Below the pieces are notes generated by a model that saw only the letters and a list, made by a program, of their open reading frames with translations, was not told the origin of the DNA and made no database searches. Shown here in pieces: positions 1 to 64,000 of a stretch of DNA of 64,000 bases; position 1 is the first letter of the stretch; each line of letters starts with the position of its first letter. The stretch lies in NCBI RefSeq assembly GCF_020164585.1, contig NZ_JAIQZF010000005.1, forward strand, positions 1-64,000, in the 5' to 3' direction. Made by a program: the position numbers and the translations under genes. This stretch comes from Psychroflexus curvus (lineage in GTDB: Bacteria; Bacteroidota; Bacteroidia; Flavobacteriales; Flavobacteriaceae).

Positions 1-106
1 TGATCCAACTTATGATTGGACAAAAAAAAGACGAGACCGTAGCCCCGTCGCAGGATAGTCAGATAACTTCCTAAAGAATAAAAATATGAAAAAAACTTAA
101 GATTGC

Positions 107-1783
107 TTGTGTTTTTACACAGTATCTCAAGGGTTAGATCAGATAGAACTTCCTGACTCTATAGTCAAAGCTATAGACAGCGTTTTTGCAGAATTCAACA
201 ATATACGCTCCCCGGGCTCTGCAGTGGGCATAGTTAAAGATGGAAATTTCGTTTTTGCCCGTGGTTATGGAATGGCAAGTTTGGAACATGACCTAATAAT
301 AACCCCTCATAGTGCCTTCTACGCCGCGTCGGTTTCCAAACAGTTTACAGCATTCGCAGTCGCACTGCTGGCTAACAAGGGTAAACTAACCCTGGAGGAT
401 GATATTCGGACCTGGATTCCCGAGGTACCAGATTTCGGATCCAGCATCAAGATTCGTCACCTGCTTCACCACACCAGCGGCCTTAGAGATTATTTCGGTC
501 TTTTAAATTTGAGAGGGTGGCCAATGGATGGACCCGTCACCGAATCGGAATTCCTAAATTTGGTAAGGAATCAAAGGAATTTAAATTTTTCTCCCGGGTC
601 ACAATATCTTTACAGTAACACGGGATATGTGCTGCTTTCGATCCTCGTGAAAAGAGTGAGCGGCCAATCTCTGCGAGACTTTGCGCAATCAGAAATTTTT
701 GAGCCTCTGGGGATGAGCCAAACAAAATTCCGTGACGATCACACCATGCTCATCAAAAACAGATCGTTGGCCTATACTCCTGACTCCGAATCTGAAACTG
801 GGTACAGCCTTAGCATGCCTGGTTTTGATGTTATTGGTGATGGAGGACTATATACTACAGTAAATGATTTGGCCCGCTGGGCAAAGAATTTCGATAGCCA
901 AAAAGTAGGGGGAGCCAGGGTTGCCGATATGATGCTAAAACGCGGCATTCTTACAAGTGGTGATACAACAAGCTATGCCATGGGTCTATCCCACTTTAGC
1001 CATCGAGGGTTGCCTATGGTTGGCCATGGAGGCTCATATGCCGGTTACCGTGCCAATTTTGTACGCTTTCCGAATCATGGGTTTTCTATCTTTATTCTTT
1101 CCAATCGAAGTAATGCCGAGTTGACTCGCCGCACTATGGAAATCGCAGAAATTTTACTAGGCGAGTATATGGAGCAAATTGAGATGCCATCTAATGCCGG
1201 CATACAAAATAACGAGAAGGAAGGGATTAAGTTGGAGCGGACGCTATTGGAACAGTATTCAGATACTTACTGGCGGGTTGAAGATGTAGGTGCGTTACTG
1301 CATCTATCACTAAACAACGACAGACTGGTTCTTAATGATGTTTCCTCATCCAGAACCACCCCACTGATTCCGATCTCGGACAGCATATTCCGGCTAGAGG
1401 ATGGGAGAGCCAAAATAATTTTTAAATCCGGTGTAGATGAAGTAGCGAAAAAAGCTGTATGGGAGGGAGATGGCGGTTGGAAAACGTCTTTGCGACTTAT
1501 TAACAAATGGAATCCCGATAAGCAAACGATCAGAAAGTTCGAGGGCCTCTATTTCAGTCCGGAGGTGGAAACCTTCTATGAGATCGTATTAGAGGAAAAC
1601 CAGTTGATTACCAGACATCACCGGCGGGAAGATTTGCCCTTGACTCCTGCGGAAAAAGATGGCTTTGGAAGCGCTTATCCTTTGATGAAAGTACAGTTTC
1701 AGCGAGACAGAAACGGGAAGATAACAGGTTTTCTTGTTTCGGCGGGCCGGGTTCAGGATATTCTGTTTGAGAAACAGGAATAG
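107..1783 (+). CDS. Serine hydrolase, class C beta-lactamase-like family
   Basis: A 558-residue penicillin-binding-protein/beta-lactamase fold enzyme. The SxxK motif is S75-V-S-K78, with Ser75 as nucleophile. The YxN motif is Y169-S-N171, and an HGG motif near residue 307 stands in for KTG. The conserved HHTSGL block lies at 121-126. The C-terminal ~150 residues are an extra beta-rich domain, as in many esterase-like members. Family members hydrolyse esters, amides or D-amino-acid peptides; the substrate here cannot be told. The start given is TTG and no signal peptide precedes it. An ATG at 86 with a Lys-rich start is in the same frame but meets TAA at 98-100. A neighbouring frame (from 97) encodes a signal-peptide-like stretch, so the 5' end may carry small compensating indels. 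Confidence 0.85.
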   Translation: MCFYTVSQGLDQIELPDSIVKAIDSVFAEFNNIRSPGSAVGIVKDGNFVFARGYGMASLEHDLIITPHSAFYAASVSKQFTAFAVALLANKGKLTLEDDIRTWIPEVPDFGSSIKIRHLLHHTSGLRDYFGLLNLRGWPMDGPVTESEFLNLVRNQRNLNFSPGSQYLYSNTGYVLLSILVKRVSGQSLRDFAQSEIFEPLGMSQTKFRDDHTMLIKNRSLAYTPDSESETGYSLSMPGFDVIGDGGLYTTVNDLARWAKNFDSQKVGGARVADMMLKRGILTSGDTTSYAMGLSHFSHRGLPMVGHGGSYAGYRANFVRFPNHGFSIFILSNRSNAELTRRTMEIAEILLGEYMEQIEMPSNAGIQNNEKEGIKLERTLLEQYSDTYWRVEDVGALLHLSLNNDRLVLNDVSSSRTTPLIPISDSIFRLEDGRAKIIFKSGVDEVAKKAVWEGDGGWKTSLRLINKWNPDKQTIRKFEGLYFSPEVETFYEIVLEENQLITRHHRREDLPLTPAEKDGFGSAYPLMKVQFQRDRNGKITGFLVSAGRVQDILFEKQE

Positions 1784-1895
1784 GTAACAGCTATCGTAAA
1801 AGAAAATTTGTGCAAAGCATACGCCGCCGGTATTCAGGGACTGTAGAATCAACATTTTATTAATGAAACCACTTAATTACTTAAACCAAAATAGT

Positions 1896-3269
1896 ATGAA
1901 ATCAGTATTAGTTTCCCTTTTAATTTTTCTGATTTCCATCGGAAACAGTATAGCCCAAAACTCAAATGATCCCGAAACTGTAACAGCATTTATAAATGCA
2001 ACAGTAATTGACGGCACAGGCATAGATCCGCTTGAAAATGCCACAGTGGTGATCGTAGATAAAAAAATTACCTGTGTAGGCAAATGTGAGACACCCAAAG
2101 GCGCCAAAATAATCGATGTCAAAGGGAAGTACATTATTCCCGGACTGGTAGATGCTCACGTGCATTACGATGGCGATGGATCTGCAGATCCACGTCCGAA
2201 TCGAAATGATCCGGAGCGTTTCCATCGTAGCTATCTGTGTTCGGGAATAACGGCGGTGTTCGATACCGGTGGTCCAATCTGGACACTTGACCTACGTGAT
2301 GATGCTGAAGGCTCTACTGCGGCACCACATATTGTCGCTGCAGGTCCACTTTTGACTACAACTCCGAATTTATCTGAAGAACCTGATGTACGTCGCCTGA
2401 ACGTACACATGGATAGTGAGGAGGCGGCACGATTTGGAGTAAGGATGCTTTCTTGGCTGGATAGTGATGCAGTAAAGGTTTGGGGTCTTGAAATTCCTGA
2501 AGATCGGGAAAAAACCCGCAAATTATTACAGGTCGTGGCTGAAGAAGCTAAAAAAGCAGACTTACCTGTCATTGCACATGGACACACTCTGGAGTCCGCT
2601 AAGGATGCGCTACGGGAAGGCAACGCATCTGTGCTTCTTCACCCCGTCAGCGATACGTTGGTCGACGAGGAGTTTCTCGAGCTGGCACTTAAAAATGACG
2701 CTGTTTATATTACAGCAATGGGGTATACACAAGTTCTTTTGGCTGCAGGCTCTTCTGCGGGTTCGGGATATTCTAAGATAAGTTTTCCTGAGCAGAAGAT
2801 TCCGCTCGATTGTGTTGATCCAAAAACGAGAAGTAGGCTAAGCCTTATTGATTCTTTGCCACCCAAAAAATGGGAGTTTGAGAAGTTTCGTGAAACTTTT
2901 GAAACAAGTTATAAAACGCATTCAAGTAATCTCAAGCGTATTCATGACGCGGGAATAACTGTTGCCGCTGGTACTGATGCAGGAAATCTACTCCTCCCAC
3001 ATGGCCCTTCACTTCATACGGAGATGGAAACTATGGCTAGTGCAGGTTTAACTCCTATGGAAGTCCTTGTCGCCTCCACCCGTAACGGTGCAAAGGCAAT
3101 GGGAAGACTCGATGAATTCGGCACTCTGGAAGCAGGCAAGGTCGCTGATATGGTTGTACTTGAAAAGAACCCGCTGGAGGATATCTCCAACATTCGCAGT
3201 ATTGAACTGGTGGTGCGTGGAGGAAAGGTGTGGACGCATGATGAGATGAAATATAATGATGAGGATTGA
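1896..3269 (+). CDS. Exported metal-dependent amidohydrolase
   Basis: Amidohydrolase-superfamily enzyme of the imidazolonepropionase/prolidase-like group. The ATG at 1896 is preferred over the upstream ATG at 1863, because it starts directly with a signal peptide (MKSVLVSLLIF... ending in Ala-Gln). Counting from 1863, the metal-site residues are the HxH pair H99/H101, a candidate carboxylated Lys205, H239 and/or H241, H260, and D372 in an AAGTDAG motif. All ligands expected of an active two-metal or one-metal enzyme are present. It probably acts in the periplasm on cyclic amide or dipeptide bonds; the substrate is unknown. It lies in a same-strand run with the serine hydrolase and the esterase, but gaps of about 80-110 bp leave co-transcription uncertain. 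Confidence 0.85.
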   Translation: MKSVLVSLLIFLISIGNSIAQNSNDPETVTAFINATVIDGTGIDPLENATVVIVDKKITCVGKCETPKGAKIIDVKGKYIIPGLVDAHVHYDGDGSADPRPNRNDPERFHRSYLCSGITAVFDTGGPIWTLDLRDDAEGSTAAPHIVAAGPLLTTTPNLSEEPDVRRLNVHMDSEEAARFGVRMLSWLDSDAVKVWGLEIPEDREKTRKLLQVVAEEAKKADLPVIAHGHTLESAKDALREGNASVLLHPVSDTLVDEEFLELALKNDAVYITAMGYTQVLLAAGSSAGSGYSKISFPEQKIPLDCVDPKTRSRLSLIDSLPPKKWEFEKFRETFETSYKTHSSNLKRIHDAGITVAAGTDAGNLLLPHGPSLHTEMETMASAGLTPMEVLVASTRNGAKAMGRLDEFGTLEAGKVADMVVLEKNPLEDISNIRSIELVVRGGKVWTHDEMKYNDED

Positions 3270-3362
3270 TCTGGCGACTTTAGACCATTTCCCTTTACGG
3301 TATTAACGGCTGCTGGAGAGCCTTAAAAATGATTAAAACCTGAAATAAACAAAACATCTATT

Positions 3363-4634
3363 ATGAGAAACCTATCCATATTTCCTGTCCGGTCTGATAA
3401 ATTTTTATTCAGAACTTTTTTCTTCTTTACAATTCTGTTCCTGACTTCTGCTATGAAGGCACAATCGGTCGAGCAGGATTCCGCAAAAGCTGAACCGGCA
3501 ATTGTTTTGGGCGAAAAGCATAAAATAACTTCTTCTATTCTGGGAGAAGACCGTCCATATTCCGTATTCCTACCTCAATCTTATAATAATGAAACCTACA
3601 CGCCTGGTTCTTATCCTGTGTTTTTTATGATTCCAGATGGCGGAGTCGTTGGTAAAACGTTTATGGAGCTAATGAGTTCGGAAACTATAATTCCTGAGAT
3701 GATCGTCATTGATATTCCTCTAAGCTGGGACGAATATCACGATTATCTAACCCCCACCCAAAACAACACGCTTTGGGATGGGAGAGAAATCGAACTGCTA
3801 AGCAAATCAGGAAGAGCAGATAAATTTCTGGCATTTCTTAGTGATGAGCTGCTACCTCACATTGATTCCACCTACAGGACCAAGCCTTACCGCGTTCTCT
3901 TTGGAAACTCTATTGCCGGACTTTTTACTGCCCATGCTTTTCTGTCACAAACACACAATTTTCAGGGATTTATTGTTAGTGAACCTAGTCTTTGGTGGGA
4001 TGACCAGGTAGTTCTGAAAATGCTTGAACAACGAATGTCAGAAGGAGAAAATTTAGAGGGTAATGTTTTTTTGGCTTTGGCAAAGCAACCTCGTGAAGAT
4101 TCTGACAGGAAAGAGATGGACATACCGATAAACAATTTCGCAGATCTTTTAGGTTCAAAAGAGGCAGAAAATCTTCATTTCCGCTTTCAAATGTATCCGG
4201 ATAAGAATCATGGTTCCGTAATACCTTTTTCCATTTATGATGGTTTGAAGCATATTTTTCAAGGTTATGAACCTGTACCCGGGCAGTTTGCTGAACGTCC
4301 GGAATCCATTTTGCCTCATTTTCAAAAAGTTTCAGAGCGTCTTGCAATAACTCTCTTACCCCCGGAAAAGCTATTAGACAGGATTGGAAGTTGGCAGGTT
4401 TATGATGCTAATGCTACAGACGAAACGGATCATAATAAATTGCAAAAAGGTTTAGAAGTCCTTAAAATTAATGCTGAATTATATCCCGATTCCTATCATG
4501 CCCACCAGGCGTTGGCTGATACTCATTTAAAAATAGGCAATAAAGAAATGGCCAGAAAACATTATGAACGTTCACTTGTACTGAATCCGCAAAATGAGCA
4601 TGCACAAGATCATCTTGAGGCTTTGAAGCCTTAA
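3363..4634 (+). CDS. Exported alpha/beta-hydrolase (esterase D-like) with C-terminal TPR
   Basis: A 423-residue protein with an N-terminal signal sequence ending around residue 34 (Ala-Gln). The body resembles the putative esterase family (Fes/IroE/esterase D). The nucleophile elbow is G181-N-S183-I-A-G186, and a late His lies in a DKNHGS motif near residue 280. Residues about 360-420 form one or two tetratricopeptide repeats (KIGNKEMARKHYERSLVLNP). Related proteins cleave siderophore or acyl esters in the periplasm. The TPR tail suggests a protein partner. The substrate is not evident. It follows the amidohydrolase on the same strand. Confidence 0.82.
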   Translation: MRNLSIFPVRSDKFLFRTFFFFTILFLTSAMKAQSVEQDSAKAEPAIVLGEKHKITSSILGEDRPYSVFLPQSYNNETYTPGSYPVFFMIPDGGVVGKTFMELMSSETIIPEMIVIDIPLSWDEYHDYLTPTQNNTLWDGREIELLSKSGRADKFLAFLSDELLPHIDSTYRTKPYRVLFGNSIAGLFTAHAFLSQTHNFQGFIVSEPSLWWDDQVVLKMLEQRMSEGENLEGNVFLALAKQPREDSDRKEMDIPINNFADLLGSKEAENLHFRFQMYPDKNHGSVIPFSIYDGLKHIFQGYEPVPGQFAERPESILPHFQKVSERLAITLLPPEKLLDRIGSWQVYDANATDETDHNKLQKGLEVLKINAELYPDSYHAHQALADTHLKIGNKEMARKHYERSLVLNPQNEHAQDHLEALKP

Positions 4635-4675
4635 GCAATTACGTTCGTCTACTCATATTTTAAAATTAATCAAAC

Positions 4676-5659
4676 ATGAAATCATTAAATTTATCTAACA
4701 CACGAGTCTTGGTTACAGGAGCTACAGGCTTTATTGGATCCCGTCTATCAGAACATTTGGCTACTAAAGAAAATGCACAGGTCATTGGGGTGGGCAGACA
4801 TCTTGAACGTGCCAAGGCTCTCAAAAAACACCATGTCGAGCTTAAAAGATTAGACCTTACAAATCCGGTTAATTTTAAAGAAATCTTGCAGGGTACAGAG
4901 ATTGTGTTCAATTGCGCAGCTGCATTCTCAGCAGATGCTAAAACGGCTGAACTCGTAAATATAAAGGCTGTAAAGATGCTCGTAAAAGCAGCGGCAGAAA
5001 CAGGGGTTAAACGTTTGGTTCATATCAGCACGGTCGGCGTCTATGATATGGAGGATATTTCTGTGGTAGACGAAGCTACTCCTCTGGCTCTTGATCATAC
5101 TTCCTCTTATCCACGAACCAAAGCGCGAGGTGAAAAGATTGCATTTGAGCAGGCGGAGAAATATGGAATTGAATTAACTGTCATTCGTCCGTCCATGGTA
5201 TACGGCCCGGGCAATGGCATATGGACTACCACTATGTTCAATAATGTTTGTTCAGGCAAACCTGTTTATCTGGGGGATGGAGAGTCAAATTTCAACCCGG
5301 TTTACCTAGATGATGTAATTGATGCTCTGGTGCGGGCCGGAACCAACACAAAGGCTGCCGGGGAAGCTTTTAATATTTCTTCTGAAACCACTACCTGGAA
5401 AACATTTATGAATTACTACGGTAAATTATGTGGAAAAGAACCCAAAGGAATACCAATTTTTATAGCTAAAATAATGGCTATTGCAAATAAAATTCCGGGA
5501 ATTCAAACCCCTATAGACAAGGGCTTTATTGAAATGGCTACAGGCAATAAATTCTTTCCAATAGCCAAGGCCGAAAATTTATTAGGCTGGAAACCTTTAG
5601 TGAATCTAGATGAAGGCATGGAAAAAACTGCCAACTGGCTGAAAAAGCAAGATCAATAA
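4676..5659 (+). CDS. NAD(P)-dependent epimerase/dehydratase (extended SDR)
   Basis: A 327-residue extended short-chain dehydrogenase/reductase. The Rossmann nucleotide motif is G15-A-T-G18-F-I-G21. The catalytic triad is Ser118 (HISTVG) with Y145-P-R-T-K149. It resembles 3-beta-hydroxysteroid dehydrogenase/dihydroflavonol-reductase-type members and nucleotide-sugar epimerases. It is cytoplasmic, with no signal peptide. The reaction is oxidation, reduction or epimerisation of a hydroxyl-bearing substrate, which is not identifiable. It is the last gene of the ordinary chromosomal block; the accessory region starts after it. Confidence 0.88.
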   Translation: MKSLNLSNTRVLVTGATGFIGSRLSEHLATKENAQVIGVGRHLERAKALKKHHVELKRLDLTNPVNFKEILQGTEIVFNCAAAFSADAKTAELVNIKAVKMLVKAAAETGVKRLVHISTVGVYDMEDISVVDEATPLALDHTSSYPRTKARGEKIAFEQAEKYGIELTVIRPSMVYGPGNGIWTTTMFNNVCSGKPVYLGDGESNFNPVYLDDVIDALVRAGTNTKAAGEAFNISSETTTWKTFMNYYGKLCGKEPKGIPIFIAKIMAIANKIPGIQTPIDKGFIEMATGNKFFPIAKAENLLGWKPLVNLDEGMEKTANWLKKQDQ

Positions 5660-5865
5660 AGAAATAAAATTAATATACTTCTTGATGATATGTTTTGATA
5701 TATAAAATAGGTTTTTTTGGTCTTTTAATATTTAATGACATAGCGCTAACATTAGCTGATTTTGATATGAATGCTTAAAAAAGAAGTCATTCTCACTAAA
5801 AAAATTTGAGCATCTAGCAGCAATTGCTTGACCGTTTAAATTATGAAACACCAAACTAACCAACA

Positions 5866-6441
5866 ATGAATTTATCCGAAATTATAGTTGAAAAGAAAAC
5901 GGGGAACGAAGCCTTTAAACACAATAACCAACAGCTAGATTTTAATTTGTCTGACTTTTGGAGCTGGAATCAATCCGACTTGGTTGAAAACAGAACCCGT
6001 GGAATTTTAGCTGAGTTTATTGTTAAAAAAGCACTTCAAATTGAATCTGAAGGTAGAGTAGAATGGGACAATTTTGACTTGATAACCAATACCGGGAAAA
6101 AAATAGAAATTAAATCCGCAGCTTATATTCAAACCTGGGAACAGAAAAAATTTTCCAATATAACATTTGGAATTGCAGAAACCATCGGAGCTAAAGACAG
6201 TCCTAGTTTTGATGGTTTAAAAAGAAGATGGACTGACTTTTATGTGTTCTGTCTTTTAAAACACAGAGAACAGAATACTATAAATCCTATGGATTTAAAC
6301 CAATGGACGTTTTACGTGTTGGAAACTAAAACTTTAGAAAATCAGTTACCTCAACAAAAAACAATAAGACTCAACTCACTTTTAAAATTAAACCCAATAG
6401 AATGTAACTACTCGGAATTAAAAAATGCCATTGACAAATAA
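5866..6441 (+). CDS. Small PD-(D/E)XK nuclease-like protein
   Basis: A 191-residue protein that I read as a restriction-endonuclease-like fold. E50 lies on the first helix (RGILAEF), D71 on the next strand, and E81-I-K83 on the following strand in the usual E..D..ExK order. No other domain, signal peptide or methyltransferase partner is present, so it is not an ordinary restriction-modification gene. Candidate roles are a solitary defence nuclease or a toxin. A CAACGG hairpin repeat follows its stop codon at once. The same repeat follows the next gene, which hints at cassette-like insertion. The fold call is from motif pattern only. Confidence 0.55.
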   Translation: MNLSEIIVEKKTGNEAFKHNNQQLDFNLSDFWSWNQSDLVENRTRGILAEFIVKKALQIESEGRVEWDNFDLITNTGKKIEIKSAAYIQTWEQKKFSNITFGIAETIGAKDSPSFDGLKRRWTDFYVFCLLKHREQNTINPMDLNQWTFYVLETKTLENQLPQQKTIRLNSLLKLNPIECNYSELKNAIDK

Positions 6442-6448
6442 AGCCTAT

Positions 6449-6490
6449 ATCAACGGCTTTTCATTATACCGTTGCAAAATCTGCAACGGC
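6449..6490 (+). repeat. CAACGG hairpin repeat, copy A
   Basis: Directly after the 5866-6441 gene. It contains CAACGG, then a perfect 8-bp inverted repeat CCGTTGCA/TGCAACGG around a 5-nt loop. The same layout recurs at 7341-7436 after the next gene. Confidence 0.6.
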
Positions 6491-6605
6491 CATCATTTTA
6501 TCCGTCCTGGAGAGCCTCAGATTTTTTAGTAAACTTAAACATCAGCATATTGAAAGTTCTTATCCAAGAATGTTGTAAGTTTAAAATTCATCCTAAAACT
6601 CTATT

Positions 6606-7325
6606 ATGAAAAAATCAATCCTTTTAATTATCTCAGCACTATTCATCATTCCGTTTAACAGTAAAGCACAAGATGAAGGCGCAATAGCTGCCGTTGCAGG
6701 AGGTCTTTTGGCAATTGGAGTAGGCATTGCTGCAGTTGAACAAATGAAAGAGCATGCCGAATTAACTGCAACTGAATGGCTGCTTAAAAATCATTCAGAA
6801 TTTGACAAATTCTCCTTGAAAACACTTGATTTTGACGGTAAAAAGCTGAAGGACTTATCTTCAACTTCGGTTATCAGTTATAAAATTCGAAAATTTGAAA
6901 TAGAAGGAGACGAGCCAAAATTTGGAGCAAAGCATGTATTGTTCGGTTTTACAAGTTATGGATGGGTTAGTGAATACGGGATCAACTTCGATAAGATAAA
7001 ATGGCTTTTGGTTGATAAGGAAGAATGGTTGAATATGATGGCTACTTACACAAAACTTGCATCTAATGTAAATGATGATAATATTATCCGAGAAGCATTA
7101 AAAAACGGGAAAGTCGTAAACAAAAGAATAAAAGTAAATAATGGTGATAATATAGATTTTTTAAAACTGGAGGGAGATATGTACTTGGTTGCTAATTATT
7201 CTCCTGATATGAAGTTCATCTATAATGAGCGTTCGTTTGGCATATACTTAAAAGAAACAATGAATCTTATACAAATAGCTAGAGGCAATTTAATAGATAT
7301 ACATGAATTTTTCTATGATAAATAA
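6606..7325 (+). CDS. Exported protein of unknown function
   Basis: A 239-residue protein with a clear signal peptide (MKKSILLIISALFIIP... ending in Ala-Gln around residue 21). A small-residue Gly/Ala-rich hydrophobic stretch (about 26-44) follows and could be membrane-associated. The rest is a mixed alpha/beta globular segment with no motif I recognise. I do not assign a function. The gene is flanked on both sides by CAACGG hairpin repeats (6449-6490 and 7341 onward), the same setting as the nuclease-like gene before it. Confidence 0.7.
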   Translation: MKKSILLIISALFIIPFNSKAQDEGAIAAVAGGLLAIGVGIAAVEQMKEHAELTATEWLLKNHSEFDKFSLKTLDFDGKKLKDLSSTSVISYKIRKFEIEGDEPKFGAKHVLFGFTSYGWVSEYGINFDKIKWLLVDKEEWLNMMATYTKLASNVNDDNIIREALKNGKVVNKRIKVNNGDNIDFLKLEGDMYLVANYSPDMKFIYNERSFGIYLKETMNLIQIARGNLIDIHEFFYDK

Positions 7326-7340
7326 AGCGTAGAAATTTAC

Positions 7341-7575
7341 ATCAACGGCTTTTCAATTCTCTGTTGCAAAATATGCAACGGCATTGCAACAGTTCTGCAA
7401 CGGCTTTTCATTTCTCTGTTGCGAAATCTGCAACGGTGTTGCAACAGCAACCAACGGTTCACAACAAGATTGCAACGGTTCCTCTACTGTATTGCAACGC
7501 CTCCACAAAAAATATAGATTAACTGTTGCAAGACTAGCAACGTTAAACCAACGGCTTTTTTACTCACCGCTGTAA
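7341..7575 (+). repeat. Cluster of CAACGG hairpin repeats, copies B and C plus partials
   Basis: Starts 16 bp after the stop of the 6606-7325 gene. Copy B (7341-7382) and copy C (7396-7436) match copy A at 6449: CAACGGCTTTTCA, a spacer, then a GTTGC(A/G)/TGCAAC hairpin with an AAAT-type loop. Further CAACGG and GCAACG words follow to 7555. An incidental open frame (7384-7575) exists but is made of the repeat and is not called as a gene. Confidence 0.6.
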
Positions 7576-8050
7576 ATAATAACCAACAAATTTGCGACAA
7601 ATACTAAACATTTTTTTTGCAATGCGGACGCTTACCTTTTAAAAAACAATTGCAACATAAAAAAAGATAAATCAACGGCTTTCTCATTTAGCGTTGTAAA
7701 ATTAGCGACGTATCAAATAGAGGTTTTTCAATTAACGGTTGCTAAACAGGCCAACGGGGTAAAAAAATATATTTATAACGTAACTGTTTCAGATAAACAT
7801 GTATTTTTATCAAGATATAATGATTTGTGCGGCAGCTAAAAAAAGAAAATATTGAACATTGATTGGAACATATCACAAGATGACATTGGTAAAGTAAAGA
7901 AGGTTATATCAGAGAACCAAAACTTATAGAATTGAGAAAATGGTGGAAAACAAAAAAAGAAGAGAATATTAATTAGTAAAGAAAATAAGCTAAATTAATT
8001 ACGCTTGTTTGCCAACAACAAAACATATGCAAGCCCTTTAAATATAAACA
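7576..8050 (+). other. Non-coding stretch with probable gene remnants
   Basis: There is no intact gene here. A frame is open from 7576 to the TAA at 7837-7839 but has no start codon; its last ~25 codons look protein-like (YIYNVTVSDKHVF). A second short frame, 7852-7929, reads like the N-terminus of a protein (TTG start, 25 residues) and stops. A degenerate CAACGG repeat lies at 7671-7757. I read this as a zone of broken genes; the evidence is weak. Confidence 0.3.
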
Positions 8051-8062
8051 TAACCAGATATC

Positions 8063-9433
8063 TTGGATTATTTAAAAGCATATAAAAGGATAGTCAGCAG
8101 TGCAAAAAGAGAAGAGCGGAGTGGTTATTTGGAGCTTCATCACATTATCCCAAAGTGCATTTTTGGAGAAAATCTATTAAATGAAAATGGAATAGATAAT
8201 GTAAATCAAGAGTCAAATCTAGTTTATCTAACAGCACGAGAGCATTTTGTCTGCCATTGGCTATTAAATAGAGCCTTTCCAAAAAACAAGAAGCTTGGAT
8301 TAGCTTTTTGGGCAATGGTGGGAATGATTAGCCCTGATCACAAAAGAGATTACACTCCATCTTCTAGGGCAATATCGGAAGCAAGAACTGCAGCAACCAA
8401 CGCTAGAAAAATACCCATTTTACAATATAACCTTAAGGGCGATTTTATCAGGGAATTTAAGAGTCTGAATGCGGCAAGTAAAGCTGTGGGCATAGTCCCA
8501 AATGCAATCGGTCAAAATTTAAATAGTTTTACGAAATCTGCTGGCAGTTTCCAATGGCGCTTCAGAACCAAGAACTATCAAAATAAAATAGAGTCCTATA
8601 TTATCGAAAATAATGGCTTACCCATAGGCCAATATGATCTACAGGGTAATTTAATTAATTCTTACAAAAGCATGTTAGATGCAGAAAGAAAAACAGGGCA
8701 TTCTGAAGGAAGTATTCGCGCTTCAATGAATAGGGGTGCAAAAATAAAAGACACCTCTTATTTCTTCATACAATTCAACAAACATCAAGAAATTCCCAAG
8801 ACAGTTGAATCATTTGAAATACCAATCCAAAAATTCTCAATCCCTGTTGTTCAAATAAGTTCAGATGGAAAAAATTTCGTAAATGAATTTCCTAGCATCA
8901 CTCATGCCCAAAATTTTTTCAATCGTAAAAAAAGTCACATTTCGGATGTTTGTAATGGAAAAAGAAATACTGCTTTTGGATTTAAATGGTTGTATAAAAA
9001 TGACTATAAAAAGGATTTACCTAAAATCCCTATGGAACTTGCAAGTCGTAAAGTATACTCAAAGAATGTAGCCCAATATTCTTTAGACGGTGAATACATT
9101 AAAACACACAAAAACCCTACTGAGGCTTCTAAAGAGACAAATTGTTCGACAGGTAATATAATATCAGTTATTAATGGAAAAAGAAAATCTTCTGGTGGCT
9201 ACATTTGGGCATACATAAAAAATGGAAAAATACCCAGAATCGAATCTATTCCAAAAGCTAACAATATGCCAAAAGCTATAATTATGTTGGATAAAGAAAA
9301 AAATGAAGTACTCAAAACATATGAAAGTATAGCAGAAGCTGCAGAAGCAGTAAATGGTTCACGTTCTAACATTTCTGCATGCATCAATGGAAGAAAGAAA
9401 ACGGCCTATGGATACAAATGGAAATTTAAATAA
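8063..9433 (+). CDS. HNH-type homing endonuclease with five NUMOD1-like repeats
   Basis: A 456-residue protein. The N-terminal ~90 residues match phage-type HNH homing endonucleases: LELHHIIPKC, then an AREHFVCHWLL helix. Five repeats of ~50 residues follow (beginning near 117, 185, 260, 335 and 400), each of the form QY-G--I--Y-S--EA-----S-I--------GY-W. That is the NUMOD1/IENR1 DNA-binding pattern found downstream of HNH and GIY-YIG domains. The start is TTG at 8063; an in-frame TAA at 8051 leaves no upstream ATG. It would cut a specific site and promote its own spread. The frame stays open directly after the stop codon into what looks like the tail of another gene (9434-9790), as expected if it inserted into a host gene. 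Confidence 0.75.
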   Translation: MDYLKAYKRIVSSAKREERSGYLELHHIIPKCIFGENLLNENGIDNVNQESNLVYLTAREHFVCHWLLNRAFPKNKKLGLAFWAMVGMISPDHKRDYTPSSRAISEARTAATNARKIPILQYNLKGDFIREFKSLNAASKAVGIVPNAIGQNLNSFTKSAGSFQWRFRTKNYQNKIESYIIENNGLPIGQYDLQGNLINSYKSMLDAERKTGHSEGSIRASMNRGAKIKDTSYFFIQFNKHQEIPKTVESFEIPIQKFSIPVVQISSDGKNFVNEFPSITHAQNFFNRKKSHISDVCNGKRNTAFGFKWLYKNDYKKDLPKIPMELASRKVYSKNVAQYSLDGEYIKTHKNPTEASKETNCSTGNIISVINGKRKSSGGYIWAYIKNGKIPRIESIPKANNMPKAIIMLDKEKNEVLKTYESIAEAAEAVNGSRSNISACINGRKKTAYGYKWKFK

Positions 9434-9490
9434 GAAGCACTGGAAGAATTTATCCAACCTCTGAAATATCAATATGAACTGAAGCAAAAA

Positions 9491-9790
9491 ATGATTCTGT
9501 CTTTTTTGTTTGGAGATCACAACAACCTCGCCTTAAAAAATAATTACAGCCTGTTAACTAAAGTTGGCTTCGACATCCTGAAACACCTCTCTGAAGAGCT
9601 ACGTGTCAGGCTGCTAATCAACCTATCTAACGCTTACAAACTTGAAAGCCTCTACCTGAAACCACAGTCAGCACAACTGCTCATCGACTTAAAGCCTTTG
9701 CTCCTGGAGGAAATCCAAACCAAGCCTAACGCCCACAGGTATAAAAAACTGCAGAATGTACTGATTGGCTTGCCGGAGGAGTTGAATTAA
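9491..9790 (+). CDS. Short ORF, probably the 3' fragment of an interrupted gene
   Basis: Ninety-nine codons from the first ATG. The same frame is open back to the stop codon of the homing endonuclease, so 9434-9790 encodes 118 continuous residues. The product is Leu-rich and helical (LSEELRVRLLINLSNAYKLE). Codon use is richer in G+C (CTG, GCC, AAC) than in the endonuclease before it. I recognise no family. The in-frame junction and codon contrast suggest the C-terminal end of an older gene whose 5' part is missing, rather than a complete gene. Confidence 0.45.
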   Translation: MILSFLFGDHNNLALKNNYSLLTKVGFDILKHLSEELRVRLLINLSNAYKLESLYLKPQSAQLLIDLKPLLLEEIQTKPNAHRYKKLQNVLIGLPEELN

Positions 9791-9948
9791 AATTTTACAT
9801 GAGTTTTTAAATCATTGAGATCGCTTGGCTATGCCAGGAGATGATATATAAATAGAGAAAAATCATTTAAGACGTATCATGTCATTAGTAATTATTTTCG
9901 TTGAAGGCTAAAGAATGTTTATGTAGATTTAATTTTTTTAGTGAATTT

Positions 9949-10611
9949 ATGAAAGGTAAACGTCAGTTTTCGAAAGCAGAAGTTGAGGAAATAGAGCGAT
10001 TAATTTCTAAGAAAGTAATGGCCAGCAGTTCTGAACAAAAAAGTGTACGTCGCCACATAAGAAAGCTGGGGTTTTATGCTTCAGATTTTGGTTTAGGTGG
10101 AGGCTATACAGTTAATGATTTTAGATCTGTTGTTGTTATAATTGGAGAAAGCCTGTTCACATCAAAACCAACTAATACTAAAGTCTCAAAACTAAAACCA
10201 AAAAGCAACAAGCAAAGCGATGAAGATTACATAATAGATCTTTGTGATGAAGTTTTAGGATTACAAAGTTCAAGACAACATCGTTTTGATTTTTTAAGAG
10301 GTGATACAGGCGTCAAACTCCCTGTGGATGCATATTATTCGAGTTTAAATTTAGTCGTAGAATATTATGAACGACAACATACAGAGAGAGTCAATTTTTT
10401 TGACAAACGCATTACATCCTCGGGAATATCTAGAGGAGAGCAACGCAAAAAGTATGACCAATTGAGACAAACCGAATTACCTAAAAATAGAATTAACCTC
10501 ATCATTTTTGATTATTCTGAATTTCTACACACGTCTAACAAAAGATTAATTAAAAATAGAAAAGAAGATTGGGAAGTGATAAAAAGGAAATTAGGATGTT
10601 TTAATAAGTGA
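9949..10611 (+). CDS. Vsr-like / EDxHD-type endonuclease-like protein
   Basis: The ATG at 9949 (220 residues) is preferred to the TTG at 9901. The C-terminal half has the pattern of very-short-patch-repair-like and phage homing endonucleases: VDAYYSSLNLVVEYYERQH, then a basic segment (GEQRKKYDQLRQTELPKN) and NLIIFDY. The Asp in VDAYY and the EYxERQH block would be the catalytic centre. The N-terminal ~90 residues are basic and may bind DNA. It is a single gene with no methylase partner. It lies 37 bp before another nuclease-like gene on the same strand, so the two may be co-transcribed. Confidence 0.55.
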   Translation: MKGKRQFSKAEVEEIERLISKKVMASSSEQKSVRRHIRKLGFYASDFGLGGGYTVNDFRSVVVIIGESLFTSKPTNTKVSKLKPKSNKQSDEDYIIDLCDEVLGLQSSRQHRFDFLRGDTGVKLPVDAYYSSLNLVVEYYERQHTERVNFFDKRITSSGISRGEQRKKYDQLRQTELPKNRINLIIFDYSEFLHTSNKRLIKNRKEDWEVIKRKLGCFNK

Positions 10612-10648
10612 ATAATAATTAAATACTCAATTAGCTAAATTAAAAATA

Positions 10649-11905
10649 ATGGTATCAACATATTGTAAGAATTTAATTGAAAAAACAAATTCTATTCTCC
10701 AAAAGTATCACGAAATTGAAAAAATAACAGGGGAGAAATTTAATTTATTTTCGATTTTGAGAAAGTCAGAAGACGAATTATCACATTCCAGATTCATAGG
10801 TAATCTTTTAAACCCAAAGGGTAGCCATGACCAAGACTCAATATATTTAAATCTTTTTATTGAAACATTAGTTGAAAAATTTGAAGAAGATGAACTTAAG
10901 CATCGCAATAAATTCGAGTCAATAATATCTATTGATTTAAATAATGCTAAATGTAAAACCGAAGCTTATATAGGTAAAGTAGATTTTAAGGATGAAGTTG
11001 GTGGAAGTATTGATTTAATAGTAACCGATAATAGATGCGGTTTTATAATTGAAAATAAAATTTGGGCACAAGATCAATACAAGCAGTTGTTAAGATATAG
11101 CCAGGCTTATCCAGATGTCCCTATTTTTTATTTGAGTCTATTTCAAGACAATCAACCAGCTAAAAACTCAGTTGGAAATTTAAAAAAAGACGAAGATTAC
11201 TTTATAATTTCTTATGAAAACGAAATTTCTGAATGGATAGAGAAATGCATTAAAGCCTCTGCAACTAAGCCAATAATAAGAGAAAGTTTAAGACAATATT
11301 TATTTTTAATAAAAAAATTAACTCAACAAAGTAGATCTAAAAATATGGAAAAAGAAATTGTAGGATTACTATTAAATAATGAACAAAATTTGGATGCTTT
11401 TGAAAACCTACAAAAAGTAAACAAAGAAGTTAAGTTTGAAATAATGAAGACTTTTGTCAAAAACTTAAATGAGGAAATTAATTTAAAATATGAAGGTTTT
11501 GATTTTGTGAATAATTTTAAACTTAAAACTCATCATGATAGTTTTGAGTTACAAAATCAATTTTTAAAAAACCATAATATTAAAATATCATTCAGCTTTT
11601 TTCACTCTAGTCAAAAAATAAAATTCGGGTATGGATTTAGCTGTAAAGATTTTTCAAAATCTAAAGAACCTTATATTAGTCTAATTAATGCTTGTAAACA
11701 ATTCAATGGTGGATCTAATAGTAGGTGGGTTTTTAAAAAAGGGCTCGAGTACAGCAATTGGGAGGACTTAAATCATTTAAAAAAATATCAATTTGATAAA
11801 GATTACAAAAATCAAGTCAATAATTATTTTTTGAATAAGATTGATGAAATGATTACTATAGCTGAGGAAGTTGAGGGAAAAATAAAAGGAATTAAAGATT
11901 CATAA
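10649..11905 (+). CDS. PD-(D/E)XK nuclease superfamily protein (PDDEXK_4-like)
   Basis: A 418-residue protein of the type annotated PD-(D/E)XK nuclease superfamily. The N-terminus has the typical FSILRKSEDELSHSRFIGNLL block. The catalytic core is D122 (SIDLIVTD) and E135-N-K137 (FIIENKIWAQDQ), followed by the Q..QL.RY helix. Members of this family often occur in defence islands, but their substrate is mostly undefined. It starts 37 bp after the Vsr-like gene on the same strand. It converges on the minus-strand protease operon, with about 80 bp between the stop codons. Confidence 0.7.
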   Translation: MVSTYCKNLIEKTNSILQKYHEIEKITGEKFNLFSILRKSEDELSHSRFIGNLLNPKGSHDQDSIYLNLFIETLVEKFEEDELKHRNKFESIISIDLNNAKCKTEAYIGKVDFKDEVGGSIDLIVTDNRCGFIIENKIWAQDQYKQLLRYSQAYPDVPIFYLSLFQDNQPAKNSVGNLKKDEDYFIISYENEISEWIEKCIKASATKPIIRESLRQYLFLIKKLTQQSRSKNMEKEIVGLLLNNEQNLDAFENLQKVNKEVKFEIMKTFVKNLNEEINLKYEGFDFVNNFKLKTHHDSFELQNQFLKNHNIKISFSFFHSSQKIKFGYGFSCKDFSKSKEPYISLINACKQFNGGSNSRWVFKKGLEYSNWEDLNHLKKYQFDKDYKNQVNNYFLNKIDEMITIAEEVEGKIKGIKDS

Positions 11906-11987
11906 TAATTGAAAAAAATATAAGCTGTAAATTAAATCTTTATCAACTAGATATTTCTAAATTAAATATAATTCATAAAATTTTTCA

Positions 11988-14030
11988 TCAATTAGCTTCT
12001 AAAAATCTATCTAAGTTTTTAATTAAACGTTCATCAACTGGCAAATCTGGAGATGGAATTTGAGCAAGCTGATGATTCAGACTATCAAGATGTGGATGCT
12101 GTATCGATGTTTCTTCAATAGTCGTTAGACTTCTAGTTTGAGCATAAGTAGTTACTAAAAGTTTAATAGCTGAGGCATCCAAATTATTCTGTTTTGTAAG
12201 CTGATGAGCTATTTTTAAAAGCAAAGTTTTTTCATCTCTTAAGACTTTCTTTGTTAGTTTTTGAGCCTCCACCAATAAAGTTTCAACTTCCTGTTCTATA
12301 TCGGGAAGAGCCTCAGATAGGCAGTTCTTATTCTGTACTGTTTTCATAGCATAGAAACCTAATTTGGATCCAAAACCATTTTCAGAAATAGCAGTTAAGA
12401 GCAATTTTGTGGCATTTTTTAAATCCGATCTGGAGCCCATAGAAATTAAATCTTCACCAAAAACCAGACGCTCTGCTTCTATCCCAGCCAAAAATCGCGC
12501 TGTATAGTTTAGTAAATCTTTTTTAGTCAAGACTTCGCTAAGATCGTCAAAGGAGGCAAAACCCTCACTTTCACTATTGGCGGTAGTAGCAGTTAGTTGG
12601 GTTGGTATTTCATTGAGCAGTGCTATACTGATGATAGCATGTCCAGCTTCGTGCACTGCTGTGCAAGCTTTCGAGTTTTCGTTAACCGATTGCCTGATTG
12701 TGTCCAGGCTTGTTTCAACGGCTATATCAAGGTGCCCTACTCTACTGTTCTTGTGAAAATAAATGATGTTTAAAAAGCCTGCGCTGTAGTTCACTTTGAT
12801 TCTATCTGCTTTTATTTCAGCTAAGGCTAAGTGACTTAAGATCTGTCCTAAGCTGGCATCTATGGCCGTCTTTAAACTGCTTTTAAGCGGTCTCACGCCC
12901 TGGGTTGGAAATACACCGTTGTTATAAAGCATGTCATTGACTTGAGATTCAAATTCAAGGTCAATCTCGTAATTTGATTTAAACTGTTCTGACAACAGCT
13001 TCAGATGGCTTCCTATAATACCTTCATAAGCTGATTTATTTAAAGCAGGATAAATGATATGGTTGTTGCCTAAACGAGCAATTTGCTCATTCCTAAATCG
13101 TTTTTTTAAGGCTTCTTTTATTTGTGGAACTTTAATTTTCAAAGAGCGTTTATAAAATGCATCTGCGCTAAGATCAGGATTAAAATCACTGCTCATATGA
13201 TAAGCCTCATCGAGATTACCCAGGACAAAAATGAGGGACTTGCTCATGTCCCCTTTTTCAGTTTTACGCTTGCGTCTGGAGGCTTCGTAAATCAGTTGCA
13301 ATAACTCATGTTCATTCGCATCAAAATAAAAAGTTTCAAAATCTAATATATTTTCAAAACAGTCTGGAAATAACCTAAAAAGGTGATGGCGTTCTACACG
13401 ATCTACATATTCATAGGATTTGCTGTCGAAATCTTTATAAAACTTACGTAAATATTGCATTAACTGTTTAGGTTGTTCATCATAGTAGATATAACCATCA
13501 CTGAGTTTGAACCCATGATCTATCCACACCTTTAATGCATTATACCATTTCAAATAGTTATTAAAATCTCTATAGGTAACACTCGCATCAAACTCACCAG
13601 TATCTAAAAAGTCCCAGAGATTAAAGCTCATTTCAGCATCTTTTTCATTGCCATTATCGTCTAGTGTTCTTATGTATTGAAACTCATCTAAACAAATGAT
13701 ATAATCTTCAGCTTCGTACATTTCCAAAGCATTGGTAAGTTGTCTGTCGATGTCCTTATCCTTTTGGTTATTCATTTCAAACCGAAAAAAAGCTTGCTTT
13801 TTTTCAAGCAATTCGACCAAACGTTTCACCAAAGTTTTTTTTCCTGTTCCTGTTAATCCCCATAAATTTATGATTAACGGATGCGTTTGAGCACCGTTAA
13901 ATAAAAACCAAGGTTGTATTGTATCAACAACCTGATCAATGACCTGGTCAATACCGTAAAACTCTTGCTTAAGCTGCTCTTTTATTTGATTTAGTATCTG
14001 CTGTTTATGTTCTATCTCTTTGTAATTCAT
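11988..14030 (-). CDS. AAA+ ATPase fused to an FtsH-type (M41) zinc metalloprotease
   Basis: A 680-residue two-part protein. The N-terminal AAA+ module is ClpX/ClpB-like, with a P-loop at 58-66 (GLTGTGKKT) and Walker B near residue 110 (YIICLDEFQYI). In the P-loop, Lys replaces the usual Ser/Thr after the key Lys. The C-terminal ~220 residues match peptidase M41: HEAGH near residue 460, and the third zinc ligand probably the Asp of GSRSDLKNAT near 530. Unlike FtsH, it has no membrane segment and the ATPase is not of the FtsH type. It would be a cytosolic ATP-driven protease. Its start overlaps the stop of the upstream DnaB-like gene by 4 bp, so the two are likely translationally coupled, under a WYL regulator. 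Confidence 0.75.
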   Translation of the reverse strand: MNYKEIEHKQQILNQIKEQLKQEFYGIDQVIDQVVDTIQPWFLFNGAQTHPLIINLWGLTGTGKKTLVKRLVELLEKKQAFFRFEMNNQKDKDIDRQLTNALEMYEAEDYIICLDEFQYIRTLDDNGNEKDAEMSFNLWDFLDTGEFDASVTYRDFNNYLKWYNALKVWIDHGFKLSDGYIYYDEQPKQLMQYLRKFYKDFDSKSYEYVDRVERHHLFRLFPDCFENILDFETFYFDANEHELLQLIYEASRRKRKTEKGDMSKSLIFVLGNLDEAYHMSSDFNPDLSADAFYKRSLKIKVPQIKEALKKRFRNEQIARLGNNHIIYPALNKSAYEGIIGSHLKLLSEQFKSNYEIDLEFESQVNDMLYNNGVFPTQGVRPLKSSLKTAIDASLGQILSHLALAEIKADRIKVNYSAGFLNIIYFHKNSRVGHLDIAVETSLDTIRQSVNENSKACTAVHEAGHAIISIALLNEIPTQLTATTANSESEGFASFDDLSEVLTKKDLLNYTARFLAGIEAERLVFGEDLISMGSRSDLKNATKLLLTAISENGFGSKLGFYAMKTVQNKNCLSEALPDIEQEVETLLVEAQKLTKKVLRDEKTLLLKIAHQLTKQNNLDASAIKLLVTTYAQTRSLTTIEETSIQHPHLDSLNHQLAQIPSPDLPVDERLIKNLDRFLEAN

Positions 14031-15022
14031 TGCTCGTTAGATGATTTTAGGATTAAACCTTTATTTGTATTGAAGTAAGCGTCTAATACTTTCTGCGGAT
14101 ATGCTTTCAGGTCAATGAGATCAAAAAAAGCCATTTTAAATGCTTCCTGGCTTAGTGTTTTAATGAATTGTAAAGCATGTGAAGTATAATTTATAAGACC
14201 TCCAATCTCTTCCTTGAGTAACCTGACATCTGAAAACTCATGCTGATATTTAATAATGATACCGATGTGGAGTTTATTGGCCAGGCGAAGTAAAAATTCT
14301 CCAATCTGTAGCAGTTGGTCTTTTTTAGAAATTTCGCGGCTTGCAATTGTTTGTAAAATTGAAATGTCATCCAGATAAACCACATGCAGTTTGTACTTTT
14401 TACATAAATAGGATAAATGTTCTTCAAACTGTGAAGCGTTATAATGGATTCGCTCTTCAACATAAGAACGGCAATTTTTTAGTTGGACCAGCCTTGTGTT
14501 GAATTGTAAGGCCTGTTCACGATCGGACTCCTTAATACTTGAGATTAAGTTTTCTAAAATAAGGTCATGCTTAGCCTGTTCAATAAAACTGAGCAGGTTG
14601 ATTTTTTGATCAACCGCCAGATCCATTAAAAGATGCTGATAGATTTCAGAACTATACTGTCCATTAGTACACAAAAGAAAAAGCTGACCCTCATCAAAAA
14701 CCCAGGACTTATCACTTATGCTTAGCTTAGCTTCTAGTTCAGTATCACTTCGTCTAACACGAGTATTAGTAATGCCAGTGGTTATGTCTTTAATAGCCCT
14801 GTTGATTGCAGACCGCGAGTCGACTAAATTTTGGTCTTGTTGCTGTTTAAGTAGTTTGACTATTTTTCTAAAGAAATCCTCAGCAGTAGTTGATTTTTGT
14901 AAGGCCAGATTAACTTCCTTTGTAAAAAATTCATGGTCCACTAAGCCTGGATCTATGTCCTCAAAACAATAGGATAATTGTTTGGTTAACTTATTCAGTT
15001 CAAAAAAGGAATTAATATTCAT
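14027..15022 (-). CDS. Degenerate DnaB/RecA-like protein, partner of the AAA-M41 protease
   Basis: A 331-residue protein. From about 107 to 265 it follows the layout of the RecA-like core of replicative helicase DnaB: a WVFDEGQLFLLCTNGQYS segment where the P-loop should be, VVYLDDISIL as Walker B, then the regular-spaced helix LLQIGEFLLRLANKLHIGIIIKYQHE in place of the DnaB LAkel-vpvi-lsQl block. The P-loop Gly-Lys-Thr is absent, so ATP use is unlikely. One idea, which is inference, is a decoy or sensor of replication proteins that feeds the adjoining protease. A palindromic operator (15056-15076) lies 34 bp before its start, matching one before the WYL gene. Confidence 0.5.
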   Translation of the reverse strand: MNINSFFELNKLTKQLSYCFEDIDPGLVDHEFFTKEVNLALQKSTTAEDFFRKIVKLLKQQQDQNLVDSRSAINRAIKDITTGITNTRVRRSDTELEAKLSISDKSWVFDEGQLFLLCTNGQYSSEIYQHLLMDLAVDQKINLLSFIEQAKHDLILENLISSIKESDREQALQFNTRLVQLKNCRSYVEERIHYNASQFEEHLSYLCKKYKLHVVYLDDISILQTIASREISKKDQLLQIGEFLLRLANKLHIGIIIKYQHEFSDVRLLKEEIGGLINYTSHALQFIKTLSQEAFKMAFFDLIDLKAYPQKVLDAYFNTNKGLILKSSNEQ

Positions 15023-15055
15023 TGTTTTTAAATTTTAAACAAAGAACACTACCAG

Positions 15056-15076
15056 GTCTATCAATTAATGATAGAC
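15056..15076. promoter_or_regulatory. Palindromic operator, copy 1 (effector genes)
   Basis: Inverted repeat GTCTATC-N7-GATAGAC between the WYL gene and the DnaB-like/protease genes. It is identical in both arms to the copy at 15999-16019, with only the 7-bp spacer differing. It is probably the binding site of the WYL regulator. Confidence 0.7.
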
Positions 15077-15083
15077 TTCGGCA

Positions 15084-15980
15084 CTAATATGCTTCGTATG
15101 CTTTTTTAAGGTTGGTTTTAATGTCCTCAGCGAGGCTTAGTGGCTCTAAAACTTTAGCCATTGCACCGTATTTTAATATTTGTTGTCGTAGCTCAAAATT
15201 GATGACAACTGAATATCCATAAACCACATGAGTACTTGTAGACTTAATTAGTTTCTGACTTTGATGAAGAGGCAGGTTTTCTAAAAATTCTCCTTGGGAA
15301 TTATCAAATGCAATCAAAATAAGTTCTTTTTTATTATCGATATGTGAAACACCCACGCATCCCATGAACTTCTCTTTGAGATTATAGTCCTTAGGCACAA
15401 ATTTATCTTGCTTGAGTGACAAAGCTTCTATACGATCTATTCCCAAGGTTCGTACTTTATTTTTCCCAACCTCTCCTACTATATACCAACGACCCTGGTA
15501 CTGCTTCAGCAAATAAGGTTTCATGGTATAGGTGATAGCTTTGGAGGTATCAAACTTTCGGTGTTCTATTTCAATAATCTGGTGATTTTTAGTTGCCAGG
15601 AACAAGCGATCTAAATACTCGATTCCATTAAGCTGGTACTCACTGTCGAAGTCAATAAAATCCAGTGAAGATTTTCCTTGTAAAACATTTCCACCCAGCG
15701 AATCTGAAAGTTGATGAAATTGTAAGAACTGAATGAGCTGAGCAACCTCATCCTGATCTATGGTGTCAATTGAGTAAGTTTTGTCTGAGGCGTCATAAAT
15801 TAATTCAATTCCAAAATCCTCCTTCAAGGTTTTTTTGTCGCGCTCAAATGTAGCTTCTCCTATGGACAACTCGTGTTCATCGAGTAAGTTCAAAAGTTCA
15901 TTTCGTGTGGATGCACGTTGATTTAATCTATTAACCAAGATATATAATCGCTTGAGTTTGTTATTCAGGTTTGCGGCCAT
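15084..15980 (-). CDS. WYL-domain transcriptional regulator (module 1)
   Basis: About 298 residues from the ATG at 15980; a TTG two codons upstream is possible but less likely. It has an N-terminal winged helix-turn-helix (LYILVNRLNQRASTRNELL) and a C-terminal WYL domain from about 125 to 215 (YTMKPYLLKQYQGRWYIVG), with a WCX-like tail. WYL proteins such as CapW and BrxR repress phage-defence operons and sense DNA or nucleotide ligands. Two identical-armed palindromes flank the gene: one before its own start (15999-16019) and one before the next two genes (15056-15076). That points to autoregulation and control of the DnaB-like/protease pair. Confidence 0.85.
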   Translation of the reverse strand: MAANLNNKLKRLYILVNRLNQRASTRNELLNLLDEHELSIGEATFERDKKTLKEDFGIELIYDASDKTYSIDTIDQDEVAQLIQFLQFHQLSDSLGGNVLQGKSSLDFIDFDSEYQLNGIEYLDRLFLATKNHQIIEIEHRKFDTSKAITYTMKPYLLKQYQGRWYIVGEVGKNKVRTLGIDRIEALSLKQDKFVPKDYNLKEKFMGCVGVSHIDNKKELILIAFDNSQGEFLENLPLHQSQKLIKSTSTHVVYGYSVVINFELRQQILKYGAMAKVLEPLSLAEDIKTNLKKAYEAY

Positions 15981-15998
15981 AGTCAAAGAAATTTATAG

Positions 15999-16019
15999 GT
16001 CTATCTTAAAATGATAGAC
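15999..16019. promoter_or_regulatory. Palindromic operator, copy 2 (regulator promoter)
   Basis: Inverted repeat GTCTATC-TTAAAAT-GATAGAC, 18 bp before the WYL start codon. It overlaps the region where a Bacteroidota promoter would sit. It has the same arms as the copy at 15056-15076. Confidence 0.7.
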
Positions 16020-16219
16020 AAGGTAAGTAAATTTGAATCAGATTTAATAACAGAGTGGCATTAGTTTAGAAATCCAATTTTTTATGAGAAATCCTGTTAA
16101 GACAGGAAGGTTAATATTATAAATTCAGTTTCAACAGAAAATAACTCAACTAAACCCATATTCACATCATCACATAACGAGTTGTGTGTAATTAAACCAT
16201 AATTAAATTAATAAAAACA

Positions 16220-17533
16220 ATGAACAGTCATCTAAATATTTTCAAATCGTATACAAACAAAAATCGGTCATACCAATTAGAAAATGATTTGACCAGAGCT
16301 TTAGCAATATCATTACAAGAAGACTCGCTTTTTTTTCATGAAATTTTTAAAGAAATTCTGAAAGGAACCAATTTTTATAATCAACTTTTTGAGTCTTTAG
16401 AAAATGAAACTAGGGTAAATATAAATATTCAGCAGAGAGCAAGTCAAATAACTAACTTCGACCATATTTTTGCTATATCATTGAGTGAATCTGAAATGGC
16501 TGATTTTTGGACTCAAGATTATGATAGAAATTATGATCCAATATGCGATTTAGTAATTCAGATTAATAATATAGTCCTTGTTTTTGAAGCAAAAAGAGAT
16601 AATGTTAATTGTACTGCTCAACTTTATAACCAGATTTTAAACATAGCAAAAGTAGATAATGAAGCGAAAGAGTTTAATGAAATAAACTATGGCGAGATTA
16701 TAACAGCTTTTGACTTCAACTGGCCAAAATTAATGGCCATTGCAGTAAAAGTTTCAAGTTTTGAGAAAACTATGAATGGCCAAAATAGATTTCTATCAGA
16801 CTTTATCTCTTTAGTAAAACAACATAATTTTAGATGGTTACCAGAACCCGCAATTTCCTCATTACAACCAACAAACAAACGTGCAATTTTAAGAAGACTT
16901 GAATCAGCAATTGAAGAAGTTGCGAAAACAACCGAAATCAGCAAATTGAATTATAATGATAGAATAGGACTTGAATTTTATAGAAATTGGGCGAAAGAAA
17001 TTATATTCAGCGTTAATGATAAAGGAGATTTAATTGTAAGTATATATCCAGGAAACACGAAAGGTCAAGGTTATTCACTTTTTGAAAGCACTCCAGGATT
17101 TAGTGAAAAGCTAAATATATTAGGCAATGAATACTCTACTAAATATAGTTATCACGTTAAATTGACGAGTTTTCAGAAATATTTTCAAGGGCTTTGGTTT
17201 TCAGAAAATAATTTAAAAAAGCCACTTTACACAAAAGAAAATTTCCATAAATATACAGGCAGAAAGAAAAGGGGGTATCAATGGGAACAACTATGCTCAT
17301 TATTTGATGAAAGTCTCGATTACGAATGGAAAAAGCAATGTGATTGGGAAAGATCAGTAATAAATTCAGGAAAAAATCAATTTGATATTTCCTTTGGATA
17401 TAACGTACACATTGAGATTCCATTTGAAAAATTAAAAGAATTAGACCAAAAACAATCTGAACTAGATAATTTGATAAATTTAGTAACTGAAATACACAAA
17501 AGCTTTAGTAACGAGTTATTATTAAAAAACTAA
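16220..17533 (+). CDS. PD-(D/E)XK nuclease-like protein, 437 aa
   Basis: A 437-residue protein with a restriction-endonuclease-like core in its N-terminal third: E21 on the first helix (YQLENDLTRAL), D110 (PICDLVIQ), E123-A-K125 (VLVFEAKRD) and the Q-containing helix TAQLYNQIL. The remaining 300 residues are mostly alpha/beta with no motif I know, and may carry target recognition. There is no methylase beside it. The sequence just upstream (an ACATAACGAGTTGTGTGT word at ~16176) and downstream (near 17540) resembles inverted cassette-edge motifs I associate with flavobacterial genomes; that last point is from memory only. Confidence 0.55.
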   Translation: MNSHLNIFKSYTNKNRSYQLENDLTRALAISLQEDSLFFHEIFKEILKGTNFYNQLFESLENETRVNINIQQRASQITNFDHIFAISLSESEMADFWTQDYDRNYDPICDLVIQINNIVLVFEAKRDNVNCTAQLYNQILNIAKVDNEAKEFNEINYGEIITAFDFNWPKLMAIAVKVSSFEKTMNGQNRFLSDFISLVKQHNFRWLPEPAISSLQPTNKRAILRRLESAIEEVAKTTEISKLNYNDRIGLEFYRNWAKEIIFSVNDKGDLIVSIYPGNTKGQGYSLFESTPGFSEKLNILGNEYSTKYSYHVKLTSFQKYFQGLWFSENNLKKPLYTKENFHKYTGRKKRGYQWEQLCSLFDESLDYEWKKQCDWERSVINSGKNQFDISFGYNVHIEIPFEKLKELDQKQSELDNLINLVTEIHKSFSNELLLKN

Positions 17534-17672
17534 AAATAACTGCACACAGTATAGCTGTAAATAATTGCTTGATCTCGCCTGCTTTTAAAAAGCCTGGTGG
17601 ATTTTGGAGTAGGTTTATTACTTAACTACAGAAACACCTAATTTCTTAACCGTCATCTATATTATTTGAAAA

Positions 17673-18302
17673 ATGAACCAGTACTTAATAGATACAAAAT
17701 TTGCTTCTGAAACCCTAATAGAGGTAATACATAAGGAAGAAAAATTAATTATAGAAATGCTTCTAACTTATACTAAATTAGAACGAAGATTCAACTATCT
17801 ATCCAAAGATTTTGCTAACTCTGATATGAATGAGGGTTTTGACGATATACAAGTGCAGGATAAATTTATAAAGATGGTGAAGTATGCAAAAGAGGTCAAG
17901 TTAAAAGATAAAAAATTAGAGCTTCAGAGAATAAGAGAATCTTTTACTGCTAAAAAAGATTCAGTTAATTCTCTAAGTATGGGCCTTTTACAGATAGCTA
18001 AACAAGGTATTTCTACAATTCATGGAAATCTAGAAAATTGCCCAAATGGAAGGGAAATTGGAACTGAATCATTAAAAAATATTATTTGGCAGGGAAGAAA
18101 TCAGGCTATTCATTGTGAAGAAGGAAAGCCTCCTAAGAAAGTTAAGGATTGCTTTGATAAATTAAAAGACAAGTATGGTAAAGATTTCGATTTAACATTG
18201 CACCCAACTTCAAACAAAGCAAAAAAAATAATAGACCTACTTGAATGGGAGGAATATGCCCAATATGAAAAGGACATGAACTCCATCCTTGATAAAGAAT
18301 AG
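17673..18302 (+). CDS. HEPN-like protein
   Basis: A 209-residue helical protein. Residues near 141-146 read RNQAIH within GRNQAIHCEEG, which fits the Rx4-6H motif of HEPN ribonucleases and their inactive relatives. A central highly charged helix (about 60-95) may be a coiled coil. HEPN proteins often act as toxins or defence effectors that cut RNA. No nucleotidyltransferase (MNT) antitoxin lies beside it, so a classical HEPN/MNT pair is not supported. It could equally be a non-catalytic HEPN-fold protein. Confidence 0.5.
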   Translation: MNQYLIDTKFASETLIEVIHKEEKLIIEMLLTYTKLERRFNYLSKDFANSDMNEGFDDIQVQDKFIKMVKYAKEVKLKDKKLELQRIRESFTAKKDSVNSLSMGLLQIAKQGISTIHGNLENCPNGREIGTESLKNIIWQGRNQAIHCEEGKPPKKVKDCFDKLKDKYGKDFDLTLHPTSNKAKKIIDLLEWEEYAQYEKDMNSILDKE

Positions 18303-18423
18303 CTTCAACCAGAATTAACCATACTTAATTACCTCTACTTCTGAAATCGGTTGTTGAGAAAATCATCCATTTAATTCAGAATGAGGGTAAAAGGGGACTA
18401 TTATCTTTTTCATAAACACCACC

Positions 18424-18813
18424 TCACCGATAAACTACCATCTTCAATTGCATATCATAATAAGGCGCTCTGCCATCGCCAAGGTTTTTTATATTGCCAA
18501 CTTTATGGTAGCGCTGGAGCATTTCTTCCAGCCGTTTTAAATCTGCTTTGGTGGCTGACTTGTTTTGTTCTGGCGTAAGCAGGTTTTTGACTAAATCTGC
18601 GGCAGTGGTTCCGATGGCGGCATTAGCCACTCCCGCTACACTGACCTGGTCTATTTTTGTTTTTTCAGTATTAAACTTTGCAGGCTTTTTGAATTTCTGA
18701 CTGAGTTGATGACTTCTCACTCTGCAGGATGTAGAACAAAACTTTTGTGCTTTCCTTCTTTTGGGAATAAACTCCTTTTTACAGTAGTGACAGGTGTAAT
18801 GATAATTCTCCAT
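18424..18813 (-). CDS. Small zinc-finger protein
   Basis: A 129-residue protein with an N-terminal treble-clef/MYM-like zinc site: C8-x2-C11 and C26-x3-C30 (FCSTSCR) in a basic context. The C-terminal ~70 residues are helical and charged, ending in a basic tail. Its position 41 bp downstream of a 62-residue gene, on the integrase side of the island, suggests it belongs to the mobile element and binds DNA. The function is not known. Confidence 0.65.
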   Translation of the reverse strand: MENYHYTCHYCKKEFIPKRRKAQKFCSTSCRVRSHQLSQKFKKPAKFNTEKTKIDQVSVAGVANAAIGTTAADLVKNLLTPEQNKSATKADLKRLEEMLQRYHKVGNIKNLGDGRAPYYDMQLKMVVYR

Positions 18814-18854
18814 TGTGCGTAAATTTTACGTTAGTTTTACGTTTAATCAGCAGA

Positions 18855-19043
18855 TTAATGAGCTTTCTTGTTGAAAACCTTATTCAGTAAATACTCCATA
18901 GCATCTTCTTCGGTAAGAACGGTTCTGCTTTTTTTCTTTTTGGGGTTGATGGAATACAAATCTTTTTTAAGCATCTCAAATAACTGCTCCTGCCCTTCCC
19001 TTGGGAGTGCTTTCGCGACCTGATAAGCTGTATTTGCATCCAT
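18855..19043 (-). CDS. Small protein of unknown function, 62 aa
   Basis: Sixty-two residues, with a helical N-terminus (AYQVAKALPREGQEQLFEMLKKDLY), a Lys-rich linker and a short C-terminal helix. The first part resembles the small helical proteins that precede zinc-finger genes near integrases. It is on the same strand as the zinc-finger gene, 41 bp upstream of it. There is no catalytic motif. It is kept as a gene because its length, charge pattern and spacing fit its neighbour. Confidence 0.5.
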   Translation of the reverse strand: MDANTAYQVAKALPREGQEQLFEMLKKDLYSINPKKKKSRTVLTEEDAMEYLLNKVFNKKAH

Positions 19044-19327
19044 ACCTAATCGCGAAATTAGAGAGAATAAATACGTAGGCTTTAGGATGCAGAGACTTAC
19101 AGAGGTTTACTGCACTTTAGTGCAGGATTATATTGTTTAATGCTGTTTACTTAACTTATCATTGGAGATTTAATGAGAATATTTGTATCAGAATAATTCT
19201 GCAATGCATGTTGTGGATGGCTTAACTCTATATTTTAAGTTGATCTATAGAAATTTTGAATTTTCTTCTTTTTTTTATATATTTATTTAAGTTTTAATCA
19301 ATTTATAATGACTTAAATTACAATACC

Positions 19328-19771
19328 ATGAAAAAAGAGACACTTTTAATGCTATTTATTATGTTTTCATCAATGTCAACCTTTGCTCAATCCTCTGAAG
19401 ATTTCAAACAGGCTATTCAGATGAATTTTCAAAAAATGGGTGAGGCCATGGCCAATTCTAATCCAGAATTATTAGCTACTCATTTTAGCGAAGACGCCAT
19501 GCTTAAGCTTCCTGGATTAAAAGCCCTGGAGGGACGAAAGGCTATCGCAAACGCTCATGCAATGATGATAGAACAAGGAATTTCAATTAGACCCATGACA
19601 AAAGAAGTGGAAAGCTTTGGGGACACTGGATATGAAATAGGTACTTATCAGATGTTCAATAAAGAAGGAATGGAGGTAGATGCTGGGACTTATTCTACAA
19701 TTTGGAAAAAAGTTGACGGGGATTGGAAACTGTATAGAGATATAGTCAGTAGTTCCACACCTCAAAAATAA
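19328..19771 (+). CDS. Exported SnoaL/DUF4440-like (NTF2-fold) protein
   Basis: A 147-residue protein with a signal peptide (MKKETLLMLFIMFSS... ending in Ala-Gln near residue 21). The mature part follows the NTF2-like cone-fold pattern of DUF4440: a helix with MGEAMANSNPELLATHFSEDA, LEGRKAIANAH and a closing YSTIWKKVDGDWKLYRD strand pair. Such proteins are small enzymes or ligand binders; no catalytic residue can be named. It is an ordinary-looking gene just outside the integrase, with a hairpin terminator after it. Confidence 0.78.
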   Translation: MKKETLLMLFIMFSSMSTFAQSSEDFKQAIQMNFQKMGEAMANSNPELLATHFSEDAMLKLPGLKALEGRKAIANAHAMMIEQGISIRPMTKEVESFGDTGYEIGTYQMFNKEGMEVDAGTYSTIWKKVDGDWKLYRDIVSSSTPQK

Positions 19772-19790
19772 AAATGTAAATTACAAATAA

Positions 19791-19819
19791 TAAAAAACCA
19801 CTCAGCTTGAGTGATTTTT
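19791..19819. terminator. Bidirectional rho-independent terminator
   Basis: CACTCA-GCT-TGAGTG hairpin (19799-19813), with an A run on the left and a T run on the right. It lies between the convergent NTF2-like gene and the integrase gene. Confidence 0.75.
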
Positions 19820-19854
19820 ATTAGTCGGGAATCTTCAAATACTGGAATTAAAAA

Positions 19855-21162
19855 TTACTTAAGCAGATTTGAATAATCCTCAGGCAGTTCAGCATCGATA
19901 TCCCTTAAATACTTTTCGAGGGCGGCCATGGTAGAATGACCTGTAATGAGCATGAGTTTACTTTTGGTTTCATTCGGTGAGTTTTGCTCTCTAAGCTTTC
20001 TGTATAATTTGGTAATGAATGTGTGTCTAAAACTATATAATCCAAACTCCTCGCCCAGCCCAAAATGATCTTTCACCTCTTTAAAACGTTTAGAAAATTC
20101 GGTTCTCCTGTTGGTTTCCGTAGCATTCCATGCTTCTCCAATACCAAAGCGACCAAACAGTAAAGCATCGCCAGGGAATTTGGATAGATCTGGTATATCC
20201 TGGATAAGAATATCAGGAATAATTTTGATTTTTACCGGCTGGTTTTTAGCCTTGACGTAAAGCTTTTTATCTTTTAAATCGACGTCTTTAATTCTTAGTC
20301 TGCAAACTTCAATAGGTCTAAGAAAATTAAGACTGATAAACTTGATAAACAGATGTAAAGTTGGATCATGTTTCTCCAGATGAGTGTTGATTTTCTTTTC
20401 CTGATCTGGTGTGTAGGTCTTATTTCGCTTGGGAACCGTCTTTAATTTCGGAATGGATTGTACGAAATTAGAGTTAACGATTTCATTTTCTTCCAGCAAT
20501 TGAAATAAGGAAGCGATATCTGTCCTTGAATTATTTCGGTTTCTGGCACTGGTTTTTTGCACTATACTGTTTAGATATTCATTAACGGTCTTTTTGGTAA
20601 TGCTGGTAATCGGCTTATCGAATAGCTTTTCGTTTCGAAGCCACTTTTCAAAAAGACCAATTCTACTTTTGTATTGAACGTATGAGTTTTTATTCATCAT
20701 ATGTTCTTTCATAGACAGACCAAACTTAAAAGCTTCGTCAATGCTCATGACGTCTTCCTCAGGTTCAGCAGGAACAGGACTTGGCTCAGGCTGAGATGCA
20801 GGTCGTAATTTTGGTTCTGGTTTGGGTGGCGTTTCGGTTGGCTCTTCTTTATCTGAAAACAGCTTGGCTTCCAGGTCACTGTTATCTTTATAGGGGTTAA
20901 ATCCAAACTCTAACAGTTTTGAGAGGGCTTCTCTCATCGTTCTAAGGAAAGCATAACGCTCACGCTTAGTTTTAAAGTTATTGGCACCAGCTTTAATAAA
21001 AGGCTGTTTTTTAAGCTTTCCGGTTTCAGGATGTCGAAAGGAATAGTAGACGAACCAGCTTTTGCTTAAGGCTTCTTTTTTCTGAGCAGCTGTGAGTTTG
21101 GACCAGTTGGAAATATCAATACCACCAGTGAAGATTTTGGGTTCCGAATAGTCTAATTTCAT
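19855..21162 (-). CDS. Tyrosine recombinase (phage-type integrase)
   Basis: The ATG at 21162 is preferred; the frame is open to 21243 but that extension looks untranslated. About 435 residues: an N-terminal arm-binding segment, a Pro/Glu-rich linker, a core-binding SAM-like domain (SYVQYKSRIGLFEKWL) and a C-terminal catalytic domain. That domain has R in LRPIEVCRLR, FRHTF as the HxxR-type box with Tyr in place of His, ITGHST and the nucleophile in LEKYLRDID. It catalyses site-specific insertion and excision. Its 5' end faces a tRNA-like 3' end and terminator hairpin at 21225-21300, the usual position for an integrase acting at a tRNA gene. Confidence 0.9.
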   Translation of the reverse strand: MKLDYSEPKIFTGGIDISNWSKLTAAQKKEALSKSWFVYYSFRHPETGKLKKQPFIKAGANNFKTKRERYAFLRTMREALSKLLEFGFNPYKDNSDLEAKLFSDKEEPTETPPKPEPKLRPASQPEPSPVPAEPEEDVMSIDEAFKFGLSMKEHMMNKNSYVQYKSRIGLFEKWLRNEKLFDKPITSITKKTVNEYLNSIVQKTSARNRNNSRTDIASLFQLLEENEIVNSNFVQSIPKLKTVPKRNKTYTPDQEKKINTHLEKHDPTLHLFIKFISLNFLRPIEVCRLRIKDVDLKDKKLYVKAKNQPVKIKIIPDILIQDIPDLSKFPGDALLFGRFGIGEAWNATETNRRTEFSKRFKEVKDHFGLGEEFGLYSFRHTFITKLYRKLREQNSPNETKSKLMLITGHSTMAALEKYLRDIDAELPEDYSNLLK

Positions 21163-21224
21163 AGATAAATCGTTTACGCTAGCGTTTACGGTTCGGAAAA
21201 GTAAGAAACTTATGGACATAAAAA

Positions 21225-21249
21225 AACGGATTGTGGTAAACAATCCGTT
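21225..21249 (-). terminator. Hairpin terminator beside the integrase
   Basis: AACGGATTGT-GGTAA-ACAATCCGTT, a perfect 10-bp stem. On the minus strand it is followed by a T run. It lies just downstream, on that strand, of the tRNA-end-like sequence at 21271, so it may be the terminator of a former tRNA gene. Confidence 0.6.
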
Positions 21250-21270
21250 GATTTACTTGGTATTAATGTA

Positions 21271-21300
21271 GTAGCGGGAAATATAGAAATATCGAACCAC
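21271..21300 (-). other. Possible degenerate tRNA-Met 3' end (attachment-site remnant)
   Basis: AGTAGCGGG followed at a shifted distance by TCGAACCA. It recalls the first and inner parts of the tRNA 3' fragment at 36911-36952 and has the same orientation. Only the end segments match, so this could be chance. Confidence 0.3.
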
Positions 21301-21358
21301 AATAATCTAGTAAATGATTTCTTAGAAGTAGCAAATTTTATAATCTAAATAAGACATG

Positions 21359-23104
21359 TTATGCAAAAAGACTATATCCTTTCTCCATCAGTTCATCTTT
21401 TATGGTTCTGACATTCATTTTATCCACCTTTGAGTCAAGTAAATAAGAAAATGGTACATAAGAATCTTTATTAGCCTGAATAGCAGCATCCTCATTTATA
21501 TACCTTCTACCCTGAACAGTAAAATTGATGTAATCATCCGCATACTCAGTAAGAACATCTTTAAATTTTAATTTGCGGTCAATAAATACGTTTTTATTAA
21601 AAATCAAAGTATCAATATCAACTACTATGAGTGGCATAACATTTTTTGTATCGAAACCCTCCTCTCTTAAACACTGAAGCTCATCCTGAAACCAAAAATT
21701 CAAAATTTTGTTGAATCCGCCTACATTGAACATTCTGTTATGCAACACCAAAACAGGAAAAATGATAACGCTTCGAGGGCTATAACCACTGTCATATTCT
21801 AAAGTTTTAGCAAGAGCCTTTCGGATAGTATTTATTAATTGAACAATTGCTTTGGGAGTACCATCACCTTTTTTGTAAAGCTTTTTCTTTAATTCATGTT
21901 GTATCTCATTATAATCCGAAGATTGCTTTACATTCGCATTCAACATAATATCTTTTGACTCAAATAGGAAAATCCTTTTACCATTTCTAACATAATAATC
22001 TGGAGCACCGTCACAAATCTCATCTAATTCAGTACCGTTTCTTTGAAAAAATCGTCTCCCAAATATTTCTTGTAATAATGTGTGAAGGACATATTTTTCA
22101 GAAAATTCGTAAGTCTTAAAATCTAAGAAGTTGCTTATTCTATCACCAGCTGAAAGACCATCATTAATATGCTTGAGCTTCCAATATAGCCCATTAAAAA
22201 TAGTCTCTAGTACAAATTGAGGACTGATAATTCTGTATTTGAAATCTGAAAGTTTATAAATTGGGCTGGCTCTTAATTTTCTGAAGTCGACATCTTCCAA
22301 AATAACAGTTTCATCAGCAGAAATTTTATCTAAAAAAGCAACATTAGATTCTAAATGTTCGTCGTCATTTAGTTCAATATCTGTATGCCCCTCTTTATAA
22401 CGTTTGACTATCGAAATAGATAATGGTAATAATCTCCTTAAATATTCTTTATAATCATCAACACCGTAAAATGCATAAAATGAGTTTAATAGTAAAGCAC
22501 ACGAATCCTTTGACTCTAAAAATTTAAATAAAGAAATAGCCCTAATTAGTTGTGTAACAATAAGCTTATCAGTGCGATAGTTAGTAAAGTCGAAATTATT
22601 AAGTTGAAGGGACAACAAGATTGCTGCTGGTTTTCTTTCTAGCGTGCAATCTTTTGTGGATTCTGAAACCAATATACCGCTATCGGTATTTTTTATTTGA
22701 TTTAACAACAAGAAGGCTTTAAACACGTTAATCTCAACTTCAGCATTAGTTAAAGTAGTTTTACCTTCTTCAGCCAAGTCAAAGGCTTTTTCGAAAAACG
22801 CCAAACTACTAACCACATAAGAAAATGAATAGTCCTCTACATTATATCTTTCTTCAGATACATGTTCAATTAAATTTTCTCTTACTAGTTGTGCAAGCTC
22901 CGAGTTTTCATGGGAAAAAAATTTCCGAATAAAATCAAATGGGTGAGAGTAATCTGAACCATCATCTTTAAATCCAAGAAAAAAAGACCCCATCTTCAAA
23001 AGAGTATCACGATTGATACCCTCAAAGTAATCTTCAATTTCAAGAGGCTCCTCATCTGGAAAAATAGCGTTAAAAGGAATTGTTAATTTAGAAGTAAGGC
23101 CCAT
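21359..23104 (-). CDS. PD-(D/E)XK nuclease-like protein, 581 aa
   Basis: A 581-residue protein. The first ~330 residues are helical and of unknown role. A classical nuclease motif follows: P368-D369 (GAPDYYV) and E382-S-K384 (FLFESKD), with a later QLINTIRKALAK helix. It resembles single-gene defence proteins with an N-terminal helical sensor and a C-terminal nuclease, but I cannot name the family. It lies at the left edge of the second island, next to the integrase site, and is followed upstream by the small resolvase gene on the same strand (67 bp gap). Confidence 0.6.
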   Translation of the reverse strand: MGLTSKLTIPFNAIFPDEEPLEIEDYFEGINRDTLLKMGSFFLGFKDDGSDYSHPFDFIRKFFSHENSELAQLVRENLIEHVSEERYNVEDYSFSYVVSSLAFFEKAFDLAEEGKTTLTNAEVEINVFKAFLLLNQIKNTDSGILVSESTKDCTLERKPAAILLSLQLNNFDFTNYRTDKLIVTQLIRAISLFKFLESKDSCALLLNSFYAFYGVDDYKEYLRRLLPLSISIVKRYKEGHTDIELNDDEHLESNVAFLDKISADETVILEDVDFRKLRASPIYKLSDFKYRIISPQFVLETIFNGLYWKLKHINDGLSAGDRISNFLDFKTYEFSEKYVLHTLLQEIFGRRFFQRNGTELDEICDGAPDYYVRNGKRIFLFESKDIMLNANVKQSSDYNEIQHELKKKLYKKGDGTPKAIVQLINTIRKALAKTLEYDSGYSPRSVIIFPVLVLHNRMFNVGGFNKILNFWFQDELQCLREEGFDTKNVMPLIVVDIDTLIFNKNVFIDRKLKFKDVLTEYADDYINFTVQGRRYINEDAAIQANKDSYVPFSYLLDSKVDKMNVRTIKDELMEKGYSLFA

Positions 23105-23171
23105 GAAACATTTATATTTAAATAATTACATTTTAAGTCATGTAATTATATCCTTTAATAAAAGTATAATT

Positions 23172-23792
23172 TTATTTGCTTAATTTCATAGTCTTCCTCA
23201 CCTTCATTACAGTTGTAGTTGACTTTCCTACGATTTCTGCTACTTCACGAACCGTAAGACCTTTATTTAGTTTCTTAACGATGTTAGGGTGACGTTCTAA
23301 CAATCTTGTGCTAGACTGAACAGAACCAACCTTACGGCCTTTAAATTTGCCTTTAGCCTGAGCAATTTTAATCCCTTCGCTAGTGCGTTCTTTAATACGG
23401 TTACGCTCCATTTCGGCAATCGACCCCATGACAGATACTACTACCATCGCAATCGGGTTTTTTTCACCGTTAACCAGTGTCTCAAAACCTTCTTTGATTG
23501 ATTTAAGATTAATACCATTGTCCGTAAATCGCTCAATCGTATTTAGCACATCGATGAGGTTTCTCCCTAGCCTGTCAATACTGTCTACCACAATTGTTAC
23601 GTCACTTTTTTCTAGACTTGTTACAATATCAAATAATTTTGAAGCTTCTGGACGTTCTAGAAATGGAACATTGCCTTGGACTTTGTCTACAAATAGATTT
23701 TCAGCTATAAATTCACCATGCATTTTGAAATTTGCAATTTGGCGACTTGAGTTCTGAGTGAGAGTTGAGATTCTGGAATAGTAATAATACAT
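23172..23792 (-). CDS. Serine resolvase/invertase
   Basis: A 206-residue small serine recombinase. The catalytic Ser is S9 in YYSRIS. The conserved VDSIDRLGRN and the E-helix IAEMERNRIKERTSEGI are present. A C-terminal Hin-like helix-turn-helix (TVREVAEIVGKSTTTV) is at about 175-200. It would catalyse inversion or resolution at short sites. The divergent intergenic region before it holds two inverted repeats (23822-23854 and the pair 23829/23909) that could be its sites or operators. Confidence 0.88.
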   Translation of the reverse strand: MYYYYSRISTLTQNSSRQIANFKMHGEFIAENLFVDKVQGNVPFLERPEASKLFDIVTSLEKSDVTIVVDSIDRLGRNLIDVLNTIERFTDNGINLKSIKEGFETLVNGEKNPIAMVVVSVMGSIAEMERNRIKERTSEGIKIAQAKGKFKGRKVGSVQSSTRLLERHPNIVKKLNKGLTVREVAEIVGKSTTTVMKVRKTMKLSK

Positions 23793-23821
23793 CTTTATTC
23801 GTTTTGATAAATCAAAGATAC

Positions 23822-23919
23822 GTGTTATTTTTAGACTATCAATTAAAATAACACAAAAACCAGGTTTTTACTGACTTATCTACTTTTAAAGTGTGTCATT
23901 AATAAAGTATAGTCTAAAA
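23822..23919. repeat. Inverted repeats between resolvase and RT genes
   Basis: GTGTTATTTT (23822-23831) pairs perfectly with AAAATAACAC (23845-23854). TTTTAGACTAT (23829-23839) pairs with ATAGTCTAAAA (23909-23919). They overlap, so alternative structures or recombinase binding sites are possible. Confidence 0.55.
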
Positions 23920-23965
23920 TTAATACGTCGTTAATACCCTAAAGACTAAAAACAAAAATTATCTC

Positions 23966-23973
23966 TACATTTG
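23966..23973 (+). promoter_or_regulatory. Candidate -7 box for the RT operon
   Basis: TACATTTG matches the Bacteroidota TAnnTTTG box. It lies 17 bp before the RT start codon, so the leader would be very short. The -33 element is not clear. Confidence 0.4.
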
Positions 23974-23989
23974 TTTATATACCAAAATT

Positions 23990-25585
23990 ATGAGGCAATA
24001 TTTCAATAAAGCATTATTAAATATAATTAAGCATGGTGATACTGACATCTTTCCATTTCCGTTTGAAAGGTATTTATTTGAGGAAAAAAACAAAGAAACA
24101 TTAGATATTCTTGAGAAAATTCACGCAAATTTAGATACTGCTCTCAGCGAGTCACCGCCATTAACTTTAGTGAAATTAAGTCCAGTCGGCTATTTTGGGT
24201 TTAGGCAAGGTACAATGATTGAACCTTTTTGGAATGCTTACTTTTTAGGGTTAGTAATTTCTTTAGCTGAAAAAATTGAAAATACTAGAATCAAGGAAAT
24301 TGAAAAGAAAGTTTTTTCATATCGCTATGAATGGAATGATGAGAAAGGCTCATTGTTTAAGGATACTACTTGGATAAGTTATAAAAAACAATGTATTGAA
24401 TATTCGAAATCTTCTGGCTTCGTTTTACAAACAGATGTTTCAAACTTTTATCCGAGAGTAAATCATCATAAATTAGAAAATGAACTTAAACGTGTAGACG
24501 GCATTACTGATACTCCTAAAAGGATTATCAAATTACTGAGCGTATTTTCTGGCACTATTTCTTACGGACTTCCTGTTGGCGGACCTGCATCAAGAATTCT
24601 TGCCGAGCTTGCACTTAATCATACAGATTATCACTTAAAATCTAGAGCTATTAAGTTTTGTAGGTATGCAGATGATTATACAATATTTTGTGATACTGAA
24701 TCAGAAGCTTATAAAATTCTTATTTTATTGTCTGAAAAATTAGCCAATGACCAACTAAGTTTACAGAAGGGTAAGACAAAAATAATGTCATCAACAGAAT
24801 ATCAGGATATACATCAATTCCTTGACCCGAAACCAGTTGAGGATGAGGTCTCAGAAGAAGAGCAAAAATTACTTAATATTTCCATTCGTTTTGACCCATA
24901 CTCGGCAACTGCAGTTGATGATTATGAAGCTTTAAAAGACGCTGTTCGCGAAATTGATATAATTGGAATCTTATCAAAAGAGGTTAATAAAACTAAAATT
25001 GACCAAACTGTAACCAAACAAGCTATTAATTCTGTAAAGGCATTAACGGAAGAAAACCAAGTACAGGCGGTTAAAATACTTTTAGACCAAGATAATTTAA
25101 CCACTTTATCACCCGTATTCACGACTATTATGCGCTCTGTGAGGAGTGTTTATGATGACCTATCTGATGAAGGTAAAGATATTATCGATAGTTCACTTTT
25201 AGAATTATTTAAAACAGAAAACTATCTAACGAAAATTGAATTAAACTTAAACTATATAGTACAAATCCTTTCCATTCGACATTCTCATGCGAAGGAAGAA
25301 CTTTTTGTTAAACTATTCGATACCGAGACAAACCACTTTCTAAAAAGACAAATAATAGTTGCAATGACAAACTGGGGAAGTCATTATTGGTTAGTTGATA
25401 TAAAACATCAATTTACCACGTTAACCACATGGGAAAGAAGAGCTTTCATCTACGCCTCATTTTATTTAGGAGATGAAGGTAAACACTGGAGAGCCAGCAA
25501 TAAATCCTTATTTAGTAAGGAAGAGTTACTAGTTAGGGATTGGTGCTCGGCTAGAAAAACATCTAATAAACCGATTCTCGTATGA
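23990..25585 (+). CDS. Reverse transcriptase of the Abi/DRT (unknown-group) type
   Basis: A 531-residue protein. RT motifs: FVLQTDVSNFYPRV with D149, GLPVGGPASRILAELALN near 193-210, the catalytic RYADD box (D228, D229) and LSLQKGKTKIM. The C-terminal ~230 residues are all-helical, HEAT-like and end in FYLGDEGKHWR. That layout fits phage-defence RTs (AbiA/AbiK/DRT-like) rather than group II intron or retron RTs; no maturase domain or retron VTG motif is seen. The last codons overlap the next gene by 4 bp, which implies a two-gene unit with a nuclease-like partner. The exact DRT class cannot be set without a tree. Confidence 0.78.
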   Translation: MRQYFNKALLNIIKHGDTDIFPFPFERYLFEEKNKETLDILEKIHANLDTALSESPPLTLVKLSPVGYFGFRQGTMIEPFWNAYFLGLVISLAEKIENTRIKEIEKKVFSYRYEWNDEKGSLFKDTTWISYKKQCIEYSKSSGFVLQTDVSNFYPRVNHHKLENELKRVDGITDTPKRIIKLLSVFSGTISYGLPVGGPASRILAELALNHTDYHLKSRAIKFCRYADDYTIFCDTESEAYKILILLSEKLANDQLSLQKGKTKIMSSTEYQDIHQFLDPKPVEDEVSEEEQKLLNISIRFDPYSATAVDDYEALKDAVREIDIIGILSKEVNKTKIDQTVTKQAINSVKALTEENQVQAVKILLDQDNLTTLSPVFTTIMRSVRSVYDDLSDEGKDIIDSSLLELFKTENYLTKIELNLNYIVQILSIRHSHAKEELFVKLFDTETNHFLKRQIIVAMTNWGSHYWLVDIKHQFTTLTTWERRAFIYASFYLGDEGKHWRASNKSLFSKEELLVRDWCSARKTSNKPILV

Positions 25586-26313
25586 TTAGTGAAAGAGATA
25601 TATCAGAAAAGTTTAGTGTTATTTGGAAACAAAATTTACCTCTTATGACACCAAGTTTCATGAGAGTTTTTAATGAAACTCAAATAAAGAAAATAAATAA
25701 AAACCCTATTCCAAATATTGAGAATGTTAGGTACGATATTGTTTCTGAAACTGCATTCAATGTGTCTGAAATGGCAATAGTTGAAGATAAAAAAGTGAAT
25801 GAAATAATAACAGATTCTGAAGTATTTGAAAAAATAGTTTACGAAACTGCAAAGTCAATTTGGACTTCTGGCAATTATAAGAAAGAAGATTTAAAACTAG
25901 GGAAATCGGAAATAGAAGAAATTCAGAAAATCTGTGATAATACCATTGAGTTTATTAATAAAACAAAAAAAGAGAAAATCGAGTTTAAACCAAGGTTAAA
26001 AGGCTACAGTTTTATTCCTGACTTGACAGCAGATTTATCAGTGGATGACAGTTTATATGAAATCAAGACTGTAAGTCGGAATTTCAAGTCTAGTGACTTG
26101 AAACAACTCTTTATTTATTTAGCACTAAGACAAGTAAGCACAAATACCAATTGGAAATATGCAGGGCTTTACAATCCAAGAAAAGGAACATATGCCAAGT
26201 TTAATGTAAAGAGCTTAATTTCTAATTTGACAGGTGGACAAACACCCAATGAAATATTTGAAAATATTTTAAACGGATTAGTTCGAGATATTGAAGTTGA
26301 TAGTGAATTTTAG
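25582..26313 (+). CDS. PD-(D/E)XK nuclease-like partner of the RT
   Basis: A 243-residue protein. The nuclease core is P146-D147 (FIPDLTAD) and E160-I-K162 (LYEIKTVSR), followed by a KQLFIYLALRQ helix, with a helical N-terminal half. The 4-bp ATGA overlap with the RT gene suggests translational coupling and joint function. In the pair, the RT may make a DNA product that the nuclease senses or degrades, or the nuclease may be the effector; both are inference. A convergent terminator follows. Confidence 0.6.
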   Translation: MISERDISEKFSVIWKQNLPLMTPSFMRVFNETQIKKINKNPIPNIENVRYDIVSETAFNVSEMAIVEDKKVNEIITDSEVFEKIVYETAKSIWTSGNYKKEDLKLGKSEIEEIQKICDNTIEFINKTKKEKIEFKPRLKGYSFIPDLTADLSVDDSLYEIKTVSRNFKSSDLKQLFIYLALRQVSTNTNWKYAGLYNPRKGTYAKFNVKSLISNLTGGQTPNEIFENILNGLVRDIEVDSEF

Positions 26314-26422
26314 AAAATTCCTCTTACCAATAAAACCGAGATAATATTCAACCATGAGTATTGGGCTTGTAATGAAAATTTATATTTTGTAAATAATATA
26401 TCTACTTGTTTTACAAATTGAT

Positions 26423-26453
26423 AAATGTTCACTTATCATAAAAGTGAACATTT
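26423..26453. terminator. Bidirectional terminator
   Basis: Perfect 12-bp stem AAATGTTCACTT/AAGTGAACATTT with a 7-nt loop and a T run. It lies between the convergent RT-partner and DUF3800 genes. Confidence 0.8.
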
Positions 26454-26456
26454 TTA

Positions 26457-27281
26457 CTAAGAACTGTGCTTTCTAAAAGTTTGCCTTAATTTATCTCTTC
26501 CGTTCTTATTTGATGGAATTTCACAAATACCTGCGCCTAAAATTTTTTGATTATAATTTCTTAGAGTAGGATAAACAGCTTTATTAAAAATTTCAATACT
26601 TCTGTCATAGCTTTTCAAAACACCCGTGATAACTCCAGCTAAGTAGTCTGCAATTTGAATCCCTGTACTATGATGTGAGTATTCTAGATTTAAGCTATCT
26701 TTTATGTGCGTGTAATTTTTTACGAAATGTCCATTTGTTTGAATATCAAAGTAAGTATCACGTAATAACTTGCTTTTTTTATCTCCAATTGGGTCAAAAA
26801 ACAAAACTGTTAAATCATTGGGTATAACTTGAGTTTCGTATTGAACTCTTTGCAATAAAGATGTAATGTGCATTTTAAATAAATCTTTTTCAGAGAATTT
26901 AGAGTCAGACTTATTATCAGTAATGGTGAAAACCGTTTTACAACTTTCTAGTTCTTTTAATAACAACAATGACTTTTCAACAAAATCAATTATAATATGA
27001 TAATCAATGTCTTTTAAAAAGTAAAAATCTTTTTTTTCATTTGGAACTTTATTATTATTCTGACAACTCCTTAAAGACCAAATATGTGACCATTTAATTT
27101 CTTTTTGAGGAAGTCCGAATTCATTTTTTAGGTTCATGAATTTACTCGTTAACTCTTTATAATCATCTCCATTCATCAAAAATAACGAACGGAGATAAAA
27201 TGGATGTATTTGATTCTGTCTCTCTGACCTAATCGGTGAGTAACTTCCACATTCATCACTAAAACCAAATTTTATTGACAT
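26457..27281 (-). CDS. DUF3800 protein
   Basis: A 274-residue protein with the DUF3800 signature: an N-terminal FSDECG acidic strand, a central LTVLFFDPIGDK strand and a C-terminal STGIQIADYLAGVI helix. DUF3800 proteins are predicted RNase H-like nucleases or transposase-derived proteins and occur often in accessory islands; no activity is established to my knowledge. It is a single gene, converging on the RT operon, with an intact frame. Confidence 0.75.
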   Translation of the reverse strand: MSIKFGFSDECGSYSPIRSERQNQIHPFYLRSLFLMNGDDYKELTSKFMNLKNEFGLPQKEIKWSHIWSLRSCQNNNKVPNEKKDFYFLKDIDYHIIIDFVEKSLLLLKELESCKTVFTITDNKSDSKFSEKDLFKMHITSLLQRVQYETQVIPNDLTVLFFDPIGDKKSKLLRDTYFDIQTNGHFVKNYTHIKDSLNLEYSHHSTGIQIADYLAGVITGVLKSYDRSIEIFNKAVYPTLRNYNQKILGAGICEIPSNKNGRDKLRQTFRKHSS

Positions 27282-27499
27282 ATTTTTTCAGTATTACCCA
27301 TGACTAATGAATAAGACAAAAAGTTCTGTATTATTCATTTTTAGAATACTAATCTAGGGGATTAAAATTATTTAACAGGATTTGTAGTCACATTTTTTTT
27401 AAAAACAGTGTGTAAAGCTTATGGATAAGATGAAAAAGTTTTACAATGAGACTAAGCTTTATATTAGCCTTACAAATATGAAAGTTGCAAATACAGTTA

Positions 27500-27793
27500 T
27501 CAAAGTCTTCCTTTCACTTCAGTTGCACCGTACACTCTAGCTTTAGGAAACATTTTTCTCGCAAGAACTATCGCAGTAGCACTACTATCAGAAAAAATAA
27601 TCATCTTGGTTTTAAACGTTCCAAACCACATATCTACTTTATAAGCCTTTTGTCCTTCATTCAAAGGATAGATTACAGGCATAATCTTTTTGAAAACTTT
27701 CCCACTCATCTTAAGGTTGGGACCTTTATGGCCTATTAAAGGAAAATTATCAATCAAAAAATCAAATTGTCTAGTGTTTATTTTTATTTTCAT
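27500..27793 (-). CDS. Small protein of unknown function, 97 aa
   Basis: Ninety-seven residues, basic, with a beta-rich middle (YKVDMWFGTFKTKMIIFSD) and a closing KARVYGATEVKGRL. No family recognised. It overlaps the end of the HUH-like gene by 23 bp on the same strand, so the two are almost certainly one unit and it may be an accessory replication or mobilisation protein. Confidence 0.55.
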   Translation of the reverse strand: MKIKINTRQFDFLIDNFPLIGHKGPNLKMSGKVFKKIMPVIYPLNEGQKAYKVDMWFGTFKTKMIIFSDSSATAIVLARKMFPKARVYGATEVKGRL

Positions 27794-28415
27794 ATTTAAT
27801 ACCTTCTTGAATCAGATTATTTCCTAACAGGTCCCACTCAGTATCTTCTAAACCTGCTTTGGCGGTATAAAATATTGCTCCTAACCTATGGTCGTAGTTC
27901 GAAAATTCAAGCTTGTCATTTTTGAACTCATTTTTAATCATATTTCTAATGGACTCCTTGAATTTAATATTATCGATATGGATTACTAGGTGATTATGAA
28001 ATCCCTTACGATTTACAAAGGGCTCAGATGCGAAAAACATTTTAAAGTTTGTCTCACTTCCATATTCTTCTATTATAGCATCGTAAAGCTGGCGCATCCT
28101 ATTAGCACATGCTTCTTTATTTCTGTTGAGTTTATAACTTATTGTAACGAAGAAACTCCAGTCTGAATACCAAAGTCTATGTGGTAATGAATCTCTTTCT
28201 TGTAAGCAGTCTAATAGATTCCTCAATGATTTGTTATCTCTAAATAACAAATCTCTATCAAAGTATTTATAATGTTTTTCAGGGATTACTCTTTTTCCTT
28301 TTTTAATAATTGTCTCGCCCCATAATTCAGGACTTTCTTTGTATGTTCTATAGAGCGTACTTCTGCTAATACCAGCTTTCTTAACAAACTCTTGATTCTT
28401 GACATAATTCTCCAT
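27771..28415 (-). CDS. Small HUH-like replication/mobilisation protein
   Basis: A 214-residue protein. An N-terminal helix-turn-helix (FVKKAGISRSTLYRTY) is followed by a Rep-like core: strand WSFFVTISYKL, the metal-binding HUH-type motif at H140-N-H142 (GFHNHLVIHID) and a candidate nucleophile Tyr in IFYTAKAG (Y173, with K176 nearby). HUH enzymes nick one DNA strand for rolling-circle replication, conjugation or transposition. Its small size suggests a plasmid-type Rep or a domesticated relic. The 450 bp upstream contain a short palindrome and similar sequence words that could be its origin. Confidence 0.55.
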   Translation of the reverse strand: MENYVKNQEFVKKAGISRSTLYRTYKESPELWGETIIKKGKRVIPEKHYKYFDRDLLFRDNKSLRNLLDCLQERDSLPHRLWYSDWSFFVTISYKLNRNKEACANRMRQLYDAIIEEYGSETNFKMFFASEPFVNRKGFHNHLVIHIDNIKFKESIRNMIKNEFKNDKLEFSNYDHRLGAIFYTAKAGLEDTEWDLLGNNLIQEGIKYENKNKH

Positions 28416-28866
28416 TTTTATAATTTTTCTATTTAGTTATTATTAAACACTATTTCCCCATATAGGGAGCTTTAAAGAAGTGCTTGTATAATTAAATATG
28501 TAGAAGTTTCTCAAAGTGCGTCAAAACGGGATAATTTGTTGAAATATTTTTTATTGCAAATAATTATAGGTGTTTCAGAATGGGACACTTATTTGAAAAA
28601 TTGAATAAATCTGGAAGAAAAATTTATGCGTAGGTCGGAGCTATAAGCTATTTCTTAGAGGCACATTATAAGGTAAGAGGGTATACCTGAATCCATCTTT
28701 TTGATATTAAATACACGTATTAAATAAAAAAGCGCCAGGATCCTGGCGCTTTTTAAGAGTTTTAAAACTGCTTAGCGAATACGTGTCGTTGTATGATTCT
28801 ATTCCCCCTTAAAGGTATCAAACCTTATAATCATTACTAACTATTCAAGAGTTTAGATTTATTACT
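28416..28866. other. Non-coding region upstream of the HUH-like gene
   Basis: No gene seen. It contains CCCCATATAGGG near 28454 and two similar words read on the minus strand, TGTCCCATTCTGA (near 28574-28586) and TATCCCGTTTTGA (near 28520-28533), possibly iterons. It also holds a strong terminator at 28726-28754. Confidence 0.4.
28726..28754. terminator. Bidirectional terminator with a perfect palindrome
   Basis: AGCGCCAGGA/TCCTGGCGCT flanked by A5 and T5 runs. The palindrome has no spacer, so an RNA hairpin would have a loop made of stem bases. Confidence 0.8.
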
Positions 28867-29124
28867 CTACAACCAAGTTACAAAGTCAGAAATTAAGGCA
28901 AACTCTTCTGAATCTGGTGCATATACATTCTCATAATTACCAATTTTGATATAACATTCTACTTGGTCTTTGTCAGTGTTATTTCGTCGGTCAAAAATTA
29001 GTGTTTTCCCATCTAATTCAGTTTCGTATTTTGTAGCGCCTCCTCCTGTAGTCCAACAAGCTTCGTCAACTTCTGTCTTACTTCTCAATTCTTCAATTAA
29101 TGTTTTGATTTCTTGGGTTTTCAT
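28867..29124 (-). CDS. Small protein of unknown function downstream of hsdR
   Basis: Eighty-five residues, acidic and mixed alpha/beta (KTLIEELRSKTEVDEACW). No motif recognised. It starts 28 bp after the hsdR stop on the same strand, so it is probably the last gene of the type I operon. It could be an accessory or anti-restriction factor, but nothing in the sequence shows this. Confidence 0.55.
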   Translation of the reverse strand: MKTQEIKTLIEELRSKTEVDEACWTTGGGATKYETELDGKTLIFDRRNNTDKDQVECYIKIGNYENVYAPDSEEFALISDFVTWL

Positions 29125-29152
29125 ATAACTTTTAATTTATTATTTATACTGC

Positions 29153-31525
29153 TTATCCAACATACAAGTGTTCTTGAAAATCAATAAAGGTTTCTCTAAT
29201 GGACTTGATATCGCCAAGCTCTCTTTTTGCATCAGTGATAGCCTCATATTTCAATTCCAATAAGTCTGGCAGCTTTGCTTCATCCAATTCATTCACACCT
29301 TCCTTGACGTATTGTTCCAGTACAAAGTTTAAAAAATCCTGTTGCTTTGGATTGTATTCGCCAAGTTGAATTTTTGCTTTACCAGCTCTGTTTAATCTAG
29401 GTACCATATCCGTGTGATAGGCTACGTAATTTAAGACATCGTAGAGGTCGCTATCTTCTCCATGAACTAACTTACGTAAATCCTCTAATTGTGAGTGCGT
29501 ATAGCCTTTCTCATTTAGCTCTTCGAGTAGCTTCTTTCGTGTTGAAGGTAAGCTCCAGAGTTTTCTAAGTTCGTCCTCACTTTTGAATAAAGATGGTAAA
29601 TCCCCAAACAATTGCTTTATAAATTCTCGAGCTGAAATCGGTGTGCCTGACGGGCTCCAGAAAGATGTTTTAATCATACTATCAATTTCCCTTTCTTTAT
29701 CATCTGCAAGTTTCACCTTAATCATCTGTTTTGGTGGTTCGTCACATATACATGGGTCATTATTACAAACTTCGCAAGTTGGAGGTGGTTCTTCGGAGCA
29801 CATACATGGTTTCGGCTGGCCACATTTCTTGCACTTCCCTTTCCTTTCTTCACGTTCCTTATAAGGTACAGGTTCCAATGGCTCTCCATCCCATTCAGGG
29901 TCTTTGAAATGCTCATGTGCTTTTACAAAGTCGAATACGGTGAAATATTCTTTACCGTCAAACAGTCGGGTGCCGCGACCTACAATCTGCTTGAATTCTA
30001 CCATAGACTTCACTGGTCTAAGTAACACAATATTTCGTATCTCTGGCGCATCCACACCTGTACTAAGCTTTCTGGACGTGGTTAGTATGGTCGGTATGCT
30101 TTTTTCGTTATCCTGAAAGTCCCGTAAGTGCTTTTCGCCAATCTTTCCATCATCTGCTGTTACTCTGTGGCAATAGTTGACGCTGGTACTCTCGGCATAT
30201 TGATTGATGAGGTCTCTAATGGCCGCTGCGTGGACTTGAGTAGCACAAAACACTAAGGTCTTCTGACTCTGATTGATGATACTCATAAAGGTCTTGACCC
30301 TATATTCTTCACGAGCTTTTATCTCAATGATTCGATTGAAATCCGCTTCGGTATACTTGCGCTCCTCATCAATTTCTCCTTCAACCTCATCATCTCCTGT
30401 ATACTCGTACTCATCAATGGTTGTTGATATTTCTTTTACTTTAAAGGGGGTTAAGAAACCATCATTAATCCCTTCTTTAAGTGCATAGATATAGACTGGG
30501 TCACCAAAGTATTTGTAAGTATCACCATTAACATCTCTCCTTGGTGTGGCAGTAAGACCTAATTGAACTGCTGGACTGAAATAGTCCATTATTTCTCTCC
30601 AAGAACTTTCATCATTGGCCCCACCGCGGTGACACTCGTCTATTATGATAAAATCAAAATAGTCTTCAGGATATTCTCCAAAATAAGGTGAATCACCAGG
30701 ACCTGACATAAAGGTCTGGAATATGGTAAAAAAGATATTACCATTTTTTGGCACCTTTCCTTTCTTTCGTATTTCATCTGGCGCAATACGGACCAGAGCA
30801 TCTTCTTCAAATGCACTGAATGCATTAAAGGCTTGGTCGGCCAGTATATTTCTATCGGCTAAAAATAGGATTCTTGGACTGCGTTGGCCATCTCTTCTTA
30901 AGTTCCATTTGGCATGAAACAATTTCCAAGCAATTTGGAAGGCTATTGCTGTTTTTCCCGTCCCTGTAGCCAACGTCAATAGGATTCTATCCTTTTTTTC
31001 TGCTACAGCATCTAAAACCTTCGTTATGGCGTTATTCTGGTAGTACCGTGGCTGCCATGCACCTCCACGGTCTTCAAACGGCACTGAAAATAAACGTTCC
31101 TTCCAATTGGCTATCTCAACTTTATAATCTTCTTTTGGTGTTGGGAAAGTCATCTCCCAGAGCTCTTCTGGTGACGGATACTTGCTCACATCACCTTCCG
31201 TACCTTCATCCATATCTACTCCATAGATTTGCTGACCATTAGTCGCATAGGTATAACGAATGTTTAAACGGTTTGCATAGTCTTTGGCTTGACCCAGACC
31301 ATCGGTGTAATATAGGTCACGCTTCTTTGCCTCAATTACGGCTATATTTCTGTTTTTATAGATAAGCACATAATCTGCTCGTAACTGGGAGTAATTACGA
31401 ACCCCTGGTTTTTCTTTGTTGGTGATTGGAAATTCCTTAAATACTCGAGAACCTTCCACAACACCCCACCCTGCTTTACGCAGTGCTGGTTCAATTAATT
31501 CGTATTGTGTTTGTGACTCGTTCAT
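29153..31525 (-). CDS. hsdR: Type I restriction enzyme R subunit (first system)
   Basis: A 790-residue HsdR. The N-terminal nuclease domain has the PD-(D/E)XK-type core (LRADYVLIYKNRNIAVIEAKK). The SF2 translocase has Walker A (ATGTGKTAIAF), DECHRGG, GLTATPRRD and GRGTRLFDG. A Cys-rich insert near residues 545-585 (KCKKCG, CMC, CEVC, CIC) looks metal-binding. The C-terminus matches the EcoEI R C-terminal type. It would translocate DNA and cut it far from the site, but only with an assembled M2S complex. The hsdM gene of this operon is frameshifted, so restriction may be off. It follows hsdS by 3 bp. Confidence 0.9.
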   Translation of the reverse strand: MNESQTQYELIEPALRKAGWGVVEGSRVFKEFPITNKEKPGVRNYSQLRADYVLIYKNRNIAVIEAKKRDLYYTDGLGQAKDYANRLNIRYTYATNGQQIYGVDMDEGTEGDVSKYPSPEELWEMTFPTPKEDYKVEIANWKERLFSVPFEDRGGAWQPRYYQNNAITKVLDAVAEKKDRILLTLATGTGKTAIAFQIAWKLFHAKWNLRRDGQRSPRILFLADRNILADQAFNAFSAFEEDALVRIAPDEIRKKGKVPKNGNIFFTIFQTFMSGPGDSPYFGEYPEDYFDFIIIDECHRGGANDESSWREIMDYFSPAVQLGLTATPRRDVNGDTYKYFGDPVYIYALKEGINDGFLTPFKVKEISTTIDEYEYTGDDEVEGEIDEERKYTEADFNRIIEIKAREEYRVKTFMSIINQSQKTLVFCATQVHAAAIRDLINQYAESTSVNYCHRVTADDGKIGEKHLRDFQDNEKSIPTILTTSRKLSTGVDAPEIRNIVLLRPVKSMVEFKQIVGRGTRLFDGKEYFTVFDFVKAHEHFKDPEWDGEPLEPVPYKEREERKGKCKKCGQPKPCMCSEEPPPTCEVCNNDPCICDEPPKQMIKVKLADDKEREIDSMIKTSFWSPSGTPISAREFIKQLFGDLPSLFKSEDELRKLWSLPSTRKKLLEELNEKGYTHSQLEDLRKLVHGEDSDLYDVLNYVAYHTDMVPRLNRAGKAKIQLGEYNPKQQDFLNFVLEQYVKEGVNELDEAKLPDLLELKYEAITDAKRELGDIKSIRETFIDFQEHLYVG

Positions 31526-31528
31526 GTC

Positions 31529-32767
31529 TTATACCTCCACCGCTTTATTAGTTAACTCTCCAGCAAACGCTTTTTGAAGAATGGATTTTTTGAGTTCTTC
31601 TAAATCTTCTAGCTTTTTCTCATATTTACTTTCTAAATCATCAAGTGTATTTTGAAGTCGTTTAATACTTGACGAAATACTCTTTTGCTCTTCAATGCTT
31701 GGAATTGGAATCAATTCTTCTTCATAAAAGCTAGGCTGTATTCTTTTATGGCCAACAGCTCCACTCATAAGCCTCTCTCCTTTATTCCTAAAGACCTCTC
31801 TATTCAAAAAGAAATATAAATATTCATTGAATAACTTACTTTCATCAACTCTATACGGAATGTATTCACTCGAACCAAAACCGACACCATTTTTCAAATC
31901 TCTGGCAATACCTAATTTTCCATTTTCAAAACAAGGTGTGATTTTAGCTAATACGACATCTCCTTCTCTGAAATAGACATATCCAGAATATGCATCTTTT
32001 AATTGCCTTATTTCTGAGCTATTGAAATACATTATATTTTCACCAAGATATTTCATAGGTACAAATGACACTTCATCGCTGGGTTGTAAAATTTCCTTAG
32101 ATTCTTTTTTGTTTGGTTTAATATCGCATACTTCTTTTAACTTTTTCTCTTCCCAACCCTTACCTTTTTGGCTAAAGATGTCGTTGAGTTTGGACTGAAA
32201 TAACTCTTTTGCATTTTCAATATTTTTCTCAATATTGGCTTTGGCTTGGTCGATGGCTTCAAAGGCTTTATCTAAAATCGCTACGATTTGTTGTTGTTCT
32301 GAAATAGAAGGTTCAGGAACTGCATACTTTTTTAACTTTTCAATTGTTAATGCATTATATGCCGACCCTTGAGATATTGCTTTTAATTGTTCAACAAAAA
32401 GAGTCAATGTATATTTTAAGAAATAAGGGTCCAATGTTTCGAAATCCTTAAGCCACATGATATTACCATCTTTAAAATAGAAATCAGGTTCATTCTTCTT
32501 TACAATGTATATTTCTCCAATTGTCCCAACGGCTGTTAAAAGCAAATCTCCTTCTTGTGGTATACCAAATTGAGATTTAATTTCATTGTATCTTTCGTGA
32601 GATATAAATAATTCTAGCGATATTTCTCTTGCATGTGCAAGCTCTTTTATCTCTTTTGAGCGATAAAATGGTACTCCTTCTGCAATGTATTCTTTTTTAT
32701 AAATTCTCTTACTCGAAGTCAGCGTACCTAATTTACCTAACGCTTTATATTTCCAACTTTCACTCAT
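31529..32767 (-). CDS. hsdS: Type I specificity subunit (first system)
   Basis: A 412-residue HsdS with two target-recognition domains, each followed by a conserved helix. The first has PEPSISEQQQIVAILDKA near residues 155-175 and the second has IPSIEEQKSISSSIKRLQ near 360-378. The paired half-domains recognise the two parts of a bipartite DNA site. It overlaps the 3' end of hsdM by 4 bp and is followed closely by hsdR. The frame is intact. Confidence 0.9.
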   Translation of the reverse strand: MSESWKYKALGKLGTLTSSKRIYKKEYIAEGVPFYRSKEIKELAHAREISLELFISHERYNEIKSQFGIPQEGDLLLTAVGTIGEIYIVKKNEPDFYFKDGNIMWLKDFETLDPYFLKYTLTLFVEQLKAISQGSAYNALTIEKLKKYAVPEPSISEQQQIVAILDKAFEAIDQAKANIEKNIENAKELFQSKLNDIFSQKGKGWEEKKLKEVCDIKPNKKESKEILQPSDEVSFVPMKYLGENIMYFNSSEIRQLKDAYSGYVYFREGDVVLAKITPCFENGKLGIARDLKNGVGFGSSEYIPYRVDESKLFNEYLYFFLNREVFRNKGERLMSGAVGHKRIQPSFYEEELIPIPSIEEQKSISSSIKRLQNTLDDLESKYEKKLEDLEELKKSILQKAFAGELTNKAVEV

Positions 32768-34220
32768 ATCAAATCTTTAATCGATTGAAAAATAGAATTG
32801 GTTTCATGGTCCAAAGCTTCCATTTCAGTTAATATGGCTTCTGGGCTTCGTAATGGTGCTTCCTCTGGTGTGTTCGGGTTTTTAACGCTTAAATCATAAG
32901 TGGTTTCATCAACCTCAGCCACTTTTAGATTCCAAGACTTTTCACTTTCAGCTTTAGTAGCCTGTAGCTTTACAAATTCTTCTAAATCTTTATCATTAAG
33001 GGGATTGGTCTTACCCATATTTCGCCCAGGATCCATCTGGTAAAACCAGATGGACCTTGTCGGTTCTCCTTTTTGGAAGAACAAGGTCACCGTTTTTACA
33101 CCAGCACCCAAAAAGGTACCTCCAGGCATATCGAGTACGGTATGCAGATTACAACTCTCCAATAAATATTGACGTAAGGCCACTGAGGCATTGTCGGTAT
33201 TACTCAAAAACGTATTTTTTATAACAATGGCTGCACGGCCACCAGCTTTGAGGTTTTTTATAAAGTGCTGAAGAAACAGGAAGGCGGTCTCACCCGTTTT
33301 GATGTCAAAATTCTGCTGGACCTCTTTACGCTCCTTTCCACCAAAGGGTGGATTGGCCAGTATAACATGGTAACGGTTCTTCTCTTGGATATCTCGGATA
33401 CTTTCTGCCAGCGTATTGGTGTGTATGATATTAGGTGCTTCGATGCCATGCAATATCATATTCATGATTCCAATGACATAGGCTAAGTTCTTTTTCTCCT
33501 TACCATAAAAGGTCTTCTCTTGTAATGTGATGAGGTTATCAGTGGTCTTATCCATGCGCTCATACATGTACTCATACGCCTCACAGAGGAAGCCACAGGA
33601 ACCCGCAGCACATCATAGACCTTCTCACCTATTTGTGGGTCCAAAACATTAATCATGGCCCTAATAAGAGGTCTTGGTGTATAATATTGGCCACCATTAC
33701 GACCCGCATTACCCATATTTTTAATTTTGGATTCATACAGGTCGGAAAGTTCATGCTTATCCTTAGATGAGCGAAATGGTAATTCATCAGCATACTCTAA
33801 AATATCACGTAAGATATAACCGCTTTGTATTTTGTTGTTTATCTCCGAAAAGATTTCACCTATCTTATATTCGATGCTCTGCGGGTTATCTGCCGCGGTT
33901 TGTTTGAAGCTTGCCAGATACGGAAAGAGTTTCTGGTCAACGAATTGGATGAGGTCTGGTCCCGTCATCGCTTTATGATGGTCCAGCTTGCCGTCTGGTC
34001 CTTTGGGCATGGCCCATTGTGGCCAGCGATATTCAGGTAGTAAGATATATTTATATTCTAATCCTTTCAGCTCAGCCTCATCGGCTTTATCTTGTTCTAA
34101 GTCATCAAGGTACTTGAGAAACATCACCCACGAAGTTTGACCAATGTAGTCCAGTTCGCTATCAGCTCCAGCGTCTTTATATAATAGGTCGTCAATGTTT
34201 TTAAAAGTGTTTTCAAACAT
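32764..34220 (-). pseudogene. hsdM: Type I methyltransferase subunit, frameshifted in SAM motif I
   Basis: Two overlapping frames together encode one HsdM. The 5' part (34220 to about 33612) ends in QIGEKVYD; the protein then leaves frame for about 40 meaningless residues and stops at 33483. The correct continuation (AAGSCGFLCEAYEYMYERM...) is in another frame and runs to 32764, including NPPFGG (motif IV). The shift is at about 33609-33612, exactly in motif I (DPxxGxGxF), and costs one base relative to an intact gene. A sequencing error is possible. As it stands the SAM site is destroyed and the methylase is dead. The order hsdM-hsdS-hsdR is normal. Confidence 0.85.
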
Positions 34221-34225
34221 ATATT

Positions 34226-34732
34226 TTATTTAATTCGGCTATCTAGTCTTTTAGTAGCTCTAATATTAAATTTCGGTTGACTCAATTCTTTCATAATAAA
34301 TTCTTCCAACTCTTTTCTCCCTAACTCAAGAGGCAAAGTTTGAATGGTAAGACTTTTCTTCATTAAACCTTCAAGTTTTAGTTCAATTTCTGGAACAAAA
34401 GATTTATTGGCTGTAGCTCTTTGAAATCTTGGTTCTTCCATAAACGCTTCATTTCCAATATTTCTTCTAACCGTATGATTTTTAGTATTACGCATATCAT
34501 TCATACGCTTTTGGATGTTACTGGTCTCACCAACATAAACTACCTCATCAAATTGTCTTATTAAATAAACTCCAGGAGCATCATGAAAACCCTTTTTCCA
34601 ACTTAATGTGAGCAAACAATCATATTTAGGTGATTCCAGTAAATCATTAAATTTTTCCTTTAGATATTCAGAGTGGTTAATCACTTTATTATTAATCAAA
34701 TTATGAAACATAGTTTTAAAGTTACTTAACAA
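34226..34732 (-). CDS. GIY-YIG domain protein
   Basis: A 168-residue protein with a GIY-YIG nuclease fold in the middle: the GVYLIR strand, VVYVGETSNIQKRM (the YIG-type block with the conserved Arg helix) and a later E in KLEGLMKK. Helical additions lie at both ends. GIY-YIG enzymes cut DNA in repair, mobility or restriction. It starts the type I operon, 5 bp before hsdM on the same strand, so it is probably co-transcribed with the restriction genes and may act with them. Confidence 0.7.
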   Translation of the reverse strand: MLSNFKTMFHNLINNKVINHSEYLKEKFNDLLESPKYDCLLTLSWKKGFHDAPGVYLIRQFDEVVYVGETSNIQKRMNDMRNTKNHTVRRNIGNEAFMEEPRFQRATANKSFVPEIELKLEGLMKKSLTIQTLPLELGRKELEEFIMKELSQPKFNIRATKRLDSRIK

Positions 34733-35145
34733 TATCTAGATTCAAGTTATTATGCTTCAAAAAAAGAAAAAAAAAAATTGGTAAATCACTTGTATTTTTT
34801 TTATTCCTATAGTTTATTTGTCAGTAAAGGTACTAATTAGTACCACATGAGATAACATACTTCTCCCCGTAAATAAAATGAAGACCAGGGGCATTTTTTA
34901 TGACGAATAAGCGCAATAGCTTAAAGTCAACATTCAATCAAATATTGTTTAAATTTATTGACCTGGGAACCAGTTTCTAGGGCTCATTGAACCACTTTTA
35001 AGCTTAACTTTAAGGTTATTCCATCCTGTGCGCTAAAAATGGAAGGTATACTATCGCTAAAAGCCTTTGGTAGTGCCTCAGAAGGAAATAACCTCAGCAT
35101 TTAATATAGTTAATGCTGAACCGCATATAAACCCTTTAAATAAAA
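34733..35145. other. Non-coding region between the GIY-YIG gene and the recombinase operon
   Basis: Divergent promoter region of about 410 bp. A short open frame (35039-35104) looks like a gene remnant at most. No repeat, RNA gene or att site is seen. Confidence 0.4.
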
Positions 35146-35307
35146 GTGAATGATGATGGAAGAACAAGACTTACGGTTGAAACCTACAAGAAAATATCAA
35201 AAGATGAGGTAAGTACCGATGAAGAAGTCAAAGAAATAATTAATAACCTACATAAACTGAGCAATCTGGTTTATGATATAATAAATACAAACAAAAATGA
35301 AGAATAA
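35146..35307 (+). CDS. Small ORF overlapping the large serine recombinase
   Basis: Fifty-three codons from GTG, acidic and helical (DEEVKEIINNLHKLSNLVYD). Its stop codon overlaps the recombinase start by 11 bp, which suggests translational coupling and possibly a recombination accessory factor. The start codon is non-ATG and no homology is recognised. Confidence 0.4.
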   Translation: MNDDGRTRLTVETYKKISKDEVSTDEEVKEIINNLHKLSNLVYDIINTNKNEE

Positions 35308-36952
35308 CCTAAACTACTTTAAAAAATACAGCTCCTATACGGAAGAAGTAAACACGAATAAAAATGTTTGGTTCTATTCACGGGTAAGTAGCAAATCACA
35401 ATTTGATACAAATAGTAGTATAGATAACCAAAGAACAGCTGCTTCCCGTTACGCCTATAAAAATCAGCTATCAATAACTGATAATTTTGGTGGTACATAC
35501 GAATCAGCAAAAGGTGATTTTACTCGTAAAGAATTTAAACGGCTTATATCTGAGGTAAAAAAAGCTAAAAACAAACCTTATGCAATCTTGATATATAAAA
35601 TGAGTCGTTTCTCCAGAACTGGGGCTAATGCCATAGGATTAGTAAGTGAACTAATTAATACACATAAAGTGCATTTAATTGAGGTTTGCAGTGGTAAAGA
35701 CACCACGACACCACGAGGTGAACATGAAATTATAGAATCGTTACAATATGCAAGAAAAGAAAATATTGAACGATTAGAAATCACAATACCAGGTCTAACA
35801 TCTTACGTAAGAAATGGGAACTGGTTAGGAACAGCTCCTAGAGGGTATGACCATTATGGTCCTAGAGTTAAAAATGCTGAATTTATAAGTGGCAAACAGC
35901 GACTTGAAATAAATGAAGAAGGTAAGTTAATTAAAAAAGCTTGGAAATGGAAAGCCCAAGGTGTAGCTGATTATAAAATTAGAGAAAAACTCAGTACTTA
36001 TGGATTAGCGATATCTAAACAATCTTTAAGTGCAATGTGGCGAAATCCATTTTACTGCGGCATACAAGCCAATAAACTGCTTAAAGGCGAAGTGGTTGAA
36101 GGTAGCTGGAAACCTTTGGTGTCAAAGGAACAATTTCAAAAAATAAATGAGATACTAGACAGCAAAACCAGCACTGGATACACTCAGTCAAAAACGAATG
36201 ATGGTAGGCCTCTTCAATCTCACTTGTTTTGTGGTATCTGTGGTACTAAAATGACAGGATATAAAGCCAAAAAGAAATATGATTACTACAAATGCCAAAA
36301 CAAATCCTGTAATTGCAAAGACTTAAATGCTAATAGCTCTACGAAATCAATCAAAAAAGGTATTAATAACTTATTTGAAGACTACCTCAACCAATTTGTA
36401 TTAGATACTAAGTATACTGAAGCATTTAAAGCACAAATGAAGCTTACTATTAACGATAGGAATAATGAATCTATTCAGCTTGAAACTTCTTTAAATAGTC
36501 AGTTAGAGAATCTAAACATACAGCTTGATAGCCTTGAAAGAAAATATGCATTTGAGGAATTGGATGTAAACTTATATAAAAAGTTCAGAGATGAGATTGA
36601 ATATAAAATAGGAGAAAAAAATCGTGAAAAGTCAAATCTGAGTTTAAAGATATCGAACCTTGATAAAAAAATTGAAAAATGTGTAAACGTCACTCAAAAC
36701 ATCAGTAAATACTGGAGGTCAAGCAAAACAGATGACAAGATAAGAATGCAAAAATTGATTTTTCCTCATGGAATAGTCATTGACCCGATAAAACGACAAT
36801 ATCGAACCACAGAAATCAATTCGGTATTTTCTTTAATATCAAGTATATCAAGGGAAAGCGAGGACAAAAAAAAAGACTCATCAACTAATTTAGTTAATGA
36901 GTCTCACTCAGTAGCGGGGACTGGACTCGAACCAGTGACCTTCGGGTTATGA
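35297..36952 (+). CDS. Large serine recombinase overlapping a tRNA attachment site
   Basis: A 551-residue large serine recombinase. The catalytic domain has R29-V-S31 (FYSRVSS), YKMSRFSRTG and the E-helix. A recombinase domain follows (WKAQGVADYKIREKLSTYG), then a zinc ribbon (FCGICGTKM ... CQNKSCNC near 310-345) and a coiled coil (about 370-460). The last ~14 residues (VAGTGLEPVTFGL) are simply the reverse complement of a tRNA-Met 3' half, and the preceding codons contain the tRNA's terminator hairpin. The gene therefore gained its C-terminus from the attachment site. It catalyses integration and excision of the island to its left. Confidence 0.88.
   Translation: MKNNLNYFKKYSSYTEEVNTNKNVWFYSRVSSKSQFDTNSSIDNQRTAASRYAYKNQLSITDNFGGTYESAKGDFTRKEFKRLISEVKKAKNKPYAILIYKMSRFSRTGANAIGLVSELINTHKVHLIEVCSGKDTTTPRGEHEIIESLQYARKENIERLEITIPGLTSYVRNGNWLGTAPRGYDHYGPRVKNAEFISGKQRLEINEEGKLIKKAWKWKAQGVADYKIREKLSTYGLAISKQSLSAMWRNPFYCGIQANKLLKGEVVEGSWKPLVSKEQFQKINEILDSKTSTGYTQSKTNDGRPLQSHLFCGICGTKMTGYKAKKKYDYYKCQNKSCNCKDLNANSSTKSIKKGINNLFEDYLNQFVLDTKYTEAFKAQMKLTINDRNNESIQLETSLNSQLENLNIQLDSLERKYAFEELDVNLYKKFRDEIEYKIGEKNREKSNLSLKISNLDKKIEKCVNVTQNISKYWRSSKTDDKIRMQKLIFPHGIVIDPIKRQYRTTEINSVFSLISSISRESEDKKKDSSTNLVNESHSVAGTGLEPVTFGL
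36866..36903 (-). terminator. Terminator of the tRNA-Met site, inside the recombinase gene
   Basis: GACTCATCAACTAA/TTAGTTAATGAGTC, a 14-bp stem with one mismatch at 36875-36903. On the minus strand it is followed by a run of nine T. It sits 7 bp beyond the tRNA 3' end. Confidence 0.7.
36911..36952 (-). other. tRNA-Met 3' half (attachment site, att)
   Basis: Read on the minus strand: CTCATAACCCGAAGG, the anticodon loop with CAT, then the T-arm GGTTCGAGTCC and acceptor strand CCCGCTAC. The 5' half is absent; the sequence to the right does not pair. This is the displaced or duplicated 3' end left by site-specific integration, not a working tRNA. Confidence 0.8.
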
Positions 36953-37343
36953 GTTTCATCAAAATTGCTGTTATTTAATGAAATTACCCTATATTACAGC
37001 AATAAAAGTAAAATCGTTTACGCGATCGTTTACCTTATTATTATTAATTTTAGACGAATATAAGGCATTTATTTCTTCTGAATAAATTCTAAAACCAGAA
37101 AATTATAAGCAATATAAAATCAGATAAATCATTTCTTTTTATAAGATAATCTGAAATCAAATTATTACCACTATTTAATATTAGTGGCAAATATTTGAAA
37201 TAATAAATAATCAAATTTATATATGATATCAATACGTCTTTAAACAGACTAAAGTAAAATGAATTAAACCGTCGGATAACACTTCAACGGTTCGCTTATT
37301 ATGGTTATATATTTTAAAACCTGTAAAACAGGCTTTTAATAAT
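36953..37343. other. Non-coding region to the right of the att site
   Basis: About 390 bp, AT-rich. GTTTACGCGATCGTTTAC near 37016-37034 resembles CGTTTACGCTAGCGTTTAC beside the tyrosine integrase (21169-21189). These may be arm-type sites of one integrase family. No gene seen. Confidence 0.4.
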
Positions 37344-37420
37344 TTAAGCAACAGCATTGAGACAAAGTGCAACGGTTCTAGCAACAGCTTTTTGCGTTGC
37401 CGTTGAAAAGCCGTTGCTTT
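37344..37420 (-). repeat. CAACGG hairpin repeat cluster, copy E (reverse)
   Basis: Several CAACGG/CCGTTG words in opposite orientation to copies A-D, including CAACGGCTTTTCAACGGC on the minus strand. They overlap the 3' end of the small acidic gene. Confidence 0.55.
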
Positions 37421-37631
37421 TTAAATTAGTAGCCAACCTCCAGCTCCTCATACTCCACTTTATCAAAATACCTTTGACATTACTGTTCGTTTTGGAATGA
37501 AGCAGATCATGACTTACAAGGTAATAATCAAGCTGATCTTCATCGCAGTCTGTTTCTATAAACGCTTCAATTTCATCCTGATCAAAGTCATCCTTCAGCC
37601 AATCGTTTTCTTGATCTGAAGATAACATCAT
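37344..37631 (-). CDS. Small acidic protein whose 3' end runs through a CAACGG repeat
   Basis: Ninety-five codons. Residues 1-45 are very acidic (DQENDWLKDDFDQDEIEAF), while the last ~30 residues are encoded by a CAACGG/CCGTTG repeat cluster (about 37344-37420) in reverse orientation. The natural end of the protein may therefore be earlier, lost when the repeat was joined. No family recognised. The link of a small gene to the same repeat as at 6.4 and 7.3 kb supports a cassette-like origin. Confidence 0.45.
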   Translation of the reverse strand: MMLSSDQENDWLKDDFDQDEIEAFIETDCDEDQLDYYLVSHDLLHSKTNSNVKGILIKWSMRSWRLATNLKSNGFSTATQKAVARTVALCLNAVA

Positions 37632-37775
37632 AGGCTGGCGGTTTATTTAATGTTTATTTTCTCAAATAGGGTTAAGTAAGAATAGCAATGGTGACTTTTT
37701 TCAATGCGAGTGTATATTCCTGTAAGTAATATAAGTTTTTGGTCCTTGGTTTTGAAATTTGACTTTAGGCTTTAG

Positions 37776-37846
37776 AATTTCAACGGCTTTGAGAATTATA
37801 TAAATCTTATTTGCTGATCCTAAAACATTAATGCAAGTTGATTGTT
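37776..37846 (+). repeat. Long direct repeat, copy 1
   Basis: About 70 bp beginning TTTCAACGGCTTTGA, also containing ATAAATCTTATTTGCT and CATTAATGCAA. It recurs at 40793-40866 with a few changes. The pair brackets the 37.9-40.6 kb operon in the same orientation. Confidence 0.7.
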
Positions 37847-37921
37847 TTACAAAAATTAATACATTATAAATTTAGGATTTTCATAATTAAAATTTAATTT
37901 CGCTCTCATAAAAATACACCT

Positions 37922-38458
37922 GTGAAAAATCACCCTTTAATTAGCCAACATCAGCCTACAGAAGATATTTTAGAGGAAAGCGTTACATCTCACGAAATTG
38001 AGTTTTTCTCTCTTGGCATATTAAAACCTGACTGCATTCAAAGAGAATTAGTCCATGAGGCTTTTAGACGAATATCAAATACAGGTGTTGAAATTGTGAT
38101 TTCAAAAACCATTACGTTAACTGAAAATGACGTTCTACTTGTTTATTCGCGTTGTGTCGAAAAATCTTTTTTTTATAGCATGCAACAATTTTTGATTAGT
38201 TCAGAATGTATTGTTTTCATCGTAAAAAGTAATAATAATGATGCTATTAGAAAATTGAATAGTGTCGTTGGATTTACTGAACCTGTAAAAGCAAAACCGG
38301 GAACTTTAAGAGAGTTAGGCAAAAACCTTACCCACAACATTGCGCATTCCTCTGATAATTCAATAAATTTCTTAAAGGAGAGCGGACATTTTTTTTCTCA
38401 AGAAGAATTAATAAAAGCAGGATTGAAATCAGATTATTATATACAAACTACTAACTAA
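37922..38458 (+). CDS. Nucleoside-diphosphate-kinase-like protein
   Basis: A 178-residue NDK-fold protein starting at GTG. Preserved NDK blocks: K35-P-D37 (LGILKPDC), PGTLR near 126-130 and the phosphorylated His in NIAHSSDN (H142). The family moves the gamma-phosphate between nucleotides. The body is divergent and has an N-terminal extension of ~28 residues, so this is a paralogue rather than the housekeeping enzyme. It starts an operon with MazG-like, nucleotidyltransferase and glycosyltransferase genes (3-bp gap, then overlaps), which implies a dedicated nucleotide or nucleotide-sugar pathway. Confidence 0.7.
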   Translation: MKNHPLISQHQPTEDILEESVTSHEIEFFSLGILKPDCIQRELVHEAFRRISNTGVEIVISKTITLTENDVLLVYSRCVEKSFFYSMQQFLISSECIVFIVKSNNNDAIRKLNSVVGFTEPVKAKPGTLRELGKNLTHNIAHSSDNSINFLKESGHFFSQEELIKAGLKSDYYIQTTN

Positions 38459-38461
38459 ATT

Positions 38462-38749
38462 ATGCAACAGAAGATATTCTTAGAACCTCAAAGCATTGAA
38501 TCCTTTATTAAAAAAATAAAAAATCACGAATTAGTATGGAATGAACAGGACAGGCTTCTTCACTTATTCGAAGAAGTTGGTGAATTTTCTGAAATTATTC
38601 TACAATATACTAAGAGAAAGAAACCATTTAAAACCAAAGTTGACATAGAAAATGCAATTGCTGATATATTCGAAGATTTATTTGCTTTATGCGTTATACA
38701 TGAAATTGACATCAATAAAATTATAAAGAAAGTAATATATGAAAAATGA
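38462..38749 (+). CDS. MazG-like nucleotide pyrophosphohydrolase
   Basis: A 95-residue single-domain all-alpha NTP pyrophosphatase. The metal site is EEVGEFSE followed by the D..ED pair in AIADIFEDL, the MazG pattern. Such enzymes turn (d)NTPs into NMP and pyrophosphate. Its end overlaps the nucleotidyltransferase start by 11 bp, so it is translated as part of the operon. It may remove a side product or supply the monophosphate; that is inference. Confidence 0.72.
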   Translation: MQQKIFLEPQSIESFIKKIKNHELVWNEQDRLLHLFEEVGEFSEIILQYTKRKKPFKTKVDIENAIADIFEDLFALCVIHEIDINKIIKKVIYEK

Positions 38750-39536
38750 TATTATTTCTCAGCTTTCAAACTTAGTGACGTCTTCTAAAATCGTTTCCAA
38801 ATCAATAGATTTCATAGCGCTCATAGGAAGCTATAGAGAGCACGAGGCCATTGAAAATTACAGCGATATTGATATTTTATTTATTTTAAAAGACACAGAC
38901 AGAAAAGGAACTATAGAATTACAAGTTTTAAGTGAACTAAGAAAAATAAATAAGAAATTGTGTTCTCAGTTTTCATTAGATGTTTCCTTTTTAACCCATA
39001 CAATATTTGATTTTAATAGTTATGTTGAAATAGATTATCTCACACATTATTCTTGGGGTGAAGTCTTCTATGGAGAACAGGAAGATTTTGAAATATTATT
39101 TTCTAAAATTTTACAATACAAAGCTGAAAATGAAGGCCAAAGAAAATTAAATATTTGTAATGCCGTAATACATAGACGATTTAATTGCATAAGAAAATAT
39201 GTTTCAGTCAATGAATATTTAAACCCAAACTATATCCAATTTATCTCAAAACTTTTTATTGATAACTTAATTGAAATAGCTGACTTATGTTTAATATATA
39301 ATGGTCATTATGCAAAATCAAAAAAGGAAATTGTATTAGAATTTGAAAATTTACATTTCATTAAAAATTGTAGCGTTCTCTCTTTATGTTACGATGTAAG
39401 AAAAAACTGGAACCAATACAAAAAGGATAAAAATTATCTTGACAATTTTATCTTGATAGCGGTAGATGGAATGCAACAAACAACCAACAATTTATTAGCT
39501 GACTATGAATTATATAAAACCAATAATAATCTCTAG
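38739..39536 (+). CDS. Nucleotidyltransferase (pol-beta-fold, aminoglycoside-type)
   Basis: A 265-residue protein. The signature G30-S31 with D43-I-D45 (NYSDIDILFI) and a third acid at D81 (FSLDVSFL) defines an active-looking nucleotidyltransferase. The C-terminal helical part resembles KNTase-like helper domains. It would transfer a nucleoside monophosphate to an alcohol or protein. The gene overlaps both neighbours (11 bp upstream, 32 bp downstream). The acceptor is unknown; the glycosyltransferase beside it suggests a small molecule or peptide. Confidence 0.7.
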   Translation: MKNDIISQLSNLVTSSKIVSKSIDFIALIGSYREHEAIENYSDIDILFILKDTDRKGTIELQVLSELRKINKKLCSQFSLDVSFLTHTIFDFNSYVEIDYLTHYSWGEVFYGEQEDFEILFSKILQYKAENEGQRKLNICNAVIHRRFNCIRKYVSVNEYLNPNYIQFISKLFIDNLIEIADLCLIYNGHYAKSKKEIVLEFENLHFIKNCSVLSLCYDVRKNWNQYKKDKNYLDNFILIAVDGMQQTTNNLLADYELYKTNNNL

Positions 39537-40605
39537 AACACTTCCCTACCTGGGAGGAAGGGAAATTATGGTTCAAAAAATTATTGAATATTATACAAAT
39601 AAGAATGGTGTGATTGTTATTTCACCTGATAATTTTGTAGAAATTGAAGGTTCCAGTTTTTTAAAATATAATGAGAATGTAGAAGATGAGATTATATCAA
39701 CTTTAAAAAATAACACATTTAATATTGTAAACTGTCATACTTTTTATCTATCAGAATTCGCTTTTAAAGTTGCCAAAGAGCTGAACATTCCATTAGTGTT
39801 TACATTGCATGGAGTATTTACTAAATTTTATGACTTAGATTATTCTAAACTATTGAAAACCATCTATAAGAAAAGTCATTCAACCGTAACTGTTTCAAAT
39901 AACTACTTTGGCACACTTTCTAATCTCTTCGGTGATGCGTCAAAATTGAAATACATAACTAATGGTATTGACTTAAATGTTTCTATTAATTTACTGACTA
40001 ACAACGCGATTAGAGAAGCTTTTAATTCAAGTAATAAGTATTTGATTATAGTTCCCGCTAGACTAAATCCAATTAAGGGACTTGATTACTTAATTGCGAG
40101 CACCAAATATCTAGATGATGTTATAAAGATAATCATAGCTTCTCCCAAAGGGAGAAAAAATGAAAAAGAAAAAAATTATAAAAAGGAATTGCTGAATACT
40201 TTAGAAAGATTAGGAAAACAAAATATTATTTCCTTTTTAGAATTTGATAACTCAGAAGTTTATACACTTTTCAAAAAATCTGATTTAGTACTATTGCCAT
40301 CCTTAATTGAAGGTGTTTCAATTGCCTTATTAGAAGCGCTATCAATTGGCTGCCTGGTGGCTGCCAGTAATGTAGGAGGCAATTCCCAGGTCATTAATCA
40401 TTTAAAAAATGGTTATTTATTTGAATCAGAAAATGAATTTGAAATTGCAAGTATAATTAATGAAATAAGACTAACGGAAAAGTCGGATCTTAACAATGTT
40501 AGACAGAACGCAAAAAAAACAATCGAGGCAAAATATTCTCTTGATACGATGCTTTTAGAATATCAGGAACATTTTGAAAATATACTAGAAGAAGCAAGCC
40601 TTTAA
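39505..40605 (+). CDS. GT4-type glycosyltransferase
   Basis: A 366-residue GT-B enzyme. The N-terminus has a Gly-rich PYLGGREIMVQ acceptor loop. The C-terminal domain has PARLNPIKGLDYLI and the EX7E motif (PSLIEGVSIALLEAL), which binds the nucleotide-sugar phosphates. It would move a sugar from an NDP-sugar to an unknown acceptor. It is the last gene of the four-gene operon and is followed by a copy of the 70-bp repeat, then the small-peptide units. Confidence 0.82.
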   Translation: MNYIKPIIISRTLPYLGGREIMVQKIIEYYTNKNGVIVISPDNFVEIEGSSFLKYNENVEDEIISTLKNNTFNIVNCHTFYLSEFAFKVAKELNIPLVFTLHGVFTKFYDLDYSKLLKTIYKKSHSTVTVSNNYFGTLSNLFGDASKLKYITNGIDLNVSINLLTNNAIREAFNSSNKYLIIVPARLNPIKGLDYLIASTKYLDDVIKIIIASPKGRKNEKEKNYKKELLNTLERLGKQNIISFLEFDNSEVYTLFKKSDLVLLPSLIEGVSIALLEALSIGCLVAASNVGGNSQVINHLKNGYLFESENEFEIASIINEIRLTEKSDLNNVRQNAKKTIEAKYSLDTMLLEYQEHFENILEEASL

Positions 40606-40792
40606 TTATTTCAAACCTAGAAAAAAGCATCGATATTAACTGAAATCTTGAGTTTGCTCCTCCTTTAGGCTTCCCTTAATTAGAACTATTTAAACTGTCT
40701 ATAAAACTATATAACTATCTTCTACCCTATATTTCCATAAACACTTTCACCAAAACCATGGTAATTGGTTTGAGGTTTCTTACAAATTATAA

Positions 40793-40866
40793 AATTTCAA
40801 CGGCTTTGAAAATTATCAATAAATCTTATTTGCTAGTCCTAAATCATTAATGCAACTTGACTGTTA
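40793..40866 (+). repeat. Long direct repeat, copy 2
   Basis: Second copy of the 37776-37846 repeat, same orientation, with small substitutions. It lies between the glycosyltransferase gene and the first small-peptide unit. Confidence 0.7.
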
Positions 40867-40901
40867 ATAATAACAACAAGATATAACTATAAACTTTTAC
40901 A

Positions 40902-40936
40902 GTGCATATAGATTGCATACATCCAAATCATCTTTG
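40902..40936 (+). promoter_or_regulatory. Repeated promoter/operator, unit 1
   Basis: GCATA at 40904-40908 and again at 40915-40919, an 11-bp-spaced direct repeat of the kind bound by tandem response-regulator dimers. A TTTG box (40933-40936) follows about 18 bp later. The same block is at 41158-41192 and, diverged, at 41422-41456. Confidence 0.6.
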
Positions 40937-40980
40937 TAACTGTAAAATAAAAAAAGACAAATTTTTAACCTAATTTTTCT

Positions 40981-41061
40981 ATGCAAAATTCTGATTTCAA
41001 TGAGCTGGTTGATACAGTTGCCGAGGCAATAAAGGTAATAGTTGCTATTTTAAATAAATAG
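40981..41061 (+). CDS. 26-residue amphipathic peptide, unit 1
   Basis: ATG to TAG, 26 residues. It begins MQNSDFNELVD and then has an amphipathic helix rich in Val, Ile and Ala, ending in Lys. A nearly identical peptide lies at 41240-41320. Both have the same promoter, leader and downstream hairpin, and the coding part is conserved at protein level (VAEAIK shared), so it is likely a real peptide. Membrane-active toxin, signal or regulatory peptide are all possible. Confidence 0.5.
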   Translation: MQNSDFNELVDTVAEAIKVIVAILNK

Positions 41062-41088
41062 TAATTTACTGTAGAGATGAATAGTAAT

Positions 41089-41116
41089 GGATAATGTTTT
41101 TTTAAACGCATTATCC
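41089..41116 (+). terminator. Hairpin after peptide unit 1
   Basis: GGATAATG/CATTATCC around a 12-nt loop containing a T run. It ends the first unit. Confidence 0.5.
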
Positions 41117-41157
41117 CTAAAAAATAATCTTAATTTATCCATATAACGATTTCAACT

Positions 41158-41192
41158 GTGCATATAGATTGCATACATCCAAATCATCTTTG
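41158..41192 (+). promoter_or_regulatory. Repeated promoter/operator, unit 2
   Basis: Nearly identical to 40902-40936, with GCATA words at 41160-41164 and 41171-41175 and TTTG at 41189-41192. Confidence 0.6.
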
Positions 41193-41239
41193 TAACTGTA
41201 AAAATAAAAAAGACAAATTTTTAACCTAATATTTTTTCT

Positions 41240-41320
41240 ATGAGAAATTCCGATTTTGATGAGTTAGTTGATGTTGTTGCTGAGGCAATAAAAGCAATAG
41301 TTACTATTTTTAATAAGTAG
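41240..41320 (+). CDS. 26-residue amphipathic peptide, unit 2
   Basis: A 26-residue paralogue of the unit 1 peptide. It begins MRNSDFDELVD and keeps VAEAIK. Differences are mostly conservative (Asn/Asp, Thr/Val, Leu/Phe), which suggests selection on the peptide. It sits between a repeated promoter and a hairpin, as unit 1 does. Confidence 0.5.
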   Translation: MRNSDFDELVDVVAEAIKAIVTIFNK

Positions 41321-41348
41321 TAATTAAGGCGGAAGTGATTGGTTATTG

Positions 41349-41377
41349 ATAATGCGCTAATTATTTAAGCGCATTAT
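41349..41377 (+). terminator. Hairpin after peptide unit 2
   Basis: ATAATGCGCT/AGCGCATTAT, a perfect 10-bp stem with a 9-nt loop. It ends the second unit. Confidence 0.5.
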
Positions 41378-41421
41378 TTCTCAAAAATGGATTTCAGTGT
41401 GAAATTATAACTTATTCAGAA

Positions 41422-41456
41422 GTGCATATAGACCGCACAGATAGGAAATACCTTTG
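41422..41456 (+). promoter_or_regulatory. Repeated promoter/operator, unit 3
   Basis: GCATA at 41424-41428 and GCACA at 41435-41439, keeping the 11-bp spacing, then TACCTTTG (41449-41456), which matches the Bacteroidota -7 box exactly. Confidence 0.6.
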
Positions 41457-41530
41457 TATTTATAATAAATGAATGGCATAATTGAAAAACAGTAACTTTT
41501 AAATAGTATAACTTTTAAATTAAAAGAGAA

Positions 41531-41680
41531 ATGAAATACAATAACTTCAACTTTATAGATTGGGTATTAAAGGAAATACCAAAACCAGCACATAGAAAAC
41601 TTACCAAAGATGAAAAGTTTCAAAATAAAGAGAATATAAGATTGAGAAAGCTAATTGAAGAGAAGAATAAAAGAAAGTGA
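41531..41680 (+). CDS. 49-residue basic peptide, unit 3
   Basis: Forty-nine residues. A hydrophobic start (NNFNFIDWVLKEIP) is followed by a Lys/Arg-rich helical tail. It is unlike the 26-residue peptides but stands behind the same promoter/operator, so it should be expressed with them. It may be a regulator, immunity or partner peptide. Confidence 0.45.
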   Translation: MKYNNFNFIDWVLKEIPKPAHRKLTKDEKFQNKENIRLRKLIEEKNKRK

Positions 41681-41812
41681 AAAGTTCTCAGCTGGAGCAA
41701 TTCTTTTCATAAAGGTCATTGAAGTGTGACGGCCAAGAGTTGCAAATAATGGGAAGAGGTCAAATTATTGAAGGTTTAAAATAGGGAGGTTATAATAGGT
41801 ATAATAAAATAA

Positions 41813-42226
41813 ATGAGAGATATGGGTAGAATTGTAAGAACTGGAGATGTTGATTGGTTAGAAGAAGCCATTAAATGTTACAAAGAAAAACTTAGCTTTA
41901 CTTTTATAGATGATGTGAAATTGGGTATAACTGAAAAGGATTTGAAATCTGCAGTCAACTTGCTGCGAGGTGCAATGACAAAAAATAGTAATTCCTGGAA
42001 AAGTATAGTTGGGGTATTATCCGGCATCGGAATTAATCTTACAGGACTCTACATTATCAGGTTAGCCATCTTAGATCCCGAACCAACAACAAAATTGGGA
42101 CTTTTAATTGGAGGCGGACTAGTTTTAGTCCTAACAGGTTCTTTAGGAATGCTTTATTCCCTTGGAATAACTTTTAATATCTCTGCAAGTTACGGGTCGG
42201 GTAAATTCGAGGTTGAGCCGGTCTAA
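41813..42226 (+). CDS. Small membrane protein of unknown function
   Basis: A 137-residue protein. An N-terminal soluble helical part (about 1-60) is followed by two predicted membrane helices: one near 65-85 (SIVGVLSGIGINLTGLYII) and one near 92-117 (LGLLIGGGLVLVLTGSLG). The tail is short and acidic. No family recognised. It follows the peptide units on the same strand and converges with the receiver gene, 5 bp away. Confidence 0.6.
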   Translation: MRDMGRIVRTGDVDWLEEAIKCYKEKLSFTFIDDVKLGITEKDLKSAVNLLRGAMTKNSNSWKSIVGVLSGIGINLTGLYIIRLAILDPEPTTKLGLLIGGGLVLVLTGSLGMLYSLGITFNISASYGSGKFEVEPV

Positions 42227-42231
42227 TATTC

Positions 42232-43398
42232 TTATTCATTTTCTGCCACTATTTTTACAGGATTAAAAACAAGAGTTTTTTCTCCCTCTAATTTCGTCTC
42301 AATTACCAACAAATCATTGTCAGTGATACCATGCGTCTTCATTAAATACTTCGGAATATCTATATTGTCAGAACCGTCAACGGGTTGAAATATTCCCCAA
42401 CCGTTTTCTTTTGTACTGATAAGTTTACCCTCTATCGAATTTAACTGCTCCCAAAATTTTTTATTTTCTTTCGGATCTGGATGAAGTTTGAGGTACTCCT
42501 CAAACCAAATAAGGATATCCATTAGTTGTAATGTGAGGCTATATAACAAATATGGAGTATTTATAGCTTTCCGATATTCATGTATATTTATATTTCTTTC
42601 ATATTCCGGATCTGTAGTGTGAGAGGCTGCTCCTGTAATATAAAGGATATTTTGTACAGCATCGGAAATAAGTTTGGAAAAATAACTTTCTGAAGCTTTA
42701 ACAGAACCAGAATGTTTGGTAGGTATACCACTCAAAAACCGGCTCGCGTCAGTTAGATTTACTATACCTTTTTGAATACAATTATCATGTAGCAAACCAG
42801 CTTTATTGGCTTTCCTAAACATCTCCTCTAGCACAATTCTTATCTGAGTAAAATATAATTTGTCATTTATTCCATTTGTTGCACCCTTCATACTAGTGAG
42901 AATATCAATGAACAAATTATGCACTTCTATATCATATCCTTTTATAGCATTAAAAAATGTTGAATTATTGTGTTTTATCTGAGTGTGATCTTGTAGATCA
43001 GCCTTCCTTTTTAAATCTAAAATTAATTCCTCCTCATCTTCTGATTTAGTATATATGTCTTCATCATCAAGAAATTCCCTTGCACTACGATTCTCGTCTT
43101 CACCCAGATATCCCGACATAATAAAATAGGGCAACTTTTTATTATAATTATTCTCATGGATGATAGTTAATGCTTTTTTTAATGCCAATAATGAAGGATT
43201 TTCCTCTAAGCTATCTACCACGCCTTTTGCATCCAAAATAATAGCATCCAGCATCTTCACTTTATCGTCGAACTCCTCTTTGAAATCTTTGACTGTACCG
43301 ACTTGAATTAAATCAATTCCATCAAATTCAGCTCTATCAAAGAAGAGATGGTTCTTTTTTGGTTCGTCTTCTAACCACAAAACTGTATATCTATTCAT
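42232..43398 (-). CDS. Receiver-domain protein, partner of the methylase-like kinase
   Basis: A 388-residue protein. The N-terminal receiver domain has the acidic pair E10-D11 (LWLEDEP), phospho-acceptor D56 (IILDAKG), S95 (FIMSGY) and K118, so it looks phosphorylatable. The middle is helical (about 150-310) and of unknown fold. The C-terminal ~55 residues are beta-rich and could be an OB- or SH3-like domain (WGIFQPVDGSDNIDIPKYLM). No DNA-binding output domain is seen, so its output is likely protein interaction or an unrecognised enzyme. It starts 4 bp after the kinase stop and is surely its partner. Confidence 0.7.
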   Translation of the reverse strand: MNRYTVLWLEDEPKKNHLFFDRAEFDGIDLIQVGTVKDFKEEFDDKVKMLDAIILDAKGVVDSLEENPSLLALKKALTIIHENNYNKKLPYFIMSGYLGEDENRSAREFLDDEDIYTKSEDEEELILDLKRKADLQDHTQIKHNNSTFFNAIKGYDIEVHNLFIDILTSMKGATNGINDKLYFTQIRIVLEEMFRKANKAGLLHDNCIQKGIVNLTDASRFLSGIPTKHSGSVKASESYFSKLISDAVQNILYITGAASHTTDPEYERNINIHEYRKAINTPYLLYSLTLQLMDILIWFEEYLKLHPDPKENKKFWEQLNSIEGKLISTKENGWGIFQPVDGSDNIDIPKYLMKTHGITDNDLLVIETKLEGEKTLVFNPVKIVAENE

Positions 43399-43402
43399 AT
43401 GT

Positions 43403-45952
43403 TTAAATCAAACTGAACTTAAATTCCCAGCCCACCGGAAATTCACTACTTGGTTCATCAATAATTATATAATCGTATTTATAATGTTTAGCTATTTCTA
43501 TTATTTTCCAGACCCCGATTCCTGTCTTACCTGTTTCACCTGCCTTGGTTCCTTTTACTCCCAAATCTTTTCGTAATCCTTTGGCGAAAGGTAGACCATT
43601 GTTTAGAATTCGTAAAACTATTTTACCATTTTCCGGAAATAATCTTATCGAAAGAGTATACTTAAAATCTGGATCTCTATCTGGATCCCTGAAGCCATGA
43701 AGTTCTGCATTTTCAAATATATTATTCAGTAGTTCACTAATAGACTTTTCTGAGCCCATCACAAAAACATCATTAATATTCTCAGATTGAAATTGAAGAG
43801 AATCAGACTTAAAATCAATGCGGTAATTAGAAGATTTAATATCGAAATTATGCACTCCTTCTTCCACCAATTTTTTCAAATCTACAGAAGTCGAAGCTCC
43901 AAAATCAAATGTTTTGAGGTATTTTACTTCTACTTTTAATGACTCTAAACTTGAATTTAGACTTGAAAAAGTATGAGATACTAAAGTGTTTTCTGATGTA
44001 ACATCATCAGCCCTTAAAAGGCCACCATTTCTGTCCATGATCTTTGTTAATATATACATAGCATTAGTGACATTTGCTAAATATTGCCTCATTGAGTGCT
44101 GCTTAACTCCTAATTCAGACTTAAATAACTTCTTAATGTCTGCCAACTGCTTTTCAAGGTTTGATTCTTTTTCTTTTTGCTGCAATATATAATGGCCAAG
44201 TTTATCAACAACTAGTTCCTGTTGCTCTAGAGCAGCGATTTTTATTTCAATTTTCAAAAAATCCTCCTTCCTCAAAATGGGCATGGTCATACCTACACTA
44301 AAGACTTCTACTTGAGATTTTACATAATTAGTTAATAATTCATTAATTAAATAATCAATATTAATCGTCTTCTTGTCAACTTTAAATGGAGTTATACCGG
44401 CACCCAAAAAGACAGGTGAACCTTCATATTCAAAATAGGTGGGTTTTAAATTCTTGTTTTCCAAAGAAACTAATAATGCAGACTCTTCTAATCGTTGTAC
44501 AGATGTATCTACAGAATCAGTTTCCAAAGAATTATAATCTATATAAAAGTTTAAATTGTCCTCCTTCAGATCTTTTCTTTTTACCAGTTTTCCAAAAGTC
44601 TCACTTTGATCTTCTGGACGATTTTTTGAAGTAATTAGAGATAGAAACCTATTTACGGAAGTACCATAATATGACTTTGAAAAGTATCTCTTATAATCTA
44701 ATATATAAGTAAACTCTTTAATCACATCGTTAGTAACTTTTCTTAAAAAAGAACTTTCCTGATTTAGCTTTATAATGTTTAGCAGATCATGATCATTTAA
44801 CCGCTTGTCCAGACTCCCGCCACCTGATGCAAAATTAGATCCATCAATAAAATTTACAATTCCTGGGTTATCTTTATTCTTATTAATAACCAGGAGAGAC
44901 GTCTTAATCCCTGTATGCTTTAAGATCCCAGGTGGCAATGAAATTATAGATTCTACTAAATCTTTATCAACCAGCAATTTTCGATTATCAAAATTGCTGC
45001 TATCGTAGAAAAAGGTATCTGGTACATTTAAGATCATTTTACCAGAACTTTTCAATTCATTTAAACCTTTTTTTAGGAGTTTGTCTAAATTATAATTAAT
45101 TTCATTGGATGATGCACTAGCTGCATTTATTTTAGAGCCTGCGATACCTGCAGCTAAAGCACTTAAAGCACCTAGGCCTGGAATAAACTGCAAAGCCACT
45201 CCTGCACCTGCATATTTAAGTAGAGTTTTTTTTCTTTGCTCCTGCGTGGCTTTGGTAGGTACAGAAAATGGGTCTGTGATAATTACATCATAAGGCGTCC
45301 ATTCTTTCTCCTTAACCCCATACTCCAACTTTTTGTTTTTAGAATAACCACTGGCCAATAACCGTAACTTACCAATAATATATCTGAATGGGTCAGATTC
45401 CTGCCCATGGTAAATTTTGTCATTGTCCGTAAAACGCCCAATATTGGCTTCGCCGGCATGAGGATTGAATATCTTAACGCCATGTTTTAGAGGAACGATG
45501 TTAATCATCAATCGGCTCAATTCGACAGGAATTAATGATCCTTCATCGAAAACAGAATAGTATGAAGATAATGTGTCAAAGATTTCTAAAAAATATTTTT
45601 CAATAAAATCTGGCCCAATTGAATTGATCAGAGAGTCCCATCTTTTAAATAGATATAACAGATCACGTTTAGGAATCTTTTTGATGATTGGAGCATAAAA
45701 CTTTAATATTTCTGAATAAGATTTTCTGTAACGGGGATGTACAGTATAAAGGAAATTTTGGATTTGATATTCTGTACTACTGGAATCACTCAGAAAATCG
45801 GAGCTGAACCCTTCTTTTTTAAGAGTCAAGAAATATAAAACAATATTGTTTTCGTTTACATCTAAACCTCCGACATCACGAAAACTTCTGTACAAAGATT
45901 GTGATACATCATTAATTACTTTAATTTCATTTTCGGATAATCTTATTGACAT
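43403..45952 (-). CDS. Degenerate type I methylase (M + half S) fused to a histidine kinase
   Basis: An 849-residue fusion. Residues ~85-420 follow the HsdM N6-methylase layout, but motif I is NPHAGEA (163-169) and motif IV is TDPFS (226-230) instead of NPPF/Y, so methyl transfer is unlikely. Residues ~450-600 resemble half an HsdS subunit: a target-recognition domain, then IAALEQQELVVDKLGHYILQ. A DHp-like helix with H619 (GVKQHSMRQYL) follows, then a HATPase: N-box NNIFEN (743-748), NNGLP (784-788), and TGKTGIG (807-813). A hydrophobic Gly/Ala-rich insert at 248-275 is unusual. I infer a DNA-sensing kinase that signals to the receiver protein next to it. Confidence 0.75.
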   Translation of the reverse strand: MSIRLSENEIKVINDVSQSLYRSFRDVGGLDVNENNIVLYFLTLKKEGFSSDFLSDSSSTEYQIQNFLYTVHPRYRKSYSEILKFYAPIIKKIPKRDLLYLFKRWDSLINSIGPDFIEKYFLEIFDTLSSYYSVFDEGSLIPVELSRLMINIVPLKHGVKIFNPHAGEANIGRFTDNDKIYHGQESDPFRYIIGKLRLLASGYSKNKKLEYGVKEKEWTPYDVIITDPFSVPTKATQEQRKKTLLKYAGAGVALQFIPGLGALSALAAGIAGSKINAASASSNEINYNLDKLLKKGLNELKSSGKMILNVPDTFFYDSSNFDNRKLLVDKDLVESIISLPPGILKHTGIKTSLLVINKNKDNPGIVNFIDGSNFASGGGSLDKRLNDHDLLNIIKLNQESSFLRKVTNDVIKEFTYILDYKRYFSKSYYGTSVNRFLSLITSKNRPEDQSETFGKLVKRKDLKEDNLNFYIDYNSLETDSVDTSVQRLEESALLVSLENKNLKPTYFEYEGSPVFLGAGITPFKVDKKTINIDYLINELLTNYVKSQVEVFSVGMTMPILRKEDFLKIEIKIAALEQQELVVDKLGHYILQQKEKESNLEKQLADIKKLFKSELGVKQHSMRQYLANVTNAMYILTKIMDRNGGLLRADDVTSENTLVSHTFSSLNSSLESLKVEVKYLKTFDFGASTSVDLKKLVEEGVHNFDIKSSNYRIDFKSDSLQFQSENINDVFVMGSEKSISELLNNIFENAELHGFRDPDRDPDFKYTLSIRLFPENGKIVLRILNNGLPFAKGLRKDLGVKGTKAGETGKTGIGVWKIIEIAKHYKYDYIIIDEPSSEFPVGWEFKFSLI

Positions 45953-45987
45953 AAACTGAAATTTAAAAAATTACAATACAAATCTAA

Positions 45988-46003
45988 AATGCATTTGTGC
46001 ATT
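45988..46003. promoter_or_regulatory. Palindrome between WYL and kinase genes
   Basis: AATGCA-TTTG-TGCATT, directly after the WYL stop codon and 36 bp before the kinase start. A possible operator; no second copy is seen near the WYL promoter. Confidence 0.4.
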
Positions 46004-47017
46004 CTACGTGCACTGGTAATTATCCTTTAACTTATATATCCTTTCCTTTAATTTTTCAACCAGAGATTGAGGCTCTAAAACTTTTATTTTTTCTCCAAAA
46101 GACAATAGCAAGGTTTCTAATTCGTAGTTTAGAATTAGGTCCAGGGAAATATCAACATAATCCTCCTGTCGATCTTTTACTTTTTGAGATCCATGTAGAG
46201 GCTTAGTTTCGATATAAGGCCAAAGAGCTTTAGAAACCCTTATTATAATTTTTTCCACAGGTTGATTTGGATTGTAGGAAACACCAAGTACATCAAAAAA
46301 GTAATCTTCAAAATTTATTTCACATTTTTCGAACTGGAAACTTGATTCCTCGATTGCCACAATACGATCCAGAGCTATGTTTATTATATTATCATATGAG
46401 GAATCTTTTCCAAATAAGAACCAGCGATTATTGTATTCTTTTAAATGATAGGGTGAAAATACTATTTCAACTTGCTTCGGATTTTTAAAAGACTGATATA
46501 CAATTTTGATTACCTTTTTATAAAGAATAGCTTTAAACAAAGGATCTATAAATTCAAGACCTTTTAAAAATTCATTATTATCAAAACTAATAATGTCTCC
46601 GGTATCTTCAGTTAAACTAAAAGCTTGGTCTATTTTTGGAAGGATCTCATTTATCCATTTAAACTGAGGCAAACCTTTAAATCTTTGTAAGATTATCATA
46701 GCAGATTTCAGCTGTTCAGCTTCTAATTGATTTATTGGCTGGTTGTTAATGGAAAAGTTAACGTCTTCATATTTATAATAGGTTATCCTGCCCTCCTTTT
46801 TGCGGTCTAATAGAATACTCCAGCCTTGCGAAGATTCCATGAACTTAATGTCCTGATATAACTGCCTCTTTTTAATACCATCTGACATTGGTTCAAAATC
46901 AATAAGCTGCTTATTACATTCTTCAAGAAGATCCTCAATATCATAACGTCTCCCCGGATTCCTGAAACAACGATCTAATGTCTGATATCTTATTGTTGCA
47001 TTTTTTGTAGTAGCCAT
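46004..47017 (-). CDS. WYL-domain transcriptional regulator (module 2)
   Basis: A 337-residue protein. N-terminal winged helix (YQTLDRCFRNPGRRYDIEDL) and WYL domain at about 190-265 (IKIVYQSF, SPYHLKEYNNRWFLFG). It stands 51 bp upstream of the methylase-like kinase gene on the same strand and probably controls that operon. It could also affect the type I operon that ends 205 bp upstream of it. It is clearly different in sequence from the other two WYL proteins here. Confidence 0.82.
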   Translation of the reverse strand: MATTKNATIRYQTLDRCFRNPGRRYDIEDLLEECNKQLIDFEPMSDGIKKRQLYQDIKFMESSQGWSILLDRKKEGRITYYKYEDVNFSINNQPINQLEAEQLKSAMIILQRFKGLPQFKWINEILPKIDQAFSLTEDTGDIISFDNNEFLKGLEFIDPLFKAILYKKVIKIVYQSFKNPKQVEIVFSPYHLKEYNNRWFLFGKDSSYDNIINIALDRIVAIEESSFQFEKCEINFEDYFFDVLGVSYNPNQPVEKIIIRVSKALWPYIETKPLHGSQKVKDRQEDYVDISLDLILNYELETLLLSFGEKIKVLEPQSLVEKLKERIYKLKDNYQCT

Positions 47018-47118
47018 CTTTATTGAATAATCAAATTAAAATTATTAAAGGGTAAGATAATCGAGCTAATATAGTAAAATCTTAATGACAAAATTTGCCT
47101 CAGTAGTATAGACAAAAC

Positions 47119-47151
47119 TTAATTCACTTGGGCTAGCCCCAAGTGAATTAA
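47119..47151. terminator. Long perfect inverted repeat between hsdR and WYL module 2
   Basis: TTAATTCACTTGGG/CCCAAGTGAATTAA, a 14-bp perfect stem with a 5-nt loop. It may terminate the type I operon on the minus strand. The absence of a strong T run leaves an operator role open. Confidence 0.6.
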
Positions 47152-47221
47152 AACAATAAATTTGTGAATAGATTGTAAAAATAAACAGTTCTAATTAAGG
47201 GAAGCCTACAATTAGTTTTAA

Positions 47222-50200
47222 TTATGCCGCAAACCCCCTGCCCTGTTCAGCTAGGTTATAGAAATGTTGAAATATAATTTCTGTTTTCTCAGCAAAAATA
47301 TTTCTATCATAAGATTTAGGTAAATCTTGATCAAGAATCTTTTTAATTTCTTGTCTAACCATTTCCTGGGTAGCTTTTTCTTTATGCCATTCTTGAATTA
47401 ATATTCTATTATCAGCATTGAATAAAATTTCCAAAAGTTCAACAGCTGCAAGCTTCACTTTTTTTTCGTCTTCTTTAGTTAGCTTCTCCTTCTTCAATAA
47501 ATCAAATAGTTCTTGTTGGTTTTCTGTCATCCCATTTTTAGCAGACCTTTCTTGTTCTTTAGATAATTCTTCAGCTTGCTTTACTAATTCTGTATAAGCT
47601 TCTTCAATTGAAAGGCTTCCTGAGTTATAATCATCGATTATTTTTCCAAAGCGTTCTAAAAATGAACCTCTAGTCTTATTTTGAGCCAGCATCTGTTTTA
47701 ATTTAATTTCCATCAATTCTCTCAGATCAGCAAATTCAATATTTTTATGCTTTTTTTCTGCAAATTCCTCTCTTAGTCTATTAAAATCTAACTTGCTTAG
47801 ATCTATCTGCTTTGAAGTATCTATGATGTATTTATGACTTTGCCCCTTTAAATCACCTTTACCAACAACACTGGAATCTAATAAAATATTTAATTGTCTT
47901 TTCGCTCGTTCAACAGCTTCATCTCGGTCCAAATGTCTTTCAACTACTTTTCGTAAATACTCAAAAACATCACGTGCTTTTTTAATTGTAGGATAATTAT
48001 AAATTTCAGGTTTCGCAGAATCGTAAAGACTTACAATTGTGTTTACGAATAAACCAAGTTGCTTTTTATATTCATCTTTTTCCAAAATTAAATTAGCGTA
48101 TTCTTGAAACAACTCGACTTCTTTAAATCCTTTTTCACCTAGATTAAGTATAGCATCTATATCAGCCCCAAGGTCTTTACTATATTTTTTTGCTTCTGAA
48201 ATAGATTGCTCTAGAAGCTCCAAAAGTTCTTCGAATTCTTTAACAGGAAATTCTTCTCCATCACCATTAATATTTTTTCCTGTAGACCCTTCAGCATAAC
48301 TTGCTAATGCTTTTTTAAGATTTCTAAAAACCCCAAAATAATCTACTATTAAACCATTTTTTTTACCATCTATTACACGGTTAGCTCTTGCAATAGTTTG
48401 CATGAGCGTGTGGTTTTGTAAAGGTTTATCCAAATACAGAGTAGAAACAGCAGGTGCATCAAAACCAGTAAGCCACATAGCAGTGACAAAAACAATTCTA
48501 TAAGTGCTATTTGGATCTTTGAAATAGTCTTCAATGTTGCGACCATCTTCATCTGGATAGTCCATCAACTTTCTGTGCGGAGTAACGTTTAGTCCTTCCT
48601 TTTCAAAGGCTTCCTTTTCCTCCTTATCTGAACCCTCCTGACTTATAACTGCAGACATCCTAGTTTCCTTCATAAATGCTATAGCATTCTTATAGCGCTC
48701 CTTTATTTCTAAATCTTCTTCTTTAGCGATTTTCTTTCTTAAATTTTTTATTTCTTCTTTTTGGGCTTGCTGCACCAATTCATACATTTTAACGGTAGTA
48801 AATTTATCTATACAAACAACCATTGCCTTCATGGGCTTTCGCTCACCATCATCATTTTTTACATTTAAGCGATAAGGATAATGTTTCACAATATGTTTAG
48901 CAATCTCTTGAAGCCTATCTTCTCGCCTTACAACTTGTAAAAGAGTCGAATACTCTTTATCAAGTTTTTTCTTTTGATCTTCAGTAAGATTCTCATTCTC
49001 CAAAATTTCGGCTGCATCACCTACCAATTCTTCATTGATTTGCTCTACTCTCGGAACACTTTTCTTATAATAAAGTGGAACAGTCGCACCATCCTCTATA
49101 CTTTGAGCAAAATTGTATTCGGACACATAAGAGCCGAACCAATCTTTTGTAAGCTCACTTCTTAATAATGGTGTGCCAGTAAAAGCAATATACTGTGCGT
49201 TTGGTAAAGCTATTCGCATGTTTTCACCGTAACCTTTATATTGTGTTCTATGAGCTTCATCAACTATCACTATCCAATTGTCTCGATCTGTCAATTGAGG
49301 ATACGTTTTACCTTTTTTTATCCCAAATTTGTGAATAAGACTAAACACATACGAGCGATTGGATTTCAAAGACTCCCTTAATTTATTCCTACTACTTGGC
49401 CGATAGTAATTTTCGCTTTGATCTTTAGTTTCCAAAATGACTTCAGTTTCTTGAAAATTTCGATAGATCTGGTCGTCTAAATCTGTCCTGTCTGTTATGA
49501 TCAAAAAAGACCAGTTCCCTTCTAATTTTCGCTCTATTTTTTGGGTGAAGAAAATCATCGAATAAGATTTTCCTGAACCCTGAGTATGCCAAAAAACACC
49601 CAACTTACCTTTTTTACCATCTTTGTTTTTAAGTGATTTGATGGCATTATTAACACCTAAATACTGATGGTTTTTAGCAATAATCTTTACTTTGCTTTTA
49701 TGGTATAGTATAAAATTTTCGAAGTAATCTAGAAGATTTTTCTTTTGACATAGCCCCTCTCCAAATAATTTAAGGCTTAATCTCTTATTTTTTGACCGAC
49801 TCTCTTCTTCTACTTCAAGTTTCGTTTTCTGATCATTTGAGATGGCTGAGTCTTTTAACTTAACCCAAGAAAAATAATGTCCCCATGGTGCATTAAATGA
49901 ACCAACTCTTGTCTGTATTCCATTAGAAATTGAAACAAACATATTATACCAAAACAGCTGGGGAATATCACGTTTGTAATCTTTTAGATTCTTGTCATAA
50001 CCTATCTTGACTTTCTCTGTAGCATTCTTTAATTCTATCATTACTAATGGTAATCCATTAACATATAATAGAAGGTCAGGTCTCCTTGTTATGTTTTCTG
50101 TTTGTAAATACTCAATGCTTAATTGAGAAACAACTAAAAAATCATTATTTTCTGCTGTATTGAAATCCAAAACTCTTACGTAACTATCTTCTTCTCTTCT

Positions 50201-50509
50201 TTCATGATTTTCATAAGTTACAGGGATCCCATTTTTAATTAAATGATATACCTCCTTATTTGCCATTATTGGAGTTAGGCTAGCTCTGCTTTTACACAAT
50301 TCATCTATGGCATATTCAATACATTCTTGAGGTAAATTTGTGTTTAATCTAATAAGAGCTGCTCTTAAATTCTCTTTAAGGACGACATCTTTTAAGGTTT
50401 CTCTACCAATCAGTTTTTTTTCCCAGGCATTAACGTGCTTGTAACCTAAAATCGTTTCAAAAAACTGAATGTCTGCTTCCTCTATGTGAGATTCGTTCAA
50501 AAATGCCAT
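47222..50509 (-). CDS. hsdR: Type I restriction enzyme R subunit (second system)
   Basis: A 1095-residue EcoR124I-type HsdR. The nuclease core is RRPDLLLYVNGLPLVMIELKN (D and ELK). SF2 motor: HTQGSGKSYSM, IVDEAHRTQYKG, AFTGTPLLR, MWLTGFDAP and TIARANRV. The helical C-terminus binds the methylase. It cuts DNA after translocation. It is the last gene of a five-gene operon, 1 bp after the helicase stop, so it depends on translation of the genes before it. All motifs are intact. Confidence 0.93.
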   Translation of the reverse strand: MAFLNESHIEEADIQFFETILGYKHVNAWEKKLIGRETLKDVVLKENLRAALIRLNTNLPQECIEYAIDELCKSRASLTPIMANKEVYHLIKNGIPVTYENHERREEDSYVRVLDFNTAENNDFLVVSQLSIEYLQTENITRRPDLLLYVNGLPLVMIELKNATEKVKIGYDKNLKDYKRDIPQLFWYNMFVSISNGIQTRVGSFNAPWGHYFSWVKLKDSAISNDQKTKLEVEEESRSKNKRLSLKLFGEGLCQKKNLLDYFENFILYHKSKVKIIAKNHQYLGVNNAIKSLKNKDGKKGKLGVFWHTQGSGKSYSMIFFTQKIERKLEGNWSFLIITDRTDLDDQIYRNFQETEVILETKDQSENYYRPSSRNKLRESLKSNRSYVFSLIHKFGIKKGKTYPQLTDRDNWIVIVDEAHRTQYKGYGENMRIALPNAQYIAFTGTPLLRSELTKDWFGSYVSEYNFAQSIEDGATVPLYYKKSVPRVEQINEELVGDAAEILENENLTEDQKKKLDKEYSTLLQVVRREDRLQEIAKHIVKHYPYRLNVKNDDGERKPMKAMVVCIDKFTTVKMYELVQQAQKEEIKNLRKKIAKEEDLEIKERYKNAIAFMKETRMSAVISQEGSDKEEKEAFEKEGLNVTPHRKLMDYPDEDGRNIEDYFKDPNSTYRIVFVTAMWLTGFDAPAVSTLYLDKPLQNHTLMQTIARANRVIDGKKNGLIVDYFGVFRNLKKALASYAEGSTGKNINGDGEEFPVKEFEELLELLEQSISEAKKYSKDLGADIDAILNLGEKGFKEVELFQEYANLILEKDEYKKQLGLFVNTIVSLYDSAKPEIYNYPTIKKARDVFEYLRKVVERHLDRDEAVERAKRQLNILLDSSVVGKGDLKGQSHKYIIDTSKQIDLSKLDFNRLREEFAEKKHKNIEFADLRELMEIKLKQMLAQNKTRGSFLERFGKIIDDYNSGSLSIEEAYTELVKQAEELSKEQERSAKNGMTENQQELFDLLKKEKLTKEDEKKVKLAAVELLEILFNADNRILIQEWHKEKATQEMVRQEIKKILDQDLPKSYDRNIFAEKTEIIFQHFYNLAEQGRGFAA

Positions 50510-50510
50510 A

Positions 50511-53500
50511 TTATCTTAAGTAAAAATGATGTTTAGAATATTGGTCATACTTATCTTCCGTATCAACCCTATTTTTGATAATTAATTCAACAATTGTTTC
50601 AATCTTGGAAGGACTGATCCCATTTCTTTCATCAGTTGTAATTACTTGGTCCCAAATACCTGCTTCTTGGTATCTTTTTGTTTTTAATTCTTTCCATGTC
50701 CAAACATATTTTCTTTGACTTAATAAACCAAGATGCTCCCAGTACCAAGTTTCATTTTTAGTATAGATTGTAAAATCAACTTTAATGTTAACCTCTTTTC
50801 CCTCTACAATGGGTTTTACTTCATAATCAAAATTAAATTTTTCTTCTCCTAGTTCATCTCTCTTGTTCATTAAGATATGATAAATCAATAGTTCGACTCG
50901 AGATTCTACATATATTCCTGACTCTGGTTCCAAATCATAAAATCTATACGGTTTATCTAATAACAAACTGGTTTTACGAGAGGCTGAAAAAGATCTTTCC
51001 GATGCTCTCTCTAAAACACTTTTCTTTTCATCCGAACTTGATTGAATAAAAAGCGTAATAGATTTTTTAGTTCTTGTCAAAGCCGTATAAATTAATTCTT
51101 TTGAAAGAAGACCAAAACGTGAAGGAATAACTAAAAACAAATGATTAAAACCACTACCCTGAGATTTGTGTATAGTTATGGCATAGGCTAATTCAAAAAA
51201 TTCAATTTCTGATGATCTAATATCATTAAAAGACATGCTATCTAAACTTTGTCCTGTTTTATAATAAAATTTTTCACCTTTATCAGCTTTAATTAAACCA
51301 AGTGTCCCATTAGACAATTCTAGCTTCTTTTTATTATAATAATTTTTTGTTCGTAATAGTTTATCTGATTCTTTAAAAAGATTCTTTCTCAAATCATATT
51401 TTAAATCGTTTTTAAACCTGGATTGAATAAAGTCATTAATCTTACTAGCTCCAGAATATTCTGAATGATAAGGCGATAAAATCTGAAAATTTTCAATATC
51501 AATATCATTATTCTTTATACTTCCATTCTTATTTAATCCTAATATCTGGTTTAGTCTCTCATTTAAATCTCCTTCATAGTCTTGAGTTAACCTATCAAAC
51601 TCTTCCGTTAAAGATTTAAATAATTCGTCTTTATTAGACCAATAACGTGCTCTAAAACCTTCCGATATTTCAGTATTCTTATTATCGAACTTAGTCTTTA
51701 AATCAAAGTGTATATCGTCTTTAACATTAACTTTAAAAGCTTCAGCTAACCTTAAAACTTCATTCTTTTTAAGTTCAGATCTGCAATTACTTTCTAATTG
51801 AATAAAGTTATTTTGGTAGTCTTTATTAGTACTTAGATAATTTAATAAGTCAGCTAAAACACGCCCGTAACCTATAGCTGGCAGTTGATTTGGATCGCCA
51901 ACTAGGATCAAACGTTTAAATGATGGATCATCAAAATTAAAAATCTCTAAAAGTCGTTTAAATTTTAATAAATCTACCATTGAGGTTTCGTCAACAATTA
52001 CATTTTTAAATGCTTTGATATCTTGTTGCTTTATTTTGCGATTCTTTACATCATTGATAAACTTATCAATTGTAAATGCTTGTATATTTTCAAAATCTTT
52101 ATCTGAGCTAAGTCTCAATGCTGCTTTTCCAGTAGGAGCTAATAGCAAATATTTTTGATTTTCTTGCTCATTGAGGTGCTGAATAATTTTTAATACTTCG
52201 AATGATTTACCGCTTCCAGCACTTCCAGCTACAATAAAGAGTCGTTCTTTGAAAATATTGGTATATAGCTGCTGGCGCTCTTTTTTAAATAGATCTTCGT
52301 CAAATTTTTCACCAATTACATTTTTAAGTGTTATAAATGATTTATGGATATAATTAGATAGATTTAAATACTTTTCATTATTCTTAGATCCACGAAGTAA
52401 TTCAGACACACTTTTTTCTACATACTTTTCTGCGTCGTAAACTTCAGATAAATAATAGTACATGGTATCATTTTCTTCTAATAGTACTATCTTTTTTGGC
52501 TCTTCTTGGAAATGATTAGCATAGTCTGCTTCTAACGGGTAAAAGAAATTTTCTGGCAGCATGTAGTCTTCACCAATTTCATAATATAAGGGGTAATTAG
52601 TAATAGCTTTTTGTAACAGTTCTGCCGTGGTAAAACAATCACCTGTGTTTTCTAATGTTTTAAGATGCCTTAGTATAAGTGCTCGAATTCTTCTCTTATC
52701 TACAAAATTTATACTTCTCTGCAAGTCAGTTCTTGGCACAAAACGAGTATCAGGGAAATAAGCGATATCGATTTTGAATAAATCAATTGGTGCATCTAAC
52801 TCTTCACCATAAACATCATCATGTGAGTCAGGATAATAATCATAATCTTCATAGAGTTCATATGGGTTTTCAATAATATCCAAGACACTGTGCGAGCGTT
52901 TAACTTCATCAAAATCTCTATACCAATCCTTAGTTAATTTTAATTTCCCTTGCAAAACACGTTCAAATTGAAACGGTTTTAAATTTAGCATACATAGGCT
53001 TAAAAATTGTTCAAAAGAATAATCACGTTGTTCTAATCTATCTTTAAGTTCATTAATGCCATTTTTATATTTAATGGCCCAGGATTTAGAGCTTGGTTTT
53101 TTAAGTATTGCTATTAATGCTTCTTCATCCTTATTCTCTTCTAATTTAAAGTCTTCATAGAATTGTTCAAGTGGGAATTTAGGTTCGTTAGTTTTATTCA
53201 ATAAAACACGTGATATAGATGTAAATCCTGGAAAATAAGATCTAGTTTCCCATGCATGATGCAATAATTGTTCAACTTTATCTACGCGTTCCTGCATATC
53301 CTTTCTAGGTAACACACCATCATCTTTGCAGCTTATTAAAGCCTTACGCATTTTGGTTAGCACGTAAATTGTTTCATCATCTCCAATATCCATTGCTACA
53401 TACTTAAAGCACCACTCAAGCTCTGGCTCAGATATAGCAACTTTGATTTTATCCATAAAACCATCTCTATCTTCAGTGTTTAACTTATCTGCCTCTTCCA

Positions 53501-54497
53501 GATACTCATGATATGGCATTCGTATAGTAGAATATTCCTCAAAACTAAATTGCATCGCCCAATTAATGCTTGGAAAGTTTCTGTATTTAAAATTTTTCTG
53601 TGGTCTTGATTTTATTTTTTCAATTTCCTTCTCTGGTCCAAAATGAGGTATTTCAGATGATTTTTGTTTTCTATTTACTAGCCCGGCACCTACCACTAGA
53701 TATTGTTGTTCCTCTTCTGTAATAGGATTTGAAAATTTAGCATACATAAAGGCAATACTTTTGCCTTCATCTATTTTAGCATTGAACCTGGGTATACGTG
53801 TCTCTTCTAGGTTTTTAGGGTAGGCACCGCTTTCTTTTTGTTCTTTTTTTGATCGTGTAAATGATACCGAGAAAGGCCAGCTATACATTGACCTAGCTGG
53901 AAGTTCTTCTTCAATATTTTTTAATCCTGGTGCTGCTGGATTGTCGTGTTTTGCTTTAATAGGGTCTTTACCAAAAAGGTTTGCAGACCAAAAACAAGGT
54001 GGTAAATAATCAATATTCTTTAATAATTTTCCCCTATTGACTATTTCATCATCTATATTTTCATCCTTGCGTTTTCTAATACGTTCTGATAGTAAGGAAT
54101 GAAATCCGTTGCAGTAGGTGTTATTCTCCGGATCTTTACAAATGGTACCATTCCATTTGTTATCATGCCAAGCTACACGAAGAGTTAGATGTTTTAAAGG
54201 TATTTTATAGCTATTATCTTGTAATAGTTCTGATGTCTTTTCATCTTTTTCATCATCTTCTGCAGATTGATCTAATTGTTCAACCAAATTTAACACCCAC
54301 CTTATCATGCGGTCACCAAAGTACTTAGAAATGCCTGCTTTTTTTTTGGCATCCATTAAAGCCCCTATATTCTTAAATCCTAACTTTTTTTCTTTTGCAA
54401 GTTCTATGTATTCATCCCACTCTTCGACAGAATATGCATCAAAATCTGCACGCATAATGTCCAGGTCATAAGGATCGTTTATATCGTAATTAGCCAT
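50511..54497 (-). CDS. RecD-like SF1 helicase with C-terminal nuclease-like domain
   Basis: A 1328-residue protein. The first ~740 residues have no motif I recognise. The SF1B (RecD/Pif1-like) helicase follows: Walker A GSAGSGKSFEVL near 760, VIVDETSMVDLL near 840, VGDPNQLPAIG near 860, and AITIHKSQGSGF near 1110 with LIYTALTRTKKS. The last ~100 residues contain VDFTIYTKNETWYWEH and a later KTKRYQ, the D..EH..K pattern of nuclease domains attached to helicases. It lies inside the type I operon between GmrSD-like and hsdR genes (gaps of 1-3 bp). A role in processing cut or replicating phage DNA is inference. Confidence 0.75.
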   Translation of the reverse strand: MANYDINDPYDLDIMRADFDAYSVEEWDEYIELAKEKKLGFKNIGALMDAKKKAGISKYFGDRMIRWVLNLVEQLDQSAEDDEKDEKTSELLQDNSYKIPLKHLTLRVAWHDNKWNGTICKDPENNTYCNGFHSLLSERIRKRKDENIDDEIVNRGKLLKNIDYLPPCFWSANLFGKDPIKAKHDNPAAPGLKNIEEELPARSMYSWPFSVSFTRSKKEQKESGAYPKNLEETRIPRFNAKIDEGKSIAFMYAKFSNPITEEEQQYLVVGAGLVNRKQKSSEIPHFGPEKEIEKIKSRPQKNFKYRNFPSINWAMQFSFEEYSTIRMPYHEYLEEADKLNTEDRDGFMDKIKVAISEPELEWCFKYVAMDIGDDETIYVLTKMRKALISCKDDGVLPRKDMQERVDKVEQLLHHAWETRSYFPGFTSISRVLLNKTNEPKFPLEQFYEDFKLEENKDEEALIAILKKPSSKSWAIKYKNGINELKDRLEQRDYSFEQFLSLCMLNLKPFQFERVLQGKLKLTKDWYRDFDEVKRSHSVLDIIENPYELYEDYDYYPDSHDDVYGEELDAPIDLFKIDIAYFPDTRFVPRTDLQRSINFVDKRRIRALILRHLKTLENTGDCFTTAELLQKAITNYPLYYEIGEDYMLPENFFYPLEADYANHFQEEPKKIVLLEENDTMYYYLSEVYDAEKYVEKSVSELLRGSKNNEKYLNLSNYIHKSFITLKNVIGEKFDEDLFKKERQQLYTNIFKERLFIVAGSAGSGKSFEVLKIIQHLNEQENQKYLLLAPTGKAALRLSSDKDFENIQAFTIDKFINDVKNRKIKQQDIKAFKNVIVDETSMVDLLKFKRLLEIFNFDDPSFKRLILVGDPNQLPAIGYGRVLADLLNYLSTNKDYQNNFIQLESNCRSELKKNEVLRLAEAFKVNVKDDIHFDLKTKFDNKNTEISEGFRARYWSNKDELFKSLTEEFDRLTQDYEGDLNERLNQILGLNKNGSIKNNDIDIENFQILSPYHSEYSGASKINDFIQSRFKNDLKYDLRKNLFKESDKLLRTKNYYNKKKLELSNGTLGLIKADKGEKFYYKTGQSLDSMSFNDIRSSEIEFFELAYAITIHKSQGSGFNHLFLVIPSRFGLLSKELIYTALTRTKKSITLFIQSSSDEKKSVLERASERSFSASRKTSLLLDKPYRFYDLEPESGIYVESRVELLIYHILMNKRDELGEEKFNFDYEVKPIVEGKEVNIKVDFTIYTKNETWYWEHLGLLSQRKYVWTWKELKTKRYQEAGIWDQVITTDERNGISPSKIETIVELIIKNRVDTEDKYDQYSKHHFYLR

Positions 54498-54500
54498 ACT

Positions 54501-56165
54501 TTAACTTATTAGGTTTGGGTTCCAGTATCTCTTTGCAAAAGCAACAATATTATTTTGGCGATTTTTTATTTCTGTATCTGACCAATTATTTTTATAAGGT
54601 TCTAATTCCTGTCTTTGAATTAAAACAGAATTTGTCGGTCTATTGCTAGGTAAATTATTACTATCACTAGAGTTTCTTCCTCTAGTAGCCAAAACTAGAT
54701 TGCCGACATTATTTAGAAACTTTTCTTTAAATTCTTCTGAGTAATCAATACCTTCAGGATTTTGAGGAGTCCAATGATCTAAGGTGTTCTGTAAATTGAA
54801 TTTCCCATAAGCATTCACAAAATCATTATAACTCATCCCTGGTTCAGGTATCCTACTTCTTAGGTCGTTTTCATATTTCCACAATAAATAACGTGTCGAC
54901 TTAAAATAATGATAATTCCCTTTTAGACGACTTTCAAAATCTCCTGTGAAATTCCAATAATCCTTGAACCCATGATTAGCATGATATAATAATTTACCTT
55001 CTAATTTTAGTATGTCATTATTATAAACTAGAGCGATTTTATGCAACAAATTAGTTCTATAATTACCTACTGTATATTCCATTTTAAACAGAATAATTTC
55101 TGTTAAACGTAATACTCTCTTAATCTGTATTAGGTCATGATAATGAAACAGTTTTAAAACTAGTGGAAAAGCATTGTATTGATCTAAATATAATATATCT
55201 CCTAAAAGGCCTTCCTTATTTTTAAATCTTTGAATTGTTATAACATTTGAAAAGCTCTTTTTTAAACCTACCGTAAAATCTTTTATCCAATTGCTTTTAT
55301 CATCTTGTTTTTTTAATGCTTTTTTGACCCGTTCTAGGGATGTATCGTTATTTGAAATGAATGCAATTGTGTGATAATTTAAAACTTGATCTTCATCAGC
55401 TATTTTTATTAATTCTAAAGATTGATAAATAGATTCAAACTCTTTTTCTATATAAGAGATATCACCATTAGGATTCTTACCAGAGATGGCACAATCTAAA
55501 TAAATATTGAACATCAAAAACGACTTTAGCTTCTCTAACTCAGTAAGGTCTTTCCCTCTGTCATTTTGAAAAGTAAATAGTTGCGTTGCTTCTGCTTTAT
55601 CTGATACAGAATCTGTAGTTATTTTAGCATTTTCAATTAAATCTTTCCATCCTATGATATCGAGAATTGAAACATCATTTTTATCAAACTCAGTAGTAAA
55701 ATAGTCAAAAGCTTCTAATATTCTTTTTCTAGATCTTGTATCTGCTTTATCTTCAATTTGTCTAATAATTATGTTTTCAAAAAAATTATTATCATAAGTA
55801 ACCGTTGCATATTTTTGGTCGCCATCTGTATTTATTAAATACTCATTGTAAATGTTAGTAGCTACAGTTTCATAATCTTTAAGGTCTTTAATTTTATTAT
55901 AAACACAACTTAAAAATATAACTATAGTTGTAAGTCTTTGTTGACCATCTATGATCCAAAACTTGTTTTTAATATACTCATCTTCTTCAAATAAAAAATG
56001 GCCAAAATGGTATTGATCTACCGATTTAGGATGCTCTTTTATATCTTTAAAAAACTGCTTGATTTGTTTATCTCTTTCCCAAGAATAAGCTCTTTGGTAA
56101 TTGGGAACCGCAAATAAATTTTTTCTAGGACTAAATATGTCGCTAATGGTAGATCTATAATCCAT
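54501..56165 (-). CDS. GmrSD-like protein (DUF262 + DUF1524)
   Basis: A 554-residue single-chain GmrSD/SspE-type protein. The DUF262 part has V20-P-N-Y-Q-R25, AYSWERDKQ and FWIIDGQQRLTTIV (nucleotide-binding, ParB-like). The C-terminal DUF1524 HNH-like part has LDHWTPQNPEG with later N and H/N residues (NNVGNLVLATRGRNSSDSN). Relatives cut modified DNA using an NTP, or nick phage DNA in phosphorothioate systems. Its place between hsdS and the helicase (gaps of 1-3 bp) means it is made with the type I enzyme and could attack phages that escape by base modification. Confidence 0.8.
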   Translation of the reverse strand: MDYRSTISDIFSPRKNLFAVPNYQRAYSWERDKQIKQFFKDIKEHPKSVDQYHFGHFLFEEDEYIKNKFWIIDGQQRLTTIVIFLSCVYNKIKDLKDYETVATNIYNEYLINTDGDQKYATVTYDNNFFENIIIRQIEDKADTRSRKRILEAFDYFTTEFDKNDVSILDIIGWKDLIENAKITTDSVSDKAEATQLFTFQNDRGKDLTELEKLKSFLMFNIYLDCAISGKNPNGDISYIEKEFESIYQSLELIKIADEDQVLNYHTIAFISNNDTSLERVKKALKKQDDKSNWIKDFTVGLKKSFSNVITIQRFKNKEGLLGDILYLDQYNAFPLVLKLFHYHDLIQIKRVLRLTEIILFKMEYTVGNYRTNLLHKIALVYNNDILKLEGKLLYHANHGFKDYWNFTGDFESRLKGNYHYFKSTRYLLWKYENDLRSRIPEPGMSYNDFVNAYGKFNLQNTLDHWTPQNPEGIDYSEEFKEKFLNNVGNLVLATRGRNSSDSNNLPSNRPTNSVLIQRQELEPYKNNWSDTEIKNRQNNIVAFAKRYWNPNLIS

Positions 56166-56166
56166 A

Positions 56167-57390
56167 TTAATTATTATAATTTTCTCTTGGCTCTGCAGCC
56201 ATATTTAATTGGTTTTCTTCTAACTGTAAATCTTCCACAGATAACTTACCGCTTATTAAACGTGGTAATAATAAATCTCTGGTATCTTGAAGGATTTGGT
56301 TTTTATCTTTTAAGATTAATGTCTCATCTAACATTGAATCTGTAATACTTTCAAATTTTTTAAGTAAGCTCTCTATTGGAAGAGCAATCTTCATAAACTT
56401 AGTAGAACCACTTGCGTGAAGTATGGTTGTTCCAGCAGCATGTGCTTGAATTGTTCCTTGAATATTAGCAGACAGCAACGTGAAATATGCAAAGCTTCTT
56501 TTTATTAAATCTGTTTTATAAACTATTTTACGTAATCCTGAGGAATAACAACCTTCTAAACCCATAGCAACTTTTCCAACAGTACCATCAAGAGTTATTA
56601 AAATGTCATCTTTCCTTACATACTTATCTTTAGAAAGTCCTTTTTTTATGAAAATATTACTATCTCTACTTCCTAAATCTCCAACTCGTAAAAACGGCAC
56701 ATAATTGTCATCCAAAGGTTCAGATTCATAATTTTTACTACCAGGTTCTACTCCTTTTTCAAAATCAATAAACTTATCTAATCTAACTTTCTCCCACCCC
56801 TCAGGAATAGCACCTTTTGTTCCATGAGGCACTTCCTTACCATCTTTATCAAAGAATTTGGTGTCTTCATAACCAGGAAAACGAAAGCGTACAAACCACT
56901 CTTTGTAGATTTCCTCTGCCATGTCTTCTAATAGCTTAATGCGTTGGTTGTTGTTTTCTATTAAATCATCATAAGCTGAAAGGATTGAGGCTATTTTATC
57001 TTGAATATATCTGATAGGAATTTTAACCTTAACTCCATATAAAATATTCCTATTCAAAGATGGTTGTGCGCTACCCGAATTTAGATTTGAAAAATCATTT
57101 GCTTTTAAAAAATAGTAAACAAATTTTTCATTATTCCCTTTAAAGTCTTTTACATATAAACAGGCATTGTGCGGCCAAAAGGGCTTATCTATAAAAAAAG
57201 CTTTAGCTATTGAAGCACCACTTCTACCAATTGTTACACCTGGTGAATTGGCCTTATAAATATGATGATAACCATTTATACCTGCTGAACCAACAACTGG
57301 ATAAATCCCAAAAGTCCTTTCTGACTCAGGTAGGTCATGACCTCTTTGAATTGCTATAAAATCCCGAAATTTCATTTCTCTAAAACTCAT
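56167..57390 (-). CDS. hsdS: Type I specificity subunit (second system)
   Basis: A 407-residue HsdS with two target-recognition domains. The first is followed by the conserved helix IPIRYIQDKIASILSAYDDLIENNNQRIKLLEDMAEEIY near 130-165 (the NNQRI.LLE...EEIY block is a family hallmark). The second domain has GDLGSRDSN and VGKVAMGLEG, followed by a matching C-terminal helix with LILKDKNQILQDTRDLLLPRLISG. Its start shares one base with the hsdM stop. The frame is intact. Confidence 0.92.
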   Translation of the reverse strand: MSFREMKFRDFIAIQRGHDLPESERTFGIYPVVGSAGINGYHHIYKANSPGVTIGRSGASIAKAFFIDKPFWPHNACLYVKDFKGNNEKFVYYFLKANDFSNLNSGSAQPSLNRNILYGVKVKIPIRYIQDKIASILSAYDDLIENNNQRIKLLEDMAEEIYKEWFVRFRFPGYEDTKFFDKDGKEVPHGTKGAIPEGWEKVRLDKFIDFEKGVEPGSKNYESEPLDDNYVPFLRVGDLGSRDSNIFIKKGLSKDKYVRKDDILITLDGTVGKVAMGLEGCYSSGLRKIVYKTDLIKRSFAYFTLLSANIQGTIQAHAAGTTILHASGSTKFMKIALPIESLLKKFESITDSMLDETLILKDKNQILQDTRDLLLPRLISGKLSVEDLQLEENQLNMAAEPRENYNN

Positions 57391-59495
57391 TAAACTAAAT
57401 CTTTGAGATTACTAGAAATAAGATTTTCTTTATCAATTGAAATCAAATTCAATTCTTCAAGTAATACTCTTCTTTCATTTATTATTTTTTTAAATTCTGA
57501 TTCCGATAAATTATCTTCTTCAACCTCAATACCAACATATCGTCCCGCATTTAACGAATAATCTTGTTCTTCTGCGTATTCCGTTTCATCAGCCATTTTA
57601 CACAAGCCAGTCACATCTTCATATTTTGCTTCTGGAAAACGGCTTTGAAGCCACTTAATGTTAGTAAGCCAATACGTAGCTTGATCAGTAGCTTCCAGAT
57701 ATAACCTAAAGGAGTCTTCTAGATGTTTATCTGCTTTAGATAAGTTATTAGTTACCCAAATCTTATCGCTTTTAAGTTTTAAGTTTTTGTCTGCGAGTTT
57801 ATAGAGTTCTAAAACTTTATTAATGTCTTTTTTGAAAGACTCAGCGATATTTTTGGTTTGGTTTACTTGCTGCTCTATACGTTTAGCTGTTTCTAATTGG
57901 CTGTCGTTATCTAAAGACACATCTTCAACAATTATCGCTCCTGAAACTACTCTTTCAATTTGGGTGTGATTAAAATCTTCTAAAACATTAAAGAAATCGG
58001 CTTCAGCTAAAGCTTTCTTTTTGGCAGGTGTACGCTTTTCGCCTTTGGTTTCCTTAAAGTAGGCTTTTAAGTTTTTTACTAAACCATCTAACTGCTGTAC
58101 AAGCGCTTCTTGGTAAGGTGTAATTTTTGCAAAAGCACTTAGCGCTTCTTTTATATAAGATCCTATTAATTCTAAATAACGTTCAGTTTCACCGCGATAT
58201 AAGCGTACAATAGCAGCTAAATTTTGTTGATGCTCTGTAGTCCACTCTCTATGTGCACGGTCTATTTGATTATAGACATTACGCGCATCTAAAAACAAGA
58301 TTTTGTCTTTGCGGTCTGTATGTACTTTTTGCTTATCAAAAAACCATAAAGTAGCCGGTAAGGTTACGGTTAGAAACATATTGGTTGGCATACTTACCAT
58401 ACAATCTACAATGCCAGAATCTACAATCTTTTTTCGGATGTCGTATTCAGAGTGGCTTGCATCACTAGCAGAATTTGGCATCAAGAAACCTGCGCGACCT
58501 TTTTCATTTAATGAGGTTGCAAACAATGAAATCCACAAATAATTAGCATCTGAGATGTTATCGCTTTTGCCTTTACTTTTTGGTAGTCCAAAATTATAAA
58601 AACGCTTGTCATTTTTAACTGTAGCTTCTTTTACAGATTTCACGTTAAACGGTGGATTAGCCATAACGAAATCAAACTTTCCAAAACCATCGTAAGGATC
58701 ATTATCGTAAGAGTTGGTTTCAGTAATTTCACCACGTAAATTATGAACGAGTAAGTTCATTTTTGCTAAACGAACGGTTTCGCCCATATATTCTTGACCG
58801 TAAACATAAATATCATTCAGGTCATGGCCTTCATGAGCTATAAAATCGGCCGATTGTACGAACATCCCACCAGAACCACAGGCAGGATCATAGATTTTGC
58901 CTTTGTAAGGCTCTATAACTTCAACTATAAAACGTACAACGGAAGTCGGTGTAAAGAACTCTCCTCCTTTTTGGCCTTCACTCATAGCAAATTTGCCCAA
59001 GAAGTACTCATAGATTTTACCAAAAATATCTCCAGATGCATCCTTAGGTATATCTGAAAAGGTTTTTAATAATTCTGGTAAAATATCATCTTTCTTTTTC
59101 TCAATATCAAAATAAGAATCAGTTGGTAATACATCTTGAAATTTGGCATCCTGAAACTTCTCAATGCCTTTCATTGCGTCACGTAATGCTTCTGCTCTTT
59201 TATTACCAGATAGCTTTAATAAGTAATCATATCGTGCATTGTCTGGCAAATAAAAACCACATTTCGCCAAGGCGATCTGTTGTATGGTCCGTTCCATCCT
59301 AGTCCCTTTTTCTTTCTTGTATGTTTCTAGAATCTCAGGTTCATGCTGGCTATATTTATTTTCAGCAAATTTCAAAAAAATCAAACCTAATACTGGAACT
59401 GCATAATCTGATGCTTTTAGACCGCCATGAGCCCTTAAAGCATTAGCAGAATCCCAGAGCTTGCTTTCCAGTTCTTTTAATTGGTCGTTTGTCAT
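57390..59495 (-). CDS. hsdM: Type I methyltransferase subunit (second system)
   Basis: A 701-residue HsdM. An N-terminal helical domain is followed by FFTPTSVVRFIVEV, motif I DPACGSGGMFVQS and motif IV NPPFNV, all intact, so N6-adenine methylation is expected. The C-terminal ~250 residues are helical and longer than in short HsdM proteins. It heads the five-gene operon. The ~250 bp before it, up to 59745, should hold the promoter. Unlike the first system's hsdM, nothing is broken. Confidence 0.94.
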   Translation of the reverse strand: MTNDQLKELESKLWDSANALRAHGGLKASDYAVPVLGLIFLKFAENKYSQHEPEILETYKKEKGTRMERTIQQIALAKCGFYLPDNARYDYLLKLSGNKRAEALRDAMKGIEKFQDAKFQDVLPTDSYFDIEKKKDDILPELLKTFSDIPKDASGDIFGKIYEYFLGKFAMSEGQKGGEFFTPTSVVRFIVEVIEPYKGKIYDPACGSGGMFVQSADFIAHEGHDLNDIYVYGQEYMGETVRLAKMNLLVHNLRGEITETNSYDNDPYDGFGKFDFVMANPPFNVKSVKEATVKNDKRFYNFGLPKSKGKSDNISDANYLWISLFATSLNEKGRAGFLMPNSASDASHSEYDIRKKIVDSGIVDCMVSMPTNMFLTVTLPATLWFFDKQKVHTDRKDKILFLDARNVYNQIDRAHREWTTEHQQNLAAIVRLYRGETERYLELIGSYIKEALSAFAKITPYQEALVQQLDGLVKNLKAYFKETKGEKRTPAKKKALAEADFFNVLEDFNHTQIERVVSGAIIVEDVSLDNDSQLETAKRIEQQVNQTKNIAESFKKDINKVLELYKLADKNLKLKSDKIWVTNNLSKADKHLEDSFRLYLEATDQATYWLTNIKWLQSRFPEAKYEDVTGLCKMADETEYAEEQDYSLNAGRYVGIEVEEDNLSESEFKKIINERRVLLEELNLISIDKENLISSNLKDLV

Positions 59496-59745
59496 CTTTT
59501 AATCTATATTTTATTATGAATTTTTTAGTCTATCAATAATCTTAACGCTTTTAAGTCAGCTTTTTGAAAATTTAAATTTTAAAAAGACGTTTTCACAAAT
59601 CACATAAATGAGTTTGGTAATAAAGAGATGAGGAGTAGGATAGATTTTCATAGATGATTCAGTTTTGGTTAATGCTGAACAAGGCTTAAAACTAGCAATT
59701 TTGAATTGTTATCCTATCAAGTTAGTCGAAAAACTTTATCCTCAT

Positions 59746-60636
59746 TCACTCCATTTCATTTTCAACCTCAGTATACCTCTCCATTATACGTTCAGATTTA
59801 GATAGCAGGGGCATCAGTCCTTTTTCCAGCTCAATCACCTCCCCCAATTTTTCGTACTGCTTATCGGTCATAAGACGAGTTTTGATAGAATCGATATCAG
59901 ACTGTACAGCTTCAAACCTGGACCTCAGCAGATGAATATCTTCCAGAAAAAAGGAATTAGAATACCGGACCGAGGATTGTACCAACACCTGTCGCTTAAA
60001 GGCATGGTAGGCCTTAAGGATCTGGTTGATGCCTGCTGGCTCAATGCGTTTTAGCCGGTATTTAGGGATCTTGATATAGATTTTTCGGGCTCTGGCTGTG
60101 GCGGCGAACGGCCCAAAAGCATTAAGCTGATTTAAGTGTAAATCATCTTCAAAGTACTTAAACGTATCGTTGAAAATAATCACGTCCGGATTTAATTCAT
60201 GTATCTGTTTTTGAATAAGTCCCTTGTATTCTTTATAGTATTTATAATAGTCAGGATCTTCGGTCCTGTGACCATCGGAGACTTTTTTGATGCAGATACA
60301 GGCCATGTGTCTTAATGCATTGGCATAGTCGCTCGCCGGGTTTGGGATGTGCTTATCCAGGGTGTATAAGTCATTTAAAACTGGGTAGGACACTCTGTTG
60401 ATGTCAGAAAAAAAATCCTTAAAGCCTTGTCTAATCAAGAAGGACGTATGAATTTTCCTTAGGTGTTCACGGAGATCAAAAGCCTCCCATTTCTCTAAAT
60501 GGGAGACATCTTTCAATATCCATAAAATTTTTACAGGAGCCTGTACATAGGACGTCAGATGTACCACCCCATCGTATATGGGTTCTCCCCGTAGTTGTTT
60601 AGCTATTGCTTTTATGTCGTCTTCAAAGGTTTTCAT
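59746..60636 (-). CDS. Protein of unknown function, uracil-DNA-glycosylase-like pattern
   Basis: A 296-residue protein. Strands APVKILWILKDVS (about 32-44) and NPDVIIFNDTFKYF (about 148-161) recall the beta-alpha-beta core of uracil-DNA-glycosylase-like proteins, with a possible catalytic loop just after the first strand. The C-terminal ~90 residues are a long coiled coil (SRFEAVQSDIDSIKTRLM). The fold call is tentative. It is 65 bp downstream of the WYL gene and on the same strand, so it is likely the third gene of the AAA/WYL module. A role in recognising altered bases would fit but is inference. Confidence 0.4.
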   Translation of the reverse strand: MKTFEDDIKAIAKQLRGEPIYDGVVHLTSYVQAPVKILWILKDVSHLEKWEAFDLREHLRKIHTSFLIRQGFKDFFSDINRVSYPVLNDLYTLDKHIPNPASDYANALRHMACICIKKVSDGHRTEDPDYYKYYKEYKGLIQKQIHELNPDVIIFNDTFKYFEDDLHLNQLNAFGPFAATARARKIYIKIPKYRLKRIEPAGINQILKAYHAFKRQVLVQSSVRYSNSFFLEDIHLLRSRFEAVQSDIDSIKTRLMTDKQYEKLGEVIELEKGLMPLLSKSERIMERYTEVENEME

Positions 60637-60701
60637 TTTAAATTTTACTGATGATTTGAGGCTTATAATGAATTAGATGTATTTAGATTATGACTTAGAA
60701 C

Positions 60702-61601
60702 TCACTCATACATATTCAAAACTTTATCAGCATTCCAAGCCATTTGCTTGCGTAACTGTTCTGGCTGCATAACTTTGAGATCATAACCAAACGAACGCAG
60801 TTCCATATAAAAATCATGAGTGATGTACAACTGAAGAGATATTCTAAATTCCTCATCATTATCAATGATGATTTCTTGCGTGTGATGCAAGGGCAAAGTC
60901 TTGATGTATTTCCCTTGAAATGGAGTAAAGGATAAAATGATATGTTCAGGAGATTTGGCGTTAGGTCCTACAACGCCAAAACAATACCTGAAATGTTCTG
61001 TTACACTAAAATCAGCTGGCTTTTGAAATTTAGCTTTAGTGATTTCTAAATCTGTTAACCGGTCAAGTCCAAAGCTTTTAATGACCTCATCTTTTTGATC
61101 CCTGGCAATAATGTACCAGCGATTTTTAAATTCCTTTAGCGCATAAGGCTCTACGATGCGTTCACTTGTGTGCTCGTCCCAAAATTTTTTATGGTTGAAT
61201 TTTATCAAGAACTTATTCTTTATCGCATGCAACAGCCCATACAGGTGTTCTGTGCCTTGTGGCTTTCGGTTTTCAAAGTGAATGTGTTCCGATAGCCGGT
61301 CGGTAATGTTAAGGGCATTGAAGATATCAAAGGCTTCCAGCACCCTGCCCTTGACATCAGGCTGGTCTTCAAAATCGATATAGTACCTTTTGAGTGAAAA
61401 ATCATATTCAATCTCGATGTTATAGATGGAACTGATATCCTTAACGTCCCGCTGGAAGGTACGTTTGGAAATATTGAAGTCGTAGTCCTGCAACTCCGAT
61501 TCGAAGGCTAGTTTCTCCTGAATTTCCTTAAAGGTTGAAGCTCGCTTTCTCAGGGTGTTGATGATGATATTATATCTGCTGATGGATTCTTTCTTTGACA
61601 T
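60702..61601 (-). CDS. WYL-domain transcriptional regulator (module 3)
   Basis: A 299-residue protein. N-terminal winged helix (YNIIINTLRKRASTFKEI) and WYL domain at about 130-210 (FLIKFNHKKF, VEPYALKEFKNRWYIIARD). Only 5 bp separate it from the AAA ATPase stop codon, so it is co-transcribed with that gene. It probably represses its own operon. No palindrome like the one in module 1 is seen near it. Confidence 0.83.
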   Translation of the reverse strand: MSKKESISRYNIIINTLRKRASTFKEIQEKLAFESELQDYDFNISKRTFQRDVKDISSIYNIEIEYDFSLKRYYIDFEDQPDVKGRVLEAFDIFNALNITDRLSEHIHFENRKPQGTEHLYGLLHAIKNKFLIKFNHKKFWDEHTSERIVEPYALKEFKNRWYIIARDQKDEVIKSFGLDRLTDLEITKAKFQKPADFSVTEHFRYCFGVVGPNAKSPEHIILSFTPFQGKYIKTLPLHHTQEIIIDNDEEFRISLQLYITHDFYMELRSFGYDLKVMQPEQLRKQMAWNADKVLNMYE

Positions 61602-61606
61602 GCTAG

Positions 61607-63292
61607 TTATAGTTTACTGAAACCAATTTCAATGCGTTTATTAGTAAGTGTTTCTTCGGAACAAAACACCAATAGATTTTCAAGTGAAACTTCCTCACCG
61701 TGAATGATTTCGTTGATTTCACTTTTGCGGATGATGTTATCGATTTGTCCCCCTGAAAAGTTAAAATTTTCGGCCAGGAAGTTACAATCTTCCACAGAAA
61801 GTGATGGCAGTTTGATCTTCCAAATCTCAGCTCGAATAGAACTGGAGGGTTGATTGAACAGAATTTTAAACAGAAATCGCCTTTCAAAAGCAGAATCTAA
61901 ATTGTGAGCCAGGTTGGTGGTAGCAATCAAAATACCTTCAAAGTTTTCTAATTCCTCCAAAAGAATATTTTGGATGGCATTTTCAGTTTGTCGCGTATTA
62001 GAACTGCCGATATCTCCACGTTTGGAAATGAGTGCATCAGCTTCATTCAGAAATAAAATAGGAGTGATGTCACAGTCTTGCCTAAAGCTTTTGTAATTGG
62101 TGAATATCTTTTTCACCACCTTTTCGCTCTCCCCAAACCACATGGATTTGGACTGGCTGATATCTACCTTCATGATGTCCCGATTGGTGTCTTTAGCAAT
62201 CTGCTTGACGACTTCTGTCTTACCAGTACCTGGTACGCCGTGAAGCAAAGCGGCAATACCTTTGGGCAGGTTTTTTTCTTCCAGCCGCTTTTGTATTTGC
62301 TGAAACTCAAGAGGCTGCAGCACATCCTTTAATACATAGAGCTGCTTCATCTCCGAAGGACTGAAGATTAATTTGCGTTTTAGTATATCTGCTGGTGACA
62401 GAATGTTGTCTTTATTTTTCTTTTTCTTAAACACTGTAATTCCACAATCCTTAAGTAAATTATTGGAAATATTGGTCAATTTCATCTCCGTATCATTTAG
62501 AAAATTAGAAGGGATGATTTCTATCAATTTATATTCTAAAAGCTGATTATTCCCGTCAACCAAGTCCTGCATATAATGTACTCGCTTGGTTGCTCTGTCA
62601 AAAAAAGCCTCGAGAGCTCGTTCTATATCACAGGATTCTCGGCCTGTGATCGTTTTCCATATCAAATATAAATACATCAACTTATCATCCAAAGAAAGTT
62701 CAAAGTGCTGTATCTTTTGAATCAGCGCAAATTCTTTGTATTCTTCTAACAGGTTTAATGTCAAATTATAGAGTAAAGAGGTGTTAATTTCTCTATTATT
62801 CCTCTGTTTTCCTAACTCATAAATTTCTTCCAATAACTCAAAAATATCGGAGATATCTCTTTTAAGCTCAGGAACAGTTTCATTATTTAAAATGGCTTCA
62901 CAGAGTTTTTCATTTACTGTAAATTGATTATTAGCTCCTGCCACTTCCACGCGATGTTTAGATAGCTTCTTTTTAAAATAAGCTTTGGAATGTAGATAGG
63001 TGAAATCTTTATTATATTCCAGTAATTTCATTGGATTACAATCAAAGTATTCAATCATATCATTTAAATCGACTGTATCCCCCTTGTAGTTTAAGGTAAA
63101 CACTATGGCGATTAAAAAAGACTGACTTTTAGATGTTCCAAAGTAATCGGAAAGCATTCTTAATTCAGTATCATTTTCTATAAAAAAGCACTCTTCAAGT
63201 TTGCACTTTTCAGAGTTCTCGTACAGCTTACCGATGCAGTCGAGTAGCTTAAATTTTTCAGTAGTTTCCATATCTTCTTGATTATACGACAA
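61607..63292 (-). CDS. AAA+ ATPase with N-terminal sensor-like region
   Basis: A 561-residue protein. The first ~300 residues are helical and unknown. The AAA module has Walker A GVPGTGKTEVVK near 352, the Walker B-like LFLNEADALI near 417 (Asn where the first Asp is usual), sensor-1 region IATTNLAHNLD and arginine fingers in SAFERRFLFK. It would form a ring and remodel proteins. The Asn in Walker B is shared by a known group of AAA proteins, so it is not necessarily inactivating. It heads a module with WYL and the unknown 296-residue protein. Confidence 0.75.
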   Translation of the reverse strand: MSYNQEDMETTEKFKLLDCIGKLYENSEKCKLEECFFIENDTELRMLSDYFGTSKSQSFLIAIVFTLNYKGDTVDLNDMIEYFDCNPMKLLEYNKDFTYLHSKAYFKKKLSKHRVEVAGANNQFTVNEKLCEAILNNETVPELKRDISDIFELLEEIYELGKQRNNREINTSLLYNLTLNLLEEYKEFALIQKIQHFELSLDDKLMYLYLIWKTITGRESCDIERALEAFFDRATKRVHYMQDLVDGNNQLLEYKLIEIIPSNFLNDTEMKLTNISNNLLKDCGITVFKKKKNKDNILSPADILKRKLIFSPSEMKQLYVLKDVLQPLEFQQIQKRLEEKNLPKGIAALLHGVPGTGKTEVVKQIAKDTNRDIMKVDISQSKSMWFGESEKVVKKIFTNYKSFRQDCDITPILFLNEADALISKRGDIGSSNTRQTENAIQNILLEELENFEGILIATTNLAHNLDSAFERRFLFKILFNQPSSSIRAEIWKIKLPSLSVEDCNFLAENFNFSGGQIDNIIRKSEINEIIHGEEVSLENLLVFCSEETLTNKRIEIGFSKL

Positions 63293-63441
63293 AGAAAAGA
63301 AGGAGGTGTGCCAAAAGGTGTCGCAGTTGTTAACAGATTTTAAATTTGGATAGTACTAATCTAAATTCCAATTTGATAATCACAGTTTTCTTAAAATTAA
63401 TTTTTAAATGTTATAATTGTATTAAATCTAAACCTTTCATT

Positions 63442-64000
63442 ATGAAAAAATTAAAAAACATTATCCTAATAATTGTTGGACTAATCGTGGTTTATTATGC
63501 TTATGATTATTTCAAAACGAGCTCTACACCTGTAGTTTCAGAAGAAGCAAAAGCAACTAAAGAAACCTTCGAAAAATCTTTAAGGGAGAAAAAAAATGCA
63601 AACGATTATAACCTTGAAGAAACCATAAGAATAGTACATGGTCTTGAGAATGCAAAAGAATATGTAAATAGTAGCTCAGAATACTTACAATATTTGTCTA
63701 AACAAGATTACAGTAAAGTAGCACCTGATGTAATAGAAGCTAAGAAGAAACTCATACCCTTACTAAACAAGCTTCAAAAAGCTGAAAAAAGATTAGAAGA
63801 TTCAAGTAATCTTTGGGAAACCTTTAGTGTTGTTTCAAATATTATGGCAGATGAAGGCTCAACTATTGCTTTGAAAGCATCTTTAAGTGGTGGACTTGAC
63901 CCTTCTATGGCGACTGAATTGATTAGTGGATCTAAAAAGTTATTCAATATGGTCGCTGAAAACAATAAAATTAATGATGATTTAAAAAATATTATCTCTG
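63442..64000 (+). CDS. Membrane-anchored protein of unknown function (partial, cut by window edge)
   Basis: An open frame from ATG at 63442 to the window end, 186 codons, no stop yet. One N-terminal membrane helix (LKNIILIIVGLIVVYYAY) is followed by a mainly helical charged region with heptad-like pattern (KKKLIPLLNKLQKAEKRL). It diverges from the AAA gene, with 149 bp between starts. No family recognised. Confidence 0.65.
   Translation, partial: MKKLKNIILIIVGLIVVYYAYDYFKTSSTPVVSEEAKATKETFEKSLREKKNANDYNLEETIRIVHGLENAKEYVNSSSEYLQYLSKQDYSKVAPDVIEAKKKLIPLLNKLQKAEKRLEDSSNLWETFSVVSNIMADEGSTIALKASLSGGLDPSMATELISGSKKLFNMVAENNKINDDLKNIIS

Follow-up and report, generated by a model that had tools for sequence, protein, structure and literature searches.

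A decayed type I methylase fused to a histidine kinase and paired with a receiver protein, found mostly at type I RM loci

Known inputs of histidine kinases include chemicals, light, ions and stress. In phage defence, MADS (methylation-associated defence) combines a methylase with a separate Ser/Thr kinase, and Detocs is, to our knowledge, a two-component system that works without a methylase sensor. Soluble kinase-receiver pairs linked to RM genes have been described as Response_reg_2/HEF_HK; in the passages dealing with them their main association is with type II RM systems that have C5-cytosine methylases, and they are the closest published pair to the one reported here (PMC8011034, Bellieny-Rabelo 2021). 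Nowhere in the text of that paper do the words fused and fusion, or the names HsdM and N6_Mtase, appear. BREX, a methylation-based defence, offers a further likeness in a histidine-kinase-like domain, carried by the Schlafen RNase-minimal histidine kinase-wHTH proteins of BREX loci; the passages on these proteins mention no HsdM/HsdS sensor, and the effector is a different one (PMC12839542). HATPase and REC also stand among the predicted, unvalidated domains named in a figure legend of the DefensePredictor study, which could include something similar (PMC13092281).

Here we describe a sensor kinase of 849 aa, given the working name MSK, encoded in a 64,000-nt stretch of Psychroflexus curvus DNA (hereafter the window). 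Its first 600 residues tie MSK to type I RM (HsdM/HsdS/HsdR), combining an HsdM fold with a single HsdS half, and 13 of 19 loci have canonical HsdM-HsdS next to it; MSK differs from type I RM in lacking the methylase motif pair, in its single TRD, and in its C-terminal histidine kinase with a receiver partner. MADS is similar in bringing a methylase and a kinase together, and Detocs in its two-component logic. Among the matches listed, the PADLOC models mad2 and mad5 recognised the methylase or specificity part only, in two relatives. Set against MSK and its receiver, the models PF19192 and PF19191 had no match at the loci of six genomes and one weak match each elsewhere, in a comparison without a positive control (14 control genomes hold neither). 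No methylase-HsdS-kinase fusion was found among the matches listed from full texts, a collection that excludes bioRxiv and most subscription papers.

The architecture suggests that a DNA site may be read by the cell and the outcome passed on as a phosphate signal. If MSK does read DNA, it would represent a new class of histidine-kinase input, obtained through a recycled methylase, and would provide a handle on how type I systems refrain from cutting an unmodified host that they have just entered, and how they keep self sites apart from foreign ones as time passes.

Architecture of MSK, its receiver and the surrounding island

The initial annotation, made from the window alone, placed at 43403-45952 a single polypeptide composed of a degenerate HsdM fold, a half-HsdS recognition domain and a DHp/HATPase kinase with H619, and both the coordinates and the three assignments proved correct (Table 1). 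The frame lies on the minus strand, and the plus-strand reading of the same interval is riddled with stops. Pfam recognises N6_Mtase at residues 296-426 of the window protein (3e-16) and Methylase_S at 506-594 (2.6e-5); the altered methylase motifs NPHAGEA and TDPFS start at residues 163 and 226, and H619 sits within KQHSMRQ. No HATPase match was obtained by Pfam from the window copy alone, even at E 10; HATPase_c was matched by 10 of 11 aligned MSK proteins at a lenient E ≤ 10, the best at 7.5e-8. The profile built from these 11 members, window included, matched EcoR124I HsdM (7bst) at 1.4e-49 over columns 4-417, a resemblance judged from sequence, HsdS chains inside columns 401-589, where 488-582 gave the best value (about 6e-12), and sensor kinases at up to 5e-12, a VicK-like one at 4e-9 for 584-820. 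The three solved kinds of protein thus follow one another along the profile in the order HsdM, HsdS, sensor kinase. Searched separately, the three parts of the window copy were each recognised by profiles of the other 12 members, with 171 bits for the methylase part, 127.5 for the half-HsdS and 139 for the kinase (602-847). Against the two TRDs of an HsdS, MSK has one specificity stretch, at about 431-600.

Table 1. Features of the MSK locus; nucleotide positions refer to the window and residue numbers to the protein named
Feature	Position	Strand	Basis or remark
MSK	43403..45952	minus	open reading frame, Pfam, alignment, profiles, residue conservation
MSK, HsdM-like N-terminus and decayed N6-methylase domain	about residues 1-430
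MSK, single HsdS half with one TRD	about residues 431-600
MSK, DHp	about residues 601-690		includes H619
MSK, HATPase	about residues 691-849
Response regulator, 388 aa	42232..43398	minus	profile, alignment, residue conservation
Response regulator, receiver domain	residues 1-130		D11, D56, K118
Response regulator, conserved helical domain	about residues 131-310		R187 and H260 invariant, E191 nearly
Response regulator, C-terminal tail	about residues 325-388		may be OB/cold-shock-like
WYL-domain regulator, 337 aa	46004..47017	minus	ends 51 nt upstream of MSK
15-pair hairpin, then T-rich stretch	47118..47152	minus	between hsdR and WYL gene; pattern match only
HsdR, 1095 aa	47222..50509	minus
RecD-like helicase protein	50511..54497	minus	PADLOC candidate PDC-S68
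GmrSD-like protein	54501..56165	minus
HsdS	56167..57390	minus	two specificity stretches
HsdM	57390..59495	minus	canonical DPACGSGG and ANPPF

The receiver gene follows MSK after a gap of 4 nt, and the initial annotation was right about both this spacing and the phospho-acceptor D56. Taken alone, the window receiver matches no Pfam family, and PADLOC models recognised no family in it or in four relatives; an 11-member receiver profile matches known receivers at 2e-4. The helical domain keeps R187 and H260 in 21 of 21 receivers; Pfam and PDB gave no credible match for it, and none of the known output domains was found. Comparison with DUF4145/HEPN by hhalign gave a score of 22.3 at one column setting (prob 6%, E 0.006; seven control profiles 7.4-14.6, 40 shuffles ≤13.5) and 15.0 at the other (E 0.11; controls 7.1-15.6, shuffles ≤12.9). 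The alignment has a sensible register, but the catalytic Arg of the Arg-His motif is missing, and a HEPN identity is suggestive at most, the controls not being beaten at one of the two settings; the output is perhaps a novel, HEPN-like helical domain. The C-terminal tail, present in 12 receivers, is weakly OB-like (best match Rho at 0.007, several cold-shock proteins from 0.05), its profile also matches sliding clamps at 0.11, and the window tail scores just 19 bits against it. A structure model of the receiver from the single sequence had a mean pLDDT of 35 and was discarded. No HTH was found in the receiver, which makes classical transcription control seem a less likely mode of action than contact or nucleic-acid binding.

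A full type I RM set, absent from the initial annotation, is encoded upstream of MSK on the same strand. The WYL regulator that had been noticed upstream is indeed present, and from what is known of its family it is likely to be the transcription regulator. Given the terminator-like hairpin between hsdR and the WYL gene, the WYL, MSK and receiver genes may form a transcription unit of their own; the hairpin-plus-T scan returned three sites in 6 kb against 2.3 expected, i.e. near chance. Elsewhere in the window, an IetA-like AAA ATPase (61607-63292; PADLOC 1.7e-26), a 296-aa protein without credible family (59746-60636) and an adjoining second WYL regulator possibly constitute another defence unit. 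A recombinase-like ORF, so named from its sequence, lies near the island at 35297-36952 and ends in VAGTGLEPVTFGL. No tRNA genes were found in the window.

Residue conservation and covariation across intact loci

Conservation was assessed in 19 intact loci (the window, L013-L022, L037, L038, L087-L089 and L091-L093), which include related genomes, L088 and L089 being near copies, so that the counts below are not numbers of independent events. Ordinary HsdM proteins served as controls (n = 12: ten from MSK loci, plus L012 and L023), and all 12 carry both motif I, DPxxG[ST][AG], and motif IV, NPP[FY]. None of the 19 MSK proteins matches both patterns, and the window copy (NPHAGEANIG, TDPFS) matches neither, despite the canonical HsdM of its own island, which acts as a control for it. 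Motif I is found in place, as DPVxG[ST]GG, in L020, L038 and L091 only, each of them with DLPxx replacing motif IV; in L092 a DPxxG[ST][AG] string is present but outside the aligned position; NPP[FW] is confined to L017, L088 and L089; and L087 (NPFTGIGS, SSPPF) comes nearest to having both. The methylase profile has no match in L093 at E 1e-3, and the methylase fold is therefore barely recognisable there. The best tree of the methylase parts groups 13 MSK proteins on one side, but with support of just 65/78 and very long branches, and so does not establish that they arose once.

The signalling residues behave differently from the methylase motifs. H619 of MSK is kept in 19 of 19 copies, as are six residues of the HATPase, namely H752 and, from the N, G1 and G2 boxes, N748, N784, G786, G811 and G813; the G1 box has Asn (the invariant N784) where the classical box carries Asp. 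Receiver residues D11, D56 and K118 are kept in 21 of 21 receivers, a count from which L038, whose residues look intact, was excluded for its differing output domain. In the specificity half, Lys503 is invariant (19/19), and so is Gln578 after the TRD, at 35-45 residues from H619 in every copy. Across 12 loci, L038 again left out, distances between kinases correlate with those between receivers (r = 0.84, p = 0.0002); those between methylase parts do so less closely, though also above chance (r = 0.42, p = 0.0026), and with the other variable fixed the two values become 0.81 and 0.26. Conserved kinase and receiver residues, lost methylase motifs and kinase-receiver covariation are together what one expects if signalling, and not methylation, is the selected function of MSK. 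The proposal of the initial annotation that the protein signals rather than methylates fits these patterns, the anatomy of the protein and the recurrence of the fusion.

Proposed role of the module and its alternatives

Type I RM genes are present in the same stretch in 16 of the 19 loci. An ordinary HsdM gene directly follows the receiver gene in 13, with the HsdS gene next or next but one; in the window, L020 and L091 the type I genes stand elsewhere in the locus; and no HsdM or type I genes were seen in the stretches fetched for L018, L037 and L038. The initial annotation had entertained a separate phage-defence system, and these counts point instead to a module mostly added to RM loci, not a free-standing one. 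Our preferred reading, which we hold to be probable if well short of certain, is that the pair forms a two-component sensor module, consisting of a pseudo-methylase kinase that would read DNA or the RM complex and of a receiver, added to type I RM loci.

DNA reading, phosphotransfer and output action are the steps that we infer for such a module. Each HsdS half finishes with a helix, and it is this helix that spaces two TRDs apart; the 35-45 residues between Gln578 and H619 suggest that in MSK it may continue as the DHp helix. Two MSK chains would then pair through a DHp bundle continuing from the coil after the TRD, giving a dimer whose paired methylase folds and TRDs mimic the clamp of a type I methylase on a DNA site. 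The coil would change when this clamp binds, or fails to bind, a site that is unmodified (or modified), leading to phosphorylation of H619 and passage of the phosphate to D56 of the receiver. The receiver's output might in turn act as an on-off switch for restriction, or for a defence step linked to it; contact with HsdR or with nucleic acid is one possible route. The stimulus may be sequence, methylation or the RM complex. A more specific form of this reading, which we offer tentatively as a serious possibility, holds that the stimulus is DNA sequence together with methylation state, that the dimeric pseudo-methylase proofreads self marks and signals by phosphate to arm, delay or escalate type I restriction, and that the receiver family, also seen in type III CRISPR and McrBC loci, is a general DNA-defence signalling adaptor.

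MSK might instead sense the RM enzyme and not DNA, its HsdM/HsdS-like half docking with the resident HsdM, HsdS and HsdR and reporting their state of assembly or translocation. The ordinary HsdM so often placed directly after the receiver speaks for this, and half-HsdS coils are natural docking surfaces; three loci, however, show no HsdM in the stretch fetched (L038 among them, with McrB/McrC-like genes), and Lys503 of the TRD part is invariant. Furthermore, the HsdM cores of the window (57390-59495) and L013 (11857-13965) are 87% identical, whereas their MSK proteins are 30% identical and the gene order differs; in this comparison the methylase changes far more slowly than the sensor pair, hardly a sign of close co-fitting, and we regard sensing of the enzyme alone as unlikely. 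Nor is there a sign that MSK and the local enzyme read the same site: the hypothesis of a shared site is not supported, since the HsdS that the MSK TRD most resembles is generally not the local one, the exception being L013, where the local HsdS is the closest by BLAST (E 0.025).

Other alternatives concern the two enzymatic parts. The kinase part could be a GHKL ATPase switch without phosphotransfer, the receiver working by ligand binding, as might be read from the Asn in the G1 box, from the missing HATPase match in the window copy alone and from the receiver relative without a kinase seen on a 5.4-kb contig (L094); a kinase-less REC protein of type III CRISPR loci has likewise been proposed, in the passage describing it, to bind nucleotides (PMC11229360). 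Against such a switch stand the complete retention of H619, D56 and K118 and the covariation of kinase and receiver, and we give it little credence. We think it less probable still that MSK is a working methylase tuned by its own kinase domain: single motifs survive in some copies, L087 approaches both, and SAM binding may persist in some, but the two patterns never occur together, and the window copy has neither although its island retains a canonical HsdM. An assembly or ORF-calling artefact, in which case homologues would lack the fusion, can be dismissed as practically impossible, nothing having been found in its favour and the fusion recurring in all 19 intact loci, in genomes of several families, on a Myroides plasmid and on a gut contig filed as phage.

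Distribution and related receivers

In the samples used, the module appears rare and patchy, over several families of one phylum. A single-protein search found it in 9 of 296 phylum genomes, its own genome counted. The receiver profile and the TRD+kinase profile were run on phylum samples of 395 genomes each, apparently the same draw: the former found 12 genomes, the latter 11 full-length MSK proteins, all in genomes that also hold the receiver. Nine of these 11 had supplied the profiles, which leaves G174 and G285 as the independent ones. At E ≤ 1e-12 the TRD+kinase search reached 73 of the 395 genomes, of which 62 gave partial best matches to other kinases (from 2.8e-17) and were not counted. 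In a class sample, the receiver profile matched 17 of 395 genomes, namely five known ones, six with new intact MSK loci, L075 (cut by the contig end), L090, L094, and three weak receiver-only matches (L095-L097) that were dropped. Within the genus, the receiver protein was present in its own genome only, of 27; a second match, G761, is limited to the receiver part of an 866-aa frame.

Outside the phylum, relatives were looked for in collections of plasmids, phages and viruses and, narrowly, in one scan of genome contigs. Four plasmid records were matched, three of Myroides (one examined) and one holding an ordinary HsdM, and the module is also on one gut contig that is catalogued as phage with an unverified flag; scans of viral contigs found no relative. 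L012, the sole locus from the narrow scan, and L023, from Paenibacillus, proved to be ordinary HsdM and were used as controls only. On the Myroides plasmid, the one annotated relative seen, MSK is named 'N-6 DNA methylase' and the receiver 'hypothetical protein', names under which the signalling role is hidden.

The receiver gene adjoins MSK in 19 of 19 loci, with a gap of -35 to +7 nt. This adjacency does not arise only by construction, since the receiver is present at each of the 11 loci, the window among them, to which MSK itself had led; three further receivers from the phylum search stand two with MSK and one with another kinase. An orthologue of the WYL gene is found in 13 of the 19 loci (several genes off in L014, divergent in L016, L018 and L019). 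Of the trio noted by the initial annotation, kinase and receiver thus keep company throughout and the WYL regulator only in part.

Several loci depart from this arrangement. In L038 (G285, 1-9080) the receiver output is a Schlafen AlbA_2 domain (SLFN_AlbA_2), and the genes that come next encode an AAA_5 (McrB-like) protein, a McrC-family protein and a reverse transcriptase. In L090 (G660, 843-3997) MSK is apparently in several pieces and the receiver gene is open. L036 (605-12188), from G066, the twelfth phylum genome matched by the receiver profile, encodes a 307-aa receiver relative and a kinase of 763 aa, whose sensor part was not recognised as a methylase or as anything else, inside a type III-A CRISPR operon with Cas10/Csm1 (7e-137), a weak Csx1-CARF and Cas6. 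In L094 (G515, 421-4543), where no kinase was seen on the contig, a receiver relative with a weakly matching helical part (3e-4) lies beside Cas6 and an RT-Cas1 fusion.
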